From Botrytis cinerea B05.10 (lineage: Eukaryota; Ascomycota; Leotiomycetes; Helotiales; Sclerotiniaceae): 64,000 nt of DNA. Shown here in pieces: positions 1 through 64,000 of this stretch (the first letter of the stretch is position 1; the number at the start of each line of letters is the position of its first letter). The notes beneath the pieces were generated by a model. That model saw only the letters and a program-made list of their open reading frames with translations, made no database searches and was not told the DNA's origin. The translations under genes were made by a program, and so were the position numbers. Where the stretch lies: NCBI RefSeq assembly GCF_000143535.2, contig NC_037322.1, forward strand, positions 1,860,001-1,924,000. The letters run 5' to 3'.

Positions 1-978
1 TTTTGGAAAGCAAGGGGGGATTCAATGGCAGATTATTGGATTCATAAGAGATTATATTTATAACTGTAGGGGATACAAAGGAGGTTAAATTTAATACTAC
101 ATTGTTGGTAGTATAGTTTTTCTCACATGATGATTCTGCGATACAATTTTCAAGAGTCTAATAACTCTGTGATAGAATAATGAACGATATTCCATTTCGT
201 TGTTCACATAATGTGATTTTGTGCTCACAATCTCAGAAACTGTTTGCCATGGCATGCTCTTCTTTATGCTGTTGAATACAGGCCTCATCCTCATGTATCA
301 AAATATCTTGAAGAGAGCCATTTAGAGTTTTCCCGCCATGGATAAATAAATGAATGTGAATAAGGAAGAAAGAAATTGAAGTAGTTACTAATAAAAGCCA
401 GTGTTTCTAGGTAGTAATGATTTTCACACATAGAATAATGTATATGGATCCTGAGGAAGAATTACCAACAAATTGCCAAGACTCATTTATCTTGCTAATA
501 AACATGTAGTTTGACCCGAAGTAGAAGGTTCCCGTGACTTGAGGTTTTCTTATTGACAGAAAGTGACTTCCTCTTCAGGGAAGATTCACTGGTATCTCAA
601 GTCGTTCTAAGTGTTGATAAACCAAAAAAAATCAGGACAACGCCATTGCCAAATTTTGTTTCTAACCAGCCTCAAAAAGTCGCGACTCGAAAGCTATAGC
701 CAAGTCACCAGATTAGTTTATTTTGTCACATCGTAGATTTCTATCAGGTGAAGCTAGGAGGAATACGTACAGGTTCGACCCTTACACATGATAAGTTTCT
801 ATTCTCAGTCTCCATCTCATGTCCCTCATGGTAAGTTTTGAATCCATAACTACAAATACTCCACATGGAACACAGATTAAATCCATATATCTAACAAATT
901 TATAGCAAATCTTATCTTTTCTTCATTCCTCAAAGTCAGGCTTGTTAAAAGCATCTATCGAATCAAATTCACAGCAAG
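1..978. other. Intergenic DNA, no gene seen
   Basis: AT-rich sequence with only short open frames and no recognisable protein, RNA or repeat. The last 100 bases are the likely promoter and 5' UTR of the gene starting at 979. Confidence 0.6.
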
Positions 979-1803
979 ATGATGCGATCAAAGTCTCAAG
1001 ATACCCGAAAGATCCCACCTCGTACAGCACAAACCCAAGCCGTGCCTTCAAACAATAGGGAAATCAACCAAACGAGTGAAGTAGCTTTCAAAAGAACTAT
1101 TCCAGGCACAAATGGTGTAATAGCTAACACGACAAAGCGTTTTCATCATGGAATTTGGATTGAACCATCAGCCAAAGAGTCTGATCTAGATTGTAGCCCT
1201 ACTGACCAGCAGTGGATATTTGCTAATAGTTTCAGTTCGGGAGATAGTCTAGTCTCGCAGAAAGTTGAGAACAAGATGTTTAAGCTTCTTCCAAAAACAG
1301 TTGCGGAAACGGAGAAGACAGAGGTGAAAGAGAAGATATCGAAGGCATTCGTTGTAAATACAAAGACAATGAATCTACCTGAGCCCGATTCAACATTCGA
1401 GACGCTTGAGAGTACGGATAGAAGAAGTCGGCGAACACATACAAAGGTCAAAACATATAATGATAAGACCTTGGCTAGGGGAGCTGTATCTTCGAGTAGT
1501 GAGCATCAAAGTGATAGTGATATTTCAGAAAACACTACCCGGCAACAAATCGTATCACCTAAACAGCCTCAAATGGCGATGGAAGATCCAGTCAGATCAC
1601 ACGTTAGATCAGAATCTAGGTCGTTGGGCACGGAGCATGAAGATATTAAGAGAAGAAGTCGACGAGCACATCCGAAGGTCAAGACTTACAACACTAAGGT
1701 TCTATCTGGCACAGCTATACATACTCCGACGAAGTTCATAAAAGATTACAATCTAGGGGTTGAAGAACGGAGACAAAGTCTGCCACCTGGACGACGTAGA
1801 TGA
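979..1803 (+). CDS. Hypothetical basic protein with an internal duplicated motif
   Basis: A single-exon reading frame of 274 residues opening with ATG ATG. I do not recognise a catalytic domain. Two blocks are near-copies of each other: residues 148-169 (RRSRRTHTKVKTYNDKTLAR and following) and residues 225-246 (RRSRRAHPKVKTYNTKVLSG and following), about 77 residues apart. The second continues into TAIHTPTKF, the first into a Ser-rich stretch. The blocks are Arg/Lys-rich, and the C-terminus ends in a basic GRRR, which would suit a nuclear or nucleic-acid-associated protein; that is inference. The rest is polar and low in hydrophobics, so it is probably largely disordered, with no signal peptide or membrane segment. 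Fungal chromatin proteins carry similar KxxYNxxxLxGTAIHTP tails, but I am not sure enough to name one. A further exon beyond 1803 cannot be excluded. Confidence 0.55.
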   Translation: MMRSKSQDTRKIPPRTAQTQAVPSNNREINQTSEVAFKRTIPGTNGVIANTTKRFHHGIWIEPSAKESDLDCSPTDQQWIFANSFSSGDSLVSQKVENKMFKLLPKTVAETEKTEVKEKISKAFVVNTKTMNLPEPDSTFETLESTDRRSRRTHTKVKTYNDKTLARGAVSSSSEHQSDSDISENTTRQQIVSPKQPQMAMEDPVRSHVRSESRSLGTEHEDIKRRSRRAHPKVKTYNTKVLSGTAIHTPTKFIKDYNLGVEERRQSLPPGRRR

Positions 1804-2519
1804 AAGGGAAAAGTTTAAAGTACTCTGTACCAAGCAGACATCGGATTCACAGTTTGAGAAGCGTAGATATTGAAAATCTCGGGAGATACTGGAAGCATAT
1901 GGAACTCCACAACATCATCCGTATTGTTTACCCTGGCAATCTTTACCACAAAATATTCCACTTTTGTGTATCATGAGAAAGTCACATCAAGGCGTAGAGA
2001 ATTTATCAATGGAGTGGAGATTAAAACTGGAGGAAACACATGTTGAGGAATTCAATGATTCTGCCTGGAGGGGACCAGCGAGCTACTTCTAAAGCGAAAT
2101 AGAACTGCAACAAATAGCACTTGATCAACATTCAGTGTAAATACTGTGGTACTTCACATACAGGAGCTAGTTTTAGTTTTTGTTAAGAATAATTTCAGGC
2201 GATAAAGGAGCAGTTATTCACATTGAAAAGTCTATCAAATACAAGATTGGCTGTTCAAAATAACACTTCGATTATCCAGGCTTGAAGGTCATTAGCTTTA
2301 CAACAAAGAAATGTTTGACAAATGTGATTTCTCGTGGAATAGACAACCCCTTCTAGACTTTTGAGCCCAACTGAAATCATGTTAAAACATTGCTCCATCC
2401 AAATTCCCCTCTTTGGTCTCTTTGGTCTCTTTGGTCTCTGAAGATATGTATTGATGAATTCACAGACGGGTAAATTTTTTTCTCAATCAAAGACCCAGTA
2501 ATAAAACCATTATTCCCTA
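1804..2519. other. Intergenic DNA with a short tandem repeat
   Basis: No gene seen. A small direct repeat of the unit CTCTTTGGT (about three copies) lies at about 2410-2440. The stretch separates the hypothetical gene from the decayed first member of the tandem family. Confidence 0.5.
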
Positions 2520-3685
2520 TGATTTCAATAGTGAGTCTAAATACCGAGTGCGTGCTCCCAATGCCTTGACGAAGTATATTCTCAAAAGCTAGATCGGCGA
2601 TATAGAATTACGAAAGATGGTATGCAGCATATTATTTGCCCCGATATGTTACTTCTCGGCTTCTATCGATGTCGGATCTACGCAAATGTTTGTGCTGATA
2701 ACCTCCATTCGGATATAAACCTCTATTACAACAAGCGGCTACCCCGTGGCGCTTTCATCTTCAACACGAATTATCGTAAATCACCTACGCTTAATGAAGT
2801 TGGAGGACCTTCTCAATCGATTACACGTTCTCGTCAGCTACTTGGCTTGGACTCTGGAGACTCTTGGGATCACCCTAGGCCTAGCTGCACCCTCTTCGTA
2901 TTCGGACGTTTCTCAAAGGTGTATAATAATTCTCCAGACCTAGATTGACAACATCTTATGTCCATACCATGTATTCCACTTGTGATTGTTATGGATGACT
3001 TATGTGCTTAGTGTAGAAATTATCCATAAAATCCTTAGTTTCGCTCTCGTCGTGGGAACAGAGCAAGACTCTTTGGTCCCAAACGTACTTACTTGTAAAA
3101 CAAATAAACCATCGATTTATCGAGAAACAGAATACAGTATTCATTATTCAGATTTCACTGGCCCACTATGCTAATCTGATGCTTGGTTCTACTCGCTATA
3201 CTTGTAAGAGATTCGAACTCAATCTCACGTTATTTGCAAGTTTGAGATGGGTATCTAGACGAATCCTTAAGTGTGCTGTAATGAGTTAGTGATTGCATCC
3301 TCGATGAATGTTGTTTACGTGTCTTTGTAGGCCTTTTGCTTAGAGATAATGGTGCATTCCCATGGTCAGGTGACATGCGACTTAATCTGTAAATTTACGT
3401 CAAGTCCATCGATACATTTTGTCTAGGAGTGGAAAAAATTGCTTCAAGCATTCGTCCGGGTCTACGCGAGTCGAGTAAGATCCCAGGAATGGGGGCAACA
3501 ACTGTGAAGCGGATTTGTGTTCTCTTGTGAGAGAGCTGAGGACTGTCGAGACCCTGTCTAGTCTTGCAACAGAGACAATGCAATGGCTTATGGACAGAAC
3601 AGCGAAAAGAACGATTGAGGATTGGAGACTCGCAGAGTTTCATATTTTACAAATCGAGAATGACAAGCAACCTTTATATGACTGA
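2520..3685 (+). pseudogene. Decayed first copy of the tandem three-exon family
   Basis: Fragments of the family at 4552-11436 can be followed in order but in different frames. At about 2560-2640 the exon-1 end is seen: ALTKYILKS, a stop, then KDGMQHIICP, matching KDGMRHIICR of the 4552 gene. At about 2715-2750 the exon-2 start reads DINLYYNKRLPRG (compare DIEYHHYKAQPRL). At about 3010-3175 the exon-3 start reads EIIHKILSFALVVG followed by QDSLVP (compare EILDKIIGHNLIVG and GSLAP). At 3503-3685 the C-terminus reads LVRELRTVETL then ETMQWLMDRTAKRT (compare LRKLETVKTL and ETCKWFEDRARVRA), ending in TGA. The centre of exon 3, including the VCK...LLY motif, is missing between about 3180 and 3500, and frameshifts separate the other parts. 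It lies upstream of and in the same orientation as the three intact copies. Confidence 0.75.
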
Positions 3686-4551
3686 ATTTATTAGATCATA
3701 TTCAACCTGGTTTTATGAACGGCATAAAATATAGGCTAGTATTTTTTAAGCGAGCGCTGGATTTCTAGTCAGGGGGTTTTAAAATTCTCCCCAAATTCCG
3801 CATAGCAAGATTACAATTACGGTCAAATTCTAATTAACCGTTGACAGATCTCAATTTGCTTCAGAGCGCAGGATAATACGTAAATAATGATTCGTGATTT
3901 GCAGCTATTATTATAAACTGCCGTAACTATCATTAATTGACAGTATTTAAATAATCACTGTTCACCGCGCGAAGAGAGCGAAAGGCAGTGAGACGTCAAA
4001 ACCGCACACATTCAATCGGTGTTAATAAGTGCAGCATGGAGCGCAACTTTATATTTGGTCATCTGGTCTTACGATTTCTGGTGATGTATAATGATTCACA
4101 CTCAACGTAGGATTAATAATCATAACATGTGGTACGGTGTGAATCGCAATTTAGTTTCTGGTACGGTACGTTTATACAGATCGAAATGTCGTTTCAAATT
4201 TAGAAATTTGACCGTAAACTCATTATTGCTGATATATTGTTAGCATTCTGTCTAGCTTTATGAACTAGATCTATGATACGGTGGTAGCTGTGACGCTAAT
4301 CTTGATTACGCTCTTTTGCTACGGCTTCTGATGTTTTTAGGAAGTCTTCGGCAGTGCTTATAAGGAAAATAACTGCCCTTCTCAAAAAAATTTCTAGATC
4401 TCCTTCTCATCGTTCATCAAAATCCTCTTTTATCAAAGACTCCCTTCATCAAAAACTTCATCTATCAAGAACTTTATCTTACATAAAAAACATTCAGATG
4501 AATCTATTAAACTCAATATCTAGCCATTTCGACCTTCCATCAAGACCAAAG
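3686..4551. other. Intergenic DNA upstream of the first intact array copy
   Basis: AT-rich with no recognisable gene. The last part (from about 4360) is pyrimidine-rich and is the likely 5' UTR of the next gene. An in-frame upstream ATG at 4498 would add 18 residues to that gene. Confidence 0.5.
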
Positions 4552-6176
4552 ATGTCTACGAAAGATCATTTTGAGAAGCATAATACTCAGAAAGAGCAGC
4601 TCCGCGCATCTACCGAATATCCGGATCTCACTCCCCAGGATGCTCTTCAGAAACGAGTTCTTGCTCGTTGGATCCATAAACAATGGTTCATGAAAGACGG
4701 AATGCGCCACATCATTTGCAGAGGTATGTGTATCACTTAATAACTTCAATCATTCGATACATACTAACTTGATAATCTTTTCAGATATTGAATATCACCA
4801 TTATAAAGCCCAACCTCGCCTTTGGAAAAACGTTTTGCGTTGGAGGTCAACAACCGATGTTCAGAATTATGTAGATTACTGGGAATATCCGGTTTCTCTA
4901 AAAGACGTAGATCGTGTATCTAAGGAGGCACGTGTGGCTCGCGAACAAATTGGAATTCATCCAAGTGAGGGAGGTTGGAATCTACCGAGATCTCACCCTA
5001 GACACTTGCTCAACTTTCCGCAGGGTAAGTTTGCCATCATTCAATTCTTATTATTTCCCATATAAACAATTACTAACTTTTGTTCCACTTGTAGAGATTC
5101 TGGACAAGATTATTGGTCATAATCTCATTGTCGGCGAGGACATGGGCTCTTTAGCTCCTAGACCGATGACCAGTAACAAAAACAGCGACTACCAAGAAGC
5201 CTACTACCAAATCGCTCGTCCTCCTTACCCTGGACCCGTCACCCAAGAGCTTCCATGTAATGGATACCGCGTGTATGCCTTTGCTGAAAAATACCGTCCA
5301 TCCATTGGAATGTCTGGAGACACCTTTTTCGAGAGAGGAACGCAAGCCATCCAGAAATCTGAATTGAGCGATGAAGTCGGGTCTTACATTCAGATGCGAA
5401 ATATCTTACGTCCAATGATTGACGCAAGCTGTCTCAGAGCATGTAAAGCCTTTCACGGTTATGGTACCGAGATGCTGTACAGACATAACAATTTTACGTT
5501 TGTCATTCCAACTTATAGGTACCCAAGAACATTTATGATGTACGATCAGGATGGACCTCGCTCAAGCTCTACCACCCCCAAGCCAGATAGGCACATAGAC
5601 ACCGTTGGGGCATTACAGCCATACAGAGAATGGTTAGCCGAAGTTAAAAACGTGGTGTCTCAAGTAAAACAATCTGTCAGCGACAAAGACCTAGCAGGTT
5701 GGGCTTACCAAGATCCTTTCATTCGATTCCTCTACGCTATTGGCCCGGAAAATGCGAAGCTCATCAAAACTCTCCAGTTTTCTGGTACCTTGAAAAGTCA
5801 TCACTGCGGCCCAGAAAATACTCGTCATAGAAATTGTGGTGAGGGATTCATGTTGAACTTCCTCATCTATCTACAATTCATCCGTGAGCTTTGTCCGCGC
5901 TTAGAAAAGCTTGTCTTGAACATCGCTCCGGATGTTCATCGTCGTTACGACAAAAACGAAGCAATGAGATGGTCTAGCTTCCGGCAAACCATTACTCCGC
6001 TCCTGGAAACTCATCTTAGAAAGTTAGAGACGGTCAAAACTTTGGTTCTATGCACCCGGAATGAAGAGAAACCAACTGAGCAAAATCATCTTTACGAACC
6101 GATGAAGTTTCCTCTTGCTGTAGAAACATGCAAATGGTTTGAAGATAGGGCCAGAGTTCGGGCATCAAATACTTGA
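4552..6176 (+). CDS. Tandem-array family protein, copy 1 (497 aa, three exons)
   Basis: Exons 4552-4723, 4785-5024 and 5095-6176, all introns in phase 1, give 497 residues. I chose the ATG at 4552, comparable in position to those of the paralogues; the ATG at 4498 is an in-frame alternative. I cannot name the family. Conserved blocks are an N-terminal KDGMRHIIC block, LPRSHPRHLLNFPQ at the end of exon 2, RPMIDASCLRACKAF followed by EMLYRHNNFTF, FIRFLYAIGPENAKLIKTL followed by FSGTLKSHHC, and a C-terminal WFEDRAR. The CxxxxxxxxxxLYxxNxF segment resembles the ending of fungal 2EXR/F-box-like domains, hinting at a protein-interaction role; this is inference. There is no signal peptide or transmembrane helix. 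Compared with copies 2 and 3 it is the more divergent (for example SCLRACK against ATLLRVCK). Confidence 0.8.
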
Positions 6177-6925
6177 TATCAATCGAGAATGCTTAACAAA
6201 TTCTCTGTGGAAAAAATATTGAGAGACTCAAGTCTAGAATTATTTGGTGTCATTGGGGCGGCATGCTAGGAGTTTGGTTAAGTCTTTTGACTTATGGATC
6301 TTGTTTTTTTTTTAGCTAGTAAAGAATGAATGAACTAAACTGAAAAATGTCATTAAATGATCTAATATTGTTTGACTCTTACAATCGTGATTCAATAACC
6401 CTGTAGAGTTACCTGATCAGTGATTTCTTTCAAAACTACCGACCATTCCCAAGTTTTACGACAGGCGACTTCAGTAAGTTTGTTTGACTGACATTCCTAA
6501 TTTGCCAATTAAAAACTCTTTCAGAATGAATAAATACCCTGCATGCACCGCCCTAAAAATCATTTCTCATCATTAAAAAAATGTGACGTTCATAGGCTCT
6601 CTCTTGGATCGGATGGAAAATTTGAACAAGAGAGAGGGCACGGAACCGTCCCATCTAGTAGTTATTATTGTGAGTGATGAATACGGAAATCAGATTTGAG
6701 TGGACTGAATAGAAATATTCCTGTAAATTCTCACAGAACTATGCCATACGGCATCTTGAGTATATACGCTCGGATGTTTCATTTGGATCTTGGTGCGCTA
6801 GTGCGTCGCTTAGTATATGCTGTATTATACTAGCGTCAAGGCAAGCGAGTCTGCCTCTTTCCAATGTCTTTTTAAGCTCCCTTCCTTCCAAGATCTATTC
6901 CTTCATAGTTTCTTCCAAGATCAAG
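6177..6925. other. Intergenic DNA between array copies
   Basis: No gene seen. Ends in a pyrimidine-rich leader that runs into the 12-bp minisatellite ahead of array copy 2. Confidence 0.5.
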
Positions 6926-6992
6926 TTCAACACCTACTTCAACACCTACTTCAACACCTACTTCAACACCTACTTCAACACCTACTTCAACA
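6926..6992 (+). repeat. 12-bp minisatellite in the leader of array copy 2
   Basis: Five perfect head-to-tail copies of TTCAACACCTAC (6926-6985) and a partial sixth (TTCAACA), ending 3 bases before the proposed ATG at 6996. It therefore forms the end of the 5' UTR of that gene. It is absent from the equivalent position in the other array copies. Confidence 0.9.
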
Positions 6993-6995
6993 GCA

Positions 6996-8694
6996 ATGTC
7001 AACACTATATCCAATTTCAAGCCTTCTATACGATCCCAGATATAGTACCAGAATTTCGCAACCCAAGCTTTATGGTCGCACAATTCCCTTCGGACCCTAT
7101 ACTCCGGAGGATCTAGAGAAAGCACGCCGCCAGTTTCCAGAGGAAAAGCTGGCATCTAGGGCGCTAGAAAAGCTTGCTTACGCTAATTGGTGTGGAAGTA
7201 GTAGCAACAAATGGTTCTGGAAAAATAACTACCGCTACACTTGCGGTGACGGTATGTAAAAATCACAGAAATAATCTAACATTTTTTTTTTTTTTTTTTG
7301 ATTTCTTGCTCACTCTGATCATTTTAGATATCATCTACAAACAAGTATGGGTGCCTAGAACCAAAGAAGTTCGTTGTCCATACAATTACAAAAAGTATTT
7401 GGTTCCACTGGGTGGCCCTCCAACGCTCTCCCAAATCGATATCCCAAAGCCACATAGGCTATCAAACCTACTCAAGCACCGGAGCGAAATGGAATGGAGC
7501 TTGCCTAGGGGTCATCCCCGCCATCTTTTGAATTTCCCACAAGGTACTTAGCTCCAAAATGTCGATTGCACACCGAATACTAATCATCTGAACGCAGAAA
7601 TTCTAGATTCTATCTTTGGGTTCGCATTGATCACCAAAGATCTCGCGGTTTTCCCCGATGTCTCCACCTCGAACAAGGTGCAAAAGTACGAGGATCCCAA
7701 ATTTCATCAAAACTACACATTAGGTGGAAGAGTGTGGGAGGACCAAGGTTACGTAAATATGATTTGCCACGACGCTCTTGATTTAAGTACGATTATTCAA
7801 GAGCAGCGATATGATGCCCAGGGGAAATACATTGTTATTCGGAGGGTTTTCCGCCCTGTAATCGACGCGACACTTCTACGGGTCTGCCGGAGCATTTGCG
7901 ATCAGGCAACTAAACTGTTATATGCAGGGAACGAGTTCCAGTTTTTGGCAACGAAGACCGGCAAGTTGGGTGCCCCAGATTCGTTGTTTGAAGACAAATT
8001 TTATCCAAACTCTTCATCAATCAGGGACTTTTGTCAAGGAAGAGATGATCAAGAAGCCGTAGATGTACGAGAAAGAGCCGCCCTTGATGCTATCAATATC
8101 ATCGAGAACAGAACACCGGTGCTAGATCTGGACTGCGACATGTATCACGATCTCTTCGTACGATTTCTTCGTGCGATTGGACCAAGCAAATCTGCTATGA
8201 TCAAGACTCTACATTTTGGCGGAACTATCAAGGCACACCACTGCTCTCAAGAATCCAGCTGTGGAAAAGTTCGCAAGTATTGCGAAGATGACTTGATCGA
8301 GAGTCTTCTGTTGTACATTCCTCTCATTAAGAGGTTTTGCACGAACTTACAAAAGTTGGTGATCAACATCATGTCGAGAGACAGAGATACCAGCGACAGC
8401 TTCAGGTCAGGTCCCACACAATTTAAGCACGATGAACGAGAACTCCAGTCTTATGCACGACTGCAAGCTTTGCTGGAAACCCAGATCAGAGGGTTAAGCA
8501 CAGTTCAACAACTACAGATTTACGATGAAGACCACGAGAAAGTAGATTGTGCGAGAGACACAGAAGCATGGTTTTCTGAGAGAACTCGCCGTCGGGGACT
8601 CGAGGCACTTGAGCAGGCAAAGCTACAGAGCAGAATGGAGGCGTTGGATATTGGTAATGAAAATGCCAGTAGCTCTGTCGAAACTTCTGTCTGA
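6996..8694 (+). CDS. Tandem-array family protein, copy 2 (522 aa, three exons)
   Basis: Exons 6996-7251, 7328-7543 and 7598-8694, introns in phase 1 at the same places as in copies 1 and 3, give 522 residues. Intron 1 contains a long T run; intron 2 is 54 bp. Conserved blocks are FPEEKLASRALEKLA near the N-terminus, LPRGHPRHLLNFPQ at the end of exon 2, RPVIDATLLRVCRSI followed by ATKLLYAGNEFQF, FVRFLRAIGPSKSAMIKTL followed by FGGTIKAHHC, and a C-terminal WFSERTRRR. After that point it is longer than copy 3, with a Gln/Glu-rich tail. Function unknown; the VCR...LLYxxNxF segment is reminiscent of fungal 2EXR/F-box-like proteins. The start codon directly follows the minisatellite, so repeat expansion could affect translation initiation; this is inference. 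Confidence 0.82.
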
Positions 8695-9562
8695 TATTCC
8701 GGAAAGGTACCAATATCCCACAACTCTCAATGGACAAGTCATAAGGTCTGATTCAATATCTAGAGATCAGGGATATCAAGTATTATATTGACGCACTAAA
8801 GGTGTTGAGTCCATACAAATGTGTCTTTTAATAAATGAAACAATATTCTACACTCATATTCCAGGTGCTTATGTTCGAAAAATTGTGATGAAAATAAAAA
8901 ATTGACAGTTGAAACGACAATGTTCTGCCAGCTGACTCTTCTCTAAACTATAGAATCGATGTTATATACTATTAATGAGCTCTGGCTAACAATTCACAAG
9001 TTAAGTCTTGACAAGATGCAAGTCAGACACTTCTTTCCGTGTCTTTGACTTCGATCTCTCTAGATTCTCCGGTGGTTTCCAAGTGATTCTTCTTCCACCT
9101 CACTGTTTTTCTTTACTCTATTGTATAATTCTGTACCTATTGGTGTTGATATCACATTGGAATCTGGCAAATGTCCACTTGAAAGAAACACACTTACCGT
9201 TAGGTCATGGTACTGTGTTGTGAGTAGCCAAGGATCATTTCCCGTGTTTGCATTGTCCAAAGTCGGCACGTGCCATGTGTTATCTGACTTCACTGGACGA
9301 GATGCATGAATTGAGTGAAGCAGGAGGAAAGTGAATATCAAAGATCTGATAAGACTGGAAACTGAAGTCTGGCACGTGCTTCGTTCACATACCTCGAATC
9401 TCAAAATCAAGTGTCCCGACTTGAGTTCAGTTTCCTTCAATAACAAATTCAACCTCAGTCACACCAGCAACTCTTGAGTGGATTGGTACAATAGATTGAT
9501 GGTGATTTCTTCATTCTTCTTGTTTCTTCAATCTCTCAAAATTGCGTATTGTCAGAATAAAG
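8695..9562. other. Intergenic DNA between array copies 2 and 3
   Basis: No convincing gene. Short open frames on both strands overlap one another and show no family resemblance. Confidence 0.5.
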
Positions 9563-11436
9563 ATGCCACCACGATTTCCTCCCCGCGTTCCGCGCGAACA
9601 TATCAACAATCTTCCGCCGATGACTCAAGACGATCTTGATACCGCACGCAAAGAGTTTCCTGACGAAAAGCTTGCATCGTGTGCGCTAGAAAAGTATGCG
9701 AAGAAGCATTGGATTGAAGGTCGCTACTTTTGGAAGGATGGTTTTCGTTACGTCTGTGGCTCTGGTATGTTGACTTTCCAATCCATGTTCACCAAAAACT
9801 TGGGATTGTTTGAGGGTGCAACATATTTATTTGGTCAATTGTAGATATTCGATACTTTACAGCCATCGTTCCTAGATTCGAGAGGAAAGATAGCTGTGAC
9901 CCCCGAAAGAGAACATACCATGTTGCCAAAAATACTCCGACATTAGACATGATTGATCGACCAAAGAAAAAAGGACTTCAGCGCTTGGTAGCACATCAGA
10001 GTGAAAGCAAATGGGCATTGCCTCGGGATCATGACCGACACTTGTTGAATTTTCCTCAAGGTAAGTTGTTTATTTTAAAATGAGTGCATGGAACATGAGC
10101 TCCTCTTCAACCCCCAGAAATCATAATCAATCCATCTTTCTCTCATTTCTTCCCAAAATACATGGTTCATTGTGCTATCCGTTATAGAAATGGAAACAAT
10201 CATTCTATAAGACTTCAAAGAAACCAAAAGAAAACTTCAAGGGTATCATCGCGCTAGAATCTCTTATAGTATCATGAGTCCATAAATTCATTGTTCTGCC
10301 ATTGGATTGTTCACTGCTAACCTTCTTTGACAGAAATCATTGATATGATCTCCCGCCGCATTTTGTTAATCGAGAATCATGCAATCACACCGGATGTTAC
10401 AAAATCGGACTGGGCAAGGGCGTTCAAGTCCCACAAGACCTATTCCCTGGATGGCGAGCAGAGTCTCAAATCAGAACTCGGCTTTAATACTGTCATCACA
10501 CGCCCTTGCAAAGATCAAGAAGGAGCATACTTTCAGCTTCGAAGAGTATATCGCCCCAGGATAGACGCAACTCTATTACGGGTGTGCAAAAGCTTCAGAG
10601 ATAATGCAACTAAATTGTTGTATGAGGAAAACGTGTTCCACTTTACAACCATGGATTGGAGTGTAACCGGAAGTCCCCTTTCTTGGATCGATCACGAGAA
10701 TACACGCAGCTGGTATATACCTGGAACCGAATTTTTCCAGCGCCCATTGAGTGAAGCTTCGTTACTATTAACAAGAATTTGGGAGACAGGGCAATTTGAA
10801 AGCTTCAAGCCAAATTCCCTTGCCGTTACTGACGCCATTCGCTTGATTGAAAGCTTGAGGAGCCCAGCACTAAAGGATTTCTCGTGTGCCTACAGCTATC
10901 ACGACCACTTTTTCCGATTTCTCCAAGCAATTGGGACAGAAAAGGCTAGAATGCTAAAGACTTTGAAATTCAGTGGAACATTTGTTTTACACATATGTGA
11001 CCGTCGCGGCTCCATCCACAACCCTAATAATTCAACAAGATCTTTGTGCTCTAAGGACCTGGTTGATACCCTTTGTTTGTATATCCCAATCATCAATAGG
11101 TTCTGTACCGGTTTGGAGAGACTGGTGATTGAAGTGCAGAAAGACCCTCATCCAGATTGGTCGTTGCTACTCAACTTAGGGGATCTGGACTCGGGCAGAA
11201 GTGTTCACCAAAAGTACATAACCTCCTTGCTTGAAGGAGAGCTCCGAAAACTGAAGACAGTAAAAATATTGGAAGTCTATCAAGTTTCCGAGGTCAAAGA
11301 CGCCACCCCTGCAGCAGAGCCTTCAATCGATAAACCTGAGCCCAGAAAACTCATGATAAAAGAGACGCTTGATATCGCAGAACCGACAATCGCATGGTTT
11401 AGAGATAGAGCTAGGGAATTAGGCAACGAGAAATGA
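9563..11436 (+). CDS. Tandem-array family protein, copy 3 (506 aa, three exons)
   Basis: Exons 9563-9764, 9845-10060 and 10334-11436, all introns phase 1, give 506 residues. Intron 2 (273 bp) is much longer than in the paralogues and contains no family sequence I can recognise. The start is the ATG giving MPPRFPPRVPREH. Conserved blocks are FPDEKLASCALEKYAKKHW and WKDGFRYVCGS in exon 1, LPRDHDRHLLNFPQ closing exon 2, RPRIDATLLRVCKSF followed by ATKLLYEENVFHF, FFRFLQAIGTEKARMLKTL followed by KFSGTFVLHIC, and WFRDRARELG at the C-terminus. The HHC motif of copies 1 and 2 is HIC here. Soluble, no signal peptide. Function unknown. Copies 2 and 3 look closest to each other, so the array probably grew by tandem duplication followed by divergence. 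Confidence 0.82.
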
Positions 11437-12977
11437 GAAGAATGAAACAGTAGCGACATGGAAATCTGTATGATCCCGTGAATTTCGTCATCAAGAACAT
11501 TTCACGTATCTGGCAGGGAAGGAACTAAATGGGAGAAGTTCTGAGGAAAGTACTTCTGCTTTCGGGGATCTGTGAAGATCTGATATGCAGCATACAAAAA
11601 TGTGAAATTGTAGCTGTAATGGAGAGGAACTACACACAATAACAATGACTCGTGCTCGTTGACGTGAAGTTTTTCTCAAACTGACGTTCACCCCTTTATG
11701 CCCCGCAGTTTCGAGTATTCAACGCCTCGGATTGTTTGCGCAGATATCTACCAACGCCGGTATTGGTAGACCAGGTGGAACTTCAAATATTGTGCGTGGA
11801 TTGGTAAAAACCACCAATTCTGGTCTTCATATCAAATATAATAAGTAATTTGACACTGGCCAACGAGTTTTGGAAAGTAGGAGATGGCTTAAATTTTTGT
11901 ATCTCGTTCGTCCCACAATCATGCAAATGGTCCTCTACCCGATATAGCTCTACTTATTAATGACCTTTTCTTAACCACATCCCACATCTATCCCGGCATT
12001 CTCACTTGTCGGACATCATATTGAAATATTACTATCAACTCTGATATCTCAGCAACTCATGCATAACCCCAGGCTCTCGTCTCGTTATATGTTCCAAGCA
12101 GCAAAAGTGGACCGGACTCGAATAGCTCTCCAATTCATCTCACTCCATCAATGTCCCCACACAGTATGATTAACATGAATCACTTAACTCCGAAATCGTG
12201 ATTCAAAAAAGGACAAATGGAAGAGTCAATTCGCACTCACGTGCAAAAAATGAAGCTAGAAAGCACTAGCGCCATCAAATCATGACGGCACCTTTGAGTT
12301 TCTCCCCACACAGACAGACAACTTGTCCCAACCATTACCGACGCCATCCATATCGACATCCCGTTCTATTCCCAGATGAATTTTCATAAATAATATTAAT
12401 AACCCCTTTATATATGGTAACCTCGTATCAAATGTGAAAATGAGAAACTTCATCTTATATCGCAACGAGATCTCAACTTCTAAGTATAAAAACACTCTCT
12501 TCCACGCGAAGACGTGAATCATGGTCACAACATCAACACCCCAACTTCGAACTACCGCGCGCCGCGTACGTCAACCACATCTTTCCGCGATGGACATTAT
12601 ACCCTATACCCAAGAACCGGGTAAGGGTTCGCAGATGTCGATCTTTGGTGTCGATCTAGGACATGCATGTCCGGCACATGCGTTTGTATGGATGTGGAAA
12701 CGTGGGGTGCGGAGAAGAACGCTCAGATCCAAATGATGCTTCTCTGCAGCGCGTCACAGCCGAAAGAAATAAATTTCCGCATTGTTGCTACGAATGATAT
12801 TGCTCTTGGATGGAAAGAATAGTCCGAAGTTGATGGCTATCTTCCTTTCAGATGCATCGGCGTAGATCATCACTATGTATGTAAGTGCTACAAGGCCAGA
12901 TAAGTATATGAACCCCTCTTTCTTGCTTTCTTTTTCTGCTCTCTTTCGTACCCCATACCCAAATTTTTCACCCCAAA
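11437..12977. other. Intergenic DNA upstream of the transporter gene
   Basis: No gene I can support. A 71-codon frame at 12521-12736 has no recognisable motif. The last 100 bases before 12978 are pyrimidine-rich, with CAAAATGGC around the start codon, as expected for a fungal promoter and 5' UTR. Confidence 0.5.
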
Positions 12978-13994
12978 ATGGCTTCAGCATCGCACCATGA
13001 CTACACTCCTAATCCCGCCCTCTATACGGGCAATCCCTTAGCCCATGCCCATAGCAATTCCGCCAACTCCATCTACTTTGCCCCGTTTGCTGGTGCCCTC
13101 CAGCCCGGGCTGTATCGACCTCCTAAGAAAAACATAGCAAATCCTGCACCTTTAGGACTTGCCGCCTTTGCATTGACGACATTCGTATTAAGCTTGATAA
13201 ATTGGCATACGAGAGATGTTTCGCAGCCCAATATTGTGGTTGCGTTGTCTTTTGGGTATGGCGGGTTGGTTCAGTTGTTGGCAGGGATGTGGTATGTTTC
13301 TTTTCTTGCATCTGTTGGCTCATGCAAATTCAATGTATTGCGGAGAAAAAGCAGACTCGAGTGTCAAGAGCTTTTGCTGACGAGGATGATATAGGGAAAT
13401 GGCAGCTGGAAATACATTTGGTGCCACAGCATTAAGTTCCTACGGAGGATTTTGGATATCTCTCGCGATTGTTTTGACACCAGGTGGATTTGGAATTCAA
13501 GCATCCTATGAAAATCCATTACATTTTTACTATGCATTTGGATTTTTCCTTATGGTATTTCATCTTTTCCTTTATAAACCCCATGTATCCCCTAATCCCA
13601 CGAACTAATATCTCCCTAGGGCTGGTTCATATTCACCTTCATGCTCTGGATTCTTACTCTTCGCTCCACCGTCTTCTTCTCCTTTCTCTTCTTTACGGTT
13701 GATCTCACCTTCCTGATGCTGGGTCTCGCCTACTTGTACCCTGGAGAAGCAGGTCCAAATTTGGCTCTACAAAAAGCAGGCGGAATGTTTGGGCTCCTAG
13801 CAACATTTGCAGCGTGGTATATAACACTAGCTGGGTTGGCGGATGATTCGAATAGCTTCTTTACGGTCCCGGTGTGGCATTTCCCATGGAGTGATAAGGG
13901 GAGAGAGATGAAGAGAGTAAGGAGTAGAAGCTTGGAGGAGGGGAGCGTTGGAGGGAGGAGCGAGGAACAAAAAACCAGGGAAGCGACTGTATAG
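12978..13994 (+). CDS. GPR1/FUN34/YaaH (SatP) family acetate transporter
   Basis: Exons 12978-13291, 13395-13554 and 13620-13994 give 282 residues. The family signature NPAPLGLAAFALTTFVLS opens the first membrane helix, and exons 1-2 join to read MWEMAAGNTFGATALSSYG, another strongly conserved block. Six membrane helices can be followed (around LGLAAFALTTFVLSL, VVALSFGYGGLVQLLAG, the FWISLAIVL region, the GWFIFTFMLWILTL region, the VFFSFLFFTVDLTFLMLGL region and GMFGLLATFAAWYITLAGL), with a hydrophilic N-terminus and a basic C-terminal tail. Members such as yeast Ady2 and Aspergillus AcpA are plasma-membrane acetate/proton symporters or acetate-sensing proteins; the exact substrate here is inferred. 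The intact NPAPLGL motif and normal length argue for a functional gene. Confidence 0.95.
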
Positions 13995-16053
13995 TTGAGG
14001 CGTAGTGGAATGTTGATACGATAGGAACCGAATCTGAACGATATTAAAAATGGGTAGCTGGGTGTCAATACTTTGTGAAAAGAGCTGCGACGATGTAGCG
14101 AATGTTTGTCAAGGTTTGAGATGTACATACCATACATGAAAGGTTTGCAGGGAAAATACAAAAAGAAATGAATAGCAAAAGAATTGATCTAATTGAGAAT
14201 AGTGACATCAATGACCACCATTATCGAACCTGTCTTTCATGCATGTATGATATTGATACCATTATGCACATCAGGAATATTTTGCGCTCCGGATTATCGG
14301 AAAAGATATTTCGCACTGGCTGAAGATTCGATGACATTCATTTCTTGGGTTGTTATTAAAGATGTTGTTGTAGATACCGCATGTGGTATCGCAATGAAGT
14401 TATAATCTCGGAAAGCGTGATTGACCACTAGATACCTAGCAGTCTTCGACCAAGTCAAAACATCTTCACGCTTAGAAATTACAAAGGATTGACAGCTCGT
14501 CGTCGCTAAGAACCTCTATCATACAAATCGTGAATAGCTTCAATACCAAATCCAGTCCCACAACCACCAAAAATTCTTCTTCACAACCCAGCCCAAGGCC
14601 AAATATGCAATGAAAAAAAAAAAAAGATTTCAAAAACTGGTCAGACGTCCATCAACACCCACCCCAATCCAGACTCCTAAGAGAACCAAAAGAGGGTCGA
14701 GATCATCACCACTTTCTATACAAATCAAGTCACTGTTGCCAGGACTCAACTCGTCCCTCCTTGCGGAGAGAAACGAAAGCAAAAACGGTTTCACTCTAGG
14801 GCATCGAGGATCGGCTCATCGTCCCAGTTGGAGTCTGTGGCTCTTGTAGAGAACACAGAAGAAGGACGTTTACTAAAGAAATGATTCTTTGAAGTATTGT
14901 CGATACTTTTTTCCCTGAGGGTCTGGGGACGAGAGGAATTTATAGAGGTTGGACTTGGTCTGTGCGAGGGTAGCGCGAGAGGGTTGGGGTGACAAATGGT
15001 GCAAACATGGCTGCTTTGGGGTTAGGGCGGAAAAGTCTGCGGTGGAGTGGGGTGGTTAGTGGGGCTTTTGAGAAGTTTCTGCTGTGAATTTTTTTGGTGG
15101 GGCTGAGGTGGGGATAGCCTTGCTGCAAGGCTGGATCTGGAATTTGCGGCTGTTTGGCTGTATGGCTGTATGTGTGGCTGGATTGTTTCATGGATGGATG
15201 GATGGATGGATGGCTTGATGGCTTGATTGGTAGATTTCTTATTATGTATCTTGGTTTGTTTGTTATATCCCTGTCACTTGGTGAATGGCCTTTTCTGCTT
15301 CATGTGACTTCGTTCTTCCTTCATTCCTCACTCTCACGACCTCGAGATGCTCAACCAACGCGTGTGGATTGTGAGATTCTAGCTTGGGGAATGGCAACCA
15401 GACATTGTGAGGCTGTCAGCACTCGTGCCAGCTCTTGTGCCAGCTCTGAACATCTTAAGAGACCTTCCCTTACGTCACTCATATTGCTCATTGTTATTCG
15501 AGTCTCGTTGCAGGTTGCTTTCTGCCTCAGAATCGTGAACTCTGAAGTCGAGATTAATGTCGTTGGTTCTGCATATCTCTCACAATTGTGGACTTCAAAT
15601 TTACTACTTGGCTCAACATATTTATAACTTAAGGAGTGTAGGTTAACACATTATGTTTCCTCGAATTCGAGATTGAATTGATCTTCAGTGAAAAAATACT
15701 TTCATTCTTGCTTAGCCCTACTCTAGTGAGTTGGCTAATCTGGCTTATCAACTAAAAGACTTTCAACTTTCAATTCTGAAATTCCAAGGTTTACTTCAAA
15801 AAAATACTTCTGCTATATATTAATACTTCCACAAACATCAATATTTCTCTTTCACAATCCCCCTTCGATCGCCAGTGTTACCCACGAAGAGTGATTACGC
15901 TACTTGACTTCCGAAAAGCCCATTTGACATCAGACGATTGCTCATAAATTTATCGTCCTCCTCTCGTGGTTCAATCCAGCAGTGGCAACTGCAAGTGTCA
16001 TCCAATCTCTTCCTTCTAATCTCAAAACTCTATATACCACATTTTCATGCGAC
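13995..16053. other. Intergenic DNA with a GGAT microsatellite
   Basis: No gene seen in 2 kb. It contains a homopolymer A run near 14610 and a tetranucleotide repeat at about 15191-15212. The last 150 bases, with pyrimidine-rich stretches, are probably the promoter of the 16054 gene. Confidence 0.5.
15191..15212 (+). repeat. (TGGA)n microsatellite
   Basis: Five and a half perfect copies of the tetranucleotide TGGA in a gene-free stretch. Confidence 0.9.
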
Positions 16054-16926
16054 ATGGCACCGAGTCTGAGGTCGAAGATTCTCAAATCTCTTCCTTTAAG
16101 GGCCAGGAAAATGTTTACTTCTAGAGCTGCTTTGAAAAATGCAGATGATAAATCGCCTGTTTCCAATCCATTCCCGTTTTTACAACTTCCTGCAGAATTG
16201 CGGATTCAGATATATGAAGAACTCGCTCCAAAGTCGGAATCGAAATCCAGAAATGTCTTAAGAGTCACACGGACTCATTTAAGAAAAGATCCCGAGAGAG
16301 GAAAATATGCTATAGAAAGGTGTTTAACGAACGATGCTAGCCGTCACTACCCAGAAATATTACGTTTGAATCGACTGATTTATCATGAGGCCATGCCACT
16401 GTGGTATGGGATCGATAAGCTTCAAATCTGGATAATTAGCCCAGTAATCGAATTCAACATAAAAACAACTCTACCGAGCAATTTACCTTATTTCCTGAGA
16501 TTCATAACGTCGCTTCGCATCGATATTTTCGTTGAGAATGATGATATATCATCGGCATTAAAATCAGGGGGACCACAGACGCCTAGATTTTGGACAAAGT
16601 TTGGAAACCGTTTGGCTGAACATGGCACCCTCACACACCTTCACCTGCGCTTCTCATTGCGAACACCAATACGGCTTCCACTCTCCACCTTTCCTTCACA
16701 TTTTCTCGACATTCTTTTGGACTCCTACGTCGAACCTTTTCGAGGAATATCAGGATTGTTGAATCTGAAAACTCAAATCGACGTACGACACAATCCGTTC
16801 TACCAGGGCGAAAGAAATGAAATCAGCCTTGGGACAAGAGTTTATTCCTCTGTGGAGGAAGATGCACGTGCGTATCTGGACACTTTCGAGTCTGAAATGC
16901 TCCAAGTCACAAAGTCGATACATTGA
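16054..16926 (+). CDS. 2EXR/F-box-like (DUF7730-type) protein
   Basis: A single exon of 290 residues from the ATG at 16054; an upstream in-frame GTG frame is ignored because fungi start on ATG. Residues 40-57 read FPFLQLPAELRIQIYEEL, the classic opening of fungal 2EXR/F-box-like domains (FxxLPxELRxxIY). About 75 residues on, ILRLNRLIYHEAMPLWYGID matches the typical LLxxxRxIYxEAxxLxYxxN ending of the same domain. Such proteins are abundant in filamentous ascomycetes; an F-box-like role in recruiting ubiquitin-ligase substrates is often proposed but rarely tested. The C-terminal half has no motif I recognise. It has no membrane segment. Its LIYHEAMPLWYG motif resembles VCK...LLYxxN in the tandem-array proteins, a distant relation at most. 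Confidence 0.8.
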   Translation: MAPSLRSKILKSLPLRARKMFTSRAALKNADDKSPVSNPFPFLQLPAELRIQIYEELAPKSESKSRNVLRVTRTHLRKDPERGKYAIERCLTNDASRHYPEILRLNRLIYHEAMPLWYGIDKLQIWIISPVIEFNIKTTLPSNLPYFLRFITSLRIDIFVENDDISSALKSGGPQTPRFWTKFGNRLAEHGTLTHLHLRFSLRTPIRLPLSTFPSHFLDILLDSYVEPFRGISGLLNLKTQIDVRHNPFYQGERNEISLGTRVYSSVEEDARAYLDTFESEMLQVTKSIH

Positions 16927-17872
16927 TATACTACAACCATCACCCATATCTCCACTTCTACGATATGATTGTAGAATTACGTGCTGTATATACGAAACGA
17001 ATACATGGTCCCTGAATATGCGATATCATCTATCAGATTTAACCACGTTCGGAAACTTTGAGAGATGGTGAATCCATCTGCCCAGCAGTACTACATCTCA
17101 ATATGTCATTGGTCACTTGGTACTCCCAGATCGCTAAACTATCGATCAGAACGTATTCAACATCCATGCAACGAAGAGATTTCCAGCAATATTCCCCGCA
17201 AATTTCCAGGCAGAAAATCAAAAGCTCAAGTCGGATATCTCGTAAATATGTATTCGAACATGTTCACACATATAGACGAAGTCCTCCCGGATCCTCTTTC
17301 ATCAAATTATAATTATAATTACCTGGTTTCTCTCATCTCCTCATCTTCGATCTCGGTTCCTCTATAATCATCACACTTGTTCGAAACCTCTCCTCGAAAT
17401 CATTACATCGACATGGGCATATCAGATATTTATTTTTTGTACTTGTGTAATCTATTTTTTTTTTTTTTTTTTCACTTTATTTTATTTCTTGGATAACTTT
17501 GAGATGGAGAGGAAACTCGATGCGTTTCAAAGACGGCATGTATCGTATCATGTCACGGAACCTTTCACTTACTACTCCCATCTCATTTCTCAAATGCGAA
17601 GCGTTTGAAATAATGATATGAAGGCCTGAGGATGTTTTCACTTTGGGTTTTCGTAGTTGGACTTGCACTTGTAGGTGCACCTATATTTGGTTCATCGACG
17701 AGTATGGGATAGGATATGATATGGTTGGAAAGGTTGTGGATTTTGGGGTCGTTTGGATGTGGGAATTTGTGATGTATAATTTTTAATGTGTAATTCATAA
17801 TTTCTAATTGTTAATTTCTTATACATGATCGTTAGGTAGGCATATCTAATTTATCTAATATGTTTGATATAT
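16927..17872. other. Intergenic DNA up to the retrotransposon
   Basis: No gene seen. Contains a poly-T run at about 17455-17472 and becomes very AT-rich at its right end. Positions 17851-17872 are repeated on the far side of the retrotransposon (28850-28871), see the target-site finding. Confidence 0.55.
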
Positions 17873-18143
17873 TGTAAAAGTGTAGAAGGTGGTAATGGTC
17901 ACACAAGAAAAGCCTTCGCATATACCAAGCATAGAGCAAGTGGCTACACGTAGTAAAATGGGGTGAATCGCTACATCGCGACAGCGAGGTGAGGGAGACG
18001 GTAGGAGCTGGGCACTCAATTCTTCAGGAGACAACTTTAGAAGGTAGAAAATTCGATGATATTTTTAGGTCTACAGAAGAGAAGCTATAAATACTAAACG
18101 TTGGTAGCACGTGACCCTGAAGTCACGTGTTTTCACTCTCACA
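17873..18143 (-). repeat. 3' LTR of the retrotransposon
   Basis: A 271-bp terminal repeat matching 28572-28842 with no difference that I can see. In element orientation it reads TGTGAGAGTG...CTTTTACA, with an inverted CACGTG pair near the U3 end and a TATTTATAG TATA-like box about 20 bp further on. Confidence 0.95.
18108..18129. promoter_or_regulatory. Inverted pair of E-boxes in the 3' LTR
   Basis: CACGTGAC, six bases (CCTGAA), then GTCACGTG: an 8-bp perfect inverted repeat with two CACGTG cores, the typical target of bHLH regulators (Cbf1-type in fungi). The same block is at 28807-28828 in the promoter LTR, just upstream of a TATA-like box. A role in transcription is inferred. Confidence 0.6.
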
Positions 18144-18157
18144 TTCCTCCCCACTTT
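18144..18157 (-). other. Polypurine tract
   Basis: On the minus strand AAAGTGGGGAGGAA abuts the 3' LTR, the position and composition expected for the plus-strand primer of an LTR retrotransposon. Confidence 0.85.
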
Positions 18158-18224
18158 GGTCAATTGATCGCCCGATCAATTAAAGTCAAGAATCCAAACA
18201 ACAATGCTCTTTTTGCTGCGATCA

Positions 18225-18251
18225 TAACTTCGCGAAAAGTTTGCGAAGTTA
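18225..18251. repeat. 27-bp palindrome, copy 1 (3' of ORF3)
   Basis: Arm TAACTTCGC, spacer GAAAAGTTT, arm GCGAAGTTA, here extended to 15 nt from the centre by flanking CA/TG. It lies between the ORF3 stop and the polypurine tract. Confidence 0.95.
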
Positions 18252-18274
18252 TGAAATGCGTTTATCGTCTTCCT

Positions 18275-21166
18275 TTACGACTCTGGTTGAGAACTCCGAC
18301 CAGCAAGCCTTCCACTGCGTCTCTCTCCAGGAATAACTTCACGTATTCTTCTTGAACCTCTTGGTCGCCCAGGGAGACCTCGACTGTTGGAAAGGCCACC
18401 TCTCATTACGCCCGTAACTCCCTCGTTCTCGTCTCTTTCGTCGTTCAATCTCCTATCTTGTCCCGTGAGTTCGCGTCTTCTTCGTTTTACACGTCTGGTT
18501 CCTTGGGGAGAGGGGGCAGGGCTCGGGGGTTGGGGCGATGGAGGGGGAGTAGCATCTTCACCGCTGGTGTCTGTAGAGAATCCCAGCATTCCTTCTTCTT
18601 CATCGGCTGAAGCATATTTTCGTTTCTGTCCAGCTGCCGGTTCTACAGAGGCTACATAATAGTACGATTTTTCACCATAAGCCGATTCTTTAGAGATGAC
18701 ATCAGTGAAAGCGCGTTGATGTTGATGCCAAATTTCTTTCTGATGTCGACGGTACCAATCATGGAATTCGTCGTCAGTCATTTCGAGGAGGAGTGAAGCT
18801 TCGATGAGAACGGAGTGATTATCCCATGGCAATCTCCCGACAAGAGCTTGTTCGACAGGGTTTTCAGTAATCAGATGGCATTCGGCAGCAAACCCTGGAA
18901 TTTCGTGTTGTCCATCCCACGTGACTGTCTTGTTGAAGATTGGCTTCAAGTTGCTGTGGGCATCCCTCAGGTCTTGGTACTTCATGCCATTCTCGAGGAT
19001 CGGATCCAAGGTTCCATCATTTCTTTTCTTCACAGCCGTATATGGAACAATTGTGGCTGCGAACGGCTCATCCCCGTACGCGTCCATGTATGGCCGGATA
19101 GAGGTAGGGTTCCCTCCAGCTACGAGTGCCCACGAGTTATTCCGTCCATTCATGTACTGATCGGACTTCGTCAAGTTGGTGTAACTCTGGTGTCGTCTCT
19201 TAGCTGTGATATCATGAAAGAATCCATGATCGAAGATCATCTTGCCCTTGCCAAGCGTACTTTCAGCCAAGGTTCTCCAGTCTGTATCGTTCAGAGCGGA
19301 AGGTTTAACCCTTCCGTGTACGACTTCAGTTTGCGACGTATTCTCACCATTTTCGTCATGGGAATGTACGACGTACGCTGTAATGTGATCCGCTACCTTG
19401 TAGTCGGATACGGTATACAGGTCCCTAGCATTTCCATGCACAAAGGTGCGATCAAAGTCTTCCTCTGCTTGGATGATGAGCGCAGGGAATGGTACCGTCA
19501 CCAAGCGGTACTCCTGATCCATGCGTTGTTTAGCCACTTCTCTCCAAAGCATCAGGTCTTGTCTGCAGCCTTGCTGCCAAGGGGCGTAGTAGCAGTGATG
19601 AGCGAAGCCAAGTCCCTGCTTTTCGTACCGGTTGTGGTGACAATACATTTTTATCGATGCAGACACAGAATCGGAACATCGGTCCATCAACATAGTGAGG
19701 ATTGGATCAGTAGCCAACGCTCTTCGTCTACCTACTTCATGAACTTTTGTGAGGGTGGCGGGTGGCTCCAGTTCGAACGCTGGCTCACTAGCTGAGGGAT
19801 TTAAGGGTCGAAACTTCAAAACTCCAAGGATCCTCTTCTTCCTTTCCTTGTTCGCGCCTTCGTTTAGCTTGAACCAGGCGAAGTACTTGTCGTGTATCCG
19901 CACGTCGTCGATACGGTCCCTGCGTTTATACACAGTTTTGAGACGGTGGACAAGATACTCGCTCTTCACTCGAGTAGTTTTGAGGCCTAGCACGTTCGCT
20001 AGGTGGCGGAGGTGGAAGTTGCAAAGTCCTTCAGGTCTGCGCGGAATTAATTCGGCCATGGTCATCCAGCCGATTTGTTTGGCCACGAATTTTTCTTTCA
20101 AGGCTAGGTACCAGTCCTTTGATACTAGAGCCTCCGGTGGGCATTTGCACGATTCGGGCTGTTCCACATTTTCTGCCTCCTCCTCACTTCCCAATGGTGC
20201 AGCTTGTCTCACGATCCACTTATCCATCAAGCAATTTTGTCGCGGCTCTTTGTCTTCTTCAGCCACTGTGACTCCCAATCTTGACCATCTCTCCAGGTTT
20301 GCGATCACTTCCTCATTGGGAGGTGGAGATGGTATGGCACTGAATTCAATGTGTGAGTCTCCTGCCGGTGGGACGTCTTCCGAGTAGTCGGAACTTTCCT
20401 CTCCAAGCATTCCGACCATATTGTACTTAAGGCCAAGTTGTTTTCGACTCTCGTCATCCCACTCAAAGGCTTTAAGTTCTTGCTTAGGGTCGAGGACTTT
20501 GAAAGCCATCCTAAACTCAGAAGGCATCAAGTGTCTGTTAACCCGCACTCCAGGCTTGGGGGGGCTTGTCAGTCGGCGTATGAGCTCTCCATTGACCACT
20601 TCTAGTAACGTGTCGGGGTCAGCCAATTTGACTACTTTGGTTAGCTCATATTGGAACCTAGTTCCGTATGTCATGATGAGGATTGTGGCGAAGGTAACGC
20701 CTTTACGAGAATGGTGCCACAGCAGGCTGAGTTTGTCGATAGCCTTTTGTCGCATGCGCCGAATCTTTTCTATTCTTGTGAGAGTCTCTTTGTTGTCGAT
20801 CTTCATTTGCTTCGTCGATACATTGGCTTTGATGTGGAGATTATCTCGAATGATGGTGATCATGGACATTTCTTTCAGGTTGTCTCCGCAGTCTTTCTGA
20901 GCATCAACCCAGTTATTGAACTCTAAGTACTTGGCGTATCGTTCTTCTTCCGGAAATGTTTGGATGGCTTCATGGGCCCTCATCATTGCTAGTATAGCTT
21001 CGTTCCCTGCAGTTATTATCGCATTGTGTCGCATGTGCTGAAGTCGTATGTCTGACACATCAATCATCATGGCCTGATCTTGTTCTTCCTCATTGCCACT
21101 AGGGGCTGGAGATTGGTTGTCTGATGAATGGTGGCCTGAACCTGTACTATTGTCTTCGTCCGACAT
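18275..21166 (-). CDS. Retrotransposon ORF3 in the env position: unknown 963-aa protein
   Basis: ATG at 21166, 412 bp downstream of the pol stop and 21 bp after a palindrome copy; stop at 18275, just before another copy and the polypurine tract. I do not recognise the whole protein. Residues 1-40 are acidic and disordered. Residues about 384-412 (LRHLANVLGLKTTRVKSEYL then VHRL) fit the SAP DNA-binding motif pattern. Residues about 509-534 hold a Cys/His cluster (CHH, then HHC 14 residues on, then C) that could bind zinc. The tail from about residue 870 is Pro/Ser-rich with KRRRR and further Arg-rich runs, a likely nuclear signal. No signal peptide, membrane segment or furin-like site is visible, so it is not an envelope protein. 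It lacks RT, integrase or obvious tyrosine-recombinase motifs. A nuclear or nucleic-acid-binding accessory role is inferred. An uninterrupted frame of this size implies selection. Confidence 0.9.
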   Translation of the reverse strand: MSDEDNSTGSGHHSSDNQSPAPSGNEEEQDQAMMIDVSDIRLQHMRHNAIITAGNEAILAMMRAHEAIQTFPEEERYAKYLEFNNWVDAQKDCGDNLKEMSMITIIRDNLHIKANVSTKQMKIDNKETLTRIEKIRRMRQKAIDKLSLLWHHSRKGVTFATILIMTYGTRFQYELTKVVKLADPDTLLEVVNGELIRRLTSPPKPGVRVNRHLMPSEFRMAFKVLDPKQELKAFEWDDESRKQLGLKYNMVGMLGEESSDYSEDVPPAGDSHIEFSAIPSPPPNEEVIANLERWSRLGVTVAEEDKEPRQNCLMDKWIVRQAAPLGSEEEAENVEQPESCKCPPEALVSKDWYLALKEKFVAKQIGWMTMAELIPRRPEGLCNFHLRHLANVLGLKTTRVKSEYLVHRLKTVYKRRDRIDDVRIHDKYFAWFKLNEGANKERKKRILGVLKFRPLNPSASEPAFELEPPATLTKVHEVGRRRALATDPILTMLMDRCSDSVSASIKMYCHHNRYEKQGLGFAHHCYYAPWQQGCRQDLMLWREVAKQRMDQEYRLVTVPFPALIIQAEEDFDRTFVHGNARDLYTVSDYKVADHITAYVVHSHDENGENTSQTEVVHGRVKPSALNDTDWRTLAESTLGKGKMIFDHGFFHDITAKRRHQSYTNLTKSDQYMNGRNNSWALVAGGNPTSIRPYMDAYGDEPFAATIVPYTAVKKRNDGTLDPILENGMKYQDLRDAHSNLKPIFNKTVTWDGQHEIPGFAAECHLITENPVEQALVGRLPWDNHSVLIEASLLLEMTDDEFHDWYRRHQKEIWHQHQRAFTDVISKESAYGEKSYYYVASVEPAAGQKRKYASADEEEGMLGFSTDTSGEDATPPPSPQPPSPAPSPQGTRRVKRRRRELTGQDRRLNDERDENEGVTGVMRGGLSNSRGLPGRPRGSRRIREVIPGERRSGRLAGRSSQPES

Positions 21167-21578
21167 CGTGAAAGTCTGTGTTGAATGTAACTTCGCGAAA
21201 AGTTTGCGAAGTTATATTTTACAGAAAAGGTGAAAGTATTTTTAAGAAAAGATATAAGAGAAGGGAATTAGTGAGAAGTAGGATTTAAAGGAGGCAAGAG
21301 AGATATTTTTGAGATAGGGAGCTGCTGAGTAAAGGGTTGTAGTGTTTTGAACCTCAAGTGAAGAGAGAAAATGGAAACTCTGTCTGCCTTTATAGAACTT
21401 TTCTAGCTCTTCTGGACTTAGATGTGGTTCTCTAAGCGATCTAATTATAAAGGCAATGAAAGGGTATAATACAAAGAGACGCATTCTTAACCCGAATAAG
21501 GAAGTTCTCGATTTCTAACAAAGACAAACGAAGTTTACCATTCTACCCTACCTTGGTGTATGGTTGACGCCCCGTCAA
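21167..21578 (-). other. Pol-ORF3 spacer with one palindrome
   Basis: A 412-bp non-coding gap between the pol stop and the ORF3 ATG. Palindrome copy 2 (21188-21214) is near its downstream end. How ORF3 is translated (splicing, subgenomic promoter or internal entry) is not evident from the sequence. Confidence 0.7.
21188..21214. repeat. 27-bp palindrome, copy 2 (before ORF3)
   Basis: Same 27 bases as the other copies, same orientation of the asymmetric spacer, 21 bp upstream of the ORF3 ATG. Confidence 0.95.
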
Positions 21579-24500
21579 TTACTCTAGCACTGTTGGAAAA
21601 GCGCGTCGTGTTGATGGGCTAATGGCTGGGATTTCCACTACGACACGAGTATTGGTGTTTGTCGGTGGTGTGACATCTTGATTCTCCTGTATGTGATCTA
21701 TCATGTCCTCTGTTGTCGTAAAGCGTTGAGCGATTCGCTCGCTCCTTCTTGGATTTAGCAATGCTTCCAGAGGGTCTTCAAGTTCATCTTCAGTGATATC
21801 TCCCGTATCCTCTTCTTCTCCTCCGACTGGGATGTATTCTCCCTCTCTCTTGACGAACTTCTTAAGGCGGGCTCCTGAATAAGTCCCATCAATTGGAGTT
21901 CCATCCATTTCTTCCAGAATGTAAGTGCTCTTGTTCGGTAAGACTTTGTTTACACGGTATGGACCAAGCCATCGGTATCCAAGTTTCCTTTCTCTAGACA
22001 TGTCGATTTTCGACTGCGGATCAAATTGAAGAACTATATCCCCTGCAGTGATTTTCTTGTCAATCACATTGTTGTCTTTGTCAAAACGCGCCTTTCCGTC
22101 CAGACGATATCGTTTCTTGCGCATTACCGCTTCCTCCATGTCTAAATCGTGCATTTCTAACTGGCGAAGACGTAACGTCAAGAGATCTTCACGGGAAGTA
22201 ACCTTTTCCCAATCTAAAACTCTCCATGTGCTATATTGCGTTTCTATGGGTAACACCGGGTGGCGTCCATAGATCACATAGAATGGAGTCAGATTGGTCG
22301 GTCGGTGTGTGGTCACCCTGTCAGCAAACAACATTGCGTCCAAGTGACGCAGCCATCCGCTTTTACCATCCATCACCTTTGCCAGTCCGTCAGCTATGGG
22401 TCTGTGTCCTCGTTCAATTTGGCCGTTTGCTTTCGAGTTGTAGGCGGAGATCTGCACCCGTTTGATCCCATACTTTCTCAAGAAATATTCGACGTGTGCC
22501 TTGTTTTCGGGTCCTCCGTCCACAGAAACCTTGCCAAAGACTGAATGCCTACAAACGACATTCCAAATGAAAGCAGCGACGGCTTGCGACGTCGCATTTC
22601 TCAATGGCTTGGCTTCGATCCAACCTGATAAATCATCTCGTAAAGAAACAAGGTATTTGTAGCCGTTATCCGGGGGCATGTACATGATATCTAAGCCGCA
22701 TTTTTGCCAACAGGTGCTCACCCACGTAGGGTGCAGGGGTTCTTCTTGGACATTGGGTTGTCGTTTCTGGCAATTGGGGCAGGATTTGACGAATCGTTTG
22801 ACATCTTCATACATTCCATTCCAATAATAGAGCTTGTGTACCTTGTCAAATGTGCTTTCAACCCCTTTGTGACCGTACGCTTCGTGCAAGTTACCGATTA
22901 GTGATGTCCTTTGTTGTTGCTCATCGATAACCTTGCGGTGCGGTGTATCACGAGTCCCATTTCTGTATAAACACCCCTCACGTACGGAGAATCCTAAGGC
23001 ACGCTTTTTGAATTTCGAAAATTCTTGGCTTGTCATGCCTTCGGGACGCTGCAGACTGGTTAGATATTGAGCGATCTTTCGGCTCTCACTATTGTATCCC
23101 TTGTCCAATTCGTAACTTCGCGAAAAGTTTGCGAAGTTATGTATAGTAGAAACATCTTCCACATTGTTGAGTTGATCTGCAATCCACTCATCAATGTCTT
23201 CCTCCTTATCTTCCTCAGATACATCAGAGAGTGTGGCTGGTCTTCTTGAAAGTCCGTCAGCAGCAGTGTGGGCTGTGCCTTTAACATGTCGCACTTCAAA
23301 GTCGAATAGCCTAATCCACGCGATCCATCGAGTGACCAGAGCTCCGGGGAGGTCTGTTGCCGCTCGATTCAGTTGGGCAACTAAGACTTTGGCATCTGTT
23401 TCCAGAACGAAGTGTATCCCGTATAGATCGAATCTACATTTTCGAAGAGCTTTTAACACTCCTCTACACTCCCTTTTTGTCGCATCATAGTTCTTTTCGG
23501 CGTCATTCCATAGTCCACTCTCAAAGCGCGCAACGGTGCGTTTTCCTCCAGATTCTTGTCCTAAGTGTGCTCCCCATCCATCGATGCTAGCGTCCACTCC
23601 GAGGACAATTTGTCCAACAATCATCGTATCTCCATAGTCTAAAGGCATCAGGGTTGGAGGCTTGATTAAGTTCTCCTTCAGCGACTTCATCGCTTGTTCT
23701 TGTTCAATTGTCCATGAGAATTCAACATCCTTCTTGAGCAAGCGATACAATGGTTCCGCTTTCTGTGCAAACTTTTCAACCCATATCCTGTAGTACACGC
23801 AGACACCTAGAAACATTCGGACTTCTGTTGCTGATTTGGGTTCTGGCCAGTCAAGGATCTTTTTGATTTTGGCTTCCACAGGCTTTCGTCCTTCTGATCC
23901 AACTACATAGCCTACCACTTCCATTCCATCATAGCACCACTTGGACTTTGCACCAACAGCACAGCCTGCGCGCTCAAGGCGTTCAAGGGTTTTATCAATT
24001 GCTTGGATATGTTCTAGAACGAACTTTCGCACACCCGGTACTATTTCTTTGTTGTCATATACCGTTTTCGGTCCTTTGATGCCGATATCGTCCAGAAAGG
24101 ATATTGCCACTGACGGAGTCAAATCACCAAGAATTTTCATAATGATACGACAGAATTGAGCTACCGAGTTGGTTGCTCCTTGGGGAAGTGTAGTGTATCG
24201 GAGGAGGCCAAGCGGGGTCTGGAAAGCTGTTAAGTCTCTGCTCTCGAGAGCCAGAGGTATCTGATCATAACCAGAAAAGAAGTCGATTAGTGAAGCTACC
24301 GTGCAGCCTGCAAAATTTTCCGCAAAAGCATCTGCATCAGGAGGTAGATTCGCATCTCGAATCGTGTGTCGATTCAGCTCTACCACAGCATTGATGATTC
24401 GATAGGCGCCTGGGGTCTTCTTTTTCACCAAGAACCACGGATTACGATAAGGCCCATCGCATGGTTCGAAGACTCCTTGCTTTATTCTATCTCTAAGCAT

Positions 24501-25238
24501 AGTAGAAACCACTTCCACTAAGGCTTTTGGAACTGGGAAACCAGGAGTTTGCCAAGCCTCATGGGGAACAGTTCGAATTCTTTGTGGTGGGGCTACGTCC
24601 TCTTGTACCCGTCCAGCATGTGTCCAGTCGAATGCTAAGGCCCCTTCTCGATTGAGGAGGCAGGCCATCAGTATGTCTCTTTCCAAATCCGTCAAAAGAT
24701 CTCCGCAATCAATCGCCTTTGTTCTTTCTGGAGTGAGCCGATACCCTTCAGGTTCTTTGTTGAAGCGGGGTATAAGAAACTCTTTCCATCTCCCGGATGG
24801 CTCTTGATACGGATTTCTTAACTGATCACGCTCAAACCAATCGTCTCTTCCGCCAGGGGGTTCTCCAGTGATGTTACATGGTTGATTCGAGGGGCGGACC
24901 TTCGTAGCTTTGTTCTTGTACATTGTATTTACTTGTTCCACATCGTCATTCACGATGTGAATATTGAACAATTCTTCGAAGGTTTGAGAGGATATAATGT
25001 GTTTTCCTTCATCTGACCTTTCTAACATGTTGAAGCAGAACTCCTGAAATTCGGTACTAAGGGAAGCATATATTCTTGCAAAATGCTCTGTCTTGCCATC
25101 GTCATAACTTCGCGAAAAGTTTGCGAAGTTACGAGAACTGGGGGAATTGGGGAAATTGCCGACACATTGTCCCCTCAATGTGTCAGTGCCTAGTTTTCCG
25201 ATTGCATCACTGTCTGAAACTTCTGCCCAGCACTCCAA
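21579..25238 (-). CDS. pol: Retrotransposon ORF2: reverse transcriptase, RNase H and integrase
   Basis: The frame is open from 25241 and has no ATG near its start; it is expressed by -1 frameshift from ORF1, entering at GKLGTDTL. Numbering from the TTG at 25238, RT motif A is SLIDFFSGYDQIPL (about 316-329), motif B LPQGATNSVAQF (351-362) and motif C FLDD (381-384). RNase H runs from GVDASIDGWGAHL (D549) through KRECRGVLKAL and ETDAKVL. Integrase has an HHCC finger (LHEAYGHKG...CPNCQ) and the catalytic triad in GLDIMYMP, VDGGPEN and GQIERGH. A GPY/F-like module, YRWLGPYRVNKVL, precedes an acidic C-terminus. NFANFSRSY occurs at residues 37-45 and again at 701-709, before and after the RT-RNase H block; both are encoded by the element's 27-bp palindrome. 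All catalytic residues look intact. Confidence 0.95.
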   Translation of the reverse strand: MECWAEVSDSDAIGKLGTDTLRGQCVGNFPNSPSSRNFANFSRSYDDGKTEHFARIYASLSTEFQEFCFNMLERSDEGKHIISSQTFEELFNIHIVNDDVEQVNTMYKNKATKVRPSNQPCNITGEPPGGRDDWFERDQLRNPYQEPSGRWKEFLIPRFNKEPEGYRLTPERTKAIDCGDLLTDLERDILMACLLNREGALAFDWTHAGRVQEDVAPPQRIRTVPHEAWQTPGFPVPKALVEVVSTMLRDRIKQGVFEPCDGPYRNPWFLVKKKTPGAYRIINAVVELNRHTIRDANLPPDADAFAENFAGCTVASLIDFFSGYDQIPLALESRDLTAFQTPLGLLRYTTLPQGATNSVAQFCRIIMKILGDLTPSVAISFLDDIGIKGPKTVYDNKEIVPGVRKFVLEHIQAIDKTLERLERAGCAVGAKSKWCYDGMEVVGYVVGSEGRKPVEAKIKKILDWPEPKSATEVRMFLGVCVYYRIWVEKFAQKAEPLYRLLKKDVEFSWTIEQEQAMKSLKENLIKPPTLMPLDYGDTMIVGQIVLGVDASIDGWGAHLGQESGGKRTVARFESGLWNDAEKNYDATKRECRGVLKALRKCRFDLYGIHFVLETDAKVLVAQLNRAATDLPGALVTRWIAWIRLFDFEVRHVKGTAHTAADGLSRRPATLSDVSEEDKEEDIDEWIADQLNNVEDVSTIHNFANFSRSYELDKGYNSESRKIAQYLTSLQRPEGMTSQEFSKFKKRALGFSVREGCLYRNGTRDTPHRKVIDEQQQRTSLIGNLHEAYGHKGVESTFDKVHKLYYWNGMYEDVKRFVKSCPNCQKRQPNVQEEPLHPTWVSTCWQKCGLDIMYMPPDNGYKYLVSLRDDLSGWIEAKPLRNATSQAVAAFIWNVVCRHSVFGKVSVDGGPENKAHVEYFLRKYGIKRVQISAYNSKANGQIERGHRPIADGLAKVMDGKSGWLRHLDAMLFADRVTTHRPTNLTPFYVIYGRHPVLPIETQYSTWRVLDWEKVTSREDLLTLRLRQLEMHDLDMEEAVMRKKRYRLDGKARFDKDNNVIDKKITAGDIVLQFDPQSKIDMSRERKLGYRWLGPYRVNKVLPNKSTYILEEMDGTPIDGTYSGARLKKFVKREGEYIPVGGEEEDTGDITEDELEDPLEALLNPRRSERIAQRFTTTEDMIDHIQENQDVTPPTNTNTRVVVEIPAISPSTRRAFPTVLE
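23113..23139. repeat. 27-bp palindrome, copy 3 (RNase H / integrase junction)
   Basis: Same 27 bases, inside pol. Read on the minus strand in the pol frame it encodes NFANFSRSY (residues 701-709), between RNase H and the integrase zinc finger. Confidence 0.95.
25105..25131. repeat. 27-bp palindrome, copy 4 (Gag-PR / Pol junction)
   Basis: Same 27 bases, inside the start of pol, in the same reading frame phase as copy 3, encoding NFANFSRSY at residues 37-45. It is 30 bp downstream of the frameshift hairpin. Confidence 0.95.
25161..25199 (-). promoter_or_regulatory. -1 ribosomal frameshift signal (slippery site and hairpin)
   Basis: On the minus strand GGAAAAC (25193-25199) ends exactly at the ORF1 stop TAG. 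After an 8-nt spacer (TAGGCACT) comes a perfect 9-bp hairpin, stem GACACATTG / CAATGTGTC with loop AGGGGA (25161-25184). A -1 slip moves GAA AAC TAG to GGA AAA CTA and continues into ORF2. Spacer and hairpin fit known -1 sites; the P-site bases GGA are not three identical bases, so the heptamer is slightly non-canonical. Confidence 0.75.
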
Positions 25239-27697
25239 ACACTAGCTTGAGTTTCTCTGTCATCATCCACGACTGTAAGGTATTGTGCACCATCCCTGTA
25301 TGTAAAGCTAACCTCTCCTGCAATAAACCATGGCATACCTAGCAATAGTTCGTTGCGAGCGTTTTCCATAACGTAAATATTGATCACATTCGAGACTCCT
25401 CCCAATGCAACACGAACGTCTCTACAAATTCCTCTTAGATTTAAGGAGTCTGCACTGATGCCCACAATGGTTGTCTGGACTGGGCTGATGGGTAGATTAA
25501 GTTTTCTAGCCAAAACAGAGTCGATCAGGTTGATCGTGGATCCTGAGTCCGGGATCGCATTGACTGGACCTAGGCCGTTGACACTAACTTTAACCTTCGG
25601 GAGGCTTTCTCTATCTTCATTTGTAGTGTATACTAAGTCGGTGTGGTTTACTTGCTCCGGGGCTTCAGGTCGAAGATTAGTAGGAAGTCGGTTGATGGCA
25701 TTAATCAAGTGGCTGTTCAACTCTGAAGGCATAGTAGGATCGCCTACTCTGGTTGTCCATCTTTTCCAAATGGCTGGACATTCCCTGAGTATCAGTCCTA
25801 GAGACACGTTAATAGTTGATGAGAGAATGTCTCTATCAAGCTCTTCTATACTGCCGAAGGTATTCGTCATGAGCCTAGGCATCATTCTCTTCCTTGGTTT
25901 CTTTGTCTTGTCAACAACCCTTTCATAGATAATCTCTGGTTCGTTGGGGTCTTGGATATCCATGGGTTCAGTATCTGGCTCAGCCCCATTGTGGCTAAGA
26001 GTATCTTCCTCAGGAGACATCAAGTGAGCATATTTAAGAACCTTCGAAGCAAGAGTAGAATTCTGATTCTTCGCGCTCTTGACAGGTGGTTTGTGAACCT
26101 TACTAGGACCGTGTGGAGGTCGGCCGCGTTTCCTAGGTTCAGAGCTGACCGCATTAACATATTCTCCTATAGTGAAATTTTCTGGGCTGTCGACATTGAG
26201 AACTTCTGCGGTATATATATCTTCAATTAGCTGTACTTGCTCCACTTCTCTCTGTGGTTGGTCCCATCCGTTTGACTTAGCTCTCAAGCTCACCGCCTTA
26301 GCAAGGGAACCTTGAGTCTTGTGGTCGTGAATGATAGGTGAGGGATTCTCCTTTGTATCCTTTGGTCCCCAAAACAGCTCGCCATATTGATTATGATGTA
26401 TATATCCATAGTCAATGTACTCTTTGAAGACAGGACAGTCCTTTTTGAAACTGTGATCTTCTTTCCCAGGGTATTGGTTTTGGCAAAAGTAACAATATCT
26501 CCTCTGAGCGACATTGACATATTCTACACTGTCGTCCATACCATCTTGCACATTGTTCGAGCCCAGAGAGGGGTAGTATGTTGACATTTGGGGTCGCGTA
26601 GCAAGAGGGATTCTGTAGTTCGAATGGGGGTCAAGTATCTGCACTTTTCCTTCCGTTCTCTTGGGAGCTTTCTCTTGTTGGGTTATTGCAGAAAAGCTCT
26701 CAAGCATTTTCGTGATTTGCTCGATACTGTCTGCCTTTGGGATGACAGGACTCTTGGCTTGCACTTTGGTTTTCTTGAATGAAGTGACAGTATCGATCAA
26801 CTCTTCCAGACCCGAATCTTCCTCAGAATCGCTCACCTCGAGGATCCTAAATTGGGATTCATTGTCTGTATATTGCATTACCCATTGAAAGACTTTATCC
26901 CACTCCACTGTACCAGGTTTCTTCAGGTCTATCTTGAGTCCAGCAATGCACTTGCGAGCAGCTCTTTTAGGGATGTTTTTCAAGAAAGTTTCAGTGACCT
27001 CGCTCTTGGTTGAAGCTTTGTCTCTAATCAAGCGTTGGGCGACTTGATTATACTGACGCGTAAAGCGTGCAAGTGCGTCAGCATTGTCTTCCCCTTCCTG
27101 TTTATATTTCTTAGCAAGACGACGAATGTAGTCTCTCGAATACATTTTCTGATGAATATCATCTGCCAAGTGCTCCTTGAGAAATGCAGGCTTGAATTTG
27201 CGTTCCCAATCCCAACCTTCTTGCTGCCACTCTTTCATGGCCTTAACATCCTCTCGAAGAGTCCTTTCCACCTGCAATGGAATTCGAAGACGGAAGTCTT
27301 CCTCGTTCATCCTGTAGTTGCGTCGGAGTTGTTCCATGCCTTCACACCACTCTGTAGCATTGGAACCTTGGAACCACGGCATTCCTTCTTGTCCGGGGAG
27401 GGGCAATGGTGGGGCATTTGCTCTGCTCAGTTGTTCCAAAATAGCAGCAAGTTGTGCAGCGCTAACGTGCCCATCTTGCGGGAACACATTGGCGCTTTGC
27501 TTCTGTTTGACAGACTCGGTTTTTCGTTGCTCCTTTACTTGTTGAGGGAGTGGTCCTTCTCCTGGAGCTTCGGGGGTGTCTCTCTGTTCCCGAGAGTTGG
27601 ATGCAGTGATCGGAATTGATGTATCGGAAGCCGAATCAGAGATCGAGTCTCTCTCCCTCATTTGACCAGCCTCTCCTTCGAATTTAATGGGTTCCAT
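25190..27697 (-). CDS. gag-pr: Retrotransposon ORF1: Gag and aspartic protease (835 aa)
   Basis: ATG at 27697, stop TAG at 25190-25192. Residues 1-75 are polar and disordered. Residues about 105-285 form a capsid-like helical region (MPWFQGSNATEWCEGMEQLR; FTRQYNQVAQRLIRDK) typical of Ty3/gypsy Gag. A Cys/His motif C402-x2-C405-x9-H415-x5-C421 resembles the Gag zinc knuckle but is longer than the canonical C-x2-C-x4-H-x4-C. Residues 717-721, DSGST, are the active-site loop of a retropepsin, and LLLGMPWF about 65 residues later is the second conserved block, so the protease is in the gag frame. Downstream ORF2 is in the -1 frame, and the last sense codons form a slippery heptamer immediately before the stop. 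The product should build the particle and process Gag and Gag-Pol. Confidence 0.93.
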   Translation of the reverse strand: MEPIKFEGEAGQMRERDSISDSASDTSIPITASNSREQRDTPEAPGEGPLPQQVKEQRKTESVKQKQSANVFPQDGHVSAAQLAAILEQLSRANAPPLPLPGQEGMPWFQGSNATEWCEGMEQLRRNYRMNEEDFRLRIPLQVERTLREDVKAMKEWQQEGWDWERKFKPAFLKEHLADDIHQKMYSRDYIRRLAKKYKQEGEDNADALARFTRQYNQVAQRLIRDKASTKSEVTETFLKNIPKRAARKCIAGLKIDLKKPGTVEWDKVFQWVMQYTDNESQFRILEVSDSEEDSGLEELIDTVTSFKKTKVQAKSPVIPKADSIEQITKMLESFSAITQQEKAPKRTEGKVQILDPHSNYRIPLATRPQMSTYYPSLGSNNVQDGMDDSVEYVNVAQRRYCYFCQNQYPGKEDHSFKKDCPVFKEYIDYGYIHHNQYGELFWGPKDTKENPSPIIHDHKTQGSLAKAVSLRAKSNGWDQPQREVEQVQLIEDIYTAEVLNVDSPENFTIGEYVNAVSSEPRKRGRPPHGPSKVHKPPVKSAKNQNSTLASKVLKYAHLMSPEEDTLSHNGAEPDTEPMDIQDPNEPEIIYERVVDKTKKPRKRMMPRLMTNTFGSIEELDRDILSSTINVSLGLILRECPAIWKRWTTRVGDPTMPSELNSHLINAINRLPTNLRPEAPEQVNHTDLVYTTNEDRESLPKVKVSVNGLGPVNAIPDSGSTINLIDSVLARKLNLPISPVQTTIVGISADSLNLRGICRDVRVALGGVSNVINIYVMENARNELLLGMPWFIAGEVSFTYRDGAQYLTVVDDDRETQASVWSAGQKFQTVMQSEN

Positions 27698-27833
27698 TTT
27701 GTCTGAAATGATTCTTTCCTTCTTTTTCTAATGTTTTATTCTTGATCGGTTGTTGCAGGTTGCAATCTTGGAAGGGTAGCAAGACTTTATACCGTTGTTT
27801 TCGTACAACTTCGGAGTCTTTTACCCTTCTTCA

Positions 27834-27860
27834 TAACTTCGCGAAAAGTTTGCGAAGTTA
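27834..27860. repeat. 27-bp palindrome, copy 5 (leader)
   Basis: Same 27 bases, in the leader 137 bp upstream of the ORF1 ATG. Confidence 0.95.
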
Positions 27861-28553
27861 CAAAGAGACCCATTGCATCCACGACAACCAACATTTCACC
27901 ACTTTTTCGGCATATTGACGTTGGGCTTTCTCTAACTCGTAACCTCCTACTTTCCCGAGTTTTCGGAATAGCTCTTGGCTAAGGAAGTATCTCCGCTCTT
28001 TGTCTCCCTTTCATCATTGGGCAAGAGAGAATTCACCCTTGTATCGCCGGTGAATACCCATCAGATGGCTGCTAGTCCACCCCCATTCTGACCACGTATA
28101 ATCAGAACTCTATAGGAATTTTCTAGCCCCGTAGACTTTTGAGTTTTCACCTTGTTTACCCTGGTGTCCCCCCGCCCACATGACTTGTAGATTGAAAAAG
28201 CGAAGATTCTCCCTTGACTTCCAAGCGATACCGGCGTTTCCGCAGGAGGCTATTTCGTTCGAGATAGTCACGATATGTTCTCTCGGTGCTGTGGTGGATG
28301 TGGATGCAACAATAAAGTTTTTCCACTCCCCCCCACTTTTTACACCAAGAGGCCACATATCGGTTTTGAGTTTTTAGGGAAACAATGTCTCCCTCACCGC
28401 AACAATCACGAGTTGCGACACCATACCATCTACAGGTATTCCGGCAGTCCCGTTACCTCAATCTACCTATTGCACCCAATAACCACTTGCTTTCTGAAGA
28501 CGATCCAAGAGCTCAGGTTCGCACATAGCTATCTGACCTTTCGACGTTTTCTT

Positions 28554-28570
28554 CCCTGCGTAGGTCACCA
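28554..28570 (-). other. Primer-binding site
   Basis: One base after the 5' LTR the minus strand reads TGGTGACCTACGCAGGG. TGG pairs with a tRNA CCA end; the rest would be complementary to a tRNA acceptor and T-stem 3' half. I cannot assign the tRNA species. Confidence 0.75.
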
Positions 28571-28571
28571 A

Positions 28572-28842
28572 TGTAAAAGTGTAGAAGGTGGTAATGGTCA
28601 CACAAGAAAAGCCTTCGCATATACCAAGCATAGAGCAAGTGGCTACACGTAGTAAAATGGGGTGAATCGCTACATCGCGACAGCGAGGTGAGGGAGACGG
28701 TAGGAGCTGGGCACTCAATTCTTCAGGAGACAACTTTAGAAGGTAGAAAATTCGATGATATTTTTAGGTCTACAGAAGAGAAGCTATAAATACTAAACGT
28801 TGGTAGCACGTGACCCTGAAGTCACGTGTTTTCACTCTCACA
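28572..28842 (-). repeat. 5' LTR of the retrotransposon (promoter copy)
   Basis: The upstream LTR in element orientation. It should carry the promoter: the inverted E-box pair at 28807-28828 and the TATTTATAG box (minus strand, about 28783-28791) lie near its 5' end. Same sequence as the 3' LTR. Confidence 0.95.
28807..28828. promoter_or_regulatory. Inverted pair of E-boxes in the 5' LTR
   Basis: Second copy of the CACGTGAC / GTCACGTG inverted repeat. In element orientation it lies within the first 40 bases of the LTR, in the expected U3 enhancer region. Confidence 0.6.
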
Positions 28843-30655
28843 ATATAACTTATCTAATATGTTTGATATATAACTTATAACTTTAATTTAATTTTATTTT
28901 AATTTATTTTTTTGTACATTTAGTTATTTGTAATTCTACTTTCCTACTATTTTAAGTTCGAATTCGATCTCGATTCTATTTTATTAGATATAGATTCCTC
29001 CACTTCTCACCCCCCCCCCCCCCCCCCGGGAGTAGAGAGAAGGAACTTCTGCTTCTTTTACTTACCTAAGCTTCTCCTGTAGTTATTTTTTTTTTTTTTT
29101 TTTTTTGTGAAGATGTTGAATCTTGAAAGGATTGGAATCTTGAAATTGAGTTTATCGTTGGAATAAGGGAATTGATTGACTTTTCTATTTGGAGATGGGA
29201 TTTTGAAATGATTGTTTTTTTTATTAATATATATTGTGAGATTGTGTCTGTAATTCTGTTTTTCGTCCCGTCGAGCTCCCACTTTTCCCTCTTCATTCTC
29301 CTTATCGTCGTATCTTCCTCCTCCTCCTCCACCTCCTGAAAAGAAGAAAAAGAAGAAGATGAAGAAAGGAAAAAAAAATTATAGAAGAGGAGGTAGTGAT
29401 TGCTTGGAACCAAACTTTTGAAATGTGTTAGGAGAGGAGGAGAATGCGGGTATTGAGATGGATGAGGATTTTGGGGGTAAAAAGGGAGGAGTTGAAGAGG
29501 GGTGAGGGGATTTAGCAGGTGGAGATGTACACATAGAAATTATGGAGTTAGCGAGATAGGTGTGTTTTTATCTGTATGGAAAATTAATTGCGGTGATGCG
29601 AGAGAGAGTTTTGAAGCTTCAATTTCGTCGTGTCATTTTGATGCTTGTTCCTTAGGAGAATGCAGGTAAAAAATCTCTATCAATCAATCAACTAACATCT
29701 AACATGTAAATATACACGAACAAGTTACACCGCCTCATTTCTACAAGCGAGCATGAATCAAGTCACAATATGTAATTAATAATTATAGTCCTCGCGGAAC
29801 TATTGGATCTATAGTAATACAACAAACAGTTGGATATCAACATCATTGCCCATGAGCCTTTAGTTATTTTTGTCATACTTTCCACTCTCTGCATAGAAAC
29901 TTGAAGATCTGCTCACTTTCGTATACAGAAGGGTAATGTGGAAGTGAGATTCGATTCGTGAATTTATTGATAAGGCTGAAGTAAATTCTGTGTATGTGAT
30001 GAAATGGAATCAAGTTTTATGGGGAAGTTGGTGATTATGTTGGCATATTCCGAGGGGCTCTGTGAAGATGAGGAATTGCAGAATTAGGAATTTGGAAATA
30101 CTTGGAGGGTTGTTTGAAGGTGTGGTCTTTGATTATTGGACGGGAATTCGTGGAAATTTCTTTCTGGTGTTCAATTTCTTGAGTAGCATATAGATTGCGG
30201 GTTTTTTTAATACAAGTGAATGAGTAGCTATGCCGGTTTTTGAATGAGAATTGGAGTAATGAAGAAAACAGCCAGATGTGCACTTAGTAATGAAAATCGC
30301 TATTTAATCTTATTTGGATAGAGAAGATTATGTCGAGCGGAATGAAACATTGATGATAATGGCTAAATACATCCTAGAACACTAAGAGATATGAATATTG
30401 TAAAACTTCGAGGTACTATCAAACCCACGACAAATGAGAACAAATGCCCCGAATAATACCGCCTGAGCACCTCATCGCGAATAAAGATGAACATCTGATC
30501 TGGAGATAAACGCAAAAGAAACCTGTTATTCATAGCCCCGAGGATATATCTACATGGCTGGGTAGGAAGCTTGATCATAATTCCAACCTTCGATTCTTCC
30601 TGATCGAGGGCACAGTGGCGGAAGATGTCACATTTAGGTCAGTACTTCTCTCATA
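28843..30655. other. Intergenic low-complexity DNA right of the retrotransposon
   Basis: Very AT-rich, with a run of 18 C (29010-29027), a run of about 20 T (around 29087-29106) and purine-rich stretches to about 29500. Open frames here are low-complexity by-products. No gene seen. The first bases repeat the left flank of the element. Confidence 0.55.
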
Positions 30656-32982
30656 TCACTCTTGCCCGAATTTTTCAGGTAACTCCTCACTTAAGCCATA
30701 CAAAGTACCATTTCGAAAATCTTCCTCAATCCGTTGGATGTCTTCCTCAGTGATTGGTTCATACCGAGTAAGGTCTTGCTCACGAATCATGCTATAGCAA
30801 ACCTCAGGACATTTTGAACACCATGACTTGAGACGGGGTCCTATTACCGAGTTGGGAGCCAGTGGCTCTTCCCATTGTCCAGGCATATTCATACAGAACT
30901 TTCCATTTTCGATGAAGGCTTCATCGACTTGTGAGAGGCATCGGCCTACACCAGTTCGATCGCGACGTAACCGACCAGCTTCACATAAGAACACGGGGTC
31001 AAGATGTGAAAATTCCGGCCGAGTAGCACTAGTTATGTTGAGGGAAAGACTATCGGTCTGATCTTCCCGAACAATCTCAAAATTTATGTCCCTGCAACAA
31101 TTAATGAAATGACGCTTGAACCTGATCGGTGCGACGCTCTTTTCATCACCATCCAAAGTATATGAAGTGACATCGAATCCTGACGCTGTAAAGAGTTTTG
31201 TCCATTTTCGAAAGAAGGCATTGGTGATTTCGATATTCCAACCGAAAGCTATTATGATATATTCAACACCTCGCATGTATTTAACACCGGTATTACTTGG
31301 GTGCAACTTGTCTTGGGAATTAGAAATGACCAATTCTCTCAAAAATACAGTGATTTTGTACTCGAATAAGGATCCTTCAAGATCAATGTCAAAATGTAAC
31401 CAATGAGTATATAATGAGTCGAGCCATGAGTGTAGAAGCCCATCCACAATTGTACTTAGTAAGATTATGGACCTAGTTAACGAGATTTTCTTAAGGGCGA
31501 ATACATCTTCTGCAACCCAGGCTACCAAAAAGTCGACACTTTCGGCATCGCGTGTGGATTCCAAAGCCGCCAGCAAAGTCATAGAAGAATCTTCTCTGAT
31601 TGCATGGGTTGCTTTGTGTTGATAAGTATAACGCCATATGGAAATGCTTTCACTACTAGAGTGAAAGATCGAAGCTGCCAACAAATATAGCGGCCATGAC
31701 TCAAATACAGCTTCGGCTATGGTAAAAAAAGAAGTCGATGTCGATGCCCGCATTATCGGCAAACTGCATTGATGCATGAGTACGCTTGCTTGTGAATAGA
31801 TTGCAGATAAAATAACTTACAGGCCATGATCATCCTCCCAGTATACGTCTGCTCCTAGATCAAGAAGCATTGCGCAAAGCTGTTCGTTGTCATTGATGAC
31901 AGCTATCTGTAAAACAATAAGCAATATCACTTTGTGGATTTTCCTGTGTTTGGATACTCACATGTAAAAGAGACCCTCCTATCTCATTCACATCATGAAT
32001 AGATGCTTCGCCACGATCCAGAAACCTCCTAACAGCTTGAACACTACCATCTCTACAAAGTTTAAAAATTTCTGAATCATTTGGTCGGCGCCGAACAACA
32101 TCAAGTGCATAACGATCAAAAGTGCTTGTCGTCATGAATCGCAAACCTTTGCGACATGTCGTAAATCCCATTAGAAACTCGATCAGGAAAGTCTTGGTAG
32201 TTGTCGAATTGTTGGCACCATCTTTGCCATCGTCGTCGTTATACCAGTATGTGGTAGAAGTGGTTCGAAAATTGAAAGTACCCAGTAAGAAATTCGTTTT
32301 GTGTTGATTAACCGATTTAGAAACACTACCGCGAGAACCTCTCCAACTACTGGAAGGCACAAAGTTGCTCTGTGTCATTTCTTTTCAAGTCTGAAGAGCA
32401 ATTTGGTGGGATGAGTTTGTTGTAGCGATAGAACTGATATTCGCGGTTAGAACATCGAGCTTGCTATTGACTTGGATCATAGAAACCCTATAGCCCAGTC
32501 AGTCAATCAAATAACCAATTCATCGGTAGGACTTTATATTACTGTTGCCTGCTCCCCTGTAGTAAGGCCATAGTGGTCTTCACGCTCTCAAGATTATCCC
32601 TGAACCTTTCTATCTTGCTTGCTTTCAAGGCCATTTGAACCTTTTTCCATTGCCTACCGAGACTCCCATTGGCAACGGATAGATTTCGCGACAACTTTGA
32701 GATAAACTCTGAGAGTTGATCAATATCGTCTTTTGCTAATTCAAGAGCGCCCTTGACCATGCTTTCGAAATTTATAGGTGTGCTACCAGCTTCATATTCA
32801 ACTCGAATTGTATGAAAGACGCTAGCCACAAGTCGAAGCTCTTTAGATAAGCGGCGAATGTCTGAAGGAGCATCCTGAACAGCTTCCCAAAATTCAGCTG
32901 CTTTTCTCAGGGCATCCCCAAGTTGCACCGCAAGTGTCGCAATACCAATGACGCTTGCTGTAAAGCCAACAGGATCCGCCAT
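30656..32982 (-). pseudogene. HeLo-like/ankyrin gene with an in-frame stop codon
   Basis: Phase-consistent exons 32982-32543, 32487-31962, 31906-31821 and 31763-30656 would give 720 codons. The N-terminus, MADPVGFTASVIGIATLAVQ to about residue 140, is the HeLo-like N-terminal domain of fungal STAND/incompatibility proteins. Exon 2 starts a coiled stretch (NSKLDVLTANISSIATTNSS). Residues about 265-350 hold ankyrin-like repeats (IFKLCRDGSVQAVRRFLDRG; NDNEQLCAMLLDLGADVYWE). The long C-terminus is uncharacterised. Codon 181 is TGA (32387-32385), in frame between the coil and the ankyrin part. No GTA/GTG or GC donor precedes it, so I cannot remove it by splicing. The rest is uninterrupted, so the lesion may be recent, or the locus may act as two proteins, a 180-residue HeLo-like protein and an ankyrin protein from the ATG at 32378. 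Related proteins trigger or regulate cell death in heterokaryon incompatibility; a role here is inferred. Confidence 0.65.
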
Positions 32983-33274
32983 GATGTACAATATCAATTT
33001 GGAAGACTTTCTGAGATCAATGAAAGATAAACAGATGGTATTTCGTTTGGGCGCAGGGGACCGGGCCGCAATAAATGTAGATTTGAAGTGGGGTGCTGCG
33101 CTCAGCATCGAAAAGAGACAAGCCTCACACAACCCAGCGAGCAAACCAATCATTAGAGGGAGGCAATGCTGCATGACGGGGGATTTAGTTGCAGATATCA
33201 CAATTTAACCGGGATATAAGACGTGAATAGTTATTGTAGGTGATTTACCCTGTTATACTACAGTAATATGGATA

Positions 33275-34935
33275 TCATGAAGTTCCTCTTAATTCTGCCT
33301 CGACCTCCTCGACAACGATTGCCCGGACATCTTCCCAAGAAGTGCTGGGTACAACTCGGACTCTTTTCTCTTTTTCTTCTAAACCAACAAATTCTTTGGG
33401 GAGTACTGTGTCGAAACTGAAGCTCTTTTCATCCTTCAATGCAAGATCAACAGCATTTGCAAATTTGGCTGGGTGTGCTGTTGAGAGAGAAATGTGATAT
33501 GCATCTGGTGAGCGGGAGATGGATCGTAATGAAGCAGCTACACCGATGGCTGAATGTGGATCCAAAACATAGGAACCGCTGGTATAGAAATCCTTAATTG
33601 TGTCAATGGTTTGCTTGTCGCTGACTCTTTCGCTCTCGAAATCTCTATTGGCAGCCTTGAGGATTTCGTCTTGGACATTGAATCCACCGTTTGTTTTCAA
33701 TTGTTTAAGCCAGACTTCAACTTCCTGACCGGCTTGCTTTTTATTCCATTCATCATCCATACCAGCGCCAGAGGCATACTCGTAGGCCAAAAACCACAGC
33801 AATCGCTCAAAATTGCTTGAGACAAGAATGTCCATAGCTGGGCTAAGAGTCTCCTTGACACCATCTTCATGTGCCTTAACACCATCTTCGGCAAGTCCAC
33901 CTTCAGCTTCGACGCCATGAACCGCTTTCTTCTCGTAGTGTCCTGTCTTCCAGAAGCGGTACAAGATATCGTTCTCGTTTGTCGCAATCACAAGCTTTTC
34001 AGCTGGTAGACCCATGCGCTTCGCGAAGTATCCAGCCAGAATATCACCGAAGTTACCAGTAGGGACCACAAAGCGGACTTTGTTTTCGGGTTTATATCCA
34101 GACGACTTCTGAAGAGAGAAGTATGCATGGAAGTAATATGTGGTTTGTGCCAAAATTCTCGCCCAATTGATGGAATTGACAGCTCCAAGGTTCATTGTCT
34201 CGTTGATCTGTGGGTCCGCGAACAAGGCTTTGACGGTATCCTGATCACAATTAGACATGCCAAATATATGGTATTTGTATGACTCACCTGGCAATCATCA
34301 AAAGTGCCTTCAACCGCCAAGTTGTGCACATTGGCATCCAAAACTGTCGTCATTTGAGCCTCTTGCACAGGGCTTACTCTACCCTTTGGATGTAAAATGA
34401 ATACTGAGACATCCTTCTTGCCTCGAAGACCGTAGATAGCTGCAGATCCAGTATCACCACTTGTAGCCCCAACAACTGTAAGATGGTGTCTGTCTTTTCC
34501 CTCCTTGCCCTTATTACGTCTGACGAGGAAGTATTCAAAAAGATTTCCAAGTAATTGTAGTGCGACATCTTTGAATGCAAATGTAGGACCGTGGAATAAT
34601 TCCAAAAGGTATAGATTATCTTTTTCGCTGAGAGGAACAAGAGGTGTAGTCTTCGGGTCGCGAAATGTAGAGTAACTTCGATTTATGATGTCCTTCAAGT
34701 CTGCAGCTGGGATTTCGGAAGGAGAGATGTAGAGGGAAAGGATTTCGAATGCAAGGTCAGAGAATGACAAGTCCTTCCATTTTGACTCCCAGTTCTCAGG
34801 TACTGATGGAATTTGTTCAGGAATGAATAATCCTCCATCAGCCGCGAGACCTTTCAGCACGACTTCTTCGAATGATAATCCATAATCGCCACCTCTGGTC
34901 GACAGGTATCTTTGTGAAGGGGTATGGTCAGTCAT
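33275..34935 (-). CDS. THR4: Threonine synthase
   Basis: Exons 34935-34288 and 34240-33275 (47-bp intron, phase 0) give 537 residues, close to the fungal enzyme length of about 515-540. The enzyme converts O-phospho-L-homoserine to threonine with pyridoxal phosphate, the last step of threonine synthesis. The start is the ATG giving MTDHTPSQRYLSTRGGDYGL; YLSTRGG is the usual N-terminal signature. HGPTFAFKD contains the PLP-binding lysine (K122). The phosphate-binding loop is GATSGDTGSAA, and FVVPTGNFGDILAGYFAKRM is another strongly conserved block. The C-terminal AHPAKFANAVDLAL is also typical. Cytosolic, no transit peptide seen. It is divergent from the methyltransferase at 35438, with about 500 bp between the starts. 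No Gcn4/Cpc1-type TGACTCA is seen in the first 170 bp upstream. Confidence 0.97.
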
Positions 34936-35437
34936 GATGCTCAGTTTATATTGTAAATAGCTGCGAATAACTTCAATTGAAACAATGTTTTTGATCAATG
35001 CAAAGATCCGCTCCGATGTCGGTTTCTGTGCGGAAGCCCCGCCATCTAGCGTCTCCTCCGCAACCCCGCTGTCCAGCGGAATATTTTGAACATTTGTTGT
35101 ACTTCAGCTCTTCAACTCCTCCGTCGACAGTCTCCATCAATGTTCTATTGGACGATCCTTCATGACGAGATCAAAATAAAGGCTGGTTTTTTTTTATGAG
35201 GGCTCACATTTGCACATTTTGTATCACATTGGAGAACGGTAAAATACTGTATCTCAAGTATGGAGACTGCAGGATCTGGAAGAGGTGGCTGTTCTTCTTA
35301 ACTGTCGATTTGCTAGGTAAGTTGCATATTGCGTGATTGGTAGATATATTTCTACAGGTGATCATATACCTGTTGTTCGCAACAGAATCACCAAAAAACA
35401 CACAGATTGCCTCGACTTTCATTCATAGAATCACATC
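34936..35437. other. Divergent intergenic region, THR4 / methyltransferase
   Basis: About 500 bp shared by two divergent starts. Contains a CCGC-rich patch with a short repeat near 35030-35085 and an 8-9 T run near 35188. No clear regulatory site recognised. Confidence 0.45.
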
Positions 35438-36173
35438 ATGGCACAGAATATCTACGACCAAGAGGCCTTTTTCAAAGCATGTGCTCAGCTTCCACGCTCT
35501 GTTCATGGATTGGAAAAGGCTCCTAAATTTCAAGTGCTACGTTCTTGGTTACCAAGCCTTGAAGGATCAAGCTTCCTAGATCTTGGATGCGGGTTTGGCT
35601 GGATGTGTAGATGGGCGCGAAAAAATGGTGCAAAACTTGTTCAGGGTACAGACGTATCTGGGAATATGTTAGCTCGAGCACGAGAGTACCCAGAAGATCC
35701 TTCTATCAGCTATTGCAAAGCCGATCTCGAGACGTTACAGATATCTTCAAATGAGTCACGTTGCCTACAGCTCCCTGACCCTTCATTACATCGAGAATCT
35801 ACCATCTCTTATTGAGCAAGTCTATACATCACTGAAGACTGGAGGTGTTTTTATCTTTTCCGTGGAGCATCCCATTTGGACTGCTCCACGAAGCCCTGAC
35901 TGGATTAAAGATGCGGAAGGTCGAGACGTCTGGCCTCTAGATGGTTATTTGTTTGAGGGCCCTCGAACGACAGACTGGCTGGCAAAAGGGGTAGTCAAAC
36001 AACACCGTTCGATTGCTACATATATCCCAATTCTTCTTGATGTTGGCTTCATATTATCCGCAATTGATGAATGGGGACCAACACCAGAGCAGATAAAGGA
36101 ATATCCAGACTGGGCTCGAGCAAGGCATCGTCCCCCCTTTCTACTTGTAAAGGCCACAAAACCGGCCAATTAG
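35438..36173 (+). pseudogene. SAM-dependent methyltransferase with a frameshift
   Basis: The first part from the ATG at 35438 encodes a class I methyltransferase N-terminus: SSFLDLGCGFGWMCRWARKN is SAM motif I, then GTDVSGNMLARARE is motif II. The frame shifts at about 35757: the first frame reads through NES, and the second continues at once with VAYSSLTLHYIENLPSLIEQ, the conserved YDLVYSSLALHYI block, up to the stop at 36171-36173. Only one base separates the two family-conserved parts, where a YD pair would be expected, consistent with a 5-nt deletion. No GT...AG intron can explain it. The C-terminus (VFIFSVEHPIWTAP, to the KPAN end) is otherwise intact. Homologues are uncharacterised small-molecule methyltransferases. 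It is either a recent pseudogene or an assembly error. Confidence 0.7.
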
Positions 36174-36653
36174 AGTACTTAAACCATCACAATATCGAGG
36201 AATGGCTTGAATGGCGCCCATGTCGGTTTCTGGACATGCAAACCGGTCCATCGTTTGTGTCGCTTCAGGCGAACGATATAAAAGGTATATTCAAGACATG
36301 TACTCTTTTCAATATTCGACATTGAATCAATGAACCAGCTTTCTAATTAGATTTGAAATTGCCTAAAAATCACCTTGAAGCTTCAGATTTACCATACAAT
36401 ACAAATAATCTATGTCCAGAATCATATGGCTATCATTATGTAAGGTTAAAATACCAATGCTTTCAATGTCTGATTCTATCTGAGCGGTGGTGTACCACTT
36501 TTTACGTCCCAATGGAGGCCTGCATTACAGGGGCATCAAGCTGTAAGCACAAGCCAGCTAATCCACCGATCATCAATCTCAAAATCCATCTGTTCTTAAG
36601 ATAACTTCTACAACACTTTTCTGGAGGTTAATCGATCATCGTGTGCTCTTGTG
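36174..36653. other. Short intergenic stretch; possible missing first exon
   Basis: No clear coding sequence. The next gene lacks the N-terminal segment usual for its family, so an undetected 5' exon could lie here. Confidence 0.4.
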
Positions 36654-37408
36654 ATGTTCAAATCATCTCGCGCAGATTATCACGGCTGGTTAGAGTTCAA
36701 AGAAAATGCCCTGCCCAGCAATATATTCGGCTACCTACTTGTCCAATACTTCCTCCGGTATTTCAAGAGCAAACCTCTCGATACTGCATGCTACGACGAT
36801 CCCAACGAGATCGCAAAATGCGGGTCACTTGGCCACCGAAGCTTTTTGAAACAACAATTACCAATCCGAGAAGGTCCCAGACCTGAGAAGGGCAAATGGG
36901 TACCTTGAGATTAACTCTCTAAACCTCCAAACGAACTACTAACAAGCCAAAATAGGTAGTGCCCCACAGGCAGGTCAGCCAATTCGGTGAAAAGGATATG
37001 CACAAACTAATCGATCAAACCATTATCGACCTAGCCAAAACTTATCCTGAACACGTAATTCTCACTACATCTGCCCTCGAAAAGCATGGCGACGCCCTCC
37101 TAATTGCAGACAAAGTTCCGACGCCTCATCTCCCAGCACGGAAGACGAAACGAGAAATAGCACACGTTCATACAGAAGGAAAGAATGTGGACTATTCAAT
37201 GCACGCAGTACTCTCGCCTAAAGACTGCAAAGATGTGATTGAGAAGGGATGGGGTGAAAGAATGACCTTGGCAGGCACTTTAAAGATGCCTGCGGAATAT
37301 CTGTTGATATATACTCCGAGAACAGAGTCAGAATTGAAGATTGCGAGAGGTATCTTAGAGGCTGCGATTGGGTTTATGACTGGCGCGACGAGACCTGTGG
37401 AAGAGTAG
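36654..37408 (+). CDS. Luciferase-domain (DUF5519-like) protein
   Basis: Exons 36654-36899 and 36956-37408 (56-bp intron, donor GTACCT, branch ACTAAC) give 232 residues. Fungal relatives share a region like HGWLEFKENALPSNIFGYLL near the N-terminus, then PHRQVSQFG at the splice junction, the SALEKHGDALL block, EIAHVHTEG followed by DYSMHAVLSPKDCKDVIEKG and WGER, and a C-terminal EYLLIYTPRTESELKIARG. The His-rich HVH...SMH portion is the most conserved part. In databases this is called a luciferase domain, but no light emission or enzyme activity is established for fungal members. Relatives usually carry an extra N-terminal, often membrane-anchoring, segment; here the first ATG gives a short N-terminus, so the true start may lie in an upstream exon. 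Confidence 0.75.
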
Positions 37409-38104
37409 CGGATAGACTACTCAGCCGAGAAAGACACACCATAGTTGACAATTTACAGTCTAATCGTATTTTTTTTTGGGTATATATATCTGCATCTTTG
37501 TGATGATAGAACATTGGAAATAGTCATTTCAAACAATTTTCGTACTCATTATCTCCAGCAAGAGTATCCCTAGTGGGAATTGCAATCACTTGTTCTATCC
37601 GGTCACAAGCCTCATGTAATACACAAATAGTCAACAGCTCAGAGTCAAATACTCACAAAAGCATCTTTAAGAGAATTCATTCCATTATCTAAAAATTGAG
37701 TATCTGGCATAAGAAATAATAGCTATCTAGTGAGGTTTTCTAACCTAGACTCATTATCCACCCAAACCATCCGACCGTTTCCATTCCTATCCTTCCAGGC
37801 TTGCGCCATTGTTGTATGTACCGTGTGCCCTATCCCTCCCATCCATCTTGTTCCATCCTGTTTCTTCGTTTCGTTCATATCTCTTCATTTTATAAGGGGT
37901 ATTGTTTTCGTCCATCCATAAGAAACCGCAAACCAATCCACACACGTGTCGCACATAAGACCGAAAAAAGTACAAAAGAAAAAAGAAAATACATGTCCGG
38001 TTCGTCAACCCGAGATTTTCATTCCCAGTCATCAAACAATCAATCGCCCAAATCGCAAAGTTCCAAGAAAACGAAAATAATCCAACAAATGAAACCACTA
38101 TCCA
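37409..38104. other. Convergent intergenic region
   Basis: Lies between the 3' ends of the luciferase-domain gene and the coiled-coil gene on the opposite strand. No gene seen; presumably 3' UTRs. Confidence 0.5.
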
Positions 38105-39244
38105 TCAACGATTCAAAGGATACGGATGATACTTCCCATCATTGGGATACAAATCATCATTCGCACTCCCCGCACTCCCCGCACTCCCACCACTCCCACC
38201 ACTCCCACCACTCAATCTCGATCCTCTCATTCCTGCAACCCCAACACTAGGACTGACCGGTACCTCTCCTCTAACATAAGGTACCTCATCTCTCTCCCTC
38301 CTCCCATAACTACTTCCCATCACTGGATATTCTTGTGGCGCACTCATATATCCACTCGGCGAAGTCCCATAGCTGACACTTGCCCTCCTTGCTCGTCCTG
38401 GAACTGCATTCGCTCCCATGGAACTCAATGGTGTAAATGGGTTATGCATTTTAGTTGTTGGTGGAGTACCCGAGTTGCGTTTTTCGCGAGAAGGAAGATC
38501 TTCGTCTCTGTATCGAGGGCTGGGACTCATAGGATTAGAATCTCTTTCGTCGTCACGATAAAGTGGTGAAGGAGGCGCATCTCTATAGCTCGTTCTTCGC
38601 TCTCTAGTTTGATGTTGACCTCTAAGTCTTTCGTCTTCTGTTCTCCTAGCTTCCGAATCGCGCTCTTTTTCGCGGCGTGTCATGGGCGGTGTGTTTCTCT
38701 CCACTGTTACTGGAATTCTTTCTCCTCTGTCCTTCTTCTCGGGTGTAATCCTAACATTGCCATCGGATCCACGGACTCGAATTCCATCACTCTCTTTCGC
38801 CTCTCGTCCATCTTTGGCTCGAGATTTCTCTTTCTTCAAAGCCTCAATTGTGTGGAGAGATTCATCCCGCTCACGACGGAGCTCTCGTTTCTCCCGATTA
38901 CTTTCTGCTAATTTTTCTTCTAGACTGCAATTCTTTGATTCGAGAGATTTGACACGTTCTTTGAGTGTACTAAGTACTTCATTGAGGGCATAAACATTTT
39001 GTCTTTGCTCTGCGCGTTCGGTGTCGGTAAAGAAAGATGTCGAATTTACTGGCGCAGTAGCAGAATTGGAAGAAGAGGAACCGACTCCGGAATCAGAGGG
39101 ATGACGTTGACGAGAGAATGAGGGACGACGGGGTGTGGAAGTAGGTTGAGATGTAATGGGTGGTGATGAGGGGTTTCCGCCGTGGACCGAAGATCCTTTG
39201 GTGGAAGAAGTGTAGTGCACTTTCTTGACGGGCTTGGAAGACAT
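38105..39244 (-). CDS. Ser/Arg-rich coiled-coil protein (379 aa)
   Basis: Single exon from the ATG at 39244 (MSSKPVKKVHYTSSTKG); the open frame extends upstream, but without a better start. Residues about 75-140 form a heptad-rich coiled coil (ALNEVLSTLKERVKSLESKN and following), flanked by Ser/Thr-rich, basic low-complexity sequence with many RRE, RDE and PPSP patches. The C-terminus has a Gly/Ser/Ala tract (GGSGGSGGSAGSAGSAND) encoded by short tandem DNA repeats at about 38163-38213. No enzymatic domain, signal peptide or membrane segment. The layout (disordered, coil, disordered) is typical of fungal cytoskeletal or scaffold proteins, but I do not recognise a named family. A shorter coiled-coil protein of similar orientation lies 3.3 kb away at 42540-43175. 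Confidence 0.75.
   Translation of the reverse strand: MSSKPVKKVHYTSSTKGSSVHGGNPSSPPITSQPTSTPRRPSFSRQRHPSDSGVGSSSSNSATAPVNSTSFFTDTERAEQRQNVYALNEVLSTLKERVKSLESKNCSLEEKLAESNREKRELRRERDESLHTIEALKKEKSRAKDGREAKESDGIRVRGSDGNVRITPEKKDRGERIPVTVERNTPPMTRREKERDSEARRTEDERLRGQHQTRERRTSYRDAPPSPLYRDDERDSNPMSPSPRYRDEDLPSREKRNSGTPPTTKMHNPFTPLSSMGANAVPGRARRASVSYGTSPSGYMSAPQEYPVMGSSYGRRERDEVPYVRGEVPVSPSVGVAGMRGSRLSGGSGGSGGSAGSAGSANDDLYPNDGKYHPYPLNR
38163..38213 (-). repeat. Coding 9-bp repeats (Gly/Ser/Ala tract)
   Basis: Imperfect tandem copies of CACTCCCCG and CACTCCCAC on the plus strand, translated as Ser-Gly-Gly / Ser-Ala-Gly on the minus strand in the coiled-coil gene. Likely length-variable between strains (inference). 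Confidence 0.85.
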
Positions 39245-42200
39245 GCTGAGGATGTTGTGTTTGTGTACAAAGGTACGTTTATGTACCACTGTAACGATTT
39301 GTGTGACCTGAAAGGTTTGCTCCGAAGCAACTCGTACCAATCGTACGTTGTGTTTCCGACCCGACGATATCAGATTTCGATTGATAAATCAAATGAGAGC
39401 GGGAAAATGATTGGATGATGGATTGGGGGTATTGATGCAGTAGACAGTAATCTATTCGTCGCTGATGTGAATTGAATGGATAAATAAGACCAATTCTATT
39501 CGAGAATGATTCTTTGCAGGTGAGATAAATGTAGATGCAGATGTGGAAGATGTGGGAATCGAATCAATAAATATAAGGCTGAACGAGAAACTAACTCCTC
39601 TTTTTTATTCCTCATTCCTGGCCGGAAATTTATCAGATATATACTCCTATTCTACACAAATTTCCAAGCCATCCGATACATAGCCATATCATTACAATAC
39701 CATAGCCAACATGCCCCATGAAAATGAGCACAAGAAGGATCAATAAACATATGACTCTTCCTCGAAAACCGGTGTCTAATATCTATCGTTCTTTTGCTTA
39801 GCCCAGTACCTGCCTACGAAGCATCCGGGTTTCGAAACAATCATGTACCTTTTCTGCCTTGACTCGATTCGAGCTTCCAATCACAGCCTCAGTCCTGCTG
39901 GGGTATTTGACACTTTGCACTTTTCCTTCGCGGCTCATGGCGTAACCAGGGTGGAAAAGGGATGGTTTCCTAATGATCTCACCGAAGTGGATCCTGGCTG
40001 ATCATCCCGTTGTGCATATTTCTGGTGTAAACTCAATCGCGAGAGGAATTTTTGTTTATTCCTTCCTCCTTTTGTCATCTTCTAAGCATCTAATTACTCG
40101 GAGAAGACCCATTTGCCATTTCCGATGTCTCGAAATCGTAATGTAAAGGGATAGAGAACGAAATTACTTTTCGAGCCCCCAAACTTACTGTACTTTCAAC
40201 CCTTAGCTAGAATCCCAATTCCATGCCCGAATCTTTCGTAAACCATCAAATGATGATGACTCAGTCTCAAACATCCCTTTCCTCAGCTATCTCCTCGTGG
40301 CTTTTCTCACGTCTAATCACGCTGATTGGTTAGCGAACGATTGCAAAAATCATGCCCTTGTTCACACAACCCATCTGACCCCAGGAAAAGAGGCAGTGTT
40401 TGTAGATGTTTCTCTAGCCTTGTCTATATCGTTTTCTTCTTTCCGGACTTTGAATTCGCAAGAATCGTTCGCGATTAGTCAAAAAAACGCCAGGGCAGAC
40501 CGCTAACAGGTCCTCTCAGGGATCAGATTTAGGCTGTGCCTATTCCATGACATAAAATTCCTCGATTGTTAATCAATGATTAGATTTTTAAGCACATCTA
40601 ATTGGGTACTTCGAACACCGTATACGGATTAGGTTAGAAACGCCCAATTCGGCGAAGGTCGGAATTATTTTGGCTACGGTGTCGAGAAGATGGATGCCAT
40701 GGATGGGAATTAAAGTATTTTCCGTTGGGTTAACATTGTACTTACAGATGCTAATATTGTGGGTAGGACGGTTTGAAGTTGGAGGACAAAGTTACGAAGG
40801 CTTGAGCCTCAAAGAGTGGAAACTTTTCTTCTCTTGCTTGTTGGGAGAACGGAATAACGATAGGGATGAGCATGGTGACAAAGTTGTGTATGCACAAAAT
40901 ATCAAAGAAGAAAATTGGAAAGTGGCATGCGAATCAGACAACAGGTCGGTGCGTAAGGTGGTGATGCGGGGTGGCTGCATGAAGGGGGGTACATTTCGAT
41001 TGAACAATTCATTGTTTTTTGTTTGTATATGCAAATGCCCTCCCTTCAATACCTTCGAGATTACTCACACGGTATACCTTTATTATTGTTTTACTTTCTT
41101 GACCAATCTTTGAATCCCCAATTCCTCATTTCCAACGATTAGCCTACCATCCGTCCATAGCACGGGACTCTACATAGAACCACGTACAGTTTTATGACTC
41201 TTTCCCCTTCCCTTTTTCCCCTCTTGCACCCATCCTGCCTATTCTTCACGTGTCAAAAGTCTCAATTGTCTTTTCGGGGTTTGCGAATCGATAGGCTATG
41301 GCAATATAACCCACACTAAGAAACCTAGACTGCAAACTAGTAAACTGCCGAGACGCGAGTTTGACGTCAAATATGCATCGATTAATTGCAGTGTGATGAG
41401 TAAAATGCATTTTCTATCGTTTATTGTTTATGGAGATCAGATGGAGAATAACGACATGCTTTAAAGCTATTGCTTCTACTCGGTGTGTGGCTCATTGTAT
41501 TTCCTTGAGGGACACTGGAAAATCGGTGACTGGAATATCGTCTTGTCAATTAGAATTAGTTTCTGTGAAAACCAGGAATTGACCCCACGGTATTTATTCT
41601 TTTCTTTTTGCATGTACTTCCCCAGAGTCCTTTGCTTACACATCCATAAACCATTAATTAAAATATTATATTACACAACCAGCAACTTTAAGCAAGATAC
41701 AAGCTTAACTCTAACTAACCCGCGTGTCCATGCCGTCAATGTAGAAGCCCGAAGGCAGAACTGTGCAACCCCTCATAACCCCTCACCTAAGCTCTAATGA
41801 TCATCCTTTTTTCGCTTCCCTTTCGAGGCGACTCTTTTAGGTGGGGCACAGATACTCACATATCTCATACCATGAAATGAGTTGAGAGTACATTTGCGTA
41901 TGCCAATTAGCGAGAAGAAAAGACATCGATTTTTGCATTCGATTGTACATACACACAACACTCCCGGTTATAATACAAAGCCGAATGAGCGTCACCAATC
42001 AATAAACGCTGATACCATTTGAAAACATTCGATTGTTTCACAATCTCTCCATCGAAGAACTCAAACTATAAAAAAAAGAAGAGCTACAAACAGAAGCTAA
42101 CTAAAGTTCGGCGGCCAAAATTTGGACCCAAGGTATAAGTGCAAGTGCAACATACAAAACTCAATACATTCAATTGAAAGAATGAAAAACAAGCAGGCTA

Positions 42201-42539
42201 GGTCCAAGCAGCCATAAGGTATCAAAAATTAAAAGTATTCAGTCGCATCGTGAAGAAATCCTCCTCTCTGGTTTTCTGGTTTTCTAAGGATCTTTAGTTT
42301 TTGAGCGTTGGTGCGTGGATGTGGCTTATTGTACGTACATATGATTCGCCGCGCGAGCACTTTCTGTGTCCCCCCTTCTCATCGTCACTCCCAAATATTC
42401 ATACGAAATGAATGACGAGAAAACCTTATGAAAATTCGCCTCTTTCTCGTTGTCGATGAAGTTAAGAACATCGACGTCGCTTTGGATGTTGAATCTGAAT
42501 CCGTAAATCGTGAAATAGACATCGTACCTAACAACCCAC
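39245..42539. other. Long gene-free region
   Basis: 3.3 kb with no gene I can support. It includes the promoter of the 39244 gene at its left end and the 3' region of the 42540 gene at its right. Open frames such as 40670-41113 lack an ATG-led start and any family resemblance. Confidence 0.5.
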
Positions 42540-43175
42540 TCAAACCCCCTCAACACGAAATCCTCTACCCACAATCCACCTTTTCAACTGTCCCAACTTA
42601 TTGTCCTTCTCCGCCAACCATCTGTTTCTCTCACTGATCTTACCATCCATAACTTTGATTAACTCCATCAGCCTCTCAATCTCGGCAACTTTATCTTCAA
42701 GTCTTTCTTTTAAGCCCCCTTCATTCAGAATTCCTCTTCCAGTCAACCCCCTTCTCATTAATCTAACCCTCTCCTCCGCCTTCTCACCTCTAGACTCAGC
42801 TCTTTCCCTCTTCCCCTCCAGCTTCGCAACCCTTTCTTCAAGATACTCGATATCCTCACTCTTTCTCTCACTTTCCCTTCTCAGAACCTCTTTATCTCCC
42901 TTAAGTACATGGACTATATCTCGCAAGGCACTATTATCAGAAATCAATTGCCAGTTTCTGCTCTCTGCAAGTGCGAGTTCTGTTTTGAGTGATTCGGCAA
43001 CAGCTTGTAGTTCGGCATTGCGGTCTTCGAGGTCGCTTGCTAATTCATGAACCATAGTGCGGGATTGGGAGGTGGAGCGACGATGAGAGTTCGAGTTTGA
43101 GCGAAAAATGATGCGTTCGTGGCCTTGATGATCGCGTTCGAAGAATCCACGTGAGCGAGGGCGATCGTAGGACAT
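42540..43175 (-). CDS. Coiled-coil protein (211 aa)
   Basis: Single exon, ATG at 43175, stop at 42540-42542. After a basic Arg/Ser-rich N-terminus (about 40 residues), residues about 42-200 form almost continuous coiled coil: HELASDLEDRNAELQAVAES, then LRDIVHVLKGDKEVLRRESE, EDIEYLEERVAKLEGKRERA, and ERLEDK-type heptads near the end. There is no membrane segment or enzyme motif. No family name recognised; the layout is like the coil of the 38105-39244 protein, though direct homology is not obvious. Its role as a scaffold or structural component is inference. Confidence 0.75.
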   Translation of the reverse strand: MSYDRPRSRGFFERDHQGHERIIFRSNSNSHRRSTSQSRTMVHELASDLEDRNAELQAVAESLKTELALAESRNWQLISDNSALRDIVHVLKGDKEVLRRESERKSEDIEYLEERVAKLEGKRERAESRGEKAEERVRLMRRGLTGRGILNEGGLKERLEDKVAEIERLMELIKVMDGKISERNRWLAEKDNKLGQLKRWIVGRGFRVEGV

Positions 43176-45993
43176 TTATGTTGTGACTTTGGGTTTGCGG
43201 ATTGAGAATTTGGGGATCAAATAGCAGATGAAGAAGAATATTTGATATATTCAAGGAGATTGGTGGAAGATGTGAATCGAAGAGACTTGATCACCACCAG
43301 TGATCCAATAATTCCTTAAAGATAGGTAGAAAATTGATGGGAATGGCCAAATATGCAAGTAAGTATGACCTGCAGCTTTAGAAGCGCGTATGTATGTATG
43401 TATGTATGTATGTGTAGAAACAGTATTGGATAATGCACTTTTCGGATTGTTCAATTAGAAGAGAGAGGCTTATAATATATGTATAGTTGCCTACATCAAG
43501 AGAGCTCACGCGCGTAATAGTTCAGGCATAGGCAAATTGCAAGATTTGTCTAGCACATCTCACAAATATCAAATTTTCACACAGCCTTGTGAAACATCAT
43601 GTGGCAAGATATGATTGTTTTTGTCATAATCTAGATCCGAATAGAAACTACAGAACAAGATTAACAAGGCTATGAAAACACGAAAGAGGATTCCGGAGTA
43701 TTGTAGAAGAGATTGGCGGCTTCGGCGTCAATTCTTTCTTATGCGAGGTGAGAGCCGAGATGGAGAAACGCCTCATTTGAATTACTTCATTCCGCATCTC
43801 ATCCGATCTCATCCATGCTTGACAAAGCGATTTATCCGTCCGTGTGTCATATGTGAGTCCGACTGGAGAGAAACTTCTCGTCACATCTTCATTGAAACGT
43901 CTAAAAATGGGGACAAGGAGCATGGCAAAGAGAAATGTCTCACTTGCCTTGTAATACCTAACCTCTTACCAACTTCTCCATCCTTCCTGCATATCAAGAA
44001 ATTATGCATGCCCAACAGGCTTCTTCTCCCCTATACAGAAACACAACTCCTGTCGTACGAAGGTCCCCCAAAAGTACCAGCCACTCAGCTGTCCAAGGAT
44101 AATGGTTCGCTCAGAGGAATTTACCCCTCTCGTACAATTGCGGGAGCTAAAGCTTCATCATATCCAATGACGCTTTTCAGTAACTTTGACCCAAAACGAA
44201 AACTGTTAGAGCATGACCTTCTGTGTGACCAACTTTCGAGCCTCTAAATTACCAGAATGTGGAGTGGCTGTGCGGCCCCCAAATATAAGGCTGAGGCGTA
44301 ATAATTTTCGAAATAACCCGACATCGTTTGAATAATGTCTTGCAAAACAATCTCCCAGGGAAGCTTGGCTTCTCAAAGTGCAAATGCTGATGTCAGATTT
44401 CCCACAGCATCATTCCACTTTCGGAACTTTTCAAACCAGCCACTTCACAAGATGAGATCCTAAATCTTTCAGCCACATGTTGGTTTATCGTCACGATGCA
44501 ATCTTAACGTTATTGAAAAGGCATTGAATGATTTGATGGCTTGCAAATATGGCTGGAAATGCGGCGGAGTGACCCAGACCCTGTTGCCCAGAGTGGACTA
44601 AGTAGTCAGAACCAAAAAACGGACCAGACATGGAAAACGTGGTATGATAGAGGGGAAATCTCTGCAAGGCAGAGTTTGTGAAGGCTGGACGAATGTGAGA
44701 CTCGGATGCAATGATGAATAGAATCGGAATAGTTCAGGATACGTGATGACGTTTCCTGTGCTAGAGAAGAGGTTTCATTCTGCGTTGAGTGAGCGCGAGG
44801 ACCATTCTTTGCTGGGAAGTTATTATGTTGGGCACCAACCGATTCAATCAAGCCGGCGGATCAAAATGTTGTTGAACAAAAAAATCTAGACAAGTTTGTT
44901 CTGGAAGCATGGGATGTGGGTGGATGGATGAGGCTGTACTCTTTCTCAGCGCATCAAACATGAGTGCGAAAACCTAGAGATCGTTGCATAAGCCACACGT
45001 GATTGAAGAATAATTATGCACCCACAAGGCACACGCAACGAATGCATAAACCCCTCAATGCATAGACAGCACAACAACACCCACACGAGAATTCAAATCT
45101 TACATACATACAACACGCCTATTCAGATCAGCCACCGACTTCCCAATGTGAAGATCTATCCCACTTCAAGTTCGTATATGTCTAGCGGTCAAGCGGCTAG
45201 TTATGCAAAACAAACGCTGAGTATCGGATGAGCTGCCGTGATTCTTTATCCTATACTATACAGATTATTAAGGCACTTGCATTGTGGTACTGTCCTGTCA
45301 TCTTATCTTTTGTAAGATGGTAGGGGATGCGGCCGCAAGCGGTCATCATCTAGACTGAAGCTTTCTTGGAGAGGCTCTTGTAACAATCCGGGGAAGCCAG
45401 CTAAAAGTCATAAAAGTCGACCTTGTTGCCGCTAATCCACATTACCATTACCGCTGCACTGATGCGGGCTAAGAGCGGGTGGATTAGAAACCGCATGCAC
45501 TTCGCCCTGATTGAGATGTCAGCAATATTTGTAATATGGGTTCGCAGTAGTTTTGCATATTATTAGGCGGTGAATCTATTTATCCTATTCGCCTCATGAA
45601 TTTTCCATCTAGAGTCTGAATGGCAAGCTCTCTTTTACCCGGGTGCACGTGGAAGTTTGAGCAACGATACTACTGATTGGACGAAAAAACCAAAGGGGCT
45701 ACGCGAGGATTGACTAAGGATTATTCGAGCTAAGTTATCAGAAGATTGAGCGGATGTTCTCGAGCAATGAGCAGCCTTCAAGTCCCAAACAAACCCTTGA
45801 AAAGCAAGTAGCTTCCTCAGTCTAACGTATCATGCCATTTTTCGGTGTCTCAATCGACTATCTGCAGGTATAGATTGCTCCACAGCACTGTGCTCTTAAA
45901 ATATTCTTAGGAAGTGTAGAATTGACAATCTGCCTGCAACAACTATACTGGCAAGAAGTGGTGCTACCTACCAAGTATCTCGGATTACATCAC
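43176..45993. other. Gene-poor region with a TATG microsatellite
   Basis: No gene I can support. A TATG repeat lies at about 43388-43414. A 191-codon frame at 43672-44247 (ATG start) is the longest; it has scattered Cys and basic residues but no recognisable domain, so it is listed as a rejected candidate. Confidence 0.45.
43388..43414 (+). repeat. (GTAT)n microsatellite
   Basis: About six copies of GTAT in the region upstream of the 43175 coiled-coil gene. Confidence 0.9.
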
Positions 45994-46872
45994 TCAGACC
46001 TCTCTTGATCCGTCCACCCACAGCTTCCTTACAAACCCCCAGTAAGCTCCCTCGCCTCTCTCACCTCTAAACATCTGCGCATGCTTTGCTCCAACCATCT
46101 TGATTCTCTCAACCCTATACCCCTTCAGAGAACCCACTTCCCCATGCTCCTCCACGTCTTGCCACTCAATTACTTCATCTTCCTCGCTATAAATATACCC
46201 CCTGGTAGCTTCCTTCCTTACCAACTTCTCATCATTCAGCCCCTCCAATGGTCCCCTCACCAGATCTCTCCATATCCAATGCGGACTATAATGTACGACA
46301 AAGCACACTATCGACGCAGCTAGAATAGCAGCAACCGCTAGGGGTATGTACAATAACCAAGGAAGTTTGGCACCAGGCACATGAAGAAGCGCGTGCAAAT
46401 CTCGCTTAAACCTAGGGAGAGATGGACAGGAATCATATATGATGCTGGATATAGGAAGCGGTTTTTGTTTCAGAGATTGATATAACCCAGCGACTCCGTA
46501 AAATCGTTTAGCGCCTCCATTGCTAATGCAATGGACTAATAACTTTGCGTCTTGATCAGATGATTCGGAGAATAAAGCATCAATAACAGGAGCGATGTCT
46601 TTACGTCGTTGAGCTTCGGATTGGAGAAGGAACTGAGAAGTCTTCATAGTACACAGGACGATGCGGGAGAGGGGGAAGAGATTGGTATAATAGGTGGTGT
46701 AGTAAGAGATATGCTTTGGAGCGGCATTGTTCCAGCTGCAAAGGAGGATGGTGGATGGATCAGACGGGGGTGGTGCGGTGGCGCTGGCGGGTGAGTAGAG
46801 ATACACGCAGGGTGATAGTCTGTTGAAAGCAGAGAGGGGTTTTGGTTGTACCATTTTTGTTGCACTTGCCAT
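45994..46872 (-). CDS. DUF829/TMEM53-type alpha/beta-hydrolase-like protein
   Basis: Single exon of 292 residues from ATG 46872 (MASATKMVQPKPL). After an N-terminal block, STILLCSWNNAAPKHISYYT matches the usual opening of this family (xxCSWxxAxxKHxxKY). LVHCISNGGAKRF is the equivalent of the HxFSNGG element around the nucleophile elbow of the alpha/beta-hydrolase fold, and SSIIYDSCP matches the following DSCPG/S block. KLPWLLYIPLAVAAILAASI followed by VCFVV is a single transmembrane helix. The C-terminal region reads YIYSEEDEVIEWQDVEEH and KHAQMFRGE; the family usually has a Y/SxxD...W...VEEH and SxHxxHxxxD pattern, so the final His block is partly altered (AKHAQMFRGE). Related fungal proteins are near indole-diterpene genes (PaxU-type), but no biosynthetic genes are seen here. 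Endomembrane or nuclear-envelope location is inferred. Confidence 0.8.
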   Translation of the reverse strand: MASATKMVQPKPLSAFNRLSPCVYLYSPASATAPPPSDPSTILLCSWNNAAPKHISYYTTYYTNLFPLSRIVLCTMKTSQFLLQSEAQRRKDIAPVIDALFSESSDQDAKLLVHCISNGGAKRFYGVAGLYQSLKQKPLPISSIIYDSCPSLPRFKRDLHALLHVPGAKLPWLLYIPLAVAAILAASIVCFVVHYSPHWIWRDLVRGPLEGLNDEKLVRKEATRGYIYSEEDEVIEWQDVEEHGEVGSLKGYRVERIKMVGAKHAQMFRGERGEGAYWGFVRKLWVDGSREV

Positions 46873-49800
46873 CTCAGCTGGAATTATTGATATAGTATAC
46901 AGATGTGAGCGGATAAAAGATATTAAAGAAGAAAGTTCGCAGGATGATAATTCTTTCACTTGAAATTTATACCGTTCCGTGAATCCGACGACTAGGCGAT
47001 TGAACGAAAAAAAAACTTTTCAAACCCAGGCTGACCAAGACTGCCAACGCGGCAGTTTTAATGAAGGGGTCCTCATGTTCAAGAATCCCGAATTTGTTGA
47101 GCAACGGGTTTGCCCCAGTTTGGTGACACTCCCGATACGTGCGTATCACCGGCTCGAAAGCGGGTCTTTCGTTGTCATACCGAGGTCCGTGGTTTTGTAT
47201 GGGAAGAAATGATATACGAGTTCATCAACATACATACTGACATCGGCGCGCGCTGATAATGAGATAACGACGACGGTCTAATTCGATCTTTGTAACCGAA
47301 GATTGATCATTCTAGATATGGCCTACGAAGTCACTGAAGCTTTCCTCTGGCACAACAAATTTCTTGGAAGCTGGAACTGGAGATCTCAAAAGGCCAGCTT
47401 TTGAGATTAATTCAAGGAAAATACGGATTCTTTCAATAATTATGCAGAATTATCAAGCGATGTTACGCACACATCGATCAATTGACCTTTTTGGGACTGG
47501 ATTGGGGAAATCGCTGAAGCTTACATAAGCTAGACTTCAATTTCATGGTCATTATATTGAACGTCAAATCAACTTCAATATCAGAACAATCAGCATGAAC
47601 TCGAACCTTTTCCGGATGCACTCTGTATCTATATTCTCCTAAAAATCGGCTTCTAGTGTCTTGGGAGTCCAGATACAAGCTTGTCGCATACCCACACCAT
47701 CTCTCAATTTTTAGTCCGAGGAATTATATGAGTCGTCCAACAGAAGCAGAATGCTGTCTGGAATCACAATCAAGAATAGCGCCTGGAACAGCAAACAAGA
47801 AATAGAAGGTGAATTTATAAAGGGTATCGAGATTCTAAACGGGGCTCGTTATCCTATCATATATCGATGCATACACAAAGGTAGACGAGAATTTCTCCGG
47901 TAGCAGACAAGTTTATTGCAAGGTTATTATTCTATATCATTGTAGCATCTGTGGTATCAAAAGACCTAGATACCTATTCCTTGTATCTTTCACCGCTTTT
48001 GTAACATAGGGGCTGACACCAATGAGACTCTGGATGGTTTTGGAATTACATGTTTCGGCAGGAGTATTTGATGCGAAGATACACCCCAAGAACTTAAGTC
48101 TAGAGGTCTAGATGGGGATGATATGACCTTTTCGTAGGAAGAGGAGTATCTCACTGGATTCTAGAAAGTGATGAATGGAAAGAATGCGGTCTCTTTTAGG
48201 CTGAACAGAGAAAGTTTTTTGATTTAGATCTAGCATTATGGATGAGCTATTGAGGTAGAAGCGATATATAGAAGTACTTACCAGATATTGGCTATTGCTA
48301 AAGGTGTACCAAATTTTGGATCCCTGCCTCCAAGCTATTGCTATCAAATTGAAACTGCATGGCTCAGTACTCGAAATAAAACCCCAATCAAAAAAATTCA
48401 GGGGTTTTAGTCCAACGATAATGCTCTGATTCTTGAATGGCTGGAACAAAGTTGTTCAGATGCAATCATGCCCAGCCATTTCATCACCCAGATCGCAGAT
48501 GGGCAAGCCCAGCTTGATTAGGATGGTACAAAATTGTACAATGAAGTAGATAAATGTGGCGAGTAGGATTATGGATACGATGACAGGTGATTGGGGAATA
48601 TATGAAAGCATCATTTGTTTGACGATGAATCTCGCATGTAACAAATTGATGAACTCCGAATCAGAGAAAGGACTTTAATATCATCATTATATATCAAGAG
48701 AAATTATACGGCAATGATGTGACTGTCAGGGAGCTTTACTAGCTAGCGAGGTGCTAGACATTCAGCACCGTAGTCGAAGTGCTATTTTTTTTGTAAATTG
48801 AGAGATATCAAGAATTGCTAACAACAGACTGGAATACTTATACATATCATTGCCGAGTTTATACCTACAAATACGTTAGCTAATCAACAACAAAGATTCC
48901 GAAGTATCGAGGGTAAAGCTGCATCTGATGACACCACTCAAAAGAGCGCACTCGCTTAATTATCAACGTCGAAATTGTAGACTGATTGAAGATGAGGTTA
49001 AAAAATTACAGTAGTCTCTGTTATAGAGAAAAATGTGGGAGTGCTGATTAGCATACATCGTGACTGACCTACTTGAATATGACATTGGAAGGAGTGTGAT
49101 AATGACACCGTCAATTGCAGGTTTTACGAGAAGCAATCTCCACAGACTATTCCCTTACCAACGAGAAAGCATTTATCGACTGTTCTCAAAGTAGTCACAT
49201 CAGATAAGCAGGTTATAACAAATCAGAACGCTACACGATCTTCATACACTCGATTGTCTGATCTGAAATATGGTAAAAAATTACTTACCAGGTTTTCATA
49301 TTGTTGTGATCTTGACCGCGTTCTTAAAATCGCTCTCGTTCCATTAGTCTCATAGCAAGCTGAAAACGGTTCTTGCGATATATTATATGGCAGCTTTAAT
49401 ACAGTCAATTTCGAGTTGGGGAATTCTTAAAGCTGACAACAACAGCCTACCTGACAGTGAAAGGCACAAAATGGCAGTGACAGGACTTGGTCTAGAGATT
49501 GGATAAGTACAAATGACAGTATACGCTCACCGGACAGTAAATAATTTTATTTGAAGTCGCACAGCTGATGGAATAGCCACTTGCGACTTCGCTGCCTTGG
49601 CTGTAGGTTTATTTCGCTATTGCAAACCGGATACCTCATTTTTATCTTCCAATGCAAAGTCCTTATACAGCACCCAGAAAATATGTTTCCCAGGCCCGTA
49701 GAGATCATTTAAATAATTCGCAGTGAGTGAGCGACATAAGTCCTACTCGACTCTGGAAGTCTTTACGAATGATTCACTTCCCACCTAGTCAAAACCTCAT

Positions 49801-51524
49801 CCTGAATCATCAATAACTTCTATTCTCCCGTATTTATAAGTCAGACCTTCTGCAGTCAGAATCAATCAAGTAGTGAAAAATTGATCACGATATAGACATA
49901 TGTTGTGGTAGGTTCACGTTGTAGACTCAAAACTCGGATCAACTTCCCTCGAAAGACTTCCTGAAGACATTCGCTTTCTTGGGATGAATGTACCATATGC
50001 CAATGACTGACGAAACAGCGGGTTAAATAAAAAGACAATAACTCATTGCCAATAAGAGCTCAAGGGAAAGGACGATAACACTGAGCCACGAATATCGTCA
50101 CAAACTTTATATTCCTTACCGAGAATCCCGATACTTATCAGTCCCAGATTTCTAACCAAGGCCACGAAAGATAGCCCTAGTAGAAAGAACAGCAAACTCT
50201 TCAAAACTTAAGATGCTTTGTTTTTCATCCATCCATATGTTTTGTTGTAGTTCCAATGCCCTAATTACACAACCATTTTATACTTGTGGAAATCCCTTCC
50301 AAACAAGTCTCACTTCCTAGACCACATCAAAATGACATCATCCGATCCTCCCCACTCCATACCCACAAGATATCCGGTGCAGCACCCTCATGACTAGCAA
50401 AAGGACAAAAGATGATTCACTGCTAGCTCTACACTTTGAACCATCTTGTATTCCATATGCTTCCTTTAAAAAAGGTCGGTAACATCCTCAATCAGAAAAC
50501 GAACACTCCCTGAAGTAATAAGACATATAACCTATGAATGTGAAGTGTGGCCCATGAGCTACATTCTACTTTGGCATGTTAAGATAGTGATCTCGCCACT
50601 TCTTGGTGCCAGAGGCAATACTCCACAAACTGCTTATCAGAAACGTCGAATGATAATATGAAATAGAGAAACGACAAAAGGAACGCCAAAGACAACAAGA
50701 TTACAACAAGATGATAGAGATAGAACTTGCACATCAGATAATCGGGCAAGTCTCCCCCAAGAATCTCAGTAGCGGAACCAGTATAAAACTCCGCGCCTCC
50801 TGTATTATAGTTAATTAAAGGCGGGAGGACATAGAGTGCGTGGCTTTCGTATATTAGTCATCCATGGACATAGGTTAGAGACAAATAGATGGACGGGAAA
50901 TTTTGTGTAGTATTTAATTCTCCTAGTTCCGAGTGTAGGGTCTAGAAAATGGACAAGTGTGAGGAGTTTTGGTAATCGCACCAAGCATGTGAGAGCATGT
51001 TATACATTTGATCATAGTAACCGCAGACAACACAGTTCTCTTTTTAGAGCATAGGTGTTAAGCCTATCAACGAATGCATCAATGAGAAGAAGACTAATGG
51101 AATGACCTCACAATTTTGCTACGTAATACTAGATCAGACACGACACCCAATTTGGAAGCCGTGTAATTGTATTCAGGTCAAAACCTCCTACCCCTAAGAA
51201 CCAATACTTCCTAGCTCTCCACCCTCCCCCCCTCTCACCGTCATCTATGGCCTTGCGCGCATGCTCGTAACCTATGCTTCTTCTATACATAATCACATCA
51301 CTATGAGCTTCAGACCAAAATTTGGCAAGCTGAGAATAAACTCAGGTGCTGCTTTGTATGTTATTCTTGGGCTTTTGTAGCCTTCGAGACACTTTGATGG
51401 GTACTCCCAATGACGCATTGAAGTCTCGTATACCCGATAATGGCTCATGTTTTCAATAGATTGGCGAAGCATCGCTAGAAAATTTCGAGAATTCATTGAA
51501 CCATCGTTCTGAATAATGAAAGCT
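46873..51524. other. Longest gene-free region of the window (4.6 kb)
   Basis: No reading frame above about 115 codons and no recognisable domain. On the minus strand several sites resemble fungal introns (CTGGTAAGTA at about 48285 and 49290, branch-like GCTAAC then TTTGTAG near 48870), but no exon between them is protein-like. It could contain an intron-containing non-coding RNA or degraded repeats; neither can be shown. Confidence 0.45.
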
Positions 51525-53449
51525 TCACTTGGGAGCTGGTCCTGCAGGCGTGACTGGAGTAGACTTTGAAGAATCCGCGGCTGGAGAAGATTTCGAAGAG
51601 TCTGCGGCTGGAATATCCACGCGAGTTCTTCCACCTCCGTTTCTACCACCCCTTCTTCCCATAGTTCCACCTCTGCCACCACGAGAAGCGGGATTAGCAG
51701 GTGCAGGAGCAGGAGCTCTAGGAGCCGGACCAGCACGTGGTACTGGATTTCCAGTATTTCCCTTTCGTGGCATAACATGGACAGTGCCTTGAGCCACGGA
51801 AACTGGATTCGCAGCCATTGCCTTCTTCAAACCTTCTGCATCTTCAAAGTCGGCATATGCAAAGCCTTTCTTTTTGTCTATCTCAACCATGGAGACTTTG
51901 CCAAACCTCTCTAATGCTTCTTTTAGCAATGGTTCGGTTACACCCTGAGACGGATTGGCATGTTTGATGAAAGCTTGTCGGGATATTTTGGATGAAGCAT
52001 CCACCTGAGTTTTTGACCCTCGGTTTGAAGTAGATTGTTGAGGTGGTGCCGTACCTGAAGCAGATGGAGTAACTTTTGCAGTTGGTTTTGCTTGAACTTG
52101 GGGAGTAGATGAAGGCTGAGAACTGGCGGTACTTGGTCGTTGTTGGGGTCTTTGATTATCGGGCTTTCTAAGCAAGACCATGGGTGTGGTTGGGGCGGAA
52201 GTAGTGGTATTCGACGGCTTATTCGTAGATGATTCGGTGTTATGATTTTGATTTCCTCTCCTAGATCTTCGGCTACCTGATTGAGCACTAGGCTGAGCGG
52301 GAGGAGCTTTTGGACCTGTGGGCGTTGTAGGAGTTGCTGGAGAAGATGCGGTATTGTTTGAAGTTACCGTGGGCTTTTCGGTAGACTCCGCCTTTACTGC
52401 ACTAGCTGTATCGCGTTTGATGCGACGATGCGCCTGTGAGGGATTGAGTCCGAGATCACGTCGAAGCATACGAACATGAGCAGCGACAACGGCTTGTCTT
52501 TCATTTGCAGGAATTTTAGAAGTATCAAGCTTAGGTACATTCTTTTCAGTGCTAGATGAAGCAGAGGCGGAGGCTGCCGATGAGGCTGACGCAGCTGTTC
52601 TCTTGCCAACTTCCCTATTCAAAATCTTGACAGCTTCTTGTGTGGCCCCAACTTTGTCGGATTTGGAATCCTTATTAGACTTCTTGCCATCACCTGTAGA
52701 ATTCGATCCTTCACTCGTCTTGGACTTTGAAGTTTCCTGCTTCTTCGCTGCTTTGGCTGCTGATTCCTTCGTCTTATTGGCCTTCTTGTCTTTTAAGAAT
52801 TGAACCAAGGGAGTTATTGTGACCTTCTCGGCCTTTCCTGTTGGGGCATCTTCGCCCTCTGCGCCAACTTCTTTCGTAGTGACTGGATTAGCCAAACCTT
52901 CTAGAAATGCCATGAACTCTGGGTCTTGATCGATTGTTCCAGCGCGGGCATCTGTACGACGTTTGAGACCTGCGGGGACTCTGCTGTATGGTGCAAATTC
53001 GACAGTGGGTGGTCCAATAAGGCAAGAATTTGTGTATGTATTTTTTGCATCTTCAAAACTGGATTTGCGCACGACGTCGGAAAATGGCAAAAGATGGTCA
53101 CTATTGGTCAAGTGGAGATACGCTCGAGAAGGACGAGATGGTTTGGAGGGGCTGTGTTTATTTGTAAGTAATGTCGGCGCATTCTTCGCGAAAGAACATA
53201 CTCTTTAGAATCCTTTCCTGGTTTGTATTGAAACCAATCGACCTTCCCTTGCCCTACCTTCCATTCGTCCCCAAGTGATGAGCAGAATTCCGCCTCCGTC
53301 AATCCGGGAGCTAGTCGACGAACAATAAGTTTCATTTTGGAACCTGCTGGCTTGCTAGCAGCTTGCTTAGAGGCATTTCCTGATGTCTGGGTAGTTGTGA
53401 CAGAAAGAACTCCATTGGTATTATTGCGAGATCCTGCGGTGGTAGCCAT
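51525..53449 (-). CDS. UPF3: Nonsense-mediated decay factor Upf3 (Smg4/UPF3 domain)
   Basis: Exons 53449-53202 and 53151-51525 (50-bp intron, phase 2) give 624 residues. Residues about 38-165 form the Smg4/UPF3 domain: KLIVRRLAPGLTEAEFCSSL, then the VDWFQYKPGK block, KPSRAYLHL across the splice junction, and GPPTVEFAPYSRVP, all conserved positions of this RNP-like fold. Upf3 bridges Upf2/Upf1 and exon junctions in decay of mRNAs with premature stops. Residues about 170-440 are low-complexity (Ala, Lys, Ser, Pro, Gln). A second RRM-like domain follows at about 440-520 (FIKHANPSQGVTEPLLKEAL; KKGFAYADFEDAEGLKKAM), then an RGG-type tail (SRGGRGG, GRRGGRNGGGR). No mutation is seen. Length is above yeast Upf3 (387) because of the C-terminal extension. 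Confidence 0.93.
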
Positions 53450-54204
53450 TCTGATTGGTAGTTGTATAACGGATTAAACTTTGAGGTTGACTTTCTGCCA
53501 GATTATTGCGCCAAATGATCTGGGGCCTGTGGAACCGAACAATTGATATTCACGTTCCTTATTATGTGCGCGCTCGCAGATTCATAAGAAGCACATTGAT
53601 ATTAAGAACTGTGACGGCCATCTGGTGGAGAAATCATCCACTTGTTTGTATTGTGTTTGTGCAAGTAGGAAGCAGCATTACTTATTATTGTATGTGATTG
53701 CTGATAAGGTTAGACGTGGGGCATCACTTCTAAGGGAATGAATGCCCTTGGGTCGGAAAGCCTAAGCACCGAGAATACGGTCACCATTCACGTAATCTAT
53801 GTGAACTTCTTCGGTTATACTACGGAATCGGGCATAGCGCAGCATGATTCCAAGTAACTCTCAGATGAGGCAGTTGAAGAGGTATTCTATCAGGAGGATT
53901 ACGAACAATCACACTGCGACGATTACAACAACTCCAAAGAAGCCAGTATCAGCTTTGAAGGGGGCATCTTACAAACCAATCGCGACAATTGCAGAGTGAT
54001 AATTGTTGAAAAAGCATCCATACCAACAAGGTATACCTGCAACCTCGAGGCGATTTTAGAAAACCCGGCAGAATTCAAAGAGGATCTAGGAACAGACTCA
54101 ACTCTCCTAGAGTCGAGAAACTTTAAGTCACCACATAATCCCACTTGTTCACGCATTCACAAGAAAGCTCAAGACTTCGCCGTCGCCTCATCAGAATACA
54201 CAAC
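53450..54204. other. Divergent intergenic region, UPF3 / phosphatase
   Basis: About 750 bp between two divergent genes. No regulatory element identified; upstream in-frame codons before 54205 contain no better start. Confidence 0.5.
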
Positions 54205-55587
54205 ATGAGTCCCACAGTACCCCGCCCTGGAGCTGCGAAATTGGGACCTCGTTCTGGTCTGGAGGAGTGGTTAGCAGAGGCGAAACAATGTCATTATCTA
54301 CCAGAGTGGGCAATGAAACAACTTTGCGAGATGGTAAAGGAGTGTTTAATGGAAGGTAATGCCCTTCTGAATCATCACTTTGCATCTTCTTGTACTGATC
54401 CTTTCCCCAACAGAGTCAAATATACAGCCTGTCGCGACTCCCGTTACTATCTGTGGTGATATCCATGGACAATTTTACGATTTACTCGAACTCTTCCGTA
54501 TCGCTGGTGGCATGCCAGGCGAGACAAATGTCCAAGCCCCCACCACTGTGATCAACACAGATGCGCTCGAACCACCTACTGAGATTACAGATCCAAAATT
54601 GAAGAAAAAGATACGAAGTAGTGACAGTGGTATGGAGAGCGCAAGTGGAGGAGATGATGATGATGACGACGATGAACCTCGAGGACGCCCACGTACCGCA
54701 GGTGGATCAAATCGCAGTACGAGTTCCGGAGCCGATTCCGGGATTAATGTCAATAATAATCAAGTCTCTGGAAATGGGAACCAGAATTTCATCTTCTTGG
54801 GTGATTTCGTCGATAGAGGATATTTCAGTCTGGAAACTTTCACATTACTAATGTGTTTGAAAGCTACGTAAGTGAATCACTTCATTTGGTCAGGGCTATC
54901 TAACAATACTAGATATCCTGATAAAATTACACTCGTTCGAGGAAATCACGAATCTCGTCAAATCACGCAAGTATATGGGTTCTACGAAGAATGTCAACAA
55001 AAATACGGCAATGCTTCGGTTTGGAAATCTTGTTGTCAAGTTTTCGATTTCCTCGTCCTTGCAGCAGTTGTTGACGGAGAAGTTCTTTGCGTTCACGGTG
55101 GTTTGAGTCCAGAAATTCGAACTGTTGATCAAATCAGAGTTGTTGCACGTGCTCAAGAAATTCCTCACGAGGGTGCTTTCTGTGATTTGGTATGGAGTGA
55201 TCCTGAGGATGTTGATACTTGGGCTGTTTCTCCTCGTGGAGCTGGATGGCTATTTGGAGACAAGGTTGCCAATGAATTTAATCATGTCAATGGTTTGAAA
55301 CTCATTGCTCGTGCTCATCAACTCGTTAACGAAGGATACAAGGTATGCTATCTCACCTGCTTAGATGCAAATGGAAGTTTGCTAACAACTCTCAGTATCA
55401 TTTCGCACAAAAATCTGTCGTTACTGTCTGGTCAGCTCCTAACTACTGTTACCGGTGTGGTAACGTCGCTTCGATTATGAACGTTGGAGAAGATCTCAAT
55501 CCCAAATTTAGCATTTTCAGTGCCGTACCAGAAGATCAACGTGCAGTTCCAGCTGGTCGAAGAGGTGCTGGGGATTACTTCCTTTAA
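54205..55587 (+). CDS. ppg1: PP2A-family Ser/Thr phosphatase, PPG1-like
   Basis: Exons 54205-54355, 54414-54867, 54913-55342 and 55396-55587 give 408 residues. The metallophosphatase motifs are all present: [42 protein letters not shown], the WSDPED block and [14 protein letters not shown], and the C-terminus DYFL is the PP2A-type methylation tail. The N-terminus ([20 protein letters not shown]) and [20 protein letters not shown] are closest to fungal PP-G (Ppg1) rather than PP2A, PP4 or Sit4, but I compare from memory. It dephosphorylates phosphoserine/threonine in the cytosol; yeast Ppg1 acts in the Far complex. Between the first two metal motifs is an insertion of about 75 residues with a DDDDDDDE run, Ser/Asn-rich, absent from PP2A (about 309 residues). 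It starts divergently from UPF3. Confidence 0.92.
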
Positions 55588-56430
55588 TTATGTCACACGT
55601 TCTTTACTGTCAATACATTCTCCAATTTCAGGAGATGTATACTGGATATCCACTTAGGCGTTTGTTTTTTAAAGGTCGGCATTTCATGAAGGCGTCTGTC
55701 TGGTCACATTACCCCTGTACAACATTAGTTGAATCTGGTTTCTGTCTTTTGTTTTTTAATCTAAATCGAGATGATGGGTTTGGCTTGGCCTAATCTGGCT
55801 ATTTGACACGGAATAGGTGTGGATTGAAAGGTATCTATGGATCTTAGACCTTATGAGTGATGAGTCGATGAGAGATGGCTTACGAAACACATGGCGTGGT
55901 GTATGAAGCGTAACATATAGCATACAAGATGATGATGTGAATTCGAGTCATTGCATTTTGAAATTGTCAAAGTCATAGCTTGTAGAAACACATGTGAAAT
56001 TACGAGAATGGAAGGTTTTAGCGCCAAGCATGTAGAATAAAGGGCCTCCAATTGAACATCGAGGAAATTCGGGGACTTTTGATGTGTCTATGCATAGTGC
56101 TAATACCCATCTACCCCGCACAACCGCGCCGTTCTTACTTTGTGACTCAAACTGATAGATAGATAGATAGATAGATGAGTCTTTTTCGTTTGACATCAAT
56201 TGTATTGTTGAGCATTCTTTTGTTCGAGACTGGGGCTTCTTCCTTACTTGTACATCGAGCTTGTCTTTACCCACCTCACATTGGATTATCTCTGGGGATA
56301 TCAATTGTATACATCACTTATACCACCTACATATAGATATATATTCCTCATCCATCTGACTGGAACTCTCGAATTTTCAATTACTCGTTGCTTTTTGGCA
56401 TTCTTTCTCAGTTCCGAAGAAGGAAGGAAT
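55588..56430. other. Intergenic DNA with a GATA microsatellite
   Basis: 3' region of the phosphatase gene and promoter of the next. A GATA repeat (about six copies) lies at about 56153-56176. No gene seen. Confidence 0.5.
56153..56176 (+). repeat. (GATA)n microsatellite
   Basis: About six tandem GATA units in the non-coding region upstream of the 56431 gene. Confidence 0.9.
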
Positions 56431-57957
56431 ATGGTTAAATACTTCCCATCTATCTCCCCAGAACTGGCGGAGTGGGCAATGGCTCAACCGGTTTTCTTTA
56501 CGGGCTCGGCGCCGACGTATGGGAAGCATGTTAATCTTAGTCCGAAGGGGTTACCGTGAGTTGTTTTTTTTTTCTTGGGGGGGATAGAGGAGTGATATAG
56601 ATGATGAAAGGAGGGGAGTGGGAAAGTAAAGGGGAGAAAGAAGAGAGGAAATGTTTACTGATACTTTGGTGGTTAGAGATGCGACGTTCAAGATTTTGGG
56701 ACCGAATAGTTGTGCTTAGTGAGTTGTCGATTCTTTTGCTTTTTTTTTTTTTTTGTCTTGTTTGGATTTGGGGCGGCTTGGGGGCGGTGTGTTGATGAAG
56801 GGTGTTTTCGAGAAGGTATATGGGAGAAGAATTAGGATTCTGTGTTGGGGAAGTGGAGCTGCGAATATCTAGAGGGTGTGTGACTTTAGTGGTCATTTGA
56901 TTTTCGTGATACATGCAGTGGTTGTGCTTCCTTTTGCGGGCTAGAACTTGCGTGGTAGTGTTTTTGCTATGTGTCGATTTCATGCGCTTTTGGTATCATA
57001 AATGTTTCTATACGCAGACTCCAAGTTTGTCGATGATAGATCTGATGCTCTCTCAGTATCGATGCGACTGGCTCCGGCGTCGAGACTATCAGCCATATCT
57101 ATGGTTCGTCCACTCGTTTTCCTTGATCTCTACCCTCTCTCCCTCACAATAATTTAGATCCTTACTCCTCCATCTTCACACTAACTTTCCCGAAGAGAAT
57201 AGTCGCGTAACAATCATGTTTTGCTCTTTCACCTCCACTCCCCGCATCATGCGATTTTTCTGTACGGGACATGTAGTCGAATGGAATACACCCGACTTTG
57301 CACCTCTATTGGCTAAAATGGGAAAGTCGAATGTGGATGGTGCAAGAGCTGTTATTCTGTTGGATGTTTGGAAGGTATGTGTTCTTCTCTTTTTCCATGG
57401 GGCATCTTTTGATTTAATTCGATGGGTTTTTGCTCTTGACTTCAAGAAACAGTGTGTTCATAGCAAATGAGACATTTTAGAGAAAATGGGGTTGACAGGA
57501 ACATTAGGTCCAAACATCTTGTGGCTACGGCGTTCCTCTCCTCACACCGCTCGGTGTTCAAATCGACAATCCATCCTCTGGTCCCTGGACCGATCGTAAG
57601 ACTCTGGGCCACTGGGCTGGTCAAAAAGTAGAGAAGAATGAGATGCAGGGTTACCAGTTGTTGAACAACACTTATTCGCATGATGCGTTGCCGGGATTGA
57701 AGAGTGCACGGAAACAGAAACTGGGGAATAGTATTGTTAGAGTCAAGGTTGACGAGGCAATGTTCTGGGGAAAGAGAATTGTGAAGGGGGAATGGAGAGG
57801 TGTGATCTTGGGGGTATTGATGGGCTTGTTTATGGCGTTGCTAATGGGAGTTTGGGGCCAGGAGGGAGGACTCGAAAGTGTAGTAGGGAGGGTCACAGAG
57901 GTGGGAGAGATGATGGGCAATTTGACGGGGAGGAATCATTTGGAAGTTGAGCTGTGA
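56431..57957 (+). CDS. Pyridoxamine 5'-phosphate oxidase-like FMN-binding protein
   Basis: Five exons, 56431-56555, 56677-56718, 57057-57103, 57196-57374 and 57508-57957, give 280 residues with consistent phases (2, 2, 1, 0). Intron 2 (338 bp) is long for this genome. Read together: MVKYFPSISPELAEWAMAQP, VFFTGSAPTYGKHVNLSPKG, LPDATFKILGPNSCAY, IDATGSGVETISHIYEN, SRVTIMFCSFTSTPRIMRFF, CTGHVVEW and LGHWAGQKVEKNE. These match the fungal PNPOx-like split-barrel proteins (MVKFFPSISPxLxxW...SPKG), which bind flavin but whose reaction is not established. Family members end near the KxxQ region; here the C-terminus continues with a hydrophobic segment GVILGVLMGLFMALLMGVWG, a probable membrane anchor. 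Exons 2 and 3 are only 42 and 47 bp, so automatic gene callers may miss them. Confidence 0.88.
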
Positions 57958-59689
57958 GGGGATAAAGTTGCGATACTATCCTTTTCGTCAGTCTCGATCT
58001 TTTCGTCAGATCCGATCAGTAGGTAGTATATATGACTAGATATCTAGGTAATCTTACATACAGAAGTTGCTCAAAGTTCAAATCCTATATCGAGAGCAGA
58101 CACCACACCTTCCGTCTGCTGATGCCCATTGTAGAAAAGATGTAACCTTCCACGCGTCACCTACGAGCAATCTAATCTCCCCATCCCCCTTGAAGCCTTA
58201 CCTCATTCTTCCACACCATCTCATCTTCCCCAGATCTCCCAAACGGCATCTCACAAGCACACCGTCATTTCCATCCCTTCCCAATGCAATTTTAAATTTG
58301 TCCGGGGATGGTGGCGTTGGTCAAGCTTTTCCGCCAAGCATTGCTTATTTGTTTAGATGGAACATTCTTGTCTGGGATTCCGCGGATGTTTGTTCGTTTT
58401 GATTCAGATAGGTTTTTTGAATATTGATTGATTGGCGATGCTAGGCCTTATACTCGACGGAAGACAAGCACGCCAGCGATGGAAAAGGGTGCAGAGTTTC
58501 CAACCCTGTCTGGATCCGGCATCAGACTCTATATCGATCCCTCACCCTCGCTCGCACCTTCGTGTTGATCCCTGACAACCAACGGCGTTAGAAACACACT
58601 GTCGAAAGATAAAATCCGATCTCTTCGGTCCGGTTTGCACCGTGTGGAAATCTTTGTACAGGGTCTTTTCATCCAGGAGCTCATTTCATTAGATCCTAAC
58701 TTTATCTTGACCCGTCCAGTACGAGAAGCTGGAGTGCTGCTTTGAAGGCGTGCTCGTGTTCCCTCGTGATTGCTGGCATTGACTGGGTGGGAGCCGCGCA
58801 GAGACACGATGTGAAGGAGGTGGACGGGGCCGGACGGTTAATGCAGCATGAGTGATCTACACCTAGTAACATTTGTTGATGGCTTGGCTATCGAAAACAC
58901 GGATGATAGATAGGCTTTTCGGTGCGCATTGTGGGTGTCACTTTAACTTGGTGTTATTGTTATTTTGTTTAAATTTCAATACGCGAAGTCAATTTCGTGC
59001 CCGGCATTGCACTGTGTGGCTGCGAGGCCTTGTGATCAGTGGGATCTGTGTCTGCAGTCTTGCTCATCCTGTTCGATTCATTTATTTTCCATCTCGAGGG
59101 GGGAAAGAGATTGCCGTTCATCGGCCCTCCTTTCCCATATGGTTACTCCCTCGGACGTGTGTGCAAAGTATGGTAAATGTGCAAGTGCTAAGTTCTCAGT
59201 ATACCCTTTTAGTCAAAGATCCCCAGTGCATGCATGTAACCTTACTCATCAATCACACCCAAAATCATACGCCATGATGCCGTCCGGATCTCATCAGGAG
59301 ACTTGTTCCTGACTGGTGGCTCAGGGTGGCTCACCCTAACATCTCGTATTCCATATCACAACCCTTACACTTGCACTCGGGGACCATGAAAAGTATGGAT
59401 ATCTTAATTCGGATAGGATGTGGTTTGTAGGAAGCATCGGCTTTGATTTAATAAGTCTATATTGGCTCTTCCTTTTGTTTTGCTTTCTTTTGATTTCTGT
59501 TTACCCTCTTTCTCTTTTGCGTCTTTGGAGATCTGGTGATTGTTTCGACGTCTTTCCGTATATACATCCATTCAGTCTCTCGTTCTGTCTGTGTTGTACG
59601 CATTGCACTTGTCTTCCGAGTAGTTTACTCTTATTCCATCCCTCCATTCGTTACATAGTCTTTTGCCCTTGGCTTTACACAACATCACG
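57958..59689. other. Intergenic DNA upstream of the amylase homologue
   Basis: 1.7 kb without a supportable gene. Immediately before 59690 lies a pyrimidine-rich leader. Confidence 0.5.
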
Positions 59690-61481
59690 ATGAAGTACTC
59701 AATTATTCCATTCGTTCCCCTTTTCGCGGGTTTATCTCGAGCAGCAAGTAGTGATGACTGGGCGGGGAGGTCTATCTATCAGGTTATCACAGATAGATAT
59801 CATCGATCCTCAGATTCGGATGCTCCTTGTAATATCACGAATTATTGTGGAGGTACCTGGAATGGCATCACGGAGAATCTGGATTATATCCAGAATATGG
59901 GGTTCACGGCCATTCAAATTAGTCCCGTCAATTTGAACATTAACAGTACGACGATTTACGGACAAGCTTTCCATGGATATTGGCAGACTGTAGGTTTTCT
60001 CTTGGCAGAGCTTCCCTCTATTTGCATACAATTGGCTTGTTGTTGGGGTAGCATGAAGAGTTCTAACATCAATACTGCAGTCTCTCTACGATCTCAATCC
60101 GAACTTCGGTTCAGCAGATGATTTGTTGAAACTAAGTGCAGAAGTTCACAAGAGAAAAATGTATCTCCTAGTTGATGTCGTTGCTAGTGAGATGGCCGTT
60201 GACATTGGAGATCACAACATGACCGCTGGAACCAAGATCGATTATTCAGCTTTCTCCCCTGCTCCATTCAACGATGAATCATCATACAACCCCTACTGCC
60301 CAATTATCGATTGGCAAAATGTCACAGAATATCAAGATTGTTGGTTGGGATACACCGGAGTCGCAACTCCAGATATCAAAACAGACAATAAAGAAATCGC
60401 AGCCGCATTAGGCACATGGATTAAGGAGCTTGTCTCCAATTACTCTATTGATGGAATTCGAGTCGATGGTGCTAAACAGATTACATATGACTTCTTCCAA
60501 GATTTCGTCGATGCCGCCGGTGTATATCCTTTGGGAGAAGTAGAGGATGGCGATGCTGCCTTTACTTGCAATTACCAACAGTACACCGAGGGATTGGAGA
60601 ACTATCCGGTTTATTACACAACCATTCAAGCCTTTACCGCTGGAAAAATGGCTGGTCTGGTCGATATGGTCAAGAGTATGGGAGCTTTGTGCAAATCTCC
60701 ACAATATCTCGCGAATTTCATTGAGAATCAAGATCAACCACGTTTTGCATCTTATAATGATGATGAGACTGTAAGTTTCTTCTACTTCATGTTCTAATAC
60801 AAAATCACTAACACAAAACAGCTCGCAGCCAACGCAATGGCTTTCACAATCCTGGCAGATGGTATCCCCAAGTACTATTACGGACAAGAACAACATCTGC
60901 AGGGCAACTACTCTCCATACAACCGTCAAGCTCTCTGGGAAAGTAAGCCAAGCACAACTACTCCTCTCTACACTATGACAGCTACTCTCAACACCCTCCG
61001 TAACCACGCCATCTCCATAAACTCAAACTACATCGCCAACATGTCCATTCTGCTCCACAATGACGATTCCACATACGCAACACGTAAAGGACCAAACGGT
61101 GTTCAAATCGTCTCGGTACTTTCTAACCAAGGTTCCAAAGGAGGAAGCTACACTCTAGGCATCAACAATGCCGCCGACGCTGGAACAAACATGACCGAAG
61201 TAATCACATGCACATCGTACATTGCAAGTGAGAACGGAACGCTCTTCATTGAGATGGACAAAGGAGAGCCAAGAGTACTGTTCCCTAGCTACCAAATGAA
61301 TGGAACGGGCATTTGTGGATTCGATGAAGATGCTAGTGCGGGAACAGCAACAAGCACTGGAACGGCGACTGGAAGTGCAGCTAGTGCGACATCATCGAAG
61401 AAGGGAGATGCGAGTGGATTGAGAGTTGCCGGTTGGGTGTTCGCGGGTGCGATGGGTGCGTCTGCTTTGGCTTTCATGTAG
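59690..61481 (+). CDS. GPI-anchored GH13 alpha-amylase homologue (AgtA-like glucanotransferase)
   Basis: Exons 59690-59989, 60081-60770 and 60822-61481 (introns phase 0) give 549 residues. Residues 1-19 (MKYSIIPFVPLFAGLSRAA) are a signal peptide. GH13 catalytic residues are present: nucleophile D229 in GIRVDGAKQI, acid/base E253 in LGEVEDGD, and D318 in FIENQDQPRF. But three conserved histidines are replaced: region I DVVANH is DVVASE (E137), region II DxxKH is DGAKQ (Q233), and region IV ENHD is ENQD (Q317). Loss of the region I and IV His marks the Aspergillus AgtA/AgtB group, GPI-anchored 4-alpha-glucanotransferases thought to act on cell-wall alpha-glucan. A Ser/Thr/Ala stretch and hydrophobic tail (RVAGWVFAGAMGASALAFM) fit a GPI signal. 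It probably acts outside at the wall or membrane and is not a starch-degrading amylase. Several N-glycosylation sequons are present. Confidence 0.93.
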
Positions 61482-63092
61482 GGGGTTTTTGAGATTGGGT
61501 TGTAGTTAGGGGGGAGAGGTGGGAAGTTATTAAATTTAATGATTAGGCATCTGCTTGATGTCTCATGTTTATGTGTGTATTCGGTTCCAATTTGACGTAC
61601 AGCATGCATGCATGTCTGGTGTTGAATTAAATCATAGATATTACGGCAACATTTCTGGAAATGAAAGGAGCAAGAAGCTTGATGGGCTATGTGGCAAGAA
61701 AAAGGCAGAAGAATTGTGAGTATAAAATATATCAAACTTTTATTTACTTAATAACAACTAATTAATTGATTAATTAATTATCTCTGATTGCTCGGTCTAT
61801 TTCTATCTATTTCTATTCATTCATGAATGCTTTGATTTAAATCTTCATAATGGTGAAGAGGATACTTGCTTACTTGTCGGATGAACCAACACTCTTACCC
61901 AGCACGTGCCCAGCGTATCAAAATCTCCAGACCACCCTAGATTAAATAAAAAAAGGTCTTGGCGTAATCAACACCATCACATCGATTATCTTTCCACCTC
62001 TCTCACAACTATCTCCTAGTCTGACGTGATGTGATGGGATGGGATGGGATGTGATTGGATATTTTCTGGACGAGAATAAGTTTTGTTGCGTGTCTGAAGT
62101 AGGAGGAACCTGGTCCAGCTGAAGCGGGGATTGAGCATTTTACGTACATGATGGGATGTTTTTCAGTTGTGCTTGGATGATGGTCTGTCTTACTGCTGCT
62201 GGGTCCTTGTATGTTCGCCATGGCCTGGAGATGTGTGTGAATTGATTCATGGGCCATTCTCACTTTTTGTATGGGTTTGAAGAAGCAATTAGATGATTGT
62301 CTTCTTGACATTGCAGTCAGGTTGTTGAGTCTGTGTATTTGATATCTTGCGCATGGTGGAAGGTGGAGAACTTGGATTGCGAGCGGGGGTTTGGTATTGA
62401 TAGTAGTTCTATCTTTTTTGCTGCAAGAGGATGTGGGAATTCTGTTTGGATTGGATTTTGTTATGCTGTTGATTGAGGCTGTCGTGTTTCATCGAGTATC
62501 GTATCTCTGTGAGATGGGGTTTTGGAGATGTGGTCAAACTGTTGAGTATTTGAATCTTGTGTTTGCAATGTTGGCGGGTCGCACTCACTTTGTCCAATTG
62601 ATAATGTGGTAGAGTCTAGGCAAAGTTGCATCTAACTTGTTGTTCTACATCCCGATTGTTCCTCAGTGTTACTCTGTACACATTTGTGCTACCGCGAACG
62701 TTAAAAATCTCCATTCATGGATAGATGTTACACAAGAATGCCACCCAAGTATTCTGAGGACTTCAATTGGGAAGATGAAGCTGCGGATTGGTGAATAAGA
62801 TAAGTGCATTTGCATCAAACATCAATTAATAGAGAGCTCTTTCATCTACTCGTACCATTCAATGAAATTCTCTTCAAATGTCTTTTTCTTTGGAATTTAC
62901 CCCGCTCTTACCCCTCATTGATGTCTTCTATGGCACAATGTCGTCTTCGAGCTATTGTTCTGACTTTACTTCCTATTATGTTTTCCAAACCCACTCGAAA
63001 GGAGCTCAGCAATTTTCATCATCCAATTCAGCCCAAAAATAAATCCGACTCATAACTCACAAATATTTCAAATCTCACAACCCATCATCAAA
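61482..63092. other. Intergenic DNA with AT- and GGGAT-rich simple repeats
   Basis: No gene seen in 1.6 kb. Contains an ATTAATTA-rich patch (about 61755-61785) and imperfect GGGAT units (about 62025-62050). Confidence 0.5.
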
Positions 63093-63936
63093 ATGATATC
63101 CCTAAGACCTCGCACCATAGTAATCATTGGCGCCGGCCCCCTTATGTCCCGCAGCCTCTCCCTCTACCTCGCTTCTCACAACTGGCAAATCATTCTCATC
63201 TCTCGCAACCATTCCTCTCTGCTCTCTCTCGCCTCAGAAATCAACGATCTCAACCCCAAAGCACCTAAAGTCCTCGTCCACGCAGGCGATGCTAGTATCC
63301 CATCTTCTCTCCATAAAGCTCTAGATTGGGCTGTCGAGCAATTAGGTGGAAAAGTAGATGTTCTTTGCTATAATGCTGCACATGTGGTTCCGAGCCCTAT
63401 TTTGGAATTGAAACCGGAAGCTTTGACGCAGGATTTTAATATTACGGCGCTGGGGACTTTGGTTGCTGGGTATGTTTGTTTTCTACATCATCAAAGCAAA
63501 TCAAGGATACAGGAAACACTAATCACAACTCCGCAGACAATGGTACATGCACAACGCCAACACCTCCCGTATTTCTCAAGGCGAACACCCTCTTTTCCTC
63601 GTCCCCGGTGGCCTACTCGACAAATACCCAGATCCGAATATCTCCGCTCTTTGCGCCACCAAAAGCGCAAGTCAATGTCTTGTTAAAATGTTCCAACAAG
63701 TTATGCTACCAAAAGGAATCCTAGTTGGTGCACCAATCGTGGGAGGAGAAGTAGTTAACGAGGGGAAGATGTCTCCAGATCGTATTGTGGATGGTGTTTT
63801 TAGACCGTTTTTTGAAGAGAGAGAAAGGTATAAGGGCAATGAGGGAAATTGGGTCTTGGAAAGAATTTGGTTGCCGGATGGGGGTTATGGAAGTACGAGG
63901 ACAGGTGGGATTATCGGAGATGGGAGTGGGAAGTAA
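63093..63936 (+). CDS. Atypical short-chain dehydrogenase/reductase-like protein
   Basis: Exons 63093-63469 and 63537-63936 (67-bp intron, phase 2) give 258 residues. The N-terminus TIVIIGAGPLMSRSLSLYLA is a Rossmann nucleotide-binding start, with GAGPxxS in place of TGxxxGIG; ILISRNHSSL is the NADP-type second strand, and DVLCYNAAHV replaces the NNAG block. In the second exon FLVPGGLLD stands where the catalytic Ser strand is expected, and ALCATKSASQCLVKM where YxxxK is expected, so the catalytic Tyr is Leu (LCATK), while the Lys remains. It keeps the fold and length of an SDR, but canonical dehydrogenase activity is doubtful. The substrate is unknown. No signal peptide. Confidence 0.82.
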
Positions 63937-64000
63937 GCATTGTGCTAACGGGTTGACAGATGTTTGATAGGGGGGATTTGGGCGGGATTGGAGAGGTGGG

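What the first reader, a model, noticed from the sequence alone, without database searches (positions are those of the whole stretch)
18225..27860. Five copies of one 27-bp palindrome mark the module boundaries of a retrotransposon
Seen directly: the block arm TAACTTCGC, spacer GAAAAGTTT, arm GCGAAGTTA occurs, with no mismatch that I can see, at 18225, 21188, 23113, 25105 and 27834, always in the same orientation, and nowhere else that I found in the window. The positions are the leader, the Gag-PR/Pol junction, the RNase H/integrase junction, the Pol/ORF3 gap and the 3' end, i.e. one before and after each functional block (spacings 2963, 1925, 1992 and 2729 bp). Chance cannot explain five copies. 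Hypotheses: a binding site for an element-encoded protein (ORF3 is a candidate), an RNA hairpin for processing or packaging, cassette junctions left by module exchange, or insertion of a mobile palindrome as with Rickettsia palindromic elements. I know of no described gypsy element with this layout.
Basis: partly seen in the sequence, partly recalled or inferred. Interest (0 to 1): 0.92.

Follow-up and report, generated by a model that had tools for sequence, protein, structure and literature searches.

The report
Shared palindrome across unrelated fungal retrotransposons
A 27-letter palindromic DNA sign occurs five times in one jumping element of the grey-mould fungus and recurs, almost letter for letter, in several unrelated families of jumping elements of the same genome, which suggests that they rely on one still unknown factor that reads it.

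Summary
The five exact 27-bp palindromes are real. The genome fits Botrytis cinerea. The palindrome is not private to this element: 145 genome sites have its arms, all with a 9-bp spacer, and it recurs at 13 positions in five LTR families, gypsy and copia. Between families the 27-mer is 90% identical, the flanks 27%. It is read in three coding frames, so DNA rather than peptide is conserved; RNA pairing shows no compensatory change. In the LTR of two Boty-like subfamilies it matches 26 of 27 while the stretch from site to TATA box matches 109 of 178. Four Monilinia gag proteins lack 11 residues covering most of it, so it probably came as a block. An old relic with an intact ORF3 frame keeps a decayed copy before ORF3. 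Best reading: a portable, dimer-type protein-binding site shared by unrelated retrotransposons; its reader is unknown, ORF3 is a candidate. My searches found no description in print.

The parts
18225..18251 (-). palindrome s1, between ORF3 stop and 3' LTR
   Evidence: sense reading TAACTTCGCAAACTTTTCGCGAAGTTA
21188..21214 (-). palindrome s2, 21 bp before the ORF3 ATG
   Evidence: decayed copy at the homologous place in relic L050
23113..23139 (-). palindrome s3, inside pol, RNase H-integrase linker, reads NFANFSRS
25105..25131 (-). palindrome s4, inside the pol frame near its N-terminus, reads NFANFSRS
27834..27860 (-). palindrome s5, leader between 5' LTR and gag
28572..28842 (-). 5' LTR of the element
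   Evidence: 271 nt, 100% identical to the other LTR
17873..18143 (-). 3' LTR of the element
28554..28570 (-). putative primer-binding site TGGTGACCTACGCAGGG just inside the 5' LTR
   Evidence: by position and sequence; tRNA partner not tested
18144..18157 (-). purine-rich tract AAAGTGGGGAGGAA before the 3' LTR
   Evidence: by eye
25193..27697 (-). Gag-protease ORF, 835 aa
   Evidence: Asp_protease_2 E 2.7e-10
21582..25241 (-). Pol frame, 1220 aa: RT, RNase H, integrase
   Evidence: RVT_1, RT_RNaseH, Integrase_H2C2 above cutoff; rve below cutoff
18278..21166 (-). ORF3, 963 aa, no recognised domain
   Evidence: purifying selection

Best explanation
The 27-mer (with its flanks about 31 bp, YR-TAACTTYGC-RMACTTYTY-GCRAAGTTA-YR) is a DNA-level recognition site for a sequence-specific DNA-binding protein that binds as a dimer or higher oligomer. 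Unrelated LTR retrotransposons of this fungus have each acquired the site, one to five times, at places that tolerate an insertion, and have kept it because the bound protein helps the element, most likely at the level of chromatin or transcription (site in U3, in leaders, just before ORF3). Shown: the sequence, the fixed spacing, the sharing between gypsy and copia, frame-independence, conservation above its surroundings in a Boty-like U3, and presence against absence of a block in gag. Inferred: that the block was gained and not lost, that a protein binds it, that binding helps the element, and which protein. The element's own ORF3 (under purifying selection, and also present as an intact frame in a decayed relic on contig 4) is the best element-encoded candidate, perhaps 0.3; a host factor is about equally likely.
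For: 145 genome sites with arms TAACTTYGC/GCRAAGTTA and spacer 3-20; spacers 3-8 and 10-30 give 0, so all 145 have 9 (backward-pattern controls 0). 13 positions in families I (gypsy, window), II and III (copia, RVT_2), IV (gypsy with chromodomain, Boty-like) and V (putative small LTR element): 19 of 27 columns invariant; between families, 63 pairs, mean identity 0.903 against 0.271 in 20 flank bases. Flanks YR in 12 of 13 on each side, p 3e-7 each against a background of 0.236, a pattern noticed in the same data. Three frames: NFANFSRS (I s3, s4), VTSQTFREVI (II), VTSQEVREVM/ITSQEVRKVT on the other strand (III, IV). IVa against IVb LTR: site 26 of 27, site to TATA box 109 of 178, upstream mostly unalignable (67 of 211 columns paired), TATA to LTR end 183 of 189. 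Relic L050: silent sites near saturation, yet a decayed s2 is recognisable (7 mismatches to the degenerate consensus, 9 to the window's 27-mer), so this position is old, while all 20 sites of the four full copies are identical. Of 162 labelled sites 160 lie in LTR families.
Against: No binding protein was identified; ORF3 has no Pfam match at E 0.01 and no PDB match, only weak ones up to E 10, and its model failed (pLDDT 30). Changes at columns 7, 10, 18 and 21 are CpG transitions, which a young spread of a neutral sequence would also give. The LTR site is dispensable: the one LTR of U3 type c that I read (L051) has none, while its R-U5 is 97% identical to type a; 27 of 42 scored R-U5 copies have a listed site (lists capped). 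73 of 235 listed site positions were not examined, and the lists were capped.
Confidence: 0.55

Rival explanations
1. A mobile palindrome: a 27-31 bp unit that copies itself, or is copied by template switching during reverse transcription of co-packaged RNAs, into LTR retrotransposons, like a eukaryotic nuclear counterpart of Rickettsia palindromic elements, without function for the element.
For: A discrete block in Boty gag that 4 Monilinia fructigena homologues lack; sharp loss of similarity 1-2 bp outside the palindrome; in-frame sites in linkers; many of the changes are CpG transitions.
Against: 160 of 162 labelled sites are in LTR families (their share of the genome was not measured). Position s2 is old, yet the sequence is unchanged in the active copies; the site is better kept than its surroundings in U3. 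No target-site duplication could be shown.
Confidence: 0.2
2. A binding site of a host repressor or clustering factor (as CENP-B homologues on Tf2 LTRs in fission yeast), tolerated or tamed by the elements.
For: Shared by unrelated families and acting at the DNA level. Precedent: CENP-B homologues localise to Tf2 LTRs (passages of PMC4981269).
Against: Elements should lose a site that only harms them, and an LTR without it exists; yet the four full family I copies keep all five.
Confidence: 0.12
3. A site for a tyrosine-type recombinase (lox/rox-like), giving inversion or exchange between elements.
For: Inverted arms around an asymmetric core; the outer letters TAACTT are those of roxP (passage of PMC4777119); likeness to the loxP arm is recalled.
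Against: The deletion junctions mapped in I', mini-element L021 and the short family III form are not at palindromes, and the copies aligned there show no inversion; the core differs between the two sites of IV; arm and core lengths differ from lox (13 and 8) and rox (14 and 4).
Confidence: 0.06
4. An RNA hairpin for packaging, processing or small-RNA production.
For: Sense RNA of family I folds into a 9-bp stem, -10.2 kcal/mol; 91.9% of cells pair against 18-40% when slid, which a DNA dyad gives as well.
Against: 0 compensatory changes, pair 7/21 broken in 6 of 11 distinct sites, covariation score reached by 500 of 500 shuffles; sites occur in both orientations.
Confidence: 0.03

Closest known systems
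VANC/VANDAL anti-silencing motifs of Arabidopsis
   Same: Short DNA motif repeated inside TE copies; the motif of VANC6 also occurs in the unrelated TE AT9TSD1 (passages of PMC5735166).
   Different: There 8-9 bp motifs in dense arrays in non-coding DNA of VANDAL elements; here single 27-31 bp palindromes, few per element, also in coding DNA, in LTR retrotransposons of both superfamilies.
CENP-B homologues on Tf2 LTRs of fission yeast
   Same: A DNA-binding protein localised on LTR retrotransposons (passages of PMC4981269).
   Different: The passages seen describe no 27-bp palindrome shared by gypsy and copia elements.
Rickettsia palindromic elements
   Same: In-frame palindromic insertions in unrelated proteins (recalled; only a search listing seen).
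   Different: Here in a fungus and, as far as examined, in LTR retrotransposons; 27-31 bp is shorter than those elements (recalled).
lox/rox recombination sites
   Same: Inverted arms with an asymmetric core; TAACTT outer letters of roxP (passage).
   Different: Other arm and core lengths; no recombinant junctions at sites.
BcGypsy/BcCopia and Boty elements of B. cinerea
   Same: Very probably the element families described in strain B05.10 (PMC8365987: abstract, one part of three of section 4 and one part of two of section 8); names not matched one to one.
   Different: The parts seen do not mention a palindrome.

Membership tests
Ty3/gypsy LTR retrotransposon (window element) | Two LTRs | tested here: met
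   271 nt, 100% identical; ends TG...CA
Ty3/gypsy LTR retrotransposon (window element) | Order protease-RT-RNase H-integrase | tested here: met
   the rve core match itself is below its cutoff
Ty3/gypsy LTR retrotransposon (window element) | PBS complementary to a host tRNA | not tested
   PBS-like sequence seen, tRNA not searched
VANC-type anti-silencing system | Element-encoded protein that binds the motif | not testable with these tools
   ORF3 is a candidate only; no domain found
VANC-type anti-silencing system | Dense same-orientation motif arrays in non-coding DNA | tested here: not met
   Single, widely spaced sites; 5 of 13 positions are in coding DNA
Mobile palindrome (RPE-like) | Discrete insertion, absent in relatives | tested here: inconclusive
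   11-residue gap in 4 Monilinia proteins; 2 Sclerotinia proteins lack the peptide but align loosely there, so gain against loss is not proven
Mobile palindrome (RPE-like) | Inserted in unrelated host genes | tested here: inconclusive
   160 of 162 labelled sites in LTR families, 2 in none identified, 73 of 235 not examined
Mobile palindrome (RPE-like) | Target-site duplication or empty site at DNA level | not testable with these tools
Tyrosine recombinase site | Recombinant junctions at sites | tested here: not met
   mapped deletion junctions of I', L021 and family III lie elsewhere
Tyrosine recombinase site | Linked recombinase gene | not tested
   not searched
Conserved RNA hairpin | Compensatory changes in the stem | tested here: not met
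   0 of 9 pairs changed on both sides

The most novel reading that the evidence does not exclude
Unrelated gypsy and copia retrotransposons of one fungal lineage share a common 31-bp 'address' that spreads between families as an insertable block, in frame in coding DNA where needed, and is held nearly to the letter by one trans-acting factor, perhaps the ORF3 protein, which has also survived as an intact frame in a decayed relic: a community-wide helper or control system of retrotransposons that cuts across superfamilies.
Probability: 0.25. Interest if true: 0.92.

Novelty: new variant of a known kind. Interest (0 to 1): 0.8.

Why it matters
It would make testable how unrelated retrotransposons come to share one cis-element, whether they exploit a helper protein of another family, and how such a site moves between elements. 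The site gives a bait of known sequence for finding the factor, in a fungus whose retrotransposons are reported to make small RNAs that act in plants (PMC8365987, abstract).

Tried and rejected
Module exchange at the palindromes: the junctions of the internally deleted forms (family I' in L008 and L009, mini-element L021, short family III L019) do not lie at sites. RNA hairpin. Peptide-level selection: three frames are used, and none of the 120 listed Pol homologues (of 332 found) holds the NFANFSR peptide. Spread into viruses or prokaryotes: 0 matches in viral contigs (spacer open) and 0 in genome contigs; these say nothing about fungi. ORF3 fold: mean pLDDT 30, no fold search made. ORF3 Pfam up to E 10 gave Ca_chan_IQ (0.059), and its homologue P0122 gave ParD_antitoxin (0.24) and Remorin_C (2.9), all below cutoff. 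ORF3 has no BLASTP match better than E 2.7 to the antisense ORFs of families II and IV. A search for pieces of the 27-mer in print found one paper, on a Pseudomonas efflux pump (listing only). YN00 failed in the dN/dS script.
Full report
What was checked. The 27-mer TAACTTCGCGAAAAGTTTGCGAAGTTA is present exactly five times in the window at the stated places and nowhere else in it within three mismatches; 100 dinucleotide shuffles give none. The window is G000:C13:1860001-1924000 of a genome of 42,630,066 bases in 18 contigs.

The element. It runs on the minus strand. The two LTRs (17873-18143, 28572-28842) are 271 nt and identical, so the insertion is young; three further copies match it at 99.91-99.94% over the 10 kb compared and each has the five sites. 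Gag-protease, Pol (RT, RNase H, integrase) and ORF3 are open. In element order: 5' LTR 1-271, s5 983-1009, gag 1146-3650, s4 3712-3738, s3 5704-5730, s2 7629-7655, ORF3 7677-10565, s1 10592-10618, 3' LTR 10700-10970; the pol frame 3602-7261 contains s4 and s3.

The palindrome is shared. With exact arms and any 9-bp spacer there are 38 sites. With arms TAACTTYGC/GCRAAGTTA and a spacer of 3-20 there are 145 (50 of them listed), while spacers 3-8 and 10-30 give none, so all 145 have 9. A search with an AT-rich, decayed form within 3 mismatches gave 90 counts, partly overlapping with the others; the changes look like C-to-T and G-to-A decay. I fetched 20 loci of 8.5-10 kb, 20 short stretches chosen mostly because they stood alone or looked odd, and 14 more stretches. 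Families with the site: I, the window element; I', internally deleted family I (L008, L009); II, a Ty1/copia element (L012, RVT_2 E 4.6e-33; site in both LTRs and two internal); III, a second copia-like element (L014, RVT_2 E 9.6e-10; two internal sites); IV, a gypsy element with a chromodomain (L024, Boty-like; site in both LTRs and one, inverted, in gag); V, a putative small element with 75-bp repeats, 90.7% alike (L045).

How far the sharing reaches. Of 235 listed site positions 162 were labelled: 160 to LTR families (28 of them only by their spacing to a neighbouring Boty gag site, others by nearness to a Boty R-U5 or gag match or by lying in a fetched element) and 2 to none. Those two are C5:2369613, in AT-rich DNA near a decayed copia-like RT frame, and C3:9701, with an atypical spacer and no element identified. 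73 were not examined. The 235 are not complete: the lists were capped, and 5 of the 16 sites in the eight fetched family III copies are missing from them. Of the 20 short stretches 17 aligned to families I-IV at or beside the site, one weakly (L030, 70% over 84 bp, counted as family II), and L026 and L036 did not align beyond the site or AT-rich DNA; L026 proved to be family V.

Sequence logic. Nineteen of 27 columns are invariant over the 13 positions; mean identity is 0.914 over 78 pairs against 0.283 in 20 flank bases, and 0.903 (lowest 0.815) against 0.271 over the 63 pairs between families. The flanking dinucleotide is pyrimidine-purine in 12 of 13 on each side (p 3e-7 each, noticed in the same data). 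Changes at columns 7, 10, 18 and 21 are CpG transitions, so part of the variation may be mutational. The centre is not free: RMACTTYTY looks like a third copy of the arm's AACTT. The site is used in different frames: NFANFSRS in I, VTSQTFREVI in II, VTSQEVREVM and ITSQEVRKVT on the other strand in III and IV. So the constraint is on DNA. As RNA it does not behave as a conserved hairpin: no pair changes on both sides, and pair 7/21 is broken in 6 of 11 distinct sites, although 91.9% of cells pair, as a DNA dyad would also give.

Conservation and age. Boty subfamilies IVa and IVb have gag-pol at 96-100% in 14 of 17 windows of 300 bp, with three at 85-91%. Their LTRs match at 183 of 189 from TATA box to end, at 109 of 178 from site to TATA box, at 26 of 27 in the site, and upstream only 67 of 211 columns pair at all. 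A third type, read in one LTR (L051), has an unrelated U3 without the site while its R-U5 is 97% identical. Of the best-scored copies, 27 of 42 R-U5 matches have a listed site upstream and 34 of 40 gag matches have the internal one; of the six gag copies without a listed site I read three in an alignment (L052-L054), and a changed site is recognisable in all three.

The relic. On contig 4 (L050) lies an old relic of family I: a 26-residue gag match, the pol C-terminus split over two frames, one LTR remnant, and an ORF3 homologue with an intact 1031-codon frame, 915 aa from its Met. Over 903 aligned codons identity is 62%, dN 0.25-0.27, dS 1.67 (LWL85) or saturated (NG86; YN00 failed), differences by codon position 221/182/516. 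ORF3 has been held by purifying selection, though the share of the relic's own lineage cannot be told. Before its ATG, at 20 against 21 bp, stands a decayed palindrome (20 of 27 to the degenerate consensus, 18 of 27 to the window's 27-mer). Near the place of s1 there is only a weak match to one arm (E 0.03). So at least the s2 position is old, and the sequence in the active copies has not drifted.

How it was gained. Among 14 homologues of the Boty gag region, six beside the near-identical P0123 align across the internal site: four Monilinia fructigena proteins lack 11 residues that cover most of it, and two Sclerotinia sclerotiorum proteins have another linker; the other seven do not align there. 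A gain in the Botrytis line is the simplest reading, but a loss in Monilinia is not excluded. None of 120 listed Pol homologues of family I has the NFANFSR peptide; in the RNase H-integrase linker, which 107 alignments span, the 40 that I printed vary freely in length and sequence; only 4 alignments reach the N-terminal site. So the site stands where an insertion does little harm, which explains the look of 'module boundaries'.

Reading. Fixed 9-bp spacing, long dyad symmetry, use in both orientations and in several frames, and better conservation than its surroundings in U3 together point to a protein-binding site kept by selection and passed between families. Which protein is open. ORF3 belongs to the family with the most sites, one site lies 21 bp before its ATG, and its protein is conserved, but it has no recognised domain, and it was matched only in family I, its derivatives and relics. 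Arabidopsis VANC6 gives a precedent for an unrelated TE carrying the motif of another family's helper. A purely mobile palindrome remains the main rival (0.2), since CpG-type variation could mean youth. I rate the binding-site reading at 0.55.

Limits. One genome only; no DNA of other Botrytis, Monilinia or Sclerotinia species was available; 73 of 235 listed sites unexamined and the lists capped; no functional data. That it is not in print rests on searches of an open-licence library. Of the papers I saw search listings only, except PMC8365987 (abstract and parts of Results) and passages of PMC5735166, PMC4957104, PMC4981269 and PMC4777119.

Noticed in passing
L050 2175-5267 (-) = C4:446174-449266: Intact ORF3 homologue in a decayed element relic, identical to protein P0122 of strain T4: possible domesticated gene.
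   Followed up: partly
L024 6476-7129 (-), L046 5611-6255 (-): Antisense ORF with a cysteine-rich motif between pol and 3' LTR of Boty-like elements; 43-45% identical between subfamilies, far more diverged than gag-pol.
   Followed up: partly
L012 6301-7753 (-): Two antisense ORFs in the copia family II, the longer one also with a cysteine-rich stretch.
   Followed up: no
L051 against L024 and L046 LTRs: Different U3 regions on nearly the same R-U5: U3 replacement in Boty-like elements.
   Followed up: partly
LTRs of families I, II, IVa, IVb: CACGTG boxes in the LTRs (2 in I, 2 in II, 1 in IVa, 2 in IVb; none in III and V).
   Followed up: no
L019 against L014: Family III exists as 6.4-kb and 5.0-kb forms; the short form lacks about 1.4 kb that includes the RT match.
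   Followed up: no
L021 4082-6417: 2.3-kb mini-element: family I LTRs around the C-terminal 549 residues of ORF3 in an open frame.
   Followed up: partly
L048 2502 (C3:9701): Site with arms of the family type but spacer GAATATTCT; no element identified.
   Followed up: partly
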